A stretch of DNA of 37,415 bases. It comes from Bacillota bacterium (GTDB lineage Bacteria; Bacillota; JADQBR01). The stretch covers positions 1 to 37,415 of the forward strand of contig JADQBR010000047.1 of assembly GCA_016278515.1 (NCBI GenBank). The letters are read 5' to 3'. The number at the start of each line of letters is the position of its first letter. Within the stretch, counting starts at the first letter, position 1. The translations under genes and the position numbers were made by a program. Under the pieces are notes generated by a model. The model was not told the DNA's origin. It made no database searches and saw only the letters and a program-made list of their open reading frames with translations. Below, in pieces: positions 1 to 37,415 of the stretch.

Positions 1-116
1 AAAAATAAGCCTATATCAAGGCTCTCAGCGATTTTTGCATTGCGCAACTGTCAAACACCCGAAAATATCAAGAACCAGGTCACAATTAATGGATTGATAT
101 TTCATCGGCATTACCA

Positions 117-132
117 TATACTATGAAGTATA
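117..132 (+). promoter_or_regulatory. Inverted repeat before the toxin gene, candidate operator
   Basis: TATACT and AGTATA form a perfect 6-bp inverted repeat around ATGA. It lies just before the GAGTGAGG ribosome site of the PIN gene. Toxin-antitoxin operons are often autoregulated through such palindromes, so it may be an operator; this is inference from position and symmetry. Confidence 0.4.
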
Positions 133-148
133 GAGTGAGGTATTGCTA

Positions 149-592
149 ATGAAAATTTATATGGACGTTTGTTGCTTTAATAGACCATTTGACGACCAAA
201 CTCAGGATAAGATACGAATTGAGAGTGATGCTATACTAGCAATTTTGTCAAAATGTATGTCAGGAGAATGGCAGTTACTATCAAGTGAAGTGCTTGATAT
301 TGAAATTGAACATACGCAAGACAAATGGAAAAAGAGTAAGGTTTATGAGTTGTATAAGCTGGCCGCAGAAAAAATTAGGTTGAATGATAAAATTACAAAA
401 CGAGCATTTGAAATTCAAAACTCTGGATTAAAATCGTTTGACAGTTTACATGTGGCTTCAGCTGAATATTCAAAAGCTGACATTTTTTTGACTACCGATA
501 AAAAATTGCTACATAAGGCGGAACGGTTAAAATTAGATATTAAAACGGCAAATCCGTTAAGTTGGTTTATGGAGGTGGAAGAAAATGAATAG
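149..592 (+). CDS. PIN-domain protein, probable VapC-like toxin ribonuclease
   Basis: This 147-aa protein has the size and layout of a single-domain PIN nuclease. An early Asp lies in the YMDVCCFNRPF segment. A C-terminal block reads FDSLHVASAEYSKADIFLTTDKKLL, with the acidic residues expected to bind metal; such proteins cleave RNA. I start it at ATG 149, preceded at about 8 nt by GAGTGAGG, rather than at the in-frame TTG 143. Its end overlaps the next small gene by 8 bp, so the two are translated together, and toxin-first order is seen in this PIN subgroup. DNA here is AT-rich, unlike the catabolic genes further right. Family assignment is firm; the toxin role is inferred from pairing with a small partner. 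Confidence 0.75.
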   Translation: MKIYMDVCCFNRPFDDQTQDKIRIESDAILAILSKCMSGEWQLLSSEVLDIEIEHTQDKWKKSKVYELYKLAAEKIRLNDKITKRAFEIQNSGLKSFDSLHVASAEYSKADIFLTTDKKLLHKAERLKLDIKTANPLSWFMEVEENE

Positions 593-791
593 CATAGCAA
601 GGGATTTAGGCACTATACGCAGGATGGGTATTGAGGCTTTAACAGAAAAACTCGGTCCTGTTGGTATGGCTGAATTTATACGTCAGTTTGATTCTGGTTA
701 CGGTGATTACACCAAAGAACGCCATGAATGGCATGATAGTATAGATATTGAGACAATCGTAAAACAGGCGGAGGGAAAAAGGAACAGATAA
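585..791 (+). CDS. Small partner of the PIN protein, probable antitoxin
   Basis: This 68-aa hydrophilic protein starts inside the last codons of the PIN gene and has AGGTGGAAG as ribosome site. Its core, ALTEKLGPVGMAEFIRQF followed by GDYTKERHEW, is a pattern I recall from small proteins encoded next to PIN genes in cyanobacteria and Firmicutes. I see no obvious DNA-binding domain. The overlap and pairing suggest it neutralises the PIN protein. The role is inference; that it is a real gene is well supported by the overlap and ribosome site. Confidence 0.6.
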   Translation: MNSIARDLGTIRRMGIEALTEKLGPVGMAEFIRQFDSGYGDYTKERHEWHDSIDIETIVKQAEGKRNR

Positions 792-1122
792 TACCAGTCG
801 AATCCCTCAATTGCAACTTAGATATCCAGATCATAGAGTAACCGATAGGTTGCTCTTAATTTTTGCATGAATCATTTATATACTTCACGATAACGATTTT
901 AGATTTGATACTTTACAGTAGCTAAATCCTTGATGGAACAAAAGGATTGAGTTATCCTTAGCGCTGCTACTAGTCTGAGAAGCGCCAATAATAAAACGGC
1001 TATTGGAAACCTTAGCGGAAATGACTATAATAAGAGCGGAAGGAAAAACTAAATATGGTATGGTATGATACTGATAGGTTATACATAATGAAATATTAAA
1101 TTAAAAGGCGCTGATTGAATAT
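792..1122. other. Intergenic region between the PIN pair and the helicase
   Basis: This non-coding, AT-rich stretch opens with a terminator hairpin at 835-866. A 7-bp inverted repeat, AATCCTT (925-931) with AAGGATT (942-948), follows. TATGATACT near 1063 could be a -10 box for the helicase, but no convincing -35 is visible. The helicase ribosome site is weak (AAAAGGCG, about 13 nt before the ATG). I see no ORF of note or RNA gene. Confidence 0.5.
835..866 (+). terminator. Rho-independent terminator after the PIN pair
   Basis: AGAGTAACC (835-843) pairs with GGTTGCTCT (848-856) through one G-T wobble and a GATA loop. TAATTTTTG follows. This fits an intrinsic terminator for the two-gene operon. 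Confidence 0.6.
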
Positions 1123-2274
1123 ATGGAAAAATTATTTGAACAATTAGGATTAAATGCAGATATCATACAAGGTTTAATTAAAGATGATATTATTAATCCG
1201 ACACAGATCCAAGGAGAGGTTATACCCAAAGCACTATTAAACAGTGATATCATAGCTGAGTCTGAAACAGGGAGTGGAAAGACTTTAGCATACCTACTGC
1301 CGTTATTTCAAAAAGTAAACTGGTCAAAAAAAGAAATGCAGGCAGTTATCCTGCTGCCTACCCATGAACTTGCAATTCAAGTCCATAGGGAAGTGACGAA
1401 GCTTGCCCAGAATTCTGAGATTGCAATTAACTCAACTGTGTTAATTGGGAATGTTAGTATAAAAAGGCAAATGGAAAGTATCAAAAAGGAGAAACCCCAT
1501 ATTATAGTTGGCTCTTCAGGAAGAGTACTCAAGCTTATTCAGATGAAAGTAATTAAGGCACATACGGTTAAAACAATTATTATTGATGAAGCTGATAGAC
1601 TTTTAGATAAAAATAATCTAAAGGACATTAAAGCTATTATCAAGACGACTTTAAAAGAACGGCAGCTAATGTTATTCTCTGCAACCATTACTAACAAGAC
1701 TCTAGAAACAGCTAAAGAAATGGTGAAGGAAAATTATCAGCTGATAAAGATTGAGGAAAAAACTGTTATTAATGAAAACATTAAACATATGTATTTCAGT
1801 TGTACGGAAAGGGAAAGAATTAATACTCTTAGGAAATTAATGCATATATTAAAACCTAAAAAGGCTATTGCTTTCATTAACATCGCATATGATATAGAAA
1901 ATGCGGTTGAAAGTCTTAAGTATCATGGATTAAGAGTAGAAGCTATTTATGGTAATTTTGGTAAAGAAGAGCGCAAAAAGGCTCTACAAAATTTCCAAAC
2001 AGGCAAAGTCAATCTTCTAATAGCATCTGATCTAGCAGCAAGGGGACTGGATATAAAAGATGTAGATTATATATTTAGCATTGATATTCCAGAAGATGCA
2101 AAAAGTTATCTACACAGAGCAGGTAGAACGGCAAGAGCAGGAAAAGAAGGGATATCTATCTCGATTATTACTGATCGAGAAAAACCACTGATAGAAAACT
2201 ATGAAAAGAAATTAAAAATAAAAATAGAAGCCAAGGATATGTACAAAGGGCGAATAATTGGTGTAAGACGGTAA
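1123..2274 (+). CDS. DEAD-box ATP-dependent RNA helicase
   Basis: This 383-aa cytoplasmic protein unwinds structured RNA using ATP. All core motifs are present in order: an N-terminal aromatic and Gln region (INPTQIQ), motif I SETGSGKT, Ia PTHELAIQ, Ib-like GSSGRVL, motif II DEAD, motif III SAT, motif IV region AIAFIN, motif V ARGLDI and motif VI HRAGRTAR. It ends about 20 residues after the core, so it lacks the C-terminal RNA-binding domain or basic tail of DbpA- or CshA-type helicases. Motif Ib has SSGR where TPGR is usual. It stands alone, with no operon partner, in AT-rich DNA. Family is certain; the RNA target is unknown. Confidence 0.93.
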   Translation: MEKLFEQLGLNADIIQGLIKDDIINPTQIQGEVIPKALLNSDIIAESETGSGKTLAYLLPLFQKVNWSKKEMQAVILLPTHELAIQVHREVTKLAQNSEIAINSTVLIGNVSIKRQMESIKKEKPHIIVGSSGRVLKLIQMKVIKAHTVKTIIIDEADRLLDKNNLKDIKAIIKTTLKERQLMLFSATITNKTLETAKEMVKENYQLIKIEEKTVINENIKHMYFSCTERERINTLRKLMHILKPKKAIAFINIAYDIENAVESLKYHGLRVEAIYGNFGKEERKKALQNFQTGKVNLLIASDLAARGLDIKDVDYIFSIDIPEDAKSYLHRAGRTARAGKEGISISIITDREKPLIENYEKKLKIKIEAKDMYKGRIIGVRR

Positions 2275-2401
2275 ATACCGAGCACATAGTTAATAGACTA
2301 AAACTCGCCTTCGATGCTGCGGGAGTATTGTCCGGAAACTATTTAGACCTACAGCGGCTAAATACTTAAAGTAAATTAGAAACTTTTAGTGGGGTGACCT
2401 A

Positions 2402-2485
2402 TTGAAACAAGTTGCTACAGCCATTATTGAAAATAATGGGAAGGTTCTTATTGTTGTGATTGGTCAAAACAATAGAATGTCCTAA
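2402..2485 (+). pseudogene. Remnant of a Nudix (MutT-type) hydrolase gene
   Basis: From TTG 2402 the frame reads MKQVATAIIENNGKVLIV, the typical first strand of MutT-like 8-oxo-dGTP diphosphatases. A ribosome site (GTGGGGTGA) is still in place. After about 22 residues the similarity ends and a stop follows at 2483. The Nudix box is absent here and I could not find it downstream, so only the 5' end of the gene remains. The identification rests on a short match from memory. Confidence 0.5.
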
Positions 2486-2562
2486 GATAGGATTAATTCC
2501 TTGCCTTTTATGTTGGTATTAACAAGAGTATATATAAATAGCTTTAAGGAAGGCGGAAAGAT

Positions 2563-3369
2563 ATGAATAAGTTTAAAGTTGCAGCAATTCAGTTGAATTC
2601 CCAAGATGACCTTAAGATTAATCTAGAAATGTCTGGGAAGCTTATTAATGAAGCAGCTGCTAATGCTGCTGACTTAGTAGTTTTACCCGAATATGCCAAT
2701 TACTTATCAGAAGCAGGAAAAATTAAACATGCCGAACCACTTGAAGGTCGTACTATAAATTTTTATCGTGAAATTGCTCAGAAACAACAAATTCACATTC
2801 ATTGTGGTAGTTTTCTTGAAAAAACTGATATTATTGACAAAGCATATAATACATCTGTCTTAATTGACTCTCAAGGAGAAATTGCTGCAGTCTACCGCAA
2901 AATGCACCTTTTTGATGTTGTAATTCCGGGGTACGTAGATGTGAGGGAATCAAATACAATTAAAGCTGGTGAAGAGGTTACGGTAGCTTCAACCCCGTTG
3001 GGGACTTTTGGGTTTACAATTTGCTATGACCTTAGATTTCCAGAACTATTCCAACGCTTAACGGGCCAAGGAGCGCAATTAATTTTTGTTCCTGCTGCAT
3101 TTACCCAGTATACAGGCAAGGACCATTGGGAAGTACTACTTCGAGCGCGAGCGATTGAAAATCAAGTGTATATTGTCTCACCAGGCCAGTTCGGTTCACA
3201 TCCTCCTGGAAAGCAGAGTTACGGTAATAGCATGATTGTTGACCCATGGGGAACGGTTATAGCAAGAGCCTCTGAAGGGATAGGCTATACCATTGCAGAA
3301 ATCAATTGGTCCATTGCCCAAGATATTCGTACTAACCTACCTAGCTTAAAACATAAAGTGTTGAGATGA
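2563..3369 (+). CDS. Carbon-nitrogen hydrolase (nitrilase superfamily), Nit1/omega-amidase-like
   Basis: This 268-aa cytoplasmic amidase carries the Glu-Lys-Cys catalytic triad of the nitrilase superfamily: E43 in LPEYANY, K113 in YRKMHLF and C154 in ICYDLRFPE. The LRFPELFQ stretch and the HWEVLLRARAIENQ segment resemble the deaminated-glutathione amidase/Nit1 branch, which hydrolyses alpha-keto acid amides. A good AAGGCGGAAAG ribosome site precedes ATG 2563. It is a single gene closed by a terminator at 3392-3426. It belongs to a different branch from the nitrilase at 15927. Family is secure, substrate is not. Confidence 0.88.
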   Translation: MNKFKVAAIQLNSQDDLKINLEMSGKLINEAAANAADLVVLPEYANYLSEAGKIKHAEPLEGRTINFYREIAQKQQIHIHCGSFLEKTDIIDKAYNTSVLIDSQGEIAAVYRKMHLFDVVIPGYVDVRESNTIKAGEEVTVASTPLGTFGFTICYDLRFPELFQRLTGQGAQLIFVPAAFTQYTGKDHWEVLLRARAIENQVYIVSPGQFGSHPPGKQSYGNSMIVDPWGTVIARASEGIGYTIAEINWSIAQDIRTNLPSLKHKVLR

Positions 3370-3391
3370 AAATTTTCCTGGTAATCAAAGT

Positions 3392-3426
3392 AACGGCCTG
3401 TCCTACAAAGGATAGCCGTTATTTTT
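3392..3426 (+). terminator. Rho-independent terminator after the amidase gene
   Basis: AACGGC (3392-3397) pairs with GCCGTT (3415-3420), with an inner TCCT/AGGA pairing. ATTTTTG follows. This is a clear intrinsic terminator. Confidence 0.8.
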
Positions 3427-3436
3427 GTATAACGAA

Positions 3437-3459
3437 AACCACCTGCTATGCAGGTGGTT
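3437..3459 (+). repeat. Left-end hairpin of the IS200 element
   Basis: This is a perfect 10-bp stem, AACCACCTGC with GCAGGTGGTT, around a TAT loop. Its stem and loop size match those of the right-end hairpin at 4130-4150, marking it as the left transposase-recognition hairpin. Confidence 0.8.
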
Positions 3460-3489
3460 CCAAAAAGCTTTAGCTATGAGTAGAAAGAA

Positions 3490-3554
3490 CTACCTCCAAT
3501 TTGATAAAATAGTGTAGGTTTCGCCAACCACACTAGAATGACAAAAGGAGGTAG
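3490..3554 (+). promoter_or_regulatory. Leader hairpin that hides the tnpA ribosome site
   Basis: CTACCTCC (3490-3497) is perfectly complementary to GGAGGTAG (3547-3554), which contains the tnpA Shine-Dalgarno sequence. Between them AGTGTAGGTT (3511-3520) pairs with AACCACACT (3526-3534) with one bulged A. In mRNA the nested stems would bury the ribosome site. IS200 of enteric bacteria is known to repress its transposase with a 5' UTR hairpin of this kind; here it is read directly from sequence complementarity. Confidence 0.7.
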
Positions 3555-3562
3555 ATATCCAA

Positions 3563-4006
3563 ATGGATACTGAAAGTTTATCACATACGCAATGGAACTG
3601 TAAATATCATATAGTATTTGCACCGAAGTATAGAAGACAAATAATATATGGGAAAATCAAACAGGACATAGGTAAAATATTACGAACGCTATGTGAATAT
3701 AAAAAAGTAGAGATAATAGAAGCTAATGCTTGCCTCCACATGCTAGTTGCAATCCCACCAAAACTTAGTGTATCCAGTTTCGTGGGTTATCTAAAAGGTA
3801 AAAGTTCGTTAATGATTTTTGATAGGCATGCAAATTTGAAGTATAAGTATGGGAATAGACATTTTTTGTGCAGAGGGTATTATGTGGATACGGTTGGACG
3901 TAACAAGAAAAAGATAGAAGAATACATTAGAAAACAGTTGCAAGAAGACGTAGCAGCAGACCAAATTACTTTAAAAGAATACGTCGATCCATTCACAGGA
4001 GAGTAA
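3563..4006 (+). CDS. tnpA: IS200-type transposase TnpA with damaged HUH motif
   Basis: This 147-aa Y1-type transposase catalyses single-strand excision and insertion in related elements. The fold markers are present: WNCKYHIVFAPKYRR near the N-terminus, the GYLKGKSSLMIF helix, and GYYVDTVGRN carrying the nucleophilic Tyr. The metal-binding HUH site is altered. Relatives I recall read NACKDHIHMLV, but this copy reads NACLHMLV, consistent with a 9-bp in-frame deletion that removes Lys-Asp-His and changes Ile to Leu. Only one of the two His ligands remains. The frame is otherwise intact, so the protein may still be made and bind DNA but should not cleave normally. Start ATG 3563 follows a strong AAAGGAGGT site. 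Confidence 0.85.
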   Translation: MDTESLSHTQWNCKYHIVFAPKYRRQIIYGKIKQDIGKILRTLCEYKKVEIIEANACLHMLVAIPPKLSVSSFVGYLKGKSSLMIFDRHANLKYKYGNRHFLCRGYYVDTVGRNKKKIEEYIRKQLQEDVAADQITLKEYVDPFTGE

Positions 4007-4031
4007 CTAACTAAGTCCAAACGAAAGAAAT

Positions 4032-4150
4032 AACCCCTTTAGGGGTTGCTTGAAAAAGTGTGCAGCTGGCGGAATCTTCAGTAAGCCTTTAGGCTTAGCC
4101 TAGTAACAGCCCTTATAGGGCTAGAGCAAACCACCCGCTGAGCGGGTGGT
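4032..4150 (+). repeat. Right-end hairpin cluster of the IS200 element
   Basis: Four short palindromes follow tnpA: AACCCCTTTAGGGGTT (4032-4047), AAGCCTTTAGGCTT (4083-4096), AGCCCTTATAGGGCT (4108-4122) and the terminal ACCACCCGC-TGA-GCGGGTGGT (4130-4150). The last mirrors the left-end hairpin and is the likely recognition site. The others may fold the end or stop transcription, though no T-run follows them. Confidence 0.65.
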
Positions 4151-4460
4151 CATGACTTACTAGATAATTTATGCATACCAATCTTCAACAAAAGGGTCAG
4201 TAAAATATAATTAGGGAGTGTGAACTTAAACATTATCCCCAGGGCCTATATTTCCCTCTTCTACCATAAAAAAATAGGTGGGGTGGTGAGGGGTCGTTTT
4301 GTTTGCCACCTGATTTAAAAGGTGGTACTATAGCATAATGAGCTAAGAGCCAATTTCTCATGCGGAAGTTTTGAAAGAATTAGAGTTAGATTAGGGTATG
4401 TAGCGCAAAAAAATAACATATGTGCTATTTGCTAATTAAAAGATAATGGGGGGTGGAGAC
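4151..4460. other. Intergenic region between the IS element and the activator leader
   Basis: No gene is supported here. A CCACCT/AGGTGG hairpin lies at 4306-4325, and the stretch 4340-4380 vaguely resembles the conserved end of a group II intron, but I could not support this. Further right the activator leader begins (4461). Confidence 0.4.
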
Positions 4461-4565
4461 CTGGTTACTGGGTCCGAGTATAGCAGTATGGCAGTAAATT
4501 TACCTCAAGAAGGAATTACTGGTTCGTGCTGCTCCGGATTTGTTTAGATTGCAGTAACCAGGGAG
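4461..4565 (+). promoter_or_regulatory. Structured leader with long-range stem reaching the ribosome site of the activator
   Basis: CTGGTTACTG (4461-4470) is the exact reverse complement of CAGTAACCAG (4552-4561). The second arm overlaps the first two bases of the AGGGAG ribosome site (4560-4565) of the gene starting at 4570. If both arms are transcribed, pairing could limit translation. As DNA, the arms also carry TTACTGG/CAGTAAC, close to the CCAGTAATGG boxes at 6141-6194, and a further TTACTGG lies at 4516-4522. The region may therefore be an autoregulatory binding site. I cannot choose between the RNA and DNA readings. Confidence 0.45.
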
Positions 4566-4569
4566 AATT

Positions 4570-6126
4570 ATGTCCCTAATTCGCTGGTGTTTGGCAACTA
4601 AAGATCGGGTGGGTATGGTTTTGGACGTAGTACAGGTGTTTTCCAGATTCGATGTCAACTTGTCTGCCATGGAGGTGGCGCCCGGAGAGGCTTACGTGAA
4701 ATTTGGTGGTGCTGAAGACGAGGTTGCGCTGAAGGAAGCTCTGCTTGAGCATGTGGATATTCTGGAAGTATCTAATGTTGAATTGTTGCCCCAAGAAAAA
4801 AGAGAAAAACAGTTGCAGGCCATCCTGCAATCCATCAGTGAGGGCGTTATTGCCGTGGATAAGGAAGGGGCGATAACACATCTTAATCCCACTGCGGCAG
4901 TACTGCTGCAGTTAAAGCCTGAGGAAGTGAAGGGTAAACTTTTAAGGGAGGTTCTGCAAACTGACCTGCCGATGCTGAAGGTGCTCAGTACAGGCGAAAC
5001 TTACGATAATCAGGAGATATTTTTGGAGACAAGCAGGGGGACGCTGCATTACTTAACCAGTGGGCGGCCGATTAAGAGTGAGCGGGGAGAGATTCTGGGT
5101 GCGGTAGCCGCACTTAAGAGCATACAGGCGGTTAGGAAGATGGTAAATAATCTGACTAAAACTCAGACTGTCCAATTTAAGGATATTGTTCACGCTAGCC
5201 CGGGAATGGCCAATGTTATTCAGATAGCAAAGACAGTTGCCGACAGTAATTCTACCATATTAATTCGGGGAGAGAGCGGTACGGGAAAGGAACTTTTTGC
5301 CCGGGCCATGCACGAAGAGAGCCGGCGTCGGGAAGGTCCGTTTACCCCCATAAACTGTGCGGCTCTGCCGGAAACTCTCCTGGAAAGCGAACTATTCGGT
5401 TATGAGGGAGGAGCTTTCAGCGGTGCTAAAAAGGGTGGCAAGCAGGGATTATTTGAAGTGGCCCATAACGGCACGTTGTTTCTTGATGAGATTGGAGAGT
5501 TGTCCCTTGTGCTGCAGGGTAAGTTGCTTAGGGCAATTCAGGAAGGAGTAATTCGGCGGGTGGGCGGTCAAAAGCAGCTGTCAGTGGATGTGCGGCTGAT
5601 TGCCGCTACTAACCGGGACCTGGAAGAAATGGTCCGGGAAAAGCAGTTCCGGCAAGACCTTTACTATCGACTGAACGTTATCCCTATCAATATTCCTCCT
5701 CTGCGAGAGCACCCTGAAGATATCCCGCTGTTGCTGGAGCATTCTTTGATAAAACTGTGTGAACAGATGGGGAAGCAGTTGTGGTTCTCTCCTAAGGTGT
5801 TAAAATATCTACAGGAGTACAGCTGGCCCGGTAATGTCCGGGAACTGCAGAATGTTGTGGAAAGAGCGGTACATTTAGCACCAAACGGTAAGATAGAGAT
5901 GAGCCACCTACTGCTTGACAGCTGGGCAAAGCGCCAACCATTAAATGATTTGGCGGATGATAAAACGATTAAAGAGATATTGGACAGGACAGAACGAACT
6001 ATAATGGCAGCAGCTTTGCGTAAACACGGTAGTGCAAGGGCGGCTGCCAGAAACCTAGGTTTATCCCATACCACTGTCTTAAAAAAGGCGCATCGCTATA
6101 AATTGGAGCACCTACTTAAGCGCTAA
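4570..6126 (+). CDS. Sigma-54-dependent transcriptional activator (ACT-PAS-AAA+-Fis HTH)
   Basis: This 518-aa TyrR-like enhancer-binding protein remodels sigma-54 RNA polymerase with ATP. An ACT-type domain covers about residues 1-72 (DRVGMVLDV start) and usually binds an amino acid. A PAS domain follows at about 80-185. The AAA+ core has Walker A GESGTGKE near 234, the sigma-54 contact loop as GAFSGA near 281 (GAFTGA is usual, Ser for Thr) and Walker B LFLDEIGEL near 304. The C-terminal Fis-type helix-turn-helix is ARAAARNLGLSHTTVLKKA near 490-508. There is no receiver domain, so the signal is a small molecule. Two -24/-12 promoters lie just downstream (6250, 7850) and repeated candidate binding boxes lie at 6138-6197. 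Together these strongly suggest it activates the methionine gamma-lyase and PanB-type operons. Confidence 0.92.
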   Translation: MSLIRWCLATKDRVGMVLDVVQVFSRFDVNLSAMEVAPGEAYVKFGGAEDEVALKEALLEHVDILEVSNVELLPQEKREKQLQAILQSISEGVIAVDKEGAITHLNPTAAVLLQLKPEEVKGKLLREVLQTDLPMLKVLSTGETYDNQEIFLETSRGTLHYLTSGRPIKSERGEILGAVAALKSIQAVRKMVNNLTKTQTVQFKDIVHASPGMANVIQIAKTVADSNSTILIRGESGTGKELFARAMHEESRRREGPFTPINCAALPETLLESELFGYEGGAFSGAKKGGKQGLFEVAHNGTLFLDEIGELSLVLQGKLLRAIQEGVIRRVGGQKQLSVDVRLIAATNRDLEEMVREKQFRQDLYYRLNVIPINIPPLREHPEDIPLLLEHSLIKLCEQMGKQLWFSPKVLKYLQEYSWPGNVRELQNVVERAVHLAPNGKIEMSHLLLDSWAKRQPLNDLADDKTIKEILDRTERTIMAAALRKHGSARAAARNLGLSHTTVLKKAHRYKLEHLLKR

Positions 6127-6137
6127 ACGTAAAGACG

Positions 6138-6197
6138 GCTCCAGTAATGGAAGCTTAAGTTTCCAGTAATGGAAACTTAAGCTTCCATTACTGGAGC
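6138..6197. promoter_or_regulatory. Perfect 27-bp inverted repeat with three CCAGTAATGG boxes, candidate activator binding site
   Basis: Positions 6138-6164 and 6171-6197 are exact reverse complements around an AGTAAT centre. Within it CCAGTAATGG occurs at 6141-6150 and 6163-6172, and inverted at 6185-6194. The boxes start exactly 22 bp apart, about two DNA turns, so they face one side of the helix. The block lies 56-112 bp upstream of a -24/-12 promoter and just after the activator gene, the usual place for an enhancer of this regulator class. It would also make a very stable hairpin ending the activator transcript, but no T-run follows. Confidence 0.65.
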
Positions 6198-6249
6198 TTC
6201 TAAACAGTCTCGAAATAAAAGAAACCTTACATACCCGCTGATTATTCAG

Positions 6250-6267
6250 TTGGTATTTTTTTTGCTT
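6250..6267 (+). promoter_or_regulatory. Sigma-54 (-24/-12) promoter of the methionine gamma-lyase gene
   Basis: TTGGTATTTTTTTTGCTT has GG at 6252-6253 and GC at 6264-6265 with exactly 10 bp between them, and a TTGCT -12 element. Transcription should begin near 6277, leaving a leader of about 118 nt. It lies between the candidate enhancer boxes and the lyase gene. Confidence 0.72.
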
Positions 6268-6394
6268 AAATAAATGGTGACACATGCATGTAGAAAAATC
6301 AGTATTAAGAAGTCAGAAGACGCCAAATAGACTCTTAGCATTCTGAATTTTTCTATGGTGTTAATCTGAAGAAGAATTATGGGAGGATATAAAC

Positions 6395-7576
6395 ATGATT
6401 AACAAAAAACAGAAATTTGGTACCCGGGCGGTTCATGCAGGGCAAAAGCCGGACCCCTTAACTGGAGCTTTGGTCACCCCCATTTACCAAAATTCCACCT
6501 TTGTATTTTCCGATGTTGCTCAGGGAGCGGCGCGATTTGCCGGCCAGGAAGAGGGATATATCTATTCTCGGTTAGGCAACCCAACCCAGGCGGTACTGGA
6601 AGCAAAAATGGCGGACTTAGAGAACGGTGAGGCGGCACTGGCTTTTGCTTCTGGAATGGCTGCCATGACCGCTGCGGTAATGGCTGTGGTGGAAAGCGGT
6701 CACCATATAATAGTCGATAAAACTATTTACGGTTGCTCTTATGCTTTTTTTAGTGAACTGATAACCAAATTTGGTGTGGACGTCTCTTTTGTGGATGCTG
6801 TGAATCCGGCAAATATTGCGTCGGCCATGCGGGACAATACCAGATTGATTTTTGTGGAAACACCGGCCAATCCCACTTTGAAGATAGTGGATCTGGAAAC
6901 CGTATCAGAGATAGCTCATCGGCGCGGGGCGAAAGTGGTGGTGGATAACACCTTTGCTACTCCTTATTTGCAACGACCATTGGATTTAGGTATAGACATA
7001 GTTGTGCACAGCGCTACCAAATATATTGGTGGCCATGGTGATGTCGTCGGCGGTATTATGGTATCAAATAAAGAATTTCTAGATGAGGTGAGGATGACCA
7101 CCTTAAAAGATATTGGTGGTGTCATCAGCCCCTTTGACTCATGGCTGTTACTGAGGGGACTAAAAACATTGGCGTTGCGCATGGAAAAGCACTGTTCCAA
7201 TGCAATGGCTGTGGCTTTATTCCTGGAAGAACATCCCGCTGTAGAGAGGGTGTATTACCCGGGGTTAACCAACCATCCCCAGAATGTACTAGCTAAAAAA
7301 CAAATGGATGATTTCGGCGGGATGGTTACCTTTGAGCTGAAAGGGGGGTTGGACGAAGGCATCGCATTAATGAATAATGTCAAGATGTGTCATCTAGCGG
7401 TAAGTTTAGGTGACGTGGACACCTTAATTCAGCATCCTGCTTCCATGACCCATTCCGTAGTTCCTTGGGAGAAAAGACTTGAGGCGGGTATTACCGACGG
7501 ATTAGTGCGATTATCAGTGGGCATCGAAGAACCGGAAGACATAATAAATGATCTAGATCAAGCTCTACGGGGTTAG
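6395..7576 (+). CDS. megL: Methionine gamma-lyase (PLP-dependent Cys/Met metabolism enzyme)
   Basis: This 393-aa enzyme splits L-methionine, and often homocysteine or cysteine, into a 2-oxo acid (2-oxobutyrate from Met), ammonia and a thiol. The PLP-binding Lys is K209 in [18 protein letters not shown] and the [12 protein letters not shown] segment are typical of the family. The stretch IYGCSYAFF places Cys114 where Cys116 sits in Pseudomonas methionine gamma-lyase, favouring the lyase over cystathionine gamma-synthase. Length is normal. The ribosome site is GGGAGGAT before ATG 6395. It has its own sigma-54 promoter next to the ACT-domain activator, so expression probably responds to an amino acid. 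The oxo acid would feed iorAB and the acyl-CoA synthetase. A cystathionine lyase or homocysteine lyase role is possible. Confidence 0.85.
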
Positions 7577-7943
7577 ACCTAAATTATCCAGTAACCAATC
7601 GAGATATAGTGCGTCTGCGGTCCAACGGTTTTGTGAACTATTATGGTTGAATATCAGTTTATAATAGTAAACAGTGTTGTAGTGTAACGAAACGAAACAA
7701 CGTAGCTAAATGATACACTTATTATAGCAGTGCAGCGCTACACTTTTATATATTATTTTGCTGAATAAATTTCAGTAGAGGTTTTTTCGTAGAGAGCTGT
7801 GGGGCTTCGGGGTAGTTTTTGCTTTATTGGGCAAATGCTGAAAGGGAAATGGCACGTATTTTGCTACTATTATAGAGTTGTATTAGTCGTGTTGAGATTA
7901 GACAATACAGAGTTAAAAATTATGATAAGGAAGGTGATTTGTT
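7577..7943. other. Regulatory intergenic region before the 420-aa gene
   Basis: This 367-bp stretch has no supported gene. It carries CCAGTAACCA (7588-7597), similar to the activator boxes near 6141. It also has GTTTA-N6-TAAAC (7657-7672), a 16-bp near-palindrome AGTGCAGCGCTACACT (7729-7744, one mismatched pair) and the sigma-54 promoter at 7850. A short ORF starting at 7799 overlaps the promoter and has no ribosome site, so I do not count it. Confidence 0.55.
7850..7866 (+). promoter_or_regulatory. Sigma-54 (-24/-12) promoter of the 420-aa gene and panB-like gene
   Basis: TGGCACGTATTTTGCTA matches the consensus TGGCACG-N4-TTGCW at every defined position, with GG at 7851-7852 and GC at 7863-7864, 10 bp apart. 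Transcription should start near 7876, about 68 nt before ATG 7944. The activator encoded at 4570 is the obvious partner. The nearest matching box is CCAGTAACCA at 7588, farther off than usual but workable with DNA looping. Confidence 0.85.
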
Positions 7944-9206
7944 ATGTTGAAAGATTTATTAAAGGTAAATGGAGAAGTGGTAGAAGAGTTAAATGGGTTT
8001 TTGACCGATAAAAACAATCCATTGGTCAATGATTTGATGAGGGTTATTCAAAAGTATGGCAGCCCTGAGGAGATAAATGCCAAGGCTCGTGAAGCTCGTA
8101 AACTTCCTAACCTGATGGCGCGTCTTCGCAATATGGAATCTCCGTATCTAAAGGACCTTGAATGGCTTATTTCCGTCAGGGATAAAGGTGCTTTTGTCTC
8201 GGTATCAGACTACCGGAGAAACGCGCTTGGAGATAAAATGAACGGAATGGTCTTTGATGAGGGCAATGCCCCTACACTGGAGATCAGCGCCTTGCAGTAC
8301 TTTCCATGGCTAATTAAAGAGGCTGAACAGGCCATAGACAAAAAAGAAATCATGCCCGGTCGCTACATCCGGGTCCGTAAAATGGCTGAACAGGAAGCAG
8401 ATCAGGGTGATATTCTGGCGGTAGCTGCGGCAATGCAAATTGTAGGCGCAAGCTATGTCGAAGCTTTGGATACCAAAGGTGTTGACGGTTCCAATATACA
8501 CCTGCGCGGACCGGAAACTATTACTGGCTACTTTGGTGGTATCGGACAGCCAAACGAATACGCCCTGAAGTGGGTGGATGAGCTCCTCTACTATTATACG
8601 CGTTATGGTATCAATGAAGTATTGAACATTAATCCGGGCACCGTATTACTTGGATATATGCTTTATAAACTTGGTGTCGACACCAAGTTCAAAATTTCAG
8701 TGTTTATGGGCACTGACAACCCGTTCTCCGTTCTGTGGAATCTCATGGGAGCGCGTATGTTTGCTCGTGAAGATGGCACTACTTCGCTTATAGGGCTTAA
8801 CGTCAGCAACTCTGTCAACAATGAAACTCTTGAGCTCAGTGCGGAAATACGCAAAATGCTGGGTCTAGAGCATGACGTACGCATTGAGCACCACATTACC
8901 GAGACCTATAAAGCTGTAGTCGAACAACCCTATAATCGCCGCGACCAACTGTTGGAGGTTGCCAAAAACATTCCCAACATTTCTGCCAAGCACGAGGGAG
9001 GCGAGCCTGAAATCGAAGTTACTCGGGAACATCCGTCCAGTATTTTAGATTATTTTGTTGACAAGAAAGAATTGGTTGCCGCCGGTGACTTGGTGCATCT
9101 GGAACAAAACTATATGGATAAGCATCACTCTGTTAACTTAACTGCAGAGGCATTGACGGAAAAAGGAATGGCTTTTATCGGTGCCAGTAATTTGCACCGG
9201 AGATAA
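7944..9206 (+). CDS. Conserved-looking protein of unknown function (420 aa), sigma-54 controlled
   Basis: I do not recognise this family. The protein is soluble, with no signal peptide or membrane segment. The first 100 residues are helical and charged. The middle and C-terminal parts alternate hydrophobic strands with helices, for example EVLNINPGTVLLGYM, KFKISVFMGTD and TTSLIGLNVSNS. This resembles a TIM-barrel enzyme. Possible polar active-site stretches are RIEHHITETYK, QPYNRRDQLLE and ISAKHEGGEPEIE. Start ATG 7944 follows AAGGAAGGTG. It lies 39 bp before the PanB-type gene and both are read from the consensus sigma-54 promoter at 7850, so they probably act in one pathway. An exact 22-bp palindrome (8668-8689) lies inside the gene. 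Confidence 0.8.
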   Translation: MLKDLLKVNGEVVEELNGFLTDKNNPLVNDLMRVIQKYGSPEEINAKAREARKLPNLMARLRNMESPYLKDLEWLISVRDKGAFVSVSDYRRNALGDKMNGMVFDEGNAPTLEISALQYFPWLIKEAEQAIDKKEIMPGRYIRVRKMAEQEADQGDILAVAAAMQIVGASYVEALDTKGVDGSNIHLRGPETITGYFGGIGQPNEYALKWVDELLYYYTRYGINEVLNINPGTVLLGYMLYKLGVDTKFKISVFMGTDNPFSVLWNLMGARMFAREDGTTSLIGLNVSNSVNNETLELSAEIRKMLGLEHDVRIEHHITETYKAVVEQPYNRRDQLLEVAKNIPNISAKHEGGEPEIEVTREHPSSILDYFVDKKELVAAGDLVHLEQNYMDKHHSVNLTAEALTEKGMAFIGASNLHRR

Positions 9207-9245
9207 CTAACTCTCTAAAATTCTAGAAAAGGTGGTTTTTTTCTA

Positions 9246-10097
9246 ATGGCTAAGAAAAGTAGATTAGATTTTGAAAGAATGGCTGCTGAAGGGGAAAAGA
9301 TTGTATATTTGACCGCTTATGATTATCTGACTGCTAAGATGGCAGAAAAAGCGGGAATAGACATGATTTTGGTTGGCGACTCAGCAGGGATGGTGTCCCT
9401 AGGTTATGAAACTACATTGCCAGTAACAATGGAAGATATGGTTCGCTTCTGCCAGGCGGTTCGCAGGGGCGCTCCCAACACCTTTATCGTTGGTGATATG
9501 CCTTACATGTCTTACCAGGTATCCGATGAGCAGGCTGTTATAAATGCCGGCAGGTTGATTCAAGAGGGTGGCGCTGATTCTGTTAAACTCGAAGGCGGCG
9601 GGGAAGCAATGGCTAGCAGAATTAAAGCTATTAATGAGGCTGGAATTCTGGTGATGGGCCATATCGGCTTGACACCCCAATCCATGGCCCAGCAGGGTGG
9701 CTATAAAGCCCAGGGTAGAAACTCGGAAGCGGCCGTTAAAGTATGTCAGGAAGCAAAAAGATTGGAAGTTGCTGGAGCGTTCAGTATCCTGGTAGAAGCT
9801 ATACCGACTCAGGTAGGTGCGATAATAACTAATAGGGCAAACATTCCCATATTAGGTATTGGCGCTGGCTCCAAAACTCACGGGCAGCTGTTGATTTATG
9901 CAGACATGGTTGGGCTTTACGATAACTTCACACCCAAGTTCGTTAAGAAGTATGCAAACGCCAATGAAATTATTACCAAGGCGTTCAGCGACTATGCTAA
10001 AGATGTAAGGGAGAATAACTTCCCAGTTGATGAAGAGCATACTTATAAGATGAAAGAAGAAGAAGTTGAGAATTTTTTAAAAAAGCTTGAACAATAG
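9246..10097 (+). CDS. panB: 3-methyl-2-oxobutanoate hydroxymethyltransferase (PanB family), probably catabolic
   Basis: This 283-aa TIM-barrel enzyme belongs to the family that interconverts 2-oxoisovalerate plus methylene-tetrahydrofolate and ketopantoate. Signature stretches are LTAYDYLTAKM, ILVGDSAGMV (metal Asp), IVGDMPYMSYQ (metal Asp), SVKLEGG (metal Glu), VMGHIGLTPQS, the catalytic Glu in LVEAIPTQ, and ILGIGAGSKTHGQ. All active-site residues look intact and the length is normal. Biosynthetic panB is usually beside panC and panD; neither is in this window. Instead it follows an unknown gene under a sigma-54 promoter inside a catabolic cluster, so it may run in the cleavage direction or use a different 2-oxo acid. 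Family is secure; the catabolic role is inferred. Confidence 0.88.
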   Translation: MAKKSRLDFERMAAEGEKIVYLTAYDYLTAKMAEKAGIDMILVGDSAGMVSLGYETTLPVTMEDMVRFCQAVRRGAPNTFIVGDMPYMSYQVSDEQAVINAGRLIQEGGADSVKLEGGGEAMASRIKAINEAGILVMGHIGLTPQSMAQQGGYKAQGRNSEAAVKVCQEAKRLEVAGAFSILVEAIPTQVGAIITNRANIPILGIGAGSKTHGQLLIYADMVGLYDNFTPKFVKKYANANEIITKAFSDYAKDVRENNFPVDEEHTYKMKEEEVENFLKKLEQ

Positions 10098-10122
10098 TAA
10101 GCTGTGACGGTATCTAGGTAAG

Positions 10123-10175
10123 GAGCAGGGCAATAGGAAGTAGTTTTTATATTCCATATCGCCCTGCTCTCTTTC
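10123..10175 (+). terminator. Terminator-like hairpin after the panB-like gene
   Basis: GAGCAGGGC (10123-10131) pairs perfectly with GCCCTGCTC (10161-10169), with an inner GGAA/TTCC pairing, followed by TCTTTC. The T-run is short, so termination may be partial. It marks the end of the sigma-54 operon. Confidence 0.55.
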
Positions 10176-10309
10176 ACTAAAAAATGTTTGAAAATTGTTT
10201 GAATTCGGACTGGCTTTTTTGTTTCTCCGTAGATCAGCAATATTTTTAAAAATTTTTAAAGAAAAATATGCCACTTTTAGCAGGAAATGCAAAGCTAGCG
10301 TCAAATTAC

Positions 10310-10343
10310 TTATAATGTCGATTGCATACGGTCGACATTATAA
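10310..10343. promoter_or_regulatory. Promoter -10 box inside a 12-bp inverted repeat, candidate GntR operator
   Basis: TTATAATGTCGA (10310-10321) and TCGACATTATAA (10332-10343) are exact reverse complements 10 bp apart. Each contains TATAATGTCGA: a consensus -10 hexamer joined to a TGTCGA half-site. The same 11-mer recurs at 25323-25333 before the acyl-CoA synthetase operon. A weak -35 (TGCAAA, 10288-10293) lies 17 bp upstream of TATAAT. FadR/GntR-type repressors bind GTC-GAC-like palindromes, and a gene of that class is at 35555. Confidence 0.55.
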
Positions 10344-10365
10344 CTTAAGTGGAGGGGTGAACCAA

Positions 10366-11517
10366 TTGCTTTCTGAAACCGTTCAATTGACAAAAGATCT
10401 GGTAAGAATTCCTAGTGAAAATCCTAATGGCAACGAAATCGAAATGGCCCACTTTGTTCGTGACTGGCTTAGGAACACTGGAGCGGATGTTTATGTGGAA
10501 AAAGTGGCTCCTGGGCGTAATAACATTATTGCCAGGATTGAAGGCGAAGAGGATATGGGTAATTTGGTCTATGTCGGCCATATGGATACCGTGCCGGCGG
10601 GAGAAGGGTGGAGTTGCGACCCGTTCTCAGGAGACATTAAAGACGGAAAGCTTTACGGCCGAGGAAGTGCGGACATGAAGGGCGGTCTGGCTGCAGCTAT
10701 GGTAAGCTTTAAACGTATTGCCGCAAGTGGGGAAAAACCTAAGCGGACCTTTATATTAATCGCAAGTGTGGATGAAGAAGGCCCGGGTATGATAGGTGCC
10801 ATTGATGCGGTTGAGCGAGGGTGGGTGAAAGAGGATAGTATGGTGGTAGCGGCAGAGCCATCAGGCCTTACTGTTATGCCAGCCCATAAAGGACCCATGT
10901 GGTTTGAAATTACTTCTAAGGGGAAAATGAGTCATGCTGGTAATCCTCAGGTAGGTGTAGATGCCATCCATGCAATGGCAGCAATACTTAGTGAACTAAA
11001 AATATCTGTGGACGAACTGACGTATGATGATGAACTGCTCGGTCGCCCCACCGTTACTATTGGTAAAATTGGGGGCGGAGTAAAAACCAATGTTGTTCCT
11101 GATGAATGTAAAGCTGAAATTGACCTACGTTTGATAGTACCAATGACTGTTGATGAAGGAAAGTCCCTTGTGCAGGTTGCGATTGATAAAGGCACCGCCA
11201 AAGTTGCGGGTTCTAGCGCCAGCTACACAGTTCTCACCATTGATCGGCCTCCCATCAAAGCTGCGGCAGATTCTCCTTTGATTGCTGCTGTAGATGAAGC
11301 TGTTGAAAAGGTATCCGGCAAGAAAGCAGAACATAAAGGCCTGCCGGCTTATACTGATGCGTCAATAATCGCTGCTCGTACCGGCAGCAAACACTGTATA
11401 ACTTTTGGACCTGGCCACCTGGCCCAGGCACACACTGTTGATGAATATGTCCCTATAGACCAGCTGGATATGGCAGCAGACATGCTAACAGAAACAGCGA
11501 AAAACTTGCTTTGGTGA
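10366..11517 (+). CDS. M20-family metallohydrolase (ArgE/DapE/CPG2 type)
   Basis: This 383-aa dinuclear-zinc amidohydrolase is expected to remove an N-acyl group from, or hydrolyse a short peptide-like bond in, an amino-acid derivative. Metal ligands and neighbours are visible: H72 and D74 in GHMDTV, D103 in SADMKGG, the catalytic pair E137-E138 in DEEGPG, EPSGL, and a late His in GHLAQAHTVDEYV. I use TTG 10366, which has GGAGGGG at 8 nt; an upstream in-frame extension is AT-rich and lacks a ribosome site. It is the first gene after the TATAATGTCGA inverted repeat and is followed by a TRAP transporter, so its substrate is probably what that transporter imports. The exact substrate cannot be told. 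Confidence 0.87.
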   Translation: MLSETVQLTKDLVRIPSENPNGNEIEMAHFVRDWLRNTGADVYVEKVAPGRNNIIARIEGEEDMGNLVYVGHMDTVPAGEGWSCDPFSGDIKDGKLYGRGSADMKGGLAAAMVSFKRIAASGEKPKRTFILIASVDEEGPGMIGAIDAVERGWVKEDSMVVAAEPSGLTVMPAHKGPMWFEITSKGKMSHAGNPQVGVDAIHAMAAILSELKISVDELTYDDELLGRPTVTIGKIGGGVKTNVVPDECKAEIDLRLIVPMTVDEGKSLVQVAIDKGTAKVAGSSASYTVLTIDRPPIKAAADSPLIAAVDEAVEKVSGKKAEHKGLPAYTDASIIAARTGSKHCITFGPGHLAQAHTVDEYVPIDQLDMAADMLTETAKNLLW

Positions 11518-11709
11518 GATTTGCTAGTTTTTGCTGCTTAATGAGTAGGGGTGGACCAAGTCTTTAATGGTTGTCTTGTTGAACACTAAGAGAGATTAAC
11601 ACTATTGCAGTTATTTACGAAGGGGAGGTGAGTTTTCAAAAAGGGAATTTCAGAATTAATTATCAATTCAACTTTTGACAGAACGAAAAAAATATTGGGG
11701 GGAAAAAAA

Positions 11710-12741
11710 ATGAAAAAATACTGGAAAATAATTACTATTGCATTAGTAGCTTTGTTTGTGATGGGTCTTGCAGTTGGTTGCGGTGGTAATGACCAAGCTG
11801 CTGAAACAGGTGGAGAAAAAGCAGACAAGCCTGTGACACTACGTGTTGGGCACACTGTTCAGGAAGACACTGCTCTGCATAAAGGTGCTTTGAAATTTGC
11901 CGAGATAGTGGATGAGAAATCAGACGGTCAAATTAAAGTAGAAGTTTTTGCGGCATCAGCGATGGGTGGAAACCGTGAATTAATTGAATCATTACAGGCA
12001 GGTAGTCTAGACTTTGCTCTTCCTGCAATGGGTGTGTTAGGCGGGTTTACTGATAAAACTGCAATTTTTGACCTGCCATACCTATTTAAAAATGATGAAG
12101 AAGCAGAAAAAATTCTTGACGGCGAAATAGGCCAGGACATCTTCGAACAGATTGAGGAAACTGGTTTAAAGGGACTTGCTTACTGGACCCAAGGCTGGCG
12201 TAATCTTACTACAGGAGATGTTGCTGTGGATTCACCGGAGAAGATAAAGGGTCTGAAGATCAGAACTATGGAAGTTCCCCTGCACATGGAACACTTTAAT
12301 ACCATAGGCGCCAGCGCAGTGCCGATGGCCTTCTCAGAAGTGTATACCAGTTTGCAGCAGGGTGTAATTGACGGTCAAGAGAACCCTTATGTGAATATTT
12401 ACCTGATGGGCTTTTATGAAGTACAGGAATACATTACAGAAACACAGCATATTTATGACCCAGTTCCCATGTTAATGTCACTGGTTACCTGGGACAAGTT
12501 ATCTCCTGAACGTCAGCAGATTGTTAAGGAAGCTGCGGAAGAAGTGAAGGCTTGGGAGAGAGAAGAAGCTAGAAAGGACAAGGCTAAGTATAAAGAAGTT
12601 ATTGAAGGAACCGGTCAAAACCAAATCATAGAGTTGACAGATGCACAGAGAGCAAAATTCCGCGATGCAGCACAGCCAGTTTATGATAACTTTAAAGATC
12701 AGGCACTCTTGAAAGAATTACAGAAAGCTTTGGGAAGATAA
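11710..12741 (+). CDS. dctP: TRAP transporter solute-binding lipoprotein DctP
   Basis: This 343-aa extracytoplasmic protein captures an organic acid and hands it to the DctQM permease. An N-terminal signal (MKKYWKIITIALVALFV) leads to a lipobox ending in AVGC, so it should be anchored as a lipoprotein, as in Gram-positive cells. DctP family stretches include GHTVQEDTALHKGALKFAE, LKIRTMEVPLH and QQGVIDGQENP; the Arg of the second normally salt-bridges the substrate carboxylate. ATG 11710 follows GGGGGGA. A hairpin terminator behind it (12757-12793) probably keeps its expression above that of the membrane subunits. The ligand is likely a carboxylate or N-acyl amino acid, from the neighbouring hydrolases. 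Confidence 0.93.
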   Translation: MKKYWKIITIALVALFVMGLAVGCGGNDQAAETGGEKADKPVTLRVGHTVQEDTALHKGALKFAEIVDEKSDGQIKVEVFAASAMGGNRELIESLQAGSLDFALPAMGVLGGFTDKTAIFDLPYLFKNDEEAEKILDGEIGQDIFEQIEETGLKGLAYWTQGWRNLTTGDVAVDSPEKIKGLKIRTMEVPLHMEHFNTIGASAVPMAFSEVYTSLQQGVIDGQENPYVNIYLMGFYEVQEYITETQHIYDPVPMLMSLVTWDKLSPERQQIVKEAAEEVKAWEREEARKDKAKYKEVIEGTGQNQIIELTDAQRAKFRDAAQPVYDNFKDQALLKELQKALGR

Positions 12742-12756
12742 CATTAACATGCAAGG

Positions 12757-12793
12757 AAGGGGGTCGGCAATGTCATTTGGCGACCCCTTTTTT
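12757..12793 (+). terminator. Intergenic terminator between dctP and dctQ
   Basis: AAGGGGGTCG (12757-12766) pairs with CGACCCCTTT (12781-12790), ten pairs with one wobble, followed by TTTTT. Placed after the binding protein and before the permease genes, it likely acts as a leaky attenuator setting the subunit ratio. Confidence 0.75.
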
Positions 12794-12838
12794 CAAAAAT
12801 TTTTTTAAGTATTATTTATAAGAGGGGGGGAGACAATC

Positions 12839-13366
12839 TTGTTCAAAAGGATTGCCAATTTTTTTGACAACATTGAAGAGTATATCATTATTGTCCTGTT
12901 TTCCATTATTTTAGTTATCTTAGGTACTACCGTTGTAACCAGATACGTATTTTCTTACACACCTTCTTGGGCTGAGCAAACTGCTAGAATTATGTTTGTC
13001 TGGGTTACCTATGCCGGTATTAGTTTGGCTGCGCGTAAGCATATGCATTTACGAGTTACTGCCATTAATATGGTTTTGCCTCAGAAAGCACGGGCCTATA
13101 TGTTGCTGGTGGGTGACTTGATTGGCTGCGGAGTTGCCGGATTTTTGGCATATCGAATTTTTGTTATGACCATGAGTATTTTTCAGAGGGGTCAAGTTTT
13201 TGCGGCTATTCCCATGGTTCCAGTATGGATTATGTATATTGCCGGGGCTTTGGGGATGACGGGTATGGTTATTAGGTACTTGCAGGCTGGTATTATACCG
13301 ACTATCCGTGACCTGTTGGCTGGAAAAGATCCTACTATCGAAATAGCAGACCAAGATCAGTTTTAA
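12839..13366 (+). CDS. dctQ: TRAP transporter small permease DctQ
   Basis: This 175-aa membrane protein has about four hydrophobic segments: IIIVLFSIILVILGTTVV, a region around IMFVWVTYAGISLA, MLLVGDLIGCGVAGFLAY and VWIMYIAGALGMTGMVI. This is the normal layout and length of the small TRAP subunit. ARKHMHLRV after the second segment is a family hallmark. It starts at TTG 12839 behind a long GAGGGGGGGAG stretch. It lies 19 bp before dctM. Confidence 0.9.
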   Translation: MFKRIANFFDNIEEYIIIVLFSIILVILGTTVVTRYVFSYTPSWAEQTARIMFVWVTYAGISLAARKHMHLRVTAINMVLPQKARAYMLLVGDLIGCGVAGFLAYRIFVMTMSIFQRGQVFAAIPMVPVWIMYIAGALGMTGMVIRYLQAGIIPTIRDLLAGKDPTIEIADQDQF

Positions 13367-13384
13367 AGAGGAGGTTAATTACAC

Positions 13385-14674
13385 ATGGTAACTACAGTTT
13401 TATTTGCGTCATTGGCAATTGGCTTAATTTTTACAGTGCCTATTGCTATCACCCTAGCTTTAGCTAGCGGTCTAATATTTACTGTTTTCTATGCGGGCTC
13501 TCCCATGGGAAACCTGCTTGCCCAGTCTATGATAACGACGATTGACTCCTTTCCTATTATGGCCGTTCCTTTCTTTATGCTGGTGGGTATCCTGATGGAA
13601 AAAACCGGGATTGCCATGCGTTTGATTAGAGTGGGGGAGGCTATTGCCGGTGAGGCGCCTGGGGGTTTAGGAGCTGCTACAATTATCGCTTGTATGTTCT
13701 TTGCTGCTATCTCCGGGTCAGGCCCTGCAGTTGTGGCGGCAATTGGTGCTATTATGATTCCGGCGATGGCGGATAGGGGGTACGCCCGAGATTACTCAGG
13801 TTCCCTGGTTGCAGCGGCGGCAACTATCGGACCTGTTATTCCGCCAAGTATCCCCATGATTATTTATGGGGCAACGGTGGGCGTTTCAGTTATTAAACTG
13901 TTCACTGCTGGTTTTGTCCCAGGTATTATTATGGGTGTGGCTTTACTGGTTATGAATTATATAATTTCAAAGAAAAGGGGCTACGTGGGTGTTCCGCGCG
14001 GCGGTGGTTTTAAATGGGTGCTGGGCGAATTATGGGAAGCAAAATGGGCCCTGATTATGCCAGTGATTGTGTTGGGCGGTATTTACGCCGGATTATTTAC
14101 CCCTACAGAATCGGCTGTTGTAGGGGTATTTTACGCTTTGGCCGTTGGCCAGTGGATTTATAAGGATTTAACTTGGGCGAAAGTAAAGGAAAGTTTGGTC
14201 GAAGCATCTTTGCTATCTGCTATAGTCATGATTCTTCTTGGTGGCGCTACAACTTTTGGCCGTTTGCTGACTCTTGAGAGAATACCCGAGGCCTTGGCGA
14301 GCTGGATGTTGAGTATCACAGAGACTCCTCTGTTGATTATGCTCATGATTAACGTTTTCTTGCTCTTCTCCGGTATGTTTATTGATACCATTTCAAACGT
14401 GGTGCTCTTCAGTCCGCTTTTGGTGCCCATCGTCGTCGCTGCCGGTTATGATGCAGCGTGGTTCGGTGTTATAATGACCATTAACCTTTGTATTGGATTC
14501 CTGACACCTCCGCTTGGCATGAATCTCTTTGTTGCGCAGGGGGTAGCAAAAGTGCCATTTGAAAATATAGTGAAAGAGGTAATGCCCCTGCTGCTTGTAC
14601 TTATCGCCATGCTGATAGCATTTGTGCTTTTCCCAGATTTGATTATGTTCTTCCCAAGAATGATGGGTTATTAA
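13385..14674 (+). CDS. dctM: TRAP transporter large permease DctM
   Basis: This 429-aa protein with about a dozen hydrophobic segments forms the transport channel of a sodium- or proton-driven TRAP system. Family stretches visible are IDSFPIMAVPFFMLVGILMEKTG, FFAAISGSGPAVVAAIGAIMIPAM, AAAATIGPVIPPSIPMIIYG and FTPTESAVVGVFYA. Length is typical. Ribosome site AGAGGAGG precedes ATG 13385. Its stop lies 18 bp before the next hydrolase start, so transport and hydrolysis are co-transcribed. Confidence 0.94.
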   Translation: MVTTVLFASLAIGLIFTVPIAITLALASGLIFTVFYAGSPMGNLLAQSMITTIDSFPIMAVPFFMLVGILMEKTGIAMRLIRVGEAIAGEAPGGLGAATIIACMFFAAISGSGPAVVAAIGAIMIPAMADRGYARDYSGSLVAAAATIGPVIPPSIPMIIYGATVGVSVIKLFTAGFVPGIIMGVALLVMNYIISKKRGYVGVPRGGGFKWVLGELWEAKWALIMPVIVLGGIYAGLFTPTESAVVGVFYALAVGQWIYKDLTWAKVKESLVEASLLSAIVMILLGGATTFGRLLTLERIPEALASWMLSITETPLLIMLMINVFLLFSGMFIDTISNVVLFSPLLVPIVVAAGYDAAWFGVIMTINLCIGFLTPPLGMNLFVAQGVAKVPFENIVKEVMPLLLVLIAMLIAFVLFPDLIMFFPRMMGY

Positions 14675-14692
14675 ATGTTGGAGGGATTTGCT

Positions 14693-15943
14693 GTGAATGA
14701 TAAAATTCGCAAAAAAGCGACGGAACTTGAGCCTAGGATTATTGACTTTACTCAGCGCCTCATTCAGACCCAAAGTGCTTCCGGTCAGGAACGCGCTGTC
14801 GCAAAGTTGATACAATCGGAGATGGAGCAATTAGGCTTTGATAAAGTTTTTAACGATAAGGTAGGTAATGTAGTGGGCATCTTACAAGGTCAGGGTGGCG
14901 GTGAAAATATTATTTTTAATAGCCATATGGACCATGTAGATGCCGGTAATCTGGCGGATTGGGAATACGAACCCTATGCAGGAGTGATTGCTGACGGCTG
15001 GGTACATGGTAGGGCTGCCAGCGATGTGAAGGGTGCTATTGCAAGTCAAGTGTATGGAATCTATATACTAAAAGAACTAGGAATTAAACCCCAAGGCGAT
15101 GTAATCCTCACCTTCGTTATTGACGAGGAGCCGGGCGATATGTGGGGTATGAAGCGTCTATGCCAGGATTGGCTACAGGACCGGCCGGTTTCCCTTTGTG
15201 TATTGGGTGAAGCTACTTCGCTCAATATATATCTGGGACACCGGGGGCGTCTGGAAATGGAACTTACCAGTAGAGGACAGATGTCCCACTCCAGCGCACC
15301 GCGTTTAGGTATTAATGCTGTCAGCAAAATGGCACCGGTGGTTTGTAAGCTGGACCAGCTCAGCCAATCCCTTCCGGAGGATGAAACGTTGGGAAGTTCC
15401 ACATTGGCTGTCACCCACATCAGTTGTGAACCTGGCTGGGGCAGTACCGTTCCGGATATCTGCCGGGTATTTATTGACCGCAGGTATATACCGTCGGAGA
15501 GTACGGAAGAAGTTGTTGAGCAAGTAAGGCAGGTGGTTGCTGAATGTCAAGTTGAAGATGGTGATATTCAAGTGAACGTACAAATAAGGCAGCTTAACCA
15601 TAAGAGCTACACCGGTATTTCCGAGTCGGCAGACCTCTTAAAGCAGCCTTATTTGGTTGCTAGGGATAACCCTTATGTAGAAAAGGTGGTAGCTGCCCTT
15701 AAGGAGCACGGCCAAGCTCCGTCATTTGGCGCCTGGGATTTTGGGACCGATGGCAGTTATACGGCACATGTTTTGGGCATACCCACTATTGGTTACGCAC
15801 CGGGAGAGGAAATCTATGCGCACCGTCCCACTGACAGGGTGAGAATTGACTATTTGGTAGAAGCAGCTGCAGGTAATGCTGTGATTGCCGTTGGCGTTGC
15901 AGGCGAATATAAAGGTGGGGTGACAAATGTCGAAAATTATTAA
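14693..15943 (+). CDS. M20-family metallohydrolase, YgeY-like
   Basis: This 416-aa zinc amidohydrolase differs from the one at 10366. H78 and D80 lie in NSHMDHVDAG, D111 in SDVKGA, and D144-E145-E146 in VIDEEPGD; GEAT and a late His in YAHRPTD complete the metal site. The HMDHVDAG and DEEPGD forms resemble the YgeY branch, found near hydantoin and carbamoyl-compound genes in other bacteria. I choose GTG 14693 with GGAGGG 7 nt upstream over the in-frame ATG 14675, which lies before that ribosome site. The gene overlaps the next amidase by 17 bp. A deacylase or peptidase acting on an imported N-substituted amino acid is likely. Confidence 0.85.
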   Translation: MNDKIRKKATELEPRIIDFTQRLIQTQSASGQERAVAKLIQSEMEQLGFDKVFNDKVGNVVGILQGQGGGENIIFNSHMDHVDAGNLADWEYEPYAGVIADGWVHGRAASDVKGAIASQVYGIYILKELGIKPQGDVILTFVIDEEPGDMWGMKRLCQDWLQDRPVSLCVLGEATSLNIYLGHRGRLEMELTSRGQMSHSSAPRLGINAVSKMAPVVCKLDQLSQSLPEDETLGSSTLAVTHISCEPGWGSTVPDICRVFIDRRYIPSESTEEVVEQVRQVVAECQVEDGDIQVNVQIRQLNHKSYTGISESADLLKQPYLVARDNPYVEKVVAALKEHGQAPSFGAWDFGTDGSYTAHVLGIPTIGYAPGEEIYAHRPTDRVRIDYLVEAAAGNAVIAVGVAGEYKGGVTNVENY

Positions 15944-16814
15944 CATCGGGCTGATTCAGGCGTCGAATCCCTTATCTGGCGAGGAAGATCTGCAGGTAAT
16001 CAAGGACGCCATGCTGGAAAAACACGTTCAATTAATCAACCAAGCTGGGGAAAAAGGGGCAAATATTGTCTGTCTACAGGAATTGTTTAATGGTCCTTAT
16101 TACGCAGCTGAACAAAACAAAAAATGGTACGCATATGCAGAGAAAATCCCCGAGGGACAGACGACACAACTGCTCCAATCGCTGGCCAAAAAACATGAGA
16201 TGGTTATTGTCGGGCCAATAACTGAAGTGACCCATAGGGGAATATATTATAACACTGCCGTAATAATTAATGCTGATGGATCTTTTTTGGGTAAATATAG
16301 GAAAGTGCATATTCCGCAAATGTATCCCAGCGCCTGGGAAAAGTTTTACTACAAGCCCGGCAATTTGGGTTACCCGGTATTTGATACAGCTTTCGGAAAA
16401 GTGGGAATCATCATATGTCATGACAGACATTTCCCCGAACCAGCCAGGGTATTGGGGTTAGCCGGTGCGGAGATAGTGTTCACTCCCTCAGGGACCACCA
16501 AAGGTATTACCGAGCACCTGTGGGAATTGGAAATGAGGGGCCTGGCGGTGCAAAATGGTTATTTTGTAGGCGCAATTAATAGGGTTGGTGTTGAAGAACC
16601 GTGGAAGACCGGTGAGTATTACGGCAAAAGCTATATATCTGACCCTCTAGGTAATATTGTCGCCAAGGCCGGTAAGGATGTGGATGAGGTGCTGGTGGCT
16701 CCAGTTGATTTGGAGAAAATTGATGAAGTCCGCCATACTTGGCAACTGTACCGGGACCGTCGTCCGGAAACTTACGGGCCGATCACGAACCTCCATCCTT
16801 TTTCCGATTACTAA
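15927..16814 (+). CDS. Carbon-nitrogen hydrolase, N-carbamoyl-amide hydrolase-like
   Basis: This 295-aa nitrilase-superfamily amidase has triad residues E52 (CLQELFNG), K126 (YRKVHIP) and C164 (ICHDRHFPE). The CLQELFNGPYY and DRHFPEPAR stretches resemble N-carbamoylputrescine amidase and beta-ureidopropionase, which release ammonia and CO2 from carbamoyl groups. The residue after the catalytic Cys is His, where Tyr is more usual. Its start lies within the end of the M20 gene (17-bp overlap), pointing to tight translational coupling and consecutive steps on one substrate. A carbamoyl amino acid or omega-amide is possible; pantothenate-type amides cannot be ruled out. Confidence 0.87.
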   Translation: MSKIINIGLIQASNPLSGEEDLQVIKDAMLEKHVQLINQAGEKGANIVCLQELFNGPYYAAEQNKKWYAYAEKIPEGQTTQLLQSLAKKHEMVIVGPITEVTHRGIYYNTAVIINADGSFLGKYRKVHIPQMYPSAWEKFYYKPGNLGYPVFDTAFGKVGIIICHDRHFPEPARVLGLAGAEIVFTPSGTTKGITEHLWELEMRGLAVQNGYFVGAINRVGVEEPWKTGEYYGKSYISDPLGNIVAKAGKDVDEVLVAPVDLEKIDEVRHTWQLYRDRRPETYGPITNLHPFSDY

Positions 16815-16848
16815 TTTTAATATTGTGTTCGAAAGGAGGCAATCTTTG

Positions 16849-17919
16849 ATGTTTCCGATTTTTAAGTTAAAAGGAAGCGCTTATGAAATAGGCTGTCAGC
16901 ATGGAAAACTTGCTAAAAAGCAGATAGGTATCTGCATTGATACCTATCAGCAGTTGTTTATGAGTTATGCCGGTCTAGAGTGGACGGAGGCGGTGGACCA
17001 GGCAGAACAGTACGTGAGTCACATTGAAAAATACAGTCCGGATCTGATGGCTGAAATTAGGGGGATAGCCGATGGCTGCGGCAGGGACCTGCTAGATATT
17101 GTTACCCTTAATGCCCGCAGCGAAATAATGCTGACTACCAAGGCGGTGGATGGCTGTACTTCCTTTGGCATTACGCCCCAAGCGGGAAAAGACGGTGTGG
17201 CCTATATGGGCCAGAATTGGGATTGGAAAGATACTGTTTTTGATGCACTAATAGCCCTGGTAATCACCCAGGAAGGTAAACCCAACATTAGGATGATAAC
17301 TGAAGCGGGAATTGTAGGCAAATTTGGACTAAATGATGCTGGTATCGGCATCTGTATGAATGCTTTAGCCTGTGAGGAAAGCGTCCCTGGCGTCCCGCTG
17401 CATGTAGTAATGCGTGGCATATTAAATTCACCGAACTTGGGTGAGGCCATCGGCAATGTGGGGAATGCTCAAATTGCCTCGGCTGCCAATTGGGTGATTG
17501 GCCATCAGGAGGGAGAAATTATGGACTTGGAAGTGACTCCTTCAGAATTTGATGTGCTCTACCCTGAAGAAGGTATTTTGGTGCACACCAATCATTTTAC
17601 TAGCGCTTTTTTAAAACCAAGGTTGAAAGATATTACAAAATACCTTTTGCCTGATAGTATGGTGCGCTATAATCGGGCGCGGCGATTGCTGGCGGAAAGC
17701 AAAGGTAGTATCGCCCTTGATGAGCTGGGCATGATCCTTTCTGACCACTTTAACTACCCCCATGGGATCTGCCGCCATTTAAAAGAGGACTCTTCGGGGA
17801 AACAAATTGTGTCGGTTTTTTCCATCATTATGGATTTATCTAACCAGGATATTTTCGTAGCGACAGGGAATCCTTGCCAGACGCCTTTTGAAAAATGGCA
17901 TCCCCAGGATGATGATTAA
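16849..17919 (+). CDS. C45-family autoproteolytic acyltransferase/hydrolase
   Basis: This 356-aa Ntn-hydrolase is related to fungal acyl-CoA:6-aminopenicillanate acyltransferase. The self-cleavage site is visible as VDGCTSFG, making C103 the new N-terminal nucleophile after processing. GQNWDW and the EAGIVGKFGLNDAGIGICMNAL block are typical of the family. Bacterial members hydrolyse or transfer acyl groups on amides. ATG 16849 has a strong AAAGGAGG; a much longer in-frame upstream extension overlaps the previous gene and is discarded. It is the fourth amide-acting enzyme in this operon. Cytoplasmic, as no signal peptide is seen. Substrate unknown. Confidence 0.85.
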   Translation: MFPIFKLKGSAYEIGCQHGKLAKKQIGICIDTYQQLFMSYAGLEWTEAVDQAEQYVSHIEKYSPDLMAEIRGIADGCGRDLLDIVTLNARSEIMLTTKAVDGCTSFGITPQAGKDGVAYMGQNWDWKDTVFDALIALVITQEGKPNIRMITEAGIVGKFGLNDAGIGICMNALACEESVPGVPLHVVMRGILNSPNLGEAIGNVGNAQIASAANWVIGHQEGEIMDLEVTPSEFDVLYPEEGILVHTNHFTSAFLKPRLKDITKYLLPDSMVRYNRARRLLAESKGSIALDELGMILSDHFNYPHGICRHLKEDSSGKQIVSVFSIIMDLSNQDIFVATGNPCQTPFEKWHPQDDD

Positions 17920-18163
17920 TAGCTGAATAAGTGCCTAGTCTATGAATGGTAGAACCCTGTTGCTTGACCTGCAGGAGTATGTTGCAGCGGGAGAAATAAT
18001 TTGCCATCAGGAAATCGGATAATAGGATTGGCCCAACAACATGAGAGGTAATGAGGCCTCCTATTGAACGGAAGAAGGCTAGTAATGCATTACAAGATCA
18101 TTACCAGCAAGACCAGATAGAGAAATTCATAAAATCAGTAAAATTTTTAGGGGGTTGCATGTC

Positions 18164-18934
18164 GTGAAGTTACCAACAATGAATCTTGACGGGAAAACGG
18201 TAATTGTCACCGGCGCCGGCCGGGGCATTGGCAGGACACTAGCTCTTGGCCTGGCTTCTGCTGGAGCAAATATCGTCGCAGTCAGCAGAACACAGGAACA
18301 AGTGGATGAAGTAGCAGCGGAAATAAAGGAAATGGGTCGGGAAGCATTGTCATTAAGTGTTGACGTTACTAAAATGGCAGATTTGGACAACATGGTTAAA
18401 AAGACTATAGAACAATTCGGTACTGTTGACGTTCTGGTCAATAATGCCGGCGTAACCAAGAAAATACCAGCGGAGGAACTGACCGAGGAAGATTGGGACG
18501 TTGTAATGGACACCAACTTAAAAGGCATGTTCTTCTGTGCCCAAAAAGTTGGAAAAAAGATGATTAAACAAGAAAAAGGGTCCATAGTCAATTTAGCATC
18601 AGTGGGAAGCAAAGTGGCTATCAGCAACTCCGTAGCTTACTGCGGGAGCAAAGGCGGACTGCTGCAGATAACTAAAGTGCTAGCGGTAGAATGGGCGAAG
18701 TATAACGTTCGTGTAAATGGTGTTGGCCCGGCATATATAGAGACACCGCTGTTAACATGGATTAAGGACCAGCCAGATGTTTATAGCAAAATAACTAACA
18801 GGACACCCATGGGTCGTATGGGTAAACCCGAAGAAATTTTGGGGGCAGTGCAGTATCTTGCATCCGATGCTGCCAGCTATGTAACAGGTGAGACTATTTT
18901 TGTTGATGGCGGTCTCTTATCATACGGTGTTTAA
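18164..18934 (+). CDS. Short-chain dehydrogenase/reductase (SDR)
   Basis: This 256-aa NAD(P)-dependent alcohol dehydrogenase has the Rossmann motif TGAGRGIG, NNAG, catalytic S146, and Y159-K163 in YCGSKGG; it ends with the usual TGETIFVDGGL. It resembles gluconate 5-dehydrogenase and 3-oxoacyl reductase types. GTG 18164 is the best start (AGGGGG at 9 nt); a TTG at 18155 would touch that ribosome site. It opens a block continuing with FAD oxidases, after a 244-bp gap, so it likely oxidises a hydroxy intermediate of the same pathway. Substrate unknown. Confidence 0.9.
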   Translation: MKLPTMNLDGKTVIVTGAGRGIGRTLALGLASAGANIVAVSRTQEQVDEVAAEIKEMGREALSLSVDVTKMADLDNMVKKTIEQFGTVDVLVNNAGVTKKIPAEELTEEDWDVVMDTNLKGMFFCAQKVGKKMIKQEKGSIVNLASVGSKVAISNSVAYCGSKGGLLQITKVLAVEWAKYNVRVNGVGPAYIETPLLTWIKDQPDVYSKITNRTPMGRMGKPEEILGAVQYLASDAASYVTGETIFVDGGLLSYGV

Positions 18935-18964
18935 TTTATGACCGGCAAAAGGGGGAAAGCAACC

Positions 18965-20347
18965 ATGCTAAATAGTAAGGTGCTAAAAGAAATTACCCAA
19001 ATAGTAGGTAAAGAAAACGTATTTACAGCTCCTGAAGATCTGCATTGTTATGCAGAAGATGCAACATTAGGGGTTATATCAAAACCGCCGGAAGCAGTAG
19101 TCAAGCCCGGCTCAGCTGAAGAAATATCCCGGATTTTAAAGCTGGCAAATAAAGAGCATTTTCCCGTCGTGCCCAGGGGTGCAGGTACTAGTTTGAGCGG
19201 TGGAGCCATGCCATTAGAAGGCGGGATAGTACTAGAAACCAACCGCTTAAATAAAATCCTGGAAATAGACAAGGAAAACCTCACGGCTTTTGTCCAACCT
19301 GGAGTAATCACAGCAAAGTTCCATCAGGAAGTGGAAAAGTTGGGCCTGTTCTTTCCTCCAGATCCTGGCAGTATGGCCGTCTCCACCCTTGGAGGCAATG
19401 TAGCCTCAAGTTCAGGTGGACTGAGAGGATTGAAGTACGGTACAACTAGAGATTATGTATTGGGACTGCAGGTAGTAATGCCATGGGGAGCAATTGTCAA
19501 TATAGGTGGCCGCACTGCTAAAAACGTGACAGGGTATGATCTCACCCGCTTGATGGTTGGCTCAGAAGGGACATTAGGAGTAATCACGGAAATTACAGTC
19601 AAACTCCTGCCTCTACCAAGTCATTCAAGGAGTATGCTGGCCATTTTTGACCAATTAGACAATGCGGCAGAGACTATTTCTGCAATTATAGCCAATAAAA
19701 TCATTCCTTGTACTTTGGACATTATGGACAATAATGCTATTAAAGCCATTGAAGCTGCCTCGAAGGTGGGCTTGCCCCTGGAAGCTGAGGCTATTCTTCT
19801 GATAGAAGTGGATGGCAGTATCGAAGCAGTAGTCGAGGACGAACTGCAAAGGGTTCAGGAAATTTGCCAGGAGTATAAGGTTCGGGAGGTACAAGTTGCT
19901 CGTACTCCCGAAGAAAAAATAAAAGTATGGCAGGCACGAAGGAACTCCTATGGCGCTTTTAACAAACTGAATAATACCGATATTGTGGAAGATGTTACCG
20001 TGCCGCGAAGTAAGGTGCCGGACATGATTAGGGTTATCCGTGACTTGGCAGAACGATATGACCTAACTATAGCAACCTTAGGTCACGCTGGAGATGGCAA
20101 TATGCATCCGAATATTGTTTATGATCGTAATAACAAGGATGAAGTGGAACAAGTGGAAAAAGCGGTCGATGACATGTTTGCTGCCGCCATAAAGATGGGC
20201 GGTACACTTTCCGGAGAGCACGGAATTGGTCTAACAAAAAAGCCATTTATGAAGTGGGAAATGGGAGATGACGGGATAGAGGTATTAGCAAGAATTAAAA
20301 ACGCATTGGACCCAAACGGAATCTTAAATCCCGGCAAAATGTATTAA
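18965..20347 (+). CDS. glcD: FAD-linked 2-hydroxyacid dehydrogenase, GlcD-like
   Basis: This 460-aa flavoprotein oxidises a 2-hydroxy acid such as D-lactate or glycolate to the 2-oxo acid. The FAD-binding PCMH domain covers about residues 35-215 (VPRGAGTSLSGGAMP, DPGSMAVSTLGGNVASSSGG, GGRTAKNVTGYDLTRLMVGSEGTLG). The FAD-oxidase C-terminal domain ends with HAGDGNMHPN, GEHGIGLTKK and DPNGILNPGKM. ATG 18965 is preferred because AAAGGGGGAAA precedes it; an earlier ATG at 18938 has none. It is followed 19 bp later by its Fe-S partner. No GlcE partner is present in this pair, unlike the second set at 31479. Confidence 0.9.
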   Translation: MLNSKVLKEITQIVGKENVFTAPEDLHCYAEDATLGVISKPPEAVVKPGSAEEISRILKLANKEHFPVVPRGAGTSLSGGAMPLEGGIVLETNRLNKILEIDKENLTAFVQPGVITAKFHQEVEKLGLFFPPDPGSMAVSTLGGNVASSSGGLRGLKYGTTRDYVLGLQVVMPWGAIVNIGGRTAKNVTGYDLTRLMVGSEGTLGVITEITVKLLPLPSHSRSMLAIFDQLDNAAETISAIIANKIIPCTLDIMDNNAIKAIEAASKVGLPLEAEAILLIEVDGSIEAVVEDELQRVQEICQEYKVREVQVARTPEEKIKVWQARRNSYGAFNKLNNTDIVEDVTVPRSKVPDMIRVIRDLAERYDLTIATLGHAGDGNMHPNIVYDRNNKDEVEQVEKAVDDMFAAAIKMGGTLSGEHGIGLTKKPFMKWEMGDDGIEVLARIKNALDPNGILNPGKMY

Positions 20348-20366
20348 CGAAACGGGGTGCTATTCA

Positions 20367-21629
20367 ATGAATCAGACTAAAGACCAACTAGATTTTTGGC
20401 AAGCTGAGACCATTAAATGTGTCAAATGCGGGACATGTCGATCGGTTTGCCCGATATTTGAGCAATTAGACCATGAAACAGTGGTTGCCCGGGGTAAAAT
20501 ATCGTTAATAAACGCTATGCTGGAAGGCAAACAAGATTTTTCGCCAAGGATGAAAGAAGTACTGGGGCTATGCCTTGTCTGTAAAAGATGCACGGCAAAT
20601 TGTCCTGGCGGGGTCAAAATTGATGAAATAGTGACCAGGGCTCGCACTGCCTTTGAGACGAAGACTTTATCCATTGGTAAACGTGCTGCTTTCCGGTTGG
20701 TGCGCAGCCATTCTTTTTTTAACACTCTCCTACGCACGGGTGCGAAATTTCAAAACCTTTTTTTCAGAAGAGATAAAGATAAGCAGGGGATGTATCCCAG
20801 GTTACCAGTAGGGATATCCCGGAGGCGTTTGCTCGCCCCGATAGCTAGCCATTCTTTTATCGGTCAGCAACCTAGGAGAATAAACGGGAAGATGAAAGTA
20901 GCTTTTTATGCCGGGTGCATGATCAACCATATTTATCATGATATTGGCGAAGCAGTAGTAAAAGTTCTGAAGGCAGGGCAAGTTGACGTTATTATACCAA
21001 AGCGCCAGGTGTGCTGCGGCACTCCCCTGTCCACCTCCGGAGACCGATCTTCCGCAGCAGAGTTAGCTGCTCGTAACATAGAGGCCCTGACAGCGGTAGA
21101 TGTGGATGCGGTGGTGGTTGCCTGTGCATCATGTGGTTTATCACTCAAAAAAGAATTTGTAGAGTTGTGCTCTGAGTACAAACCGGAACTTGTGGAGAAA
21201 GCGAAAACACTCAGCGAGAAAGTATATGATTTCTCCGAGTTTTATTTGAAGTACCTGACGGACCTAAAGCTAGAGACACCTGTTAATAAAAAGGTGACCT
21301 ACCATGATCCTTGTCACTTGGTGAGAGGACAGGGTGTTTCTCAAGAGCCCCGGGAGATAGTTAAATCAATTCCTGGAGTGGATTTTGTTGAGGCGAAAGA
21401 TGCTGATAAATGCTGCGGTTCAGGTGGGTCGTTTAGTTTAATACACTATGATTTATCTACGGCTATAAATGATGAAAAAATAGCTAATCTTGACCAAACT
21501 GGCGCTGAGATAAGCATCACAAGTTGTCCAGCCTGTAAAATGCACATTAACGACGGGCTGGCCAGAAATAACTCAGGGCAACAGGCTAAACACGTGGCTG
21601 AACTTTTAGCAGAAACACTTTTAAAGTAA
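20367..21629 (+). CDS. glcF: Iron-sulfur subunit, GlcF-like heterodisulfide-reductase-type protein
   Basis: This 420-aa protein carries electrons from the flavin subunit encoded just upstream. Two 4Fe-4S motifs lie at the N-terminus: C18-x2-C-x2-C-x3-C28 and C69-x2-C-x2-C-x3-C79. Two cysteine-rich CCG-type domains follow, with QVCCGTPLS, ACASCGLS, HDPCHLVRG, DKCCGSGGSF and TSCPACKMH. Length is normal for GlcF. In an anaerobe the electrons probably reach menaquinone or an electron-transferring flavoprotein; no such gene is in the window. Confidence 0.92.
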   Translation: MNQTKDQLDFWQAETIKCVKCGTCRSVCPIFEQLDHETVVARGKISLINAMLEGKQDFSPRMKEVLGLCLVCKRCTANCPGGVKIDEIVTRARTAFETKTLSIGKRAAFRLVRSHSFFNTLLRTGAKFQNLFFRRDKDKQGMYPRLPVGISRRRLLAPIASHSFIGQQPRRINGKMKVAFYAGCMINHIYHDIGEAVVKVLKAGQVDVIIPKRQVCCGTPLSTSGDRSSAAELAARNIEALTAVDVDAVVVACASCGLSLKKEFVELCSEYKPELVEKAKTLSEKVYDFSEFYLKYLTDLKLETPVNKKVTYHDPCHLVRGQGVSQEPREIVKSIPGVDFVEAKDADKCCGSGGSFSLIHYDLSTAINDEKIANLDQTGAEISITSCPACKMHINDGLARNNSGQQAKHVAELLAETLLK

Positions 21630-21704
21630 CTCCCGCATATTTAGAGAGGGAGCACATGTATTTAAAGAATTGGCTAATATAGCAGGATGGGGAAGGTGAT
21701 GGCT

Positions 21705-22988
21705 ATGTTTAAAAAGGTAAATGTGAAAATAGACGGGGGTTTTGAGTTGGACCTTCCGGAAATGGTGAAGGTGCGTCAGGTATTTCCAGCGCCGGAGTTA
21801 GAAGATATTGAATTCACTGTTGCGGCTCAAATTAATAAGGAAGAAATAAAACAGCTTGTAAAACCAGGTGCCCGTATAGCGATAGCAGTCGGGAGTAGGG
21901 GTATTGCCAATCTGGATGTTATTGTGGGTGCTTTGGTTGCCAATCTTAAACAACTAGACGCTAAGCCAATAATAGTTCCGGGGATGGGCAGTCATGGCGG
22001 TGCTACTGCAGAAGGACAACGGGGAGTATTGGCAAATTACAACATTACTGAGGAAACTATGGGTGTTCCTGTTAAATCATCCATGGAAGTGGTACAAATA
22101 GCTGAGTTGGATGATGGCTATCCAGTCTACCTTGATAAAACAGCTTTTGAATGTGATGCTATTATCCCCGTCAATCGGGTTAAACCCCATACGGACTTTA
22201 AAGGTCCCCATGAGAGCGGTTTGTTAAAAATGCTGGCTATTGGACTGGGTAAACACAAAGGAGCGACTAAAGTTCACACCCAGGGTTTCAACCAATTTGC
22301 ACATTTAATACCCGCATTGGGTCAGACCATTATCCGAAATGCGCCGGTAATTTTTGGTTTGGCAATTCTAGAAAACGCCTATGACCATACAGCAGAAGTT
22401 ATTGCCATTAAGGCAGACAAAATATATGACCAGGAAAAGGAATTAAATTCTAGGGCTAAAAATCTGCTGCCTAAATTTTTAATGTCTGAAATTGACGTAT
22501 TGATTGTTAATGAAATGGGCAAGGACATTTCCGGTAGCGGTATGGACCCCAACATCATTGGAAGAAATGTTTCTGGCGAACCGGGCTTTGCAGCGCCGCC
22601 AATTAAAAAAATAGTAGTTCTGGGATTAACAGAAAAAACCCATGGGAACGTCACCGGTTTTGGTCTTGCTGACGTAACCACTTTGTTGGTGGTTAACCAG
22701 ATTGATTTTAGCGCTACTTATGCAAATGCTATTACCTCTACTGAATTGGATGGAGGGAAAATACCCATGTTTTTTAATAATGATAAAGAGGCTATTGCCG
22801 TGGCAGTAAAAACATGCAATCGGGTAGAACCCCGGGGGGCAAAAATTGTACGAATCAATAGCACCCTGGAAATGAGCGAGATAGAAGTATCAACTGCTTT
22901 AATACCCGAACTGGAAAAAAGGGATGACATTGAAGTTTTAAGCGCTCCATATCCGCTTAAGTATGACGCATCGGGGGTATTATTATGA
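21705..22988 (+). CDS. Lactate-racemase-N-domain (DUF2088) protein, divergent LarA relative
   Basis: This 427-aa protein belongs to the Lar_N/DUF2088 superfamily. Family features seen are AIAVGSRGIANLD, GMGSHGGATAEGQ and VNRVKPHTDFKGP followed by LKMLAIGLGKHKGA. The SDxTR loop that binds the nickel-pincer cofactor in true LarA is replaced here by GSRG, so it may act on another substrate or not use that cofactor. ATG 21705 is chosen because GGAAGG lies 8 nt before it; ATG 21687 lies before that ribosome site. It overlaps the aldolase gene by 4 bp (ATGA), showing translational coupling. Compare the canonical LarA at 30114. Confidence 0.75.
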   Translation: MFKKVNVKIDGGFELDLPEMVKVRQVFPAPELEDIEFTVAAQINKEEIKQLVKPGARIAIAVGSRGIANLDVIVGALVANLKQLDAKPIIVPGMGSHGGATAEGQRGVLANYNITEETMGVPVKSSMEVVQIAELDDGYPVYLDKTAFECDAIIPVNRVKPHTDFKGPHESGLLKMLAIGLGKHKGATKVHTQGFNQFAHLIPALGQTIIRNAPVIFGLAILENAYDHTAEVIAIKADKIYDQEKELNSRAKNLLPKFLMSEIDVLIVNEMGKDISGSGMDPNIIGRNVSGEPGFAAPPIKKIVVLGLTEKTHGNVTGFGLADVTTLLVVNQIDFSATYANAITSTELDGGKIPMFFNNDKEAIAVAVKTCNRVEPRGAKIVRINSTLEMSEIEVSTALIPELEKRDDIEVLSAPYPLKYDASGVLL

Positions 22989-23875
22989 AAAAAATCTATG
23001 GCAACCATTGTTTAATTGTTACACCTATGAACGAGAAACGGGAGATTGATGAAGAATCAACACGCTCTTTGGTGGATTATGTGATTGACAAGGGGGTGCA
23101 CGGTATCCTTGCCTTGGGCAGCACCGGTGAGGTATTTGCCCTGACTGAGGCTGAACGCAAGCGCTTTATAGAAATTATAGTGGACCAGGCAGCAGGTCGG
23201 GTGCCGATAGGGGTGGGGGTAAACGACTCTGCGACTGACGTGGCGGTTCTTTTGACCGTCCACGCTGAAGAAGCCGGTGTGGACTACATCTTTACCTGTC
23301 CGCCTTACTATCATCCCCACCGGGAGGTAGGGGTGTTTAACCACATCAAGGCAATTGCGGATGCTACCAGTCTACCGGTTATGGTCTATGATGGCGGCGC
23401 TGGCATAGAGATCTCCCTGCCGCTTTTAAAAAAAATGGCATATGCAATGCCTAATTTAAAAAGCGCCAAGCTCTTTCTACCATACCCCCCAAAAATAGCT
23501 GCTTACGCTGAAGCTACCGACGGTAAAATCGAGCCTTTTGCCGGTCATGACCAAATGAACTATTTGATGCTGTTGTACGGCGCCAATGGGATGACTTCCG
23601 CCGCCAGCAACGTGATTCCCAAGGAACAATCAGACATGTTTGACTTTATTCAGGAGGGTAAACTCAAGCAAGCAAGAGCGATTTTTTTGGGAAAAATTGC
23701 GCCTCTCAACGCAATTGCCTTTGCTAATGTCCTGCAGTACCCGCAGGCCTACAAACACTCATTAAAACTAATGGGAGTAATTAAACACGATACCTGTAAG
23801 GTAGTGATGGAGCCAATAAGCGATATAAGGAAACGAGAATTACATGAAGCAATGGAGTATATTGGTCTGCTATAA
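22985..23875 (+). CDS. DapA/N-acetylneuraminate-lyase family aldolase of unknown substrate
   Basis: This 296-aa class I aldolase has the family GSTGE loop, and a lysine in KSAKLF at the Schiff-base position. The catalytic Tyr is in VYDGGAG, where dihydrodipicolinate synthases have LYNVPGR, so the substrate pocket differs from lysine biosynthesis. Such enzymes condense or cleave 2-oxo acids with aldehydes. It is coupled by a 4-bp overlap to the Lar_N gene. In this setting cleavage of a hydroxylated 2-oxo acid is more likely than diaminopimelate synthesis; this is inference from motif and context. Confidence 0.85.
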   Translation: MKKIYGNHCLIVTPMNEKREIDEESTRSLVDYVIDKGVHGILALGSTGEVFALTEAERKRFIEIIVDQAAGRVPIGVGVNDSATDVAVLLTVHAEEAGVDYIFTCPPYYHPHREVGVFNHIKAIADATSLPVMVYDGGAGIEISLPLLKKMAYAMPNLKSAKLFLPYPPKIAAYAEATDGKIEPFAGHDQMNYLMLLYGANGMTSAASNVIPKEQSDMFDFIQEGKLKQARAIFLGKIAPLNAIAFANVLQYPQAYKHSLKLMGVIKHDTCKVVMEPISDIRKRELHEAMEYIGLL

Positions 23876-23963
23876 ACTTGGTTAACAAGATAACCGAAAT
23901 ATTGTTTTACAAAAGTGGTAGTGGGAAAAGTATGCTTAGCCCAACTACAAAGAGGTGACTTAG

Positions 23964-25244
23964 TTGGCTAAAAAGAATAAGATATTATTTGCTATGATTG
24001 TTTCTATGGTACTGGGGTATTTGCCCTGGTACAATTTTTCAGCGGTACTGTCATTTATGTCTAAGGAATTTCAACTTTCCGGGAGTGACACAGGCACCAT
24101 TTTAGCAGTTTTTCAAATTGGATATGTGATTGTTGTCCTGATCACCGGTAGGTTGGCTGACTTGGTAGGCGTCAAAAGGATTGTCTTTTGGGCAACACTG
24201 CTTACTGGTATTTCTTCCACAGCGTTCATCTATTTTGCCAACGGCTTTTATTCCATTCTAGCGTTGCGCTTGCTGACCGGACTATCCGCTGGGGCCATCT
24301 ATGCCCCGGGGATGGCCCTGGTGTCTAACTGGTTTGGCCCAAATGAACGGGGTAAAGCCTTGGGCGCCTATACCGCCGCTTTGACCTTTGCCTACGGGGG
24401 CGGCTATTTTATTGCTTCGCCTTTGGCTGCAGCTTATGGTTGGCGTACCGGGATGTTTTGGACGTCAGTTCCTGTTTTTTTGGCGGCGTTACTTATCTTA
24501 TTTTTCGTCGAGGATGCACCAGCTGAGCAGATGGTTGATAGAGATACTACGACAGAAAACGTAAAGCAAACAGTTGTTTCGCCCGATGTTAAGCAGGCGC
24601 CTGCGGGGGGCTATGCCGGACCTACTGCCATTACTGCCTCTTATATGGGGCATATGTGGGAGTTGTATGCTTTCTGGGGATGGATTGGCCCGTTCTTGGT
24701 GGCCAGCGCCCTTGCGGTTGGCTACACCGAGGTAGCAGCAACAGCTTTAGGGGGCAGGCTGGCGGCCTTCATCATCATGTTGGGTGCACCGGCGGTCTGG
24801 TTGCTGGGAATGGCAGCAGACCGATGGGGCCGCACTAAGGCTATTATTGTTGGCGCTACCTGTAGTCTGGCTGCTGAATTCATATTTGGTTTCCTTTACG
24901 GCAGTTCCATGGTGCTGGTAACAATTGTCGGTCTATGGATTGGTTTCTGGGTGATAGCCGACTCAGGTATCTACAAAGCGGGCCTAACCGATATGGTGCT
25001 GCCCCAGATACGAGCCACCAGCCTAGGTATTCAGTCCGCTGTTGGCTACTCAATGACCATTATTTCACCGTGGGCCTTCGGGAAAATGCTGGATATCTTA
25101 AACGGCGGAGCAAACCCTTCTGTTGCCACTAACTGGGGGCTTCCCTTCTTAATGCTTGGTATCGGCGGAGTATTGGCGCCTGTTGGAGCGCTAATCTTGC
25201 GGAGGCTGCCCCAAGCGCAACTGATGGCTAATGGGAAGAAATGA
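23964..25244 (+). CDS. Major facilitator superfamily transporter
   Basis: This 426-aa integral membrane protein has about 12 hydrophobic segments in two halves, split by a hydrophilic loop near residues 190-220. The loop between segments 2 and 3 reads GRLADLVGVKR, the MFS signature, with a second-half counterpart GMAADRWGRTK. The start is TTG 23964 with AGAGGTGA. It may import a substrate or export an acid made by the pathway. Specificity cannot be read. It ends the run that starts at the SDR. Confidence 0.9.
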   Translation: MAKKNKILFAMIVSMVLGYLPWYNFSAVLSFMSKEFQLSGSDTGTILAVFQIGYVIVVLITGRLADLVGVKRIVFWATLLTGISSTAFIYFANGFYSILALRLLTGLSAGAIYAPGMALVSNWFGPNERGKALGAYTAALTFAYGGGYFIASPLAAAYGWRTGMFWTSVPVFLAALLILFFVEDAPAEQMVDRDTTTENVKQTVVSPDVKQAPAGGYAGPTAITASYMGHMWELYAFWGWIGPFLVASALAVGYTEVAATALGGRLAAFIIMLGAPAVWLLGMAADRWGRTKAIIVGATCSLAAEFIFGFLYGSSMVLVTIVGLWIGFWVIADSGIYKAGLTDMVLPQIRATSLGIQSAVGYSMTIISPWAFGKMLDILNGGANPSVATNWGLPFLMLGIGGVLAPVGALILRRLPQAQLMANGKK

Positions 25245-25288
25245 TTGTAAGATCAGGAACTAGGAGAAAATCCAAAAAGTTCACACGG

Positions 25289-25335
25289 TTAGGCAGGAAT
25301 TTAAAAAGATTTGCCTAATAAGTATAATGTCGACA
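25289..25335 (+). promoter_or_regulatory. Promoter and operator region of the acyl-CoA synthetase/ior operon
   Basis: TATAATGTCGA (25323-25333) is the same -10-plus-half-site 11-mer found twice at 10310-10343, here completed to a full TGTCGACA palindrome (25328-25335). A weak -35 (TTTAAA, 25300-25305) lies 17 bp upstream. Just before it TTAGGCA (25289-25295) and TGCCTAA (25312-25318) form an inverted repeat around the -35, possibly a second site. The gene starts 55 bp downstream. Confidence 0.55.
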
Positions 25336-25390
25336 ATCTACAAAATAGATAATTGAGTATTAGTAAATTTTACTTTGGAGGTGAACAAAA

Positions 25391-26725
25391 TTGAGTAACT
25401 CTTTAGTACAGGTTTTTAACGCCCAGTCTGTAGCCGTAGTGGGCGCATCTTCGAATTCAGAAAAAACAGGACATACCGTCTTGAAAAACATAGTTGACGG
25501 TGGATTTGAAGGAGATATTTACCCAATTAATCCAAAAGCAGACACTATACTTGACCTTAAATGCTACCAATCTTTGAAAGATATTCCGGGAGCAGTTGAC
25601 TTAGTAGTCATTATTGTGCCCGCAGCTTTAGTACCGCAGGTGATGGAGGAAGCAGGAGCAAAAGGCGCTAAGGGAGCAGTAATTATCAGCGGCGGTTTCC
25701 GGGAGACGGGCAATGAAGAACTGGAAGCGGAAGTTGTAAAAATAACAAAGCAATATCAAATCAGAACCATTGGGCCCAATTGCCAGGGTTTTAACTACAC
25801 CCCCAATAAGTTGTGTGCTTCCTGGCCCTTAATTAAGGGGGAAGGTCCCGTTGCTATAATTTCCCAAAGCGGTACCGTGGGGGCTACACTTGAGATGTGG
25901 GCGGAAAGTGAAAGCATCGGAATTTCCGGATTTGTTTCCTTGGGAAATAAAAGCGATGTCAGCGAGATAGACCTAATTGAGTTTTTTGCCGCGGACCCAA
26001 ATACCAAGGTAGTGTCCCTCTATATCGAAGGCGTCAAGGACGGCACTGCCTTTAAGGAAACAGTAAAAAAAGCCGGAGACACACCAATTGTCATCTTAAA
26101 ACCCGGCAGGACGAAAAAAGGCCGCAAAGCAGCCGAATCTCATACCAAGTCTATTGCCGGCAGCGATCAAATATTTGATGCAGTCTGCAAGCAGTTAGGA
26201 ATCATCCGCGCCAATGATATTACCGAGTTGTACGATTACTCCAAATCTTTGGGCTTCTTAAAAAAACCCAGAGGCCGCAGTATGTTGGTCATTACATCAA
26301 GCGGCGGTAGCGGCATCATTGCTACAGACGTGGCTGAAGCGAACGGCATAAATGTTGTCGACCTGAACGAGGAATTAAAAAAAGAACTGGTGGATGTACT
26401 GCCCGACCACTGTGTCGTAGCCAACCCGTTGGATTTAACAGGGGATGCTACAGCTGAGCGCTATAAGACAACAGTAGAAATTGCCGCCAAGGATGACAGT
26501 ATTGACTTTTTCCTGGTTATTTTTGGAGACCCCATTCCCAGAGCTTTTGATATCGTCCAAGAATTAAAACAACAGACGAGGAAGGAAATCGTTGTCTGCT
26601 ATTTAGGCGGTGGGGAAACGGAAAAAGAGGAAGTACAAAAGATGCATCAACACGGCATACCAGCTTTTCCTACGCCTGAACGAGCAGTGAAGGCAGTTAA
26701 AGCATTACTAAATACAAAAGGTTAA
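25391..26725 (+). CDS. acdA: ADP-forming acyl-CoA synthetase, alpha subunit
   Basis: This 444-aa subunit, with the beta subunit at 29354, converts acyl-CoA, ADP and phosphate to acid, CoA and ATP. A CoA-binding domain starts with VAVVGASSNSEKTGHTVLKNI. Ligase domains follow, with IGPNCQGF and AIISQSGTVGA. The phosphorylated His is H251 in ESHTKSIAG (SHTGSLAG in most relatives). The start is TTG 25391 behind GGAGGTGA. Alpha and beta are separate genes with iorAB between them, so acyl-CoA from the oxidoreductase is probably the direct substrate. This yields ATP in fermentative anaerobes and archaea. Confidence 0.92.
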   Translation: MSNSLVQVFNAQSVAVVGASSNSEKTGHTVLKNIVDGGFEGDIYPINPKADTILDLKCYQSLKDIPGAVDLVVIIVPAALVPQVMEEAGAKGAKGAVIISGGFRETGNEELEAEVVKITKQYQIRTIGPNCQGFNYTPNKLCASWPLIKGEGPVAIISQSGTVGATLEMWAESESIGISGFVSLGNKSDVSEIDLIEFFAADPNTKVVSLYIEGVKDGTAFKETVKKAGDTPIVILKPGRTKKGRKAAESHTKSIAGSDQIFDAVCKQLGIIRANDITELYDYSKSLGFLKKPRGRSMLVITSSGGSGIIATDVAEANGINVVDLNEELKKELVDVLPDHCVVANPLDLTGDATAERYKTTVEIAAKDDSIDFFLVIFGDPIPRAFDIVQELKQQTRKEIVVCYLGGGETEKEEVQKMHQHGIPAFPTPERAVKAVKALLNTKG

Positions 26726-26745
26726 GTTAAGGAGTGATTGTTGTA

Positions 26746-28701
26746 ATGAGTTCAGCAATTCTAAAAAAACCCGGCAAAAAAATTCTCCTAATGGGGAACG
26801 AAGCAATTGCCAGAGGAGCAGTAGAAGCAGGTATCCAGTTAATGGCAGCATACCCCGGCACACCTTCTTCAGAAATATGTGAAGCATTAATCGATGCAGC
26901 TCCGGACAGTGACTACTACGTAGAGTGGAGTACTAACGAAAAAATCGCCTTTGAATTAGCACATGGTGCATCACAAGTGGGCGCTAGATCGATGGTGGCA
27001 ATGAAAAATGCCGGTTTAAATGTAGCCATGGACACCTTCATGACAGTCCCCTATGGCGGCGTCAAAGGAGGTATGGTGGTAGTGGTAGCAGATGACCCAG
27101 ATGCTCATTATTCGTCCAATGAGCAGGACACCCGCTTTGCCGCCATGTATGCCGAAATACCCTGCCTGGAACCCATGGACCAACAGGAAGCCAGAGAAAT
27201 GGCTCAAGAAGCATTTGGGATGTCCGAACAGCTGGAACTACCAATCTTTTTGCGAACTGTGAGTAGGATTTCTCATGCCAGCGGCGATGTTACCTTAGGG
27301 CCGGTTAAGGCAGGCAGGAACAAAATAGCATTTAACAAGCATTACAAACTTCCTTACCGCTGGAACGTTTATGGGGCGCCTGGAGCGTTATACAAGCACA
27401 AGTGGCTGCACGATATACTGCCAAAGGCCAAAGAAGTTGCAAACAACAGCAAGTTTAACCAGATGAAGCTGGTTGACGGCTCCAAAGTAGGGGTGCTGGC
27501 ATCGGGTCTGGCAGCCTCCTACACAAAAGAAGCGTTGGAACGTCTGGAGCTTACAGATAAAGTAAATTTCTTAAAGCTGGGAATGATTTACCCGCTGCCT
27601 GATAAGAAAATAGGCAAACTAATGGCAGATATTGATACACTGATAATTGTGGAAGAGGGCGACCCGGTAGTGGAAAACCAGGTGCGCAGCTTGGCAAAAG
27701 AAATTGCGCCGGGAATAAAAATATACGGCAAGAGCTATAATGCCATTTTAAATCCCTACGGTGAGATTAACAGTGATTTGGTCACAGGGGCTATCGCTGA
27801 CGCGTTAAAGATTGAGCTACCTCAAGATGACATGGAAGGCACTCGTGACCAGCTTAGAGCAAAAGTAACTCCAAGGTCTTCAACCCTTTGTGCCGGCTGT
27901 TCACATCTTGGATCTTATTCTGCTCTGCGTGAGGCACTTAAGAAGTTTCAGGGTACACATATTGTCAATGGTGACATCGGTTGTTACGAGCAAGGCGGTT
28001 ACGGCCTTTTCTCGGCTAATGTACAGGGCAACGACGAAGATGGCAAAAAGTACTCTATTCGCTCACCTTATGAAATTCTTGACACCATCTATGTTATGGG
28101 CAGCGGAATTTCTATGGCTCAAGGACAGGCGCAGGTCGGTTATAAAGACGGTAAGGTAGTTGCTGTTGCTGGGGATTCTACCCTTATCCAAGGTACTTTA
28201 CCTGCAGTGGTAAACGCAGTCTATTCAAATGCTGACATTACCTTCCTGGTACTCGATAACCGCTGGACCTGTATGACAGGCCACCAGCCAAACCCCAATA
28301 CCGGAATTAACTCCATGGGACAGGCAAATGAAGTGTTTGACATTGAAGGCGTTACCAAGTCGATGGGTATCAAATTTGTCAAGACAGTGGATGCATACAA
28401 CCGCGCGGATGCAGCAGAAGTACTGGAAAAAGCGCTAGCTTTTGAAGGTCCGTCAATTGTAATCCTGAAAGGTGAATGTCAACTGCAAGTACAGAGAAGG
28501 ACCAAAAGAACCACCACCGAAACATGGGTTGACAAGGAACTGTGCAACGGTTGTAAGAACTGTGTCCAACTGGGATGCGCAGCCATCACTTACGATACTA
28601 AAGCCAAGAAAGCAGGAATTGACAAAATAAACTGTGCAGACTGCACACTGTGCAGTCAAGTCTGTAAACAAAATGCCATTAAGATGGGAGGCGGGGAATA
28701 A
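26746..28701 (+). CDS. iorA: Indolepyruvate:ferredoxin oxidoreductase-type, alpha subunit IorA
   Basis: This 651-aa TPP enzyme subunit oxidatively decarboxylates aryl or branched 2-oxo acids with CoA, reducing ferredoxin. The N-terminal pyrimidine-binding half contains MAAYPGTPSSEICE. The TPP/Mg site is in the second half, GDSTLIQGTLPAVVNA with LDNRWTCMTGHQ. Near the C-terminus are two Fe-S motifs, CNGCKNCVQLGC and CADCTLCSQVC. The first has four residues before its last Cys, normal for IorA. I use ATG 26746, 11 nt after AAGGAG; the in-frame GTG 26734 overlaps that ribosome site. One base separates it from iorB. Substrate may be 2-oxobutyrate, 2-oxoisovalerate or an aryl pyruvate. Confidence 0.93.
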   Translation: MSSAILKKPGKKILLMGNEAIARGAVEAGIQLMAAYPGTPSSEICEALIDAAPDSDYYVEWSTNEKIAFELAHGASQVGARSMVAMKNAGLNVAMDTFMTVPYGGVKGGMVVVVADDPDAHYSSNEQDTRFAAMYAEIPCLEPMDQQEAREMAQEAFGMSEQLELPIFLRTVSRISHASGDVTLGPVKAGRNKIAFNKHYKLPYRWNVYGAPGALYKHKWLHDILPKAKEVANNSKFNQMKLVDGSKVGVLASGLAASYTKEALERLELTDKVNFLKLGMIYPLPDKKIGKLMADIDTLIIVEEGDPVVENQVRSLAKEIAPGIKIYGKSYNAILNPYGEINSDLVTGAIADALKIELPQDDMEGTRDQLRAKVTPRSSTLCAGCSHLGSYSALREALKKFQGTHIVNGDIGCYEQGGYGLFSANVQGNDEDGKKYSIRSPYEILDTIYVMGSGISMAQGQAQVGYKDGKVVAVAGDSTLIQGTLPAVVNAVYSNADITFLVLDNRWTCMTGHQPNPNTGINSMGQANEVFDIEGVTKSMGIKFVKTVDAYNRADAAEVLEKALAFEGPSIVILKGECQLQVQRRTKRTTTETWVDKELCNGCKNCVQLGCAAITYDTKAKKAGIDKINCADCTLCSQVCKQNAIKMGGGE

Positions 28702-28702
28702 T

Positions 28703-29323
28703 ATGAGTACCAATATCATTGTTGCCGGAGTGGGAGGACAAGGTAGTATCCTAGCTTCTCACATCATTGCCGAGGCAGCTATCAAGGCCAGCGGTAAAAC
28801 AAACGATACGCTAAACGTCCGTGTTGGTGAAACATTTGGTGCAGCCATGAGGGGCGGCGCCGTAGCCTCCCATGTACGCATCGGCGATGTCTACGGTCCA
28901 TTGGTTGGCAAAGGGCAGGCCGATATGGTCTTAGCGCTGGAGCCCCTTGAAGGATTCCGTATAGGGGTGGAGTATTTGGCAAAAGACGGAGTAGCGATTC
29001 TAAACACCGAACCCCTGCATCCAGTAGATGTCAAGACAGGCGCGGTTGATTATGTGGCTATGGAAGAGGTAGAAACGGGGTTAAAGCAGCTAGGCAAAGG
29101 TGTAGTCACTATCAATGCTACTAAGCTGGCACTGGAAGCCGGCAATGCCAAGACATTGAGTGTTGTTATGTTGGGAGCAGCTACGGGCAGCGGCTTACTA
29201 CCCTACAGTGAAGAGACTATGATTGAAGCCATTAAAGAGCGGGTGCCCCAAAAGACAATTGAGGTTAATTTAAAAGCTTTTGAACTGGGCAAAAAAGCAT
29301 TTTTAGATGCATGGACTGAGTAA
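28703..29323 (+). CDS. iorB: Indolepyruvate:ferredoxin oxidoreductase-type, beta subunit IorB
   Basis: This 206-aa subunit has the gamma-type fold of 2-oxoacid:ferredoxin oxidoreductases. It begins IIVAGVGGQGSILASHIIAEAA, the family signature, then has GETFGAAMRGGAVASHVRIG and VMLGAATGSGLLPYS. ATG 28703 follows GGAGGCGGGG; the frame extends upstream into iorA but without need. Together with IorA it makes a complete two-subunit enzyme. Confidence 0.93.
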   Translation: MSTNIIVAGVGGQGSILASHIIAEAAIKASGKTNDTLNVRVGETFGAAMRGGAVASHVRIGDVYGPLVGKGQADMVLALEPLEGFRIGVEYLAKDGVAILNTEPLHPVDVKTGAVDYVAMEEVETGLKQLGKGVVTINATKLALEAGNAKTLSVVMLGAATGSGLLPYSEETMIEAIKERVPQKTIEVNLKAFELGKKAFLDAWTE

Positions 29324-29353
29324 ACTGGCGAAACATACTAGGGGGTGACAAGG

Positions 29354-30034
29354 ATGAACGAGTTAATTGCCCGCGCTAAAGCGGAAAAGAGAGTTCTTTT
29401 GGAGCCGGAGGCTATGCAGCTTTTGGCGGAATATGAACTACCGGTACCTACTCATAGCTTGGTCACCAGCAAAGAGCAGGCTGTAGTTGCTGCAGAAAAA
29501 ACAGGCTATCCAGTGGTTCTTAAAATTGTTTCCAAGGACATCCTGCACAAATCTGATGTGGGCGGCGTGAAAATTGGTTTGAATAGTAAAGAGGCTGTTG
29601 AAAAAGCATATGAAGAAATAATGGAAAACGTCCGGGAAAAAGCAAAAGGCGCAGTAATTGGAGGTATGCTAGTAGTTGCCCATGCTCCGCAAGGGATAGA
29701 ATGTATTGTAGGGATGACAAAAGACCCGCAATTTGGCCCGGCTTTTTTGTTTGGCTTAGGCGGAATTTTCGTGGAGCTTTTGAATGACGTGTCATTTAGG
29801 GTTTTACCTCTAACTAAAGAGGATGCTGAAGACATTATTAAGGAGACCAAGGGCTACAGCCTCCTAAAAGGAACCCGCGGCCAAAGCCCCAAGGATGTGG
29901 AGGCTTTGGTGGGCTTGATTTTAAAGCTGGCCAGATTGGTGGAAGAAAATCCGGAAATTGAGGAGATAGATATTAACCCTCTCTTGGTTTATGAGAAAGG
30001 TATTTTGGCCGTTGATGCTCGGGTAATATTATAG
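29354..30034 (+). CDS. acdB: ADP-forming acyl-CoA synthetase, beta subunit (ATP-grasp)
   Basis: This 226-aa ATP-grasp protein matches the beta subunit or domain of ADP-forming acyl-CoA synthetases. Visible stretches are GYPVVLKIVSKDILHKSDVGGV, ECIVGMTKDPQFGPAFLFGLGGIFVE, and EIDINPLLV at the end. ATG 29354 has GGGGG at 8 nt; the upstream GTG 29345 lies on that ribosome site. Its distance from the alpha gene, with iorAB between, shows the oxidoreductase and synthetase form one ATP-yielding unit. Confidence 0.92.
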   Translation: MNELIARAKAEKRVLLEPEAMQLLAEYELPVPTHSLVTSKEQAVVAAEKTGYPVVLKIVSKDILHKSDVGGVKIGLNSKEAVEKAYEEIMENVREKAKGAVIGGMLVVAHAPQGIECIVGMTKDPQFGPAFLFGLGGIFVELLNDVSFRVLPLTKEDAEDIIKETKGYSLLKGTRGQSPKDVEALVGLILKLARLVEENPEIEEIDINPLLVYEKGILAVDARVIL

Positions 30035-30113
30035 CAATAACAATGATTTGTGGGATTTTTGCAGATTGAAGCTGGTAATCCCCCGTTGGTTGTTTTATAT
30101 GGAGGAGTTATAT

Positions 30114-31391
30114 ATGATTAAGTGCGTCATAGGTGAGCAAATAAAGCAGGATGTTTTAATACCTCGAAAAAATTATTTAGGTCATTTTGCACCTAAAAGC
30201 GGGCGGGTGCCGGACCAGGGAGCACTTATCCAAGCAGCAATGGCCAGTCCCGTAGGGGCTGCCCGACTTAAGGAGATGGCTAAGTCTGGCAAGTTCGCCG
30301 TTATTATAATCAGCGACAGTACTAGAGGCATTCCTAACCAGACTGTCCTGCCGCCAATCATCGCTGAACTTAAGGACGGAGGAATAAGCAGCGATGACAT
30401 ATTGATTATGGTAGCAACGGGGCTACATCGTTTAGCAACAAAAAAGGAACTTCAATTAGTTGAGGAAGAGGCTGGGGGAATAAAGGCAGTTTCACATAAT
30501 GCTTTTGATAGGGCTAAATTAGTATTTATGGGTTATTCCCGTGATAAAACGCCGATTTGGATAAATAAAGAGGTTATTGAAAGTGATTTGGTTATTACCG
30601 TGGGAAAAGTAGAACCTCACGAATTTGCCGGTTTTACCGGCGGTAGAAAAAGTATTCTGCCCGGAGTTGCCGGTGAGGATACTATCAACTGGAACCACCG
30701 ACCTGAATACCTTGAACATCCAAAGTGCGCCCCCGGCAAATTGTTGGGTAACCCTATTCACGAAGATATGGAAGATGTTGCTGAACGGGTAGGCGTTGAT
30801 TTTTCCATACAGGTGGTGCTTAACGCAGAGGGTGCTGTCATAGGGGCTTATACAGGTAGTCTTGCCGCCAGCCACGGGAAAGCAGTGGAGCGGACTAGTG
30901 AACTATCCTCAGTAATAATAGAACAAAGACCTAATATTGTAATCTGCCATCCGGGCAGCGCTTTGGAAATAAACCTGTACCAGACAATAAAGGCTGTAAT
31001 TTCAGCAGCAACTATTGTGGAAGACGGCGGTATTATTATTGTCACCGCAGCCTGCGGGGAGGGGATAGGCCCAGATTTACTGGCCGAACCTTTTGAAAAT
31101 GCCACCACTGCTGATGAGGTAATAGCAAAAGCTAAGGCCAAATACTCGGCGGAAGTTGACCACGCAATACTGTTGGCCAAGATAATTAAGCGAAATATTA
31201 CAGTTTACTGTGTTTGTCCAGGTATTGAAGACGAAGTAAGCCAATCGATGCTGATGCAGCCATTTAAAAGTGTGCAGATGGCGCTTGATAACGGGTTAGA
31301 AGCGATTGCTATGTCAAAAGTGATGGTTTTGGACCGGGCGCCGGGAATGATTGCAAATTTTAATCAGAAACAAAAGCCACTAAATAATTAA
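30114..31391 (+). CDS. larA: Nickel-dependent 2-hydroxyacid racemase, LarA family
   Basis: This 425-aa cytoplasmic enzyme is related to lactate racemase, which uses a covalently bound nickel-pincer nucleotide to interconvert D and L 2-hydroxy acids. LarA residues are all visible: the cofactor-binding Asp and Arg in SDSTRGIPNQ, His in ATGLHR, the cofactor Lys region in PHEFAGFTGGRKSILPG, and a further His in NWNHRPE. Known paralogues racemise malate, hydroxyglutarate and other acids, so lactate is not assured. LarB, LarC and LarE, which make the cofactor, are absent from this window and must be elsewhere. ATG 30114 follows GGAGGAG. It lies before the GlcDE oxidase, so it may supply the enantiomer that enzyme accepts. 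Confidence 0.85.
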   Translation: MIKCVIGEQIKQDVLIPRKNYLGHFAPKSGRVPDQGALIQAAMASPVGAARLKEMAKSGKFAVIIISDSTRGIPNQTVLPPIIAELKDGGISSDDILIMVATGLHRLATKKELQLVEEEAGGIKAVSHNAFDRAKLVFMGYSRDKTPIWINKEVIESDLVITVGKVEPHEFAGFTGGRKSILPGVAGEDTINWNHRPEYLEHPKCAPGKLLGNPIHEDMEDVAERVGVDFSIQVVLNAEGAVIGAYTGSLAASHGKAVERTSELSSVIIEQRPNIVICHPGSALEINLYQTIKAVISAATIVEDGGIIIVTAACGEGIGPDLLAEPFENATTADEVIAKAKAKYSAEVDHAILLAKIIKRNITVYCVCPGIEDEVSQSMLMQPFKSVQMALDNGLEAIAMSKVMVLDRAPGMIANFNQKQKPLNN

Positions 31392-31478
31392 ACAAGAGGG
31401 CTAACAAAGCTTTAAAGTATTTTGGATTAAATAGATCTTTCCAAATTTAGTACCGGTCTATACTAGGGGATGATTTCT

Positions 31479-34226
31479 ATGTCTAGAAAAGAGGCGCCTC
31501 GTTGGGCATCTAAATTGGATAAAATGTTAGAAAAGATAATAGCAATTGTCGGGAACACTAATGTCATTACCGATAAAAAGGATTTACTTACGTATAAATA
31601 CGCTGCAACCGCATCGGGTATGCCGCCTGCAGCAGTAATTTTACCGGAAAGTACGGAGGATATATCCAGGATATTACAATTGCTTTATAGATATGAGGTT
31701 CCTGTTATTGCCAGAGGGGCAGGAACTAATTTAAATGGTGGGACTATTCTGGCTGGGGATAATGGAGAAACGGTTGTGCTAGAGTTGGCAAAACTAAATA
31801 AAATTTTGGAAATTGACCCGGACAATAGATACATGTTGGTTGAACCCGGCGTTACCAACCTGGAAGTGCAGCTTGCGGCAAAACCTTATGGTTTTTACTA
31901 TGCGCCTGACCCGGCAAGTCAGCAGGTATCAACAATCGGCGGTAATATAGCGGAAAATGCCGGTGGGCCCCGGTGTGTTAAGTATGGAGTGACTGCCAAC
32001 CATGTGCAGGGTTTGGAGCTAGTGCTCAGTGACGGTCGGGTCATTGTTTCCAACGGGCCCTTGGAGGGGCTTCCGGGCTACGATTTAACAGGCATCATGC
32101 ATGCTACTGAAGGCACATTTGCTGTTATAACAAAAGCTTGGCTAAAACTTATGAAGTTGCCTGAAGCAACGAAAACATTAATGGTTATTTTCGATTCTTT
32201 GGATGATGCAGCCAATTCTGTCTCCCAAATTATTGCGCAAGGCATAATTCCCACTACTCTAGAACTAATAGATAAACCGGTGCTACAGGCGGTTGAAGAA
32301 ACTGTTAAAATTGGCTATCCCCTGGATGCAGAAGCGGTACTTTTAATAGAGGTGGACGGCTTTTCAGTTGCATTGGACAGTCAGGCCCAGCAGATCATTT
32401 CTATCTGCCAGAAGAATAATGTCCGTGAAACACGGGTTGCCAAAAACGAAAAGGAAAGAGACATCATGTGGGAAGGTCGCCGCGGTGCGGTTGGCAGTAT
32501 TGCACGCCTAAAGCCTTCTTATGCTGAAGAGGATATTACAATTCCCCGCACCAAATTGCCTGAAATGCTACGCACTATTGCGCGACTCGCTAAAGAGTAT
32601 TCGCTAATAATTGGGAATGTATTTCATGCTGGAGATGGTAACTTCCACCCTGTAGTATTGTATGATGAAAGAAACGCGGAAGAAACCCAACGCGTTACTG
32701 ATGTAAACTATGAAATTATGAAAGAGGCTGCCAAATTGGGTGGTACAATAACTGGGGAGCACGGTATTGGCATTGAGAAGTTAAAAGGGATGCCGCTAAC
32801 CTTTACTGAAGATACTATGGTTTTTATGAGAAAGCTGAAACTAGCTTTTGATGAAAAAGACATCTTGAACCCCGGCAAGGTAATACCTGCTAATATTTGC
32901 GATTTGGTAAGTAGATCTAACCAGTGTCAAATTAGTGCTGAAAGAAAGCCGAAAATTAAAGACTTTATGGAGGCAATAGAACACGTTGGCATTATCATAG
33001 GTGAAGCTTTTCTTGATAAATATGCCTGTCATGGCCAAAAACCCTGCTGTGCTGTGAAAGCGAACTCCACCGAGGATGTAATAAATATTGTACAATTAGC
33101 TAATAAGCACCAAGCGTCATTGATTCCCTGGGGCCAGGGTAGCAAAAGCGATGTGGGCTGCAGAACAGTACCTGCAGAAACGGTCTTAGATTTAAGCAAC
33201 CTTAATAGGATTATTGATATAGATTTTGGCAATCTGACAGCAACCGTGGAAGCAGGGGTTAAGTTAAAAGACCTGCAACGGCTTTTGCTGGAAAAAAATT
33301 TGTTTTTACCTGTGGATCCGATACAGAAAGCTGAACCTACTATAGGAGGGCTAACCGCTGCTAATAGCACTGGTTCTTTGAGGCTCCAGTATAAAACGAT
33401 AAAGGACATGTTGCTGGGTGTAGAGGTTGTTACTCCCGAAGGGAAACAGATCAAATATGGAGGCAAAAATATTAAAAATGTTGCTGGCTATGACTTATGT
33501 AAACTTTTTGTCGGTTCTTGGGGTACATTAGGCATTATTACAAAAATTACTTTAAAATTATTCCCCTTACCCCAGCAGGCTATTTATAAAACTTTTTCTA
33601 TGGAGGACAGAGGGCTGTTTCAATCATTTTTAAATGAAATATACACCGGTTTGGAAACAAGTAGTCTGGACTTTGTGATATCTGATCGAATATACTATGT
33701 TAATATTGGCCTCAGTGGCCCTGCCGAGGCGGTAGATATGCAGGCAAAGATTCTGAACGGATTGTTCAAACCTGGTATAAAACAGACAGCCCATGTTGAG
33801 GATCGGGCGCTACAGTATGGAAAATCCTTTATCATAGACAAACTACCCACTGGTTATTTTCAACATTCAGGCTTGATTTTAAAGAGTTCTCTTTTATATA
33901 CTGATATTACACGCTGGATAGACACAATACTGAAAGCGGCAGGCGACACTAAGGTGATAATATATGGACATGCAGCCAATGGAATTGTTATTAGTTATTT
34001 TCCGGAAGTAATAGATAACAGCACAATAAGAAAAGCAGTAAGTAAATTTGAACAAGAAACAAGCTGGGGAGTGCATATAATTGAGATCTGTAGTAATCAG
34101 TTTGAGTCTGGGCACACTGATGCCAGGAAGCAGATGGAATTCAATTCGAGCCATTTAAAGGCAGCTCTTGACCCCTCAAATATCTTGAATCCAGGACGGT
34201 CAGTGGGGGGACGATACTATGAGTAA
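31479..34226 (+). CDS. Fused GlcD-GlcE FAD oxidase (two flavin domains in one chain)
   Basis: This 915-aa protein joins two FAD-binding modules normally on separate genes. Residues 1 to about 470 are a full GlcD-like 2-hydroxyacid dehydrogenase: PVIARGAGTNLNGG, DPASQQVSTIGGNIAENAGG, HAGDGNFHPV, GEHGIGIEK, DILNPGKVIP. Residues about 490-915 are GlcE-like: a second FAD domain (SLIPWGQGSKSDVG, NIKNVAGYDLCKLFVGSWGTLGIITK) and a shortened cap ending DPSNILNPGRS. In Escherichia coli GlcD, GlcE and GlcF form glycolate oxidase; here D and E are one chain and F follows with an 8-bp overlap. ATG 31479 is chosen as AGGGG lies 10 nt before it. It probably oxidises a 2-hydroxy acid supplied by LarA. Confidence 0.88.
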   Translation: MSRKEAPRWASKLDKMLEKIIAIVGNTNVITDKKDLLTYKYAATASGMPPAAVILPESTEDISRILQLLYRYEVPVIARGAGTNLNGGTILAGDNGETVVLELAKLNKILEIDPDNRYMLVEPGVTNLEVQLAAKPYGFYYAPDPASQQVSTIGGNIAENAGGPRCVKYGVTANHVQGLELVLSDGRVIVSNGPLEGLPGYDLTGIMHATEGTFAVITKAWLKLMKLPEATKTLMVIFDSLDDAANSVSQIIAQGIIPTTLELIDKPVLQAVEETVKIGYPLDAEAVLLIEVDGFSVALDSQAQQIISICQKNNVRETRVAKNEKERDIMWEGRRGAVGSIARLKPSYAEEDITIPRTKLPEMLRTIARLAKEYSLIIGNVFHAGDGNFHPVVLYDERNAEETQRVTDVNYEIMKEAAKLGGTITGEHGIGIEKLKGMPLTFTEDTMVFMRKLKLAFDEKDILNPGKVIPANICDLVSRSNQCQISAERKPKIKDFMEAIEHVGIIIGEAFLDKYACHGQKPCCAVKANSTEDVINIVQLANKHQASLIPWGQGSKSDVGCRTVPAETVLDLSNLNRIIDIDFGNLTATVEAGVKLKDLQRLLLEKNLFLPVDPIQKAEPTIGGLTAANSTGSLRLQYKTIKDMLLGVEVVTPEGKQIKYGGKNIKNVAGYDLCKLFVGSWGTLGIITKITLKLFPLPQQAIYKTFSMEDRGLFQSFLNEIYTGLETSSLDFVISDRIYYVNIGLSGPAEAVDMQAKILNGLFKPGIKQTAHVEDRALQYGKSFIIDKLPTGYFQHSGLILKSSLLYTDITRWIDTILKAAGDTKVIIYGHAANGIVISYFPEVIDNSTIRKAVSKFEQETSWGVHIIEICSNQFESGHTDARKQMEFNSSHLKAALDPSNILNPGRSVGGRYYE

Positions 34227-35469
34227 GTTAGATAAAATATATGAAGATATCGTGGCTTGCAATAAATGTGGTTTTTGCCAATCAGTTTGCCCAGTTTTTC
34301 GTGAAACTCGGATGGAAGGTTCAGTTGCCCGCGGCAGGATCGCGCTCCTGAGGGAGGCGGCAGAAGGGACGCTTCCCTTTGATGAGGATTTAAAAGAAAC
34401 TCTCTATGGTTGCCTGCTTTGTAAGCATTGTCAAGAGAATTGCCCTGCCGGGGTCAAAAGTTACGATATCATTTTAAAGGCGCGGGAGGTCTTAGCCAAG
34501 GAGCACGTCCCACTGGTTCAGAGATTTATTTTTAATCACATTCTCCAGTTTCCCAAACGCCTGACGCTGACCAACAGGCTATTGAAGTTGTACGAGAAGT
34601 CTGGCATCCGTTCCATAATAAACAAGACCGGTATGATTGGGGTGTTAGGGCCTGTAGCAAAGGCGGAAGATATAATTCCCGGGAACATTTCCCGTACGTT
34701 TAGAGATTTGGAAAAAACGTTAACACCCAATCTAAGCAATACTGTAATTCGGGTAACCTTGTTTGTGGGTTGTGGCACTAACTTGCTGGTGCCAGATCAG
34801 GGAATTGCCGCGGCGAATAGCTTGCGGGAGTTTGGCTGTGCGGTGTCCATCCCAGAAGTATTTTGCTGTGGCCTTCCGGCCAGCAGCTACGGATACACTA
34901 AAGTGGCCAGAGCATTGGCAAGGAAAAATATTGACATTATGGTGGCCGAAAATTCGGGTTATGTTGTTTCTGATTGTGCCAGTTGTAGTGGCTCCGTCAG
35001 AGAATATCCAAAGCTTTTTGATAAGCGCGACCCCTATTATGTTAAAGCTATCGAGCTGGCAGATAAAGTGATTGATTATTCCCAACTGGTACTAAAGCTT
35101 TTGGCGGGTCGAGCGCTGCAAGGGGAAAGGCGGGTAGTAACTTATCACCAGCCCTGCCACCAGTCCCGTTGCTTGGAAGTAAAGGAGGAGCCAAAAAGGC
35201 TTTTGGCCGACATTGAGGGAATTTCCTTTATCGAACTGCCGGAGGCAGACACCTGCTGCGGCGCTGCTGGTTCCTACATGGCAACACACCCGGAAATGTC
35301 AGAAAAAATACTTGAGCGAAAGATGGAAAATGTACGCAGAACCGGAGCTGCAATTTTGGTGACAAGTTGCCCGGCTTGTCTGCTGCAATTGCAGCGGGGA
35401 GCAAAGAAATTCAATGTTCCCGTCAAAGTAATGCACTTAGCACAAATAATTAATAATGCCAAACCCTAG
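34219..35469 (+). CDS. glcF: Iron-sulfur subunit GlcF of the second oxidase
   Basis: This 416-aa protein is the electron-transfer partner of the fused flavoprotein. Ferredoxin motifs are C14-x2-C-x2-C-x3-C24 and C65-x2-C-x2-C-x3-C75. CCG-type domains follow with VFCCGLPAS, DCASCSG, YHQPCHQSR, DTCCGAAGSY and TSCPACLLQ. It starts inside the fused gene (8-bp overlap). It shares layout with the GlcF at 20367, but they are clearly diverged paralogues, consistent with two oxidases of different substrate. Confidence 0.93.
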   Translation: MSKLDKIYEDIVACNKCGFCQSVCPVFRETRMEGSVARGRIALLREAAEGTLPFDEDLKETLYGCLLCKHCQENCPAGVKSYDIILKAREVLAKEHVPLVQRFIFNHILQFPKRLTLTNRLLKLYEKSGIRSIINKTGMIGVLGPVAKAEDIIPGNISRTFRDLEKTLTPNLSNTVIRVTLFVGCGTNLLVPDQGIAAANSLREFGCAVSIPEVFCCGLPASSYGYTKVARALARKNIDIMVAENSGYVVSDCASCSGSVREYPKLFDKRDPYYVKAIELADKVIDYSQLVLKLLAGRALQGERRVVTYHQPCHQSRCLEVKEEPKRLLADIEGISFIELPEADTCCGAAGSYMATHPEMSEKILERKMENVRRTGAAILVTSCPACLLQLQRGAKKFNVPVKVMHLAQIINNAKP

Positions 35470-35554
35470 TCAAGAAAAATGATATTAAGTAGTCTAATGT
35501 TTAAATCAAATGGTGGGAGCAAAGACTAAGCCAAGAAGATTGAGGTGGAGCAAT

Positions 35555-36220
35555 GTGTCTGAACAAATGTTTTCACAGTCCCCGTCCAAGGTGCTTAAGG
35601 ACGAGGTATACGAACAAATAAAAAATGCCATTATGGAAGGGAAATTAAAAGAGGGAGACCGTATATTGGAATCCGACATTGCAGAACAAATTGGTATCAG
35701 TAGAGCCCCAGTGAGGGAGGCTATTCGGCTATTACAGCAGGAAGGTTTAGTGGTAACATCGCCTCATAGAGGTACGTTTATCAGTGGTTTAACGGTGGAA
35801 GATACTAGGGAAATTTTTAGCCTGCGTAGCATTTTGGAGCAGTTTGCTGTAGGTCTGTGTATCAACAATCTTTCTCAGGGTGATATAGAAACTTTGTACA
35901 AATATGTTGATTTAATGAGACAGGCAGCTATCGAGGAAGACGTGCGGAAAGTAGCTAAGTATGACTCTAAGTTTCATGAGTTAATTTATAAAAAAACACA
36001 TCATAAGCGTTTAAAAGAAGTTATGTCCCTGCTTAATACTCCCGTTCGCGCCTTTATGGCTACTACTAATCGATTGTACGCCAACCTGGAGGATGTAGCC
36101 GATGGACATGTTCCCATTGTAGAAGCTTTAACCAGTAAAGATGCAAAGCATGCTGCTCAGGTGATTGAGGATCACATTAAAGAAGTGGGTGAGCAGTTGC
36201 TGGAACAAATGGAAGACTAA
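35555..36220 (+). CDS. GntR-family transcriptional regulator (FadR/FCD type)
   Basis: This 221-aa DNA-binding protein has a winged helix (LKDEVYEQIKNAI to ISRAPVREAIRLLQQEGLV, with the PHRGTFISG wing) and a helical FCD ligand domain. The latter carries a metal site His in YDSKFHELIY and further His near the end, typical of binding organic acids. I prefer GTG 35555, with AGGTGGAG before it, over the earlier ATG 35510, which adds a basic tail but has a weaker site. It lies last in the oxidase operon. TATAATGTCGA sites at 10310, 10332 and 25323 are the best candidate operators, as this family recognises GTC-GAC-like palindromes. Confidence 0.9.
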   Translation: MSEQMFSQSPSKVLKDEVYEQIKNAIMEGKLKEGDRILESDIAEQIGISRAPVREAIRLLQQEGLVVTSPHRGTFISGLTVEDTREIFSLRSILEQFAVGLCINNLSQGDIETLYKYVDLMRQAAIEEDVRKVAKYDSKFHELIYKKTHHKRLKEVMSLLNTPVRAFMATTNRLYANLEDVADGHVPIVEALTSKDAKHAAQVIEDHIKEVGEQLLEQMED

Positions 36221-36283
36221 TATTAACACTACGGCGTCATTTGTGATTGAGTAAGCAAATGGGAATTATCCCTTGATGTATTA

Positions 36284-36370
36284 AAACCCAACATTTGGCT
36301 GGAGATTCAGACCTGTTTAAAAGTAAGGTCTACTTGCGGTTTCCGGCTCAGTGTTGGGTTTGATTTTTTA
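36284..36370 (+). terminator. Long three-segment hairpin with T-run: terminator or small RNA
   Basis: AAACCCAACA (36284-36293) pairs with TGTTGGGTTT (36352-36361). Inside, GCTGGAGA (36298-36305) pairs with TTTCCGGC (36340-36347) using G-T wobbles, and AGACCT (36309-36314) pairs with AGGTCT (36326-36331). GATTTTTTA follows. The fold ends the GntR operon. It is far longer than a normal terminator, so a small RNA 3' part or a sensor is possible; I do not recognise a known class. Confidence 0.65.
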
Positions 36371-36470
36371 CTTGGTTAAGGCTATAACATCCAAGGATAT
36401 AAGACCGCTGAAGAAATTGTATATTTTAGCAGGAAAAGGAGTATTTTTCGGAGAAATAGTTTAGTGAAAA

Positions 36471-36519
36471 TGGAATATGTAATTCCAAATTAAATACATA
36501 TATTTTTTATTTTTGGAAT
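36471..36519. promoter_or_regulatory. Candidate IclR-type operator before the IclR gene
   Basis: TGGAAT (36471-36476) and ATTCCA (36482-36487) form a palindrome with a 5-bp centre, much like the IclR consensus TGGAAATNATTTCCA of Escherichia coli. A third half-site, TGGAAT, lies at 36514-36519. It sits 87 bp before the start of the IclR-family gene, so autoregulation is likely. Confidence 0.5.
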
Positions 36520-36573
36520 AAAAATAGCTTAAGTAGGTTGTTGAATGTCTATTAAAGGAAAGGATTATGCCCA

Positions 36574-37389
36574 GTGGAACATGCGGAAGGGAAATATCTT
36601 GTACAGTCATTAGCTAAAGGATTAACAATCTTGGAATGTTTTAATTCCGATATGAAGGAATATGGAGTGACGGAATTAGCGGGCGTTGTCAATCAACCTG
36701 AGAGTACTGTCCAGCGAATTATTAATACACTTGAATACAAAGGGTATTTGTTGCAAAATCCTAAAACAAAAAAATACCGATTGTCTCTGAAAATGCTAAC
36801 CAACCTGCAAGTTGGACAGCAAATGATGCTATGGCAAGAGAAGGCTAAGAAACACCTAGCTTGGCTGAATGAAAAGTGTGGCGAAACGGTGAATCTTGCA
36901 ATTCGTGACGGGGACAAACTGGTCTACATTGATAAGGTTGATAGTAATCATCTGCTACGTCCAAATTTTGTTGTTGGTCTCAGGTATCCGCTCTACTGTA
37001 CGGCTATTGGCAAATGTCTCTTGCTTGATTTCCCCAGGCATAAATTAAAATATTTGTTTCCCAACGGTCTGGAAAAGATAGCTCCTGATACTAAGGCTGA
37101 CTTGAAAGAGTTGGTAAAAGATCTGGATGCTCTCGGTGAAGATGGGTATGCCATTGATGACGAAGAGTTTCAACAAGGACTTTACTGCATCAGTGCACCA
37201 GTGCACGGTCTAGATGAAAAGGTGGTAGCTGCAGTAAGCATTTCTTCGCCCAAAGTAAGAATCACCAATGAAAATAGAGGTGATTTAATTAAGTGGATAC
37301 TGGAGACAACCCAACAGGTTTCTAATGAATACCGACAAATATTTAGTAGTGATAATAATCATAGCCTCTCGGAATTAAAGAGAAGTTAA
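36574..37389 (+). CDS. IclR-family transcriptional regulator
   Basis: This 271-aa regulator has an N-terminal winged helix (residues about 8-70, VTELAGVVNQPESTVQRIINTLEYKGYL). A C-terminal effector domain includes YCTAIGKCLL, the DGYAIDDEEFQQGLYCISAPV block and the AAVSIS strand. Such proteins sense small acids and control catabolic genes. The start is GTG 36574 with AGGAAAGGA about 9 nt before; an overlapping ATG in another frame is shorter and disregarded. It is transcribed separately, with its own palindromic site upstream. Targets in the cluster are not shown by the sequence. Confidence 0.92.
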   Translation: MEHAEGKYLVQSLAKGLTILECFNSDMKEYGVTELAGVVNQPESTVQRIINTLEYKGYLLQNPKTKKYRLSLKMLTNLQVGQQMMLWQEKAKKHLAWLNEKCGETVNLAIRDGDKLVYIDKVDSNHLLRPNFVVGLRYPLYCTAIGKCLLLDFPRHKLKYLFPNGLEKIAPDTKADLKELVKDLDALGEDGYAIDDEEFQQGLYCISAPVHGLDEKVVAAVSISSPKVRITNENRGDLIKWILETTQQVSNEYRQIFSSDNNHSLSELKRS

Positions 37390-37415
37390 GGCTATCAATT
37401 GGTATAGTATGGTAA

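Follow-up and report, generated by a model that had tools for sequence, protein, structure and literature searches.

Two TyrR-type boxes form a predicted upstream activating sequence for a methionine gamma-lyase gene with a sigma-54-type promoter in a Bacillota bacterium

We analyzed a 37,415-nt stretch of DNA from a Bacillota bacterium (the window), which encodes a putative transcriptional activator and, downstream on the same strand, methionine gamma-lyase (MGL). The relevant features are:

4570-6126, + strand: gene for a TyrR-like sigma-54 enhancer-binding protein (P0001) with an ACT-like N-terminus, PAS, AAA+, and HTH_50; the proposed binder of the boxes
6138-6197, no strand: perfect 28-bp inverted repeat with a GTAA centre, which holds the two TyrR-type boxes
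6138-6143 (GCTCCA) and 6192-6197 (TGGAGC): outer half-sites that flank the two boxes
6148-6165, no strand: TyrR-type box 1, TGGAAG-CTTAAG-TTTCCA, a pair of half-sites with a spacer of 6, centred at about -120 from the sigma-54 start
6170-6187, no strand: TyrR-type box 2, TGGAAA-CTTAAG-CTTCCA, a pair of half-sites with a spacer of 6, centred at about -98
6231-6263, + strand: terminator-like hairpin (stem-loop at 6231-6256, T8 at 6256-6263; -11.5 kcal/mol, z = -7.2)
6250-6266, + strand: sigma-54 promoter TTGGTATTTTTTTTGCT, with the -24 GG at 6252-6253, the -12 GC at 6264-6265, and +1 near 6277
6381-6386, + strand: Shine-Dalgarno sequence GGGAGG of the MGL gene
6395-7576, + strand: MGL gene, the proposed target (TIGR01328, 591.6 bits, above the cut-off of 549.7; PF01053)

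The activator matches PF00158 (237.9 bits), PF18024, and PAS from Pfam above their cut-offs. Its match to ACT is weak (18 bits versus a cut-off of 27); an orthologue, from locus L178, is above the cut-off (29.6 bits). The order of domains, ACT-PAS-AAA+-HTH_50, is that of TyrR-like enhancer-binding proteins. Against NCBIfam's model for TyrR (NF008085), the activator scores 345.5 bits, which is below the equivalog cut-off of 576; as judged from these models, it is TyrR-like and not TyrR itself. The AAA+ sigma-54 interaction domain has a GAFTGA-type loop that reads GAFSGA, which is one conservative change. GAFSGA is also found in the regulators from Morganella and locus L166, which lie on the same branch of the tree as the window's activator.

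The -24/-12 promoter ahead of the MGL gene had been described in an earlier note on this DNA, and we recovered it in the sequence and again with a script, as TTGG (6250-6253), ten nucleotides, and GC (6264-6265). The genome also contains a gene for sigma-54. The promoter overlaps the terminator-like hairpin: the -24 GG lies inside the hairpin's 3' arm, and T8 forms most of the spacer between -24 and -12. We predict that the activator's mRNA probably ends at this hairpin (6231-6263).

The inverted repeat begins 11 bp past the activator's stop codon. The earlier note had called it perfect, with arms of 27 bp. It is perfect, but the arms (6138-6165 and 6170-6197) are 28 bp each, 100% complementary, with 4 nt (GTAA) between them. 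The note had also identified three copies of CCAGTAATGG in 22-bp phasing. All three are present, starting at 6141 (+), 6163 (+), and 6185 (-), and there is no further exact copy in the window. These are not three independent events, because the third copy mirrors the first inside the repeat and the middle copy spans the centre of symmetry.

The same letters can be read in another phase, as two boxes of 18 bp. Box 2 is the exact reverse complement of box 1, and their centres are 22 bp apart. The consensus of the TyrR box is TGTAAA-N6-TTTACA, with an obligatory G-N14-C (PMC4374768). Both of the window's boxes have two 6-bp arms, the N6 spacer, a length of 18 bp, and G-N14-C, and each one has 9 of the 12 positions of the E. 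coli consensus (a strong box needs 10). The statement in the earlier note that the site does not match the TyrR box is therefore not upheld: the architecture does match. In the 18-bp phase, CCAGTAATGG is an artefact of phase, as TTTCCA-gtaa-TGGAAA is the junction between half-sites of the two tandem boxes.

We compared the window to other genomes that encode relatives of the regulator; the sources were 398 genomes from the phylum, an initial set of 61 relatives, and named genomes. About 30 loci, from many families of Bacillota, carry the regulator followed by MGL in the same orientation; in Morganella, the two genes are divergent. Nearly all of the orthologous loci have strong -24/-12 promoters before MGL. 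The regions between the genes hold TGGAAA-N6-TTTCCA, TGGTAA-N6-TTACCA, or TGTAAA-N6-TTTACA in quantity. With the window excluded and GG required in both halves, we found 35 half-site pairs with a spacer of 6, in 18 regions, versus 1.1 in dinucleotide shuffles; every other spacer gave 0-4 pairs. Because the distal box spans the regulator's stop codon in several families, we also included the final 80 nt of the regulator's coding sequence. This gave 63 spacer-6 pairs, in 27 of 29 regions (versus 0.9 in mononucleotide shuffles), where the 29 regions are the other regulator-MGL loci, which include related species that are not independent and yet span many families. A spacer of 5 also seemed to be common (25 pairs), but this is a register effect, with TGGTAAA being read as GGTAAA, and requiring GG on both sides leaves just one pair.

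Relative to the sigma-54 start, most of the boxes lie between -64 and -200, with extremes to -266, and they are often in tandem pairs, 19-22 bp apart. In six loci, the regulator gene runs into a box at its 3' end and the stop codon TAG falls within N6, as in CGGAAA-gatTAG-TTTCCA. The two Morganella regions contain no boxes of the spacer-6 type, even though their regulators share a branch with the window's protein. In the two genomes from the same family as the window's genome, we found no pair of regulator and MGL, which leaves no footprint at close range.

The comparison also bears on the phase. If the three 10-bp copies of CCAGTAATGG were the activator's binding units, this would account for their exactness and 22-bp phasing, and more CAGTAA motifs lie 5' of the activator gene. 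But only the 18-bp phase contains the G-N14-C of TyrR boxes. Also, we searched for CCAGTAATGG near orthologues of the activator, as the earlier note had proposed, and found no copy of it from the regulator to MGL in the orthologues examined; instead, TGGAAA-N6-TTTCCA and its variants recur. We consider it very unlikely that CCAGTAATGG is the binding unit. CAGTAA as a conserved core was rejected on the same absence of CCAGTAATGG, although CAGTAA does cluster around the window's activator. With the corrected phase, footprints and mutations can target the right bases.

To score the boxes, we built a matrix from the orthologous sites alone, with the window excluded. Both of the window's boxes score 22.8, and the runner-up in the 37 kb scores 10.4. 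A score of 22.8 was reached nowhere in 3 Mb of random sequence or in 606 kb of other loci. For the regulon in the window's own genome, we searched by pattern and applied the matrix to the pattern matches, among which the best other match scores 16.4. The scores of these pattern matches would fit a regulator that controls just one operon.

An alternative is that the palindrome acts as RNA, by ending the activator's mRNA, as the earlier note had raised, or by stabilizing its 3' end, and is not a binding site in DNA. As RNA, the 60-nt palindrome folds at -49.8 kcal/mol (z = -15.2) and is capped by a GUAA tetraloop (of the GNRA type), and its position just after the stop codon would suit this role. 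However, the palindrome is not an intrinsic terminator: the letters after 6138-6197 are UUCUAAAC, with no U tract, and the U8 belongs to the distinct hairpin at 6231-6256, about 34 bp further downstream. Nor is the long hairpin conserved. The longest inverted repeats in the orthologous regulator-MGL regions have arms of 4-16 bp, and in two of these loci (L173 and L179), a separate terminator stands apart from the intergenic box. No RNA family reached its gathering score anywhere in the 37-kb window. Since neither CCAGTAATGG nor the perfect hairpin is conserved, it is the boxes that carry the conserved signal. We think it quite unlikely that the palindrome is an RNA element instead of a binding site; a side role in the stability of the mRNA is possible.

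Perfect palindromes are also typical of mobile or repetitive elements (REP or MITE-like), and a gene for an IS200/IS605-type transposase (3563-4006), followed by a hairpin-rich stretch, lies upstream of the activator, 2 kb from the palindrome. A remnant of such an element could have landed between the two genes. But the 60-nt palindrome is present in a single copy in the 4.27-Mb genome, and its content fits the regulator's matrix, which was derived from orthologues. A mobile remnant strikes us as extremely improbable.

Taken together, we predict with high confidence that the MGL gene has its upstream activating sequence at 6148-6187 and that the adjacent TyrR-like activator binds there. The earlier note had suggested a dedicated enhancer for this activator, acting on the sigma-54 promoter, and the conserved linkage, boxes, promoters, and matrix provide comparative support for it. 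In the mechanism that we propose, the ACT/PAS N-terminus would sense methionine or a related amino acid or compound, and dimers of the activator would sit on the two boxes, on one face of the helix. Upon the signal, the box-bound dimers would assemble into an AAA+ oligomer, which would loop to the closed complex of sigma-54 RNA polymerase at 6250-6266 and open it. The neighbouring gene for methionine breakdown would thereby be switched on. Methionine catabolism yields methanethiol, ammonia, and 2-oxobutyrate, and for a TyrR-like activator of this process, the boxes provide an operator that is concrete and can be tested.

Compared to its relatives, the palindrome is unusually perfect, and as far as the sequences indicate, this is the only odd part of the arrangement. 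As no orthologous region has arms above 16 bp, only this genome has the perfect palindrome among the loci compared, and the orthologues do not need it. It is best taken as two near-palindromic boxes in inverted register, whose symmetry may have been completed through a hairpin or by template switching during mutation; palindromes can plausibly be corrected in the latter way. On the other hand, the pairing runs through the spacer positions, which binding should leave free. The palindrome might have a role beyond the two sites, for instance as a cruciform under supercoiling or as a fold in read-through mRNA of the activator. Occupancy of the boxes would then depend on supercoiling or on whether the activator gene is being transcribed, and the adjoining overlap of terminator and promoter would belong to this switch. 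We view such a role as improbable.

A similar system has been predicted in Clostridiales, with MdeR controlling mdeA-metT with sigma-54, via the motif TGT-N10-12-ACA (Nie et al. 2019, PMC6615313). Like MdeR, the window has a sigma-54 enhancer-binding protein, a methionine gamma-lyase as the target, and an upstream activating sequence with a -24/-12 promoter. A gene from a Na+/H+ antiporter family follows MGL in L114 (from Pfam) and in L158 and L168 (from a similar N-terminus), as expected from mdeA-metT, and the boxes of L178 (TGTAAA-N6-TTTACA) fit the published motif. In contrast, the boxes in the window are TGG-N12-CCA, which do not fit TGT-N10-12-ACA; the window's MGL has no transporter directly after it; and the DNA-binding domain of MdeR was described as Fis-type (PF02954; PMC6615313), whereas the best HTH model for the window's activator is HTH_50. 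Given the same type of target, some antiporter-family genes, and one member with TGTAAA boxes, the window's group is probably the same regulator as MdeR, in so far as its published description allows the two to be likened, or a sister of it.

There is also an experimental precedent. GcsR from Pseudomonas aeruginosa, another TyrR-like enhancer-binding protein, binds tandem 18-bp sites (TGTAACG-N4-CGTTCCG) upstream of an RpoN promoter, and its target is also for the catabolism of an amino acid (PMC4894688). The boxes in the window, TGGAARC-N4-GYTTCCA, have the same 7-4-7 layout. GcsR differs in that it governs glycine cleavage upon glycine, has three sites, and has T as the third base of the left arm. 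E. coli TyrR shares the order of domains, the type of HTH, and the 18-bp box with N6 and G-N14-C (PMC4374768), but it is mainly a repressor, or an activator at ordinary promoters, and it answers to aromatic amino acids; the window's promoter is of the sigma-54 type and its half-site is TGGAAA. Given the predicted MdeR regulon and the precedent of GcsR, the arrangement that we predict here is of a known type that recurs in many relatives, and the window adds another example. More broadly, many Bacillota share this grammar of TyrR-type boxes with a 6-bp spacing, in which the half-sites are TGGAAA, TGGTAA, and TGTAAA.

In ten loci, the recognition helix of the regulator has SHA or THA instead of SHT, and all ten have TGGTAA-type boxes. 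Because these regulators form one clade, this is a single event, and the co-variation proves little. Still, it offers a starting point for working out the recognition code of HTH_50. In five other loci, one of which is from the window's own genome (C84:12000-24000), paralogous TyrR-like regulators lie upstream of genes that resemble alanine dehydrogenase (from their N-termini, by eye). Similar 18-bp boxes, such as TGGCAA-N6-TTGCCA or TGGAAA-N6-TTTCCA, lie between the two genes.

We also noticed a structured leader (4448-4570) on the 5' side of the activator gene. Its segments CCTGGTTACTG...CAGTAACCAGG close a long hairpin beside the Shine-Dalgarno sequence (-50 kcal/mol, z = -3.4). The leader contains several CAGTAA motifs, is present once in the genome, and has no match in Rfam. 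The hairpin could control the translation of the activator. Further downstream, 7944-9206 encodes a 420-amino-acid protein with no match in Pfam or NCBIfam, and it is followed by genes from the ketopantoate hydroxymethyltransferase and ArgE/DapE families and by a TRAP transporter.

Follow-up and report, generated by a model that had tools for sequence, protein, structure and literature searches.

The four hydrolase genes and the TRAP importer genes on contig JADQBR010000047.1 belong to a conserved cluster of ~28 kb, running from orfX-panB to glcF-gntR. We propose, with a probability of about 0.42, that this cluster serves the uptake and fermentation of pantothenate (vitamin B5, N-pantoyl-beta-alanine) or its near relatives, the hydrolases catalysing the entry step. 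Independently of each other, the hydrolases point to beta-alanine and PanB points to pantoate, and pantoate joined to beta-alanine is pantothenate.

Organization and conservation of the cluster

We analysed a 37,415-nt stretch of the contig (the window, to which all coordinates refer) and assigned protein families with Pfam and NCBIfam. As seen from Table 1, the TRAP transporter genes are followed by closely spaced genes for an M20 hydrolase (M20b), a nitrilase-type hydrolase and a C45 Ntn-hydrolase, and the reading frames and spacings agree with a preliminary description of this DNA, which had noted the 17-bp overlap between the M20b and nitrilase genes, the 34-bp gap before the C45 ATG and an additional M20 gene before dctP. 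The dctM stop lies 18 bp upstream of the GTG taken as the M20b start (GGAGG 8 nt upstream; an alternative is ATG 14675). The same description spoke of four different C-N hydrolases; the genes are indeed four, but since two of them encode M20 enzymes (M20a and M20b) they represent only three families. It had also missed PanB, LarA, GlcDF, IorAB and the ADP-forming acyl-CoA synthetase, and the conserved unit is far longer than the hydrolase trio and the importer.

Table 1. Features of the cluster and its surroundings in the window
Feature	Position	Strand	Basis or remark
Sigma-54-dependent activator	4570..6126	+	nearest models PrdR/NifA/TyrR, all under cut-off
Sigma-54 -24/-12 box TGGCACGTATTTTGCT	7850..7865	+	exact match, 78 bp before orfX
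orfX, 420 aa	7944..9206	+	no Pfam or NCBIfam match
PanB, ketopantoate hydroxymethyltransferase	9246..10097	+	Pfam, NCBIfam TIGR00222
M20a, ArgE/DapE-family deacylase, TTG start	10366..11517	+	score above TIGR01910 cut-off
DctP, TRAP solute-binding protein	11710..12741	+	Pfam/NCBIfam
DctQ, TRAP small membrane protein	12839..13366	+	
DctM, TRAP large membrane protein	13385..14674	+	
M20b, YgeY-type M20 hydrolase	14693..15943	+	NCBIfam scores
Nitrilase-superfamily amidohydrolase, beta-ureidopropionase kind	15927..16814	+	families and residue alignment
C45 autoproteolytic acyltransferase/hydrolase	16849..17919	+	NF040521
Short-chain dehydrogenase (SDR)	18155..18934	+	
GlcD-like FAD 2-hydroxyacid dehydrogenase	18938..20347	+	
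GlcF/LdhH-like iron-sulfur partner	20367..21629	+	
Nickel-pincer (LarA family) isomerase, group 22	21687..22988	+	NF052515, over cut-off
DapA-family aldolase or dehydratase	22985..23875	+	under DapA cut-off
MFS transporter	23964..25244	+	
ADP-forming acyl-CoA synthetase alpha subunit	25391..26725	+	
IorA-like 2-oxoacid:ferredoxin oxidoreductase alpha	26734..28701	+	611.6 bits vs IorA cut-off 650.9
IorB-like beta subunit	28634..29323	+	true start probably further in
ADP-forming acyl-CoA synthetase beta subunit	29345..30034	+	
Second LarA-family protein	30048..31391	+	nearest model malate racemase LarAH6, under cut-off
Fused GlcD-GlcE dehydrogenase	31470..34226	+	
Second GlcF-like iron-sulfur protein	34219..35469	+	
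GntR-family regulator	35510..36220	+	end of conserved order

We searched 398 genomes for relatives. From orfX to the GntR gene, the order in the window is the same as in Clostridiales bacterium PH28_bin88 (G111), apart from the sigma-54 activator gene, whose homologue there (52%) separates panB from M20a within the operon. The four hydrolase genes and the TRAP genes stand in identical order in G111, with 53-78% identity. C45, TRAP and three M20 genes recur in a further genome, G217, beside genes for a LarA-like protein, a 2-hydroxyacid dehydrogenase and an Amidohydro_2 protein; PanB was not found in the 40 kb read of this locus. The full hydrolase set was absent from every other locus read, and hydrolases and PanB occur together only in the window and G111 among these loci. 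The clustering of the hydrolases with TRAP genes is beyond chance, and its recurrence, complete in G111 and partial in G217, bears out the earlier suggestion that hydrolases and importer form a unit.

A sigma-54 box is also present in G111, ~110 bp upstream of orfX. About 0.04 exact boxes are expected by chance (assuming uniform bases), and matches with up to two mismatches were at chance level (24 found, 22 expected). In each of the eight further loci read where orfX is intact, this gene adjoins panB. Structure models of the orfX product were weak, with a pLDDT of 35 from the single sequence, and a pLDDT of 57 and pTM of 0.57 from nine sequences; the latter model had no Foldseek match at E ≤ 0.001, and its VIA list showed one chain with Z >8, the other rows shown being <8 and mostly barrel proteins. 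Given such a model and such matches, we claim no fold for orfX and exclude no family.

The hydrolases and beta-alanine

Relatives of the nitrilase at E ≤ 1e-60 were found in 11 of the 398 genomes. Nine of these are genomes other than the window's and G111 (55-59% identity to the window protein), and all eight loci read among them carry a dihydropyrimidinase-like gene (one named by NCBIfam, the others linked to that one by >35% identity), accompanied in six by a PreA-like gene. M20b, which scores 339.2 bits against NF009555 (YgeY; cut-off 321) and 292 bits against TIGR03526 (cut-off 321.5), has relatives at E ≤ 1e-100 in four genomes: the window's, G111, G217 and G203. The G203 protein (51%), the one relative outside TRAP loci, is encoded in a uracil-degradation cluster; dihydropyrimidinase and an aminotransferase flank it, and PreA and an NCS1 nucleobase transporter lie to either side. 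This gene context points to relatives of both hydrolases acting at the step of uracil catabolism that frees beta-alanine from N-carbamoyl-beta-alanine, and the N-carbamoyl or N-acyl substrate suggested in the preliminary description was thus the right kind of chemistry.

Residues E52, K126, E138 and C164 of the window nitrilase align with E119, K196, E207 and C233 (the catalytic Cys) of human beta-ureidopropionase, so that Glu-Lys-Glu-Cys is kept, as is Arg167. In part of the text of PMC10741476, E119, K196 and E207 are named, and Y234 and F205 are described as lying close to the ligand. Where the human enzyme has Y234, the eight pyrimidine-linked enzymes have Tyr and the window and G111 nitrilases have His (His165); two residues before the catalytic Glu, the eight have Phe, as does the human enzyme (F205), and the window and G111 have Ala (Ala136). 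The loop before this Glu is also 5-6 residues shorter in the window and G111 than in the eight relatives, and their Phe consequently faces a gap in the window nitrilase in the alignment. Pyrimidine degradation was rejected as the whole story because neither dihydropyrimidinase nor PreA/dihydropyrimidine dehydrogenase was recognised in the window with Pfam or NCBIfam, which likewise recognised no nucleobase transporter. N-carbamoylputrescine amidase (AguB) was rejected too, the nitrilase scoring 235.7 bits against an equivalog cut-off of 410.25 and having Arg167 where 5h8i has Gln.

C45 scores 283.1 bits against NF040521 (cut-off 85) and matches 2x1d nearly over its full length (residues 8-346 of 356), with Cys103, the predicted nucleophile, aligning with the cysteine of the DGCT motif of penicillin acyltransferase. 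By this similarity it is a member of the autoproteolytic acyltransferase/hydrolase family, with predicted self-cleavage, and resembles the acyl-CoA:6-APA acyltransferases, from which it differs in being a bacterial member in a catabolic operon. Its relatives were discarded as a guide to the substrate, since most of the 40 loci compared share nothing with the window beyond C45; neighbours elsewhere are mixed (by Pfam, for 10 neighbours in three loci), including an ABC transporter, an isocitrate-type dehydrogenase and a histidine kinase. In one genome (G026), C45 adjoins an M20-type protein.

The importer, PanB and pantoate

Among solved structures, the best relatives of the window DctP are 4p47, 4pdd and 7bbr, and passages of PMC11668362 assign 4p47 and 7bbr to a TRAP group whose ligands are sugar acids, pantoate and erythronate; 9dsy, a DctP named for C4-dicarboxylates, also matches the window DctP at 1e-49. 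Because the best solved relatives are of the sugar-acid, pantoate and erythronate kind, a simple C4-dicarboxylate is less likely as the predicted ligand. The window DctP resembles the TRAP transporters for pantoate and D-erythronate, as portrayed in parts of PMC5812351 and PMC11668362, in its class and in the carboxylate-binding residues Arg152, Arg173 and Asn213, but differs at position 76 (4P47 numbering), where Asn replaces the usual acidic residue that binds the ligand hydroxyl. In our alignment, which lacks the L155 DctP (missed by the ORF caller), Asn76 is found in the window, G111, G217 and L144, and Asp or Glu in the 16 other genome DctPs. The idea that Asn76 marks an amide ligand fitted the first three loci and was given up on account of L144, a TRAP-LarA22-GlcDE locus with neither hydrolases nor PanB in 12.9 kb.

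PanB genes lie near 15 of the 20 close DctP relatives (E ≤ 1e-80, 398 genomes, ~11-20 kb read around each), although in L157 ~5 kb away and beside another TRAP set. Five of the 15 loci contain PanE/ApbA (by Pfam in three, by similarity in two), eight GlcD/GlcF with a LarA22-type protein, and two neither. No cassette has both PanE and GlcDF-LarA22 (L145 has one of each on opposite strands), a mutual exclusion expected if both do the same step. FTHFS and FolD accompany three of the five PanE sets and would dispose of methylene-THF made by reverse PanB. Pfam identified FolD in each of these three sets and FTHFS in L154 and L158; the FTHFS of L155 was assigned from 90% identity. From this gene content, the TRAP-PanB-PanE(-FolD-FTHFS) and TRAP-PanB-GlcDEF-LarA sets may be read as serving pantoate uptake, its oxidation to ketopantoate and PanB working backwards. 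M20 genes also occur near PanB-PanE-TRAP in L147 and L155, to which we give no weight because M20 genes are common. Five of the 20 DctP relatives have no PanB nearby; two of them, L144 and L149, keep GlcDE/F and LarA22, so this set does not need PanB. Among lower-scoring DctP loci, which are not random controls, PanB was present in three of 16, in three genomes: L104 (a TRAP-LarA22-PanB-GlcDF cassette), L165 (the L101 PanB at the edge) and L172 (~9 kb away).

The window PanB scores 314.9 bits against TIGR00222 (cut-off 207.55) and keeps the catalytic residues D45, S46, D84, K112, E114, H136 and E181 (E. coli numbering). Residue 182 is Ala instead of Cys, and the window PanB may therefore use a ketopantoate analogue. 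Ala or Gly occupies this position in 19 of 26 PanBs aligned, and Cys in the five linked to PanE and in that of E. coli; the division is blurred by the GlcDF/LarA22-linked PanB of L104, which has Cys. The source genome, a draft assembly, has six PanB genes and one panC, on a contig without any PanB, and its ApbA matches for a ketopantoate reductase are weak and partial only. IorA matches the indolepyruvate model best, though under its cut-off, and VOR models weakly. According to sections of PMC11770544, the substrates of LarA enzymes include 2-hydroxy-3,3-dimethylbutyrate and 2,4-dihydroxybutyrate; no mention of LarA 'group 22' occurs in the main text of PMC11770544, PMC12393405 or PMC7583248.

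Proposed pathway and alternatives

In the proposed pathway, DctPQM would import the anion, and the nitrilase-type hydrolase and/or M20b would split the amide into pantoate and beta-alanine, with M20a and C45 taking related amides. LarA22 and GlcDF (or the SDR) would epimerise and oxidise pantoate to ketopantoate, whose CH2OH group PanB, running backwards, would pass to tetrahydrofolate, leaving 2-oxoisovalerate for IorAB and AcdAB to convert to isobutyrate and ATP, presumably under an anaerobic life style. The preliminary description had expected several amide, acyl or carbamoyl groups; several amides per molecule are unnecessary, as a single N-acyl-beta-alanine such as pantothenate would explain the set, the extra hydrolases serving related amides. 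The pathway assigns no role to orfX, to the DapA-like and MFS proteins or to the second LarA/GlcDE/GlcF set, nor does it account for what becomes of beta-alanine, for whose use no family was recognised in the cluster with Pfam or NCBIfam. It also leaves four hydrolases unexplained where one pantothenase would suffice, and PanB Ala182 and DctP Asn76 may also allow another acid.

Such an acid is a possible though rather doubtful substrate of the same architecture: the hydrolases would free another 2-hydroxy (or 2-amino) acid with CH2OH at C3, for example from a 2,4-dihydroxybutyrate or tetronate conjugate, and PanB would strip the hydroxymethyl from its 2-oxo form. Besides the two substitutions, this is consistent with PdxA and a four-carbon-acid-kinase-type protein in sister loci L145 and L101, which fit threonate/erythronate, and with erythronate binding alongside pantoate by TRAP relatives (in part of PMC11668362). 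However, Pfam and NCBIfam revealed neither PdxA nor the kinase in the window cluster, and the beta-alanine signal of the nitrilase and M20b argues for N-acyl-beta-alanines, among which pantothenate is the one commonly met in nature. It is unlikely that the hydrolases still act on TRAP-imported N-carbamoyl-beta-alanine or other N-carbamoyl amino acids, with PanB, LarA and Ior belonging to an independent hydroxyacid route encoded by the same operon. The gene context of the closest nitrilase and M20b relatives and the kept Glu-Lys-Glu-Cys and Arg167 liken the window to the third step of reductive pyrimidine catabolism, but the neighbour genes of that pathway are missing from those recognised here, the two ligand-side residues, near the carbamoyl pocket, and a loop are altered in the window and G111, and the entire gene order is kept in G111.

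We consider it more improbable still that the cluster handles, as first suggested, a family of N-acylated amino or hydroxy acids, one hydrolase each, with no main substrate. The broad known relatives of the three hydrolase families would suit this, as would the PanB-less G217 locus, whereas a single class of compounds is favoured by the one dedicated transporter and by the fixed order of 20-plus genes that two genomes share. Very improbable, finally, is pantothenate synthesis, in which the nitrilase or M20b would make beta-alanine and PanB ketopantoate; a beta-ureidopropionase relative does share the operon with PanB, and in Rhizobium etli the beta-alanine is provided by beta-alanine synthase (from part of PMC7142369), but panC is on another contig, no uracil-degradation genes to supply N-carbamoyl-beta-alanine were recognised in the window, and the TRAP importer, IorAB, AcdAB, GlcDF, LarA and sigma-54 activator are catabolic in kind.

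Relation to known systems

The Pseudomonas downstream route of pantothenate is oxidative; the window cluster differs in the reverse PanB proposed. To our knowledge, no pantothenase sequence is available for comparison. The pantothenase (pantothenate hydrolase) activity of Pseudomonas fluorescens dates from 1966 in the literature, and in 2023 the protein behind it had yet to be identified, as part of PMC10393543 has it; the reaction proposed here would likewise cleave pantothenate into pantoate and beta-alanine, making the window hydrolases candidates by analogy. With pantoate biosynthesis (PanB, PanE) the cluster shares protein families and the kept PanB residues, but its PanB stands beside an importer and dehydrogenases (with FolD and FTHFS in three sister loci), is proposed to run backwards, and is accompanied by GlcDF and LarA22 instead of PanE.

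A literature search, judged mainly by titles and abstract openings and with most subscription journals outside its scope, found no earlier report of such a pathway. Tentatively, the cluster may be the first gene-level case of pantothenate fermentation, combining TRAP import, a re-purposed beta-ureidopropionase as pantothenase and reverse PanB, with the sister TRAP-PanB-PanE-FolD-FTHFS cassettes of the same phylum doing the same with free pantoate and gaining ATP from the hydroxymethyl group. The locus offers four testable candidate genes for pantothenase. If the pathway is true, PanB, known as a biosynthetic enzyme, would work catabolically in several bacteria, in connection with importers and with energy metabolism based on one-carbon units, and vitamin B5 would have an added route of turnover.

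An operon around the hydrolase trio is shared by two genomes

The preliminary description singled out a tight trio of M20b, nitrilase and C45 genes behind a TRAP importer (DctPQM), with another M20 gene (M20a) before dctP; reading frames and family profiles bear out this arrangement and its positions. M20b follows dctM by 18 bp and overlaps the nitrilase gene by 17 bp, and 34 bp separate the latter from C45. M20b probably starts at GTG 14693, because GGAGG lies 8 nt upstream. The four genes, first described as four different C–N hydrolases, nevertheless represent three families only (M20 twice, CN_hydrolase and C45). The unit was also drawn too short: its genes are real, but the cluster reaches from orfX to a GntR gene, with every cluster gene on the plus strand.

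Features of the operon and its surroundings (window positions, unless a locus is named)
Feature	Position	Remark
Nitrilase-family gene	2563-3369	nearest model deaminated glutathione amidase, score below cut-off
IS200/IS605-family transposase	3563-4006	upstream of operon
sigma54 activator	4570-6126
Methionine gamma-lyase-like gene	6395-7576	before orfX
Cluster, orfX to GntR gene	7944 to 36220
orfX	7944-9206
panB	9246-10097
M20a	10366-11517
dctPQM	11710-14674
M20b	14693-15943
Nitrilase	15927-16814
C45	16849-17919
Thiolase and HpaB-family protein, G111	L034 11065-14010	just upstream of orfX
Second nitrilase-family gene, G111	L034 17588-18424	64% to that at window 2563-3369; same side of operon
C45 gene, G026	L035 11533-12957	51% identity

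The cluster recurs in Clostridiales bacterium PH28_bin88 (genome G111, locus LAKY01000069), whose family label differs from that of the window, in the order orfX-PanB-[sigma54 activator]-M20a-DctPQM-M20b-nitrilase-C45-SDR-GlcD-GlcF-LarA22-DapA-MFS-AcdA-IorA-IorB-AcdB-LarA2-GlcDE-GlcF-GntR. Identity between the two is 53% for dctQ and about 58–82% for the remaining cluster genes; the sigma54 activator gene (52%) lies within the operon in G111 and before it in the window. In the window, an exact -24/-12 match lies 78 bp upstream of orfX; near-matches to this box occurred at chance level. G111 has a box ~110 bp upstream of orfX, and a further one between C45 and SDR that is absent from the window. 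The region before orfX in the window, with its methionine gamma-lyase-like gene, is unlike that of G111, where a thiolase and an HpaB-family protein are found; the HpaB family includes 4-hydroxybutyryl-CoA dehydratases.

PanB accompanies orfX and most relatives of the importer

The first cluster gene, orfX, belongs to a 420-residue family (61–72% identity) present in 14 of the 398 genomes searched, with no Pfam or NCBIfam match and a weak, barrel-like predicted structure. The gene for PanB (ketopantoate hydroxymethyltransferase) adjoins it in the window, in G111 (L034) and in all seven of the further loci examined whose orfX is intact (L094-L100). The orfX copy of genome G035 (L093), beside which no panB was recognised, has an in-frame TGA, which may reflect a pseudogene, a sequencing error or recoding.

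We collected relatives of DctP at E<=1e-80 (20, from 14 of the 398 genomes) and read ~11–20 kb around each, and the window in full. PanB was near 15 of the 20: the window, G111 contigs C54 and C39, both G076 loci, G043 C40, G120 C28, G002, G004, G086, G066, G023, G048, G242 and C24 of the window's own genome, G000. In G048 (L157) it stands ~5 kb off, beside another TRAP set. The five loci lacking it are G043 C53, G217, G111 C88, G120 C20 and G116. PanE (ketopantoate reductase, ApbA) occurs in five of the 15 PanB loci, by Pfam in L145, L147 and L158 and by similarity in L154 and L155, with formate-THF ligase and FolD in three of them. Eight have GlcD, GlcF and a LarA22-type protein (LarA-family group 22), and two (L153, L157) have neither set, each with another LarA-like protein. 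Among the five PanB-less loci, L144 and L149 carry GlcDE/F and LarA22 as well.

Judged by gene content, the PanB cassettes read as pathways in which pantoate, once taken up, would be oxidised to ketopantoate by PanE or by GlcDEF/LarA22; PanB would cleave the ketopantoate, and methylene-THF would then be disposed of. In L154, L155 and L158 the genes for TRAP, FTHFS, FolD, PanB and PanE adjoin one another; this short set may serve to ferment pantoate, with the hydroxymethyl carbon yielding ATP. L101 and L145 have PdxA and a four-carbon-acid-kinase-type protein beside PanB and LarA-type genes, L101 also a GD_AH-type dehydratase, perhaps linking tetronate catabolism to PanB.

Relatives of the hydrolases

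C45 relatives occurred in 57 of the 398 genomes at E<=1e-3, mostly remote, and most other C45 loci compared had no neighbours in common with the window. Relatives of M20b at E<=1e-100 came from four of the 398 genomes (window, G111, G217 and G203). The row in G217 is IclR, LarA-like, Amidohydro_2, C45, DctPQM, M20, D-2-hydroxyacid dehydrogenase, M20, M20b. The combination of C45, TRAP and M20 genes is thus common to the window, G111 and G217, but only the window and G111 add the nitrilase to it. On a Halomarina halobia plasmid (L057), one M20a-like gene (32%) directly precedes C45, a second lies behind it, and a nitrilase-like gene (29%) is found at a distance of 7 kb. The C45 gene of a Tissierellia bacterium (L052; 47%) is flanked by sigma-54-activator-like and LarA-like genes. 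The C45 gene of genome G026 directly adjoins an M20-type protein, and the 20 kb read around it held no TRAP or PanB resembling the window's.

Nitrilase relatives at E<=1e-60 were found in 11 of the 398 genomes, nine besides the window and G111, and we read the loci of eight of these nine (all except G375). A dihydropyrimidinase-like gene was present in all eight and a PreA-like gene in six. The L200 copies, taken to represent the two groups, are named dihydropyrimidinase and dihydropyrimidine dehydrogenase PreA by NCBIfam; genes for an aldehyde dehydrogenase and a nucleobase transporter lie close to them. In G203 the order is NCS1 transporter, dihydropyrimidinase, M20b relative, aminotransferase, PreA, the M20b relative occupying the slot that nitrilase relatives have elsewhere. 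Two unrelated hydrolases of the window thus both have relatives that, judged by their neighbours, would release beta-alanine from N-carbamoyl-beta-alanine. Pantothenate consists of pantoate and beta-alanine.

Residues that may bear on the specificity of the nitrilase, DctP and PanB

Nitrilase residues E52, K126, E138 and C164 align with E119, K196, E207 and C233 of human beta-ureidopropionase, with which the window enzyme also shares Arg167, unlike N-carbamoylputrescine amidase 5h8i. Position 165 is His in the window and G111 and Tyr in the eight pyrimidine-linked enzymes aligned; two residues before the catalytic Glu, Ala136 stands in the former, Phe in the eight and F205 in the human enzyme. 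Relative to the eight, the loop preceding it lacks five or six residues, and stretches around 55-60, 186-191 and 203-209 are altered. His165 and Ala136 replace residues that PMC10741476 places at the ligand (Y234 near the carbonyl/carbamoyl group, and F205); the acyl pocket has probably changed.

The window DctP retains the pair of Arg residues and the Asn to which PMC11668362 assigns binding of the carboxylate in this group. The same paper describes position 76, partner of a ligand hydroxyl, as acidic in the group save one; it names entries 7BBR, 4N8Y, 4X8R, 4P47, 4PFR, 4NN3 and 4XEQ and states that the others of its ten held pantoate or erythronate. Of the genome DctPs aligned (L155 left out), those of the window, G111, G217 and L144 have Asn at position 76, and the remaining 16 have an acidic residue. 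Asn76 is not a mark of amide ligands in these alignments, because the L144 locus, as read, has neither the hydrolases nor PanB. The Asn76 proteins are closest in sequence (49–63% to the window) and may descend from one ancestor.

Among 26 PanBs aligned, seven (the five PanE-linked, L102_339 and L104) have Cys182 (E. coli numbering), as in E. coli PanB, and 19, the window's and G111's included, have Ala or Gly. With Ala there rather than Cys, the window PanB may prefer an analogue of ketopantoate. The window's genome (167 contigs) carries six PanB genes, on C7 (two in tandem), C24, C74, C105 and C166; its single panC is on C152, apart from all of them.

Pantothenase is, according to PMC10393543, a known activity with its protein unidentified. 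The open-licence literature, surveyed mainly by listing and with subscription papers mostly outside its scope, yielded no account of pantoate or pantothenate breakdown by PanB. We tentatively propose that the main substrate is pantothenate or another, closely related N-pantoyl amide (probability about 0.4); whatever the exact acid, the products of the hydrolases are likely to enter a hydroxyacid pathway of the PanB type.
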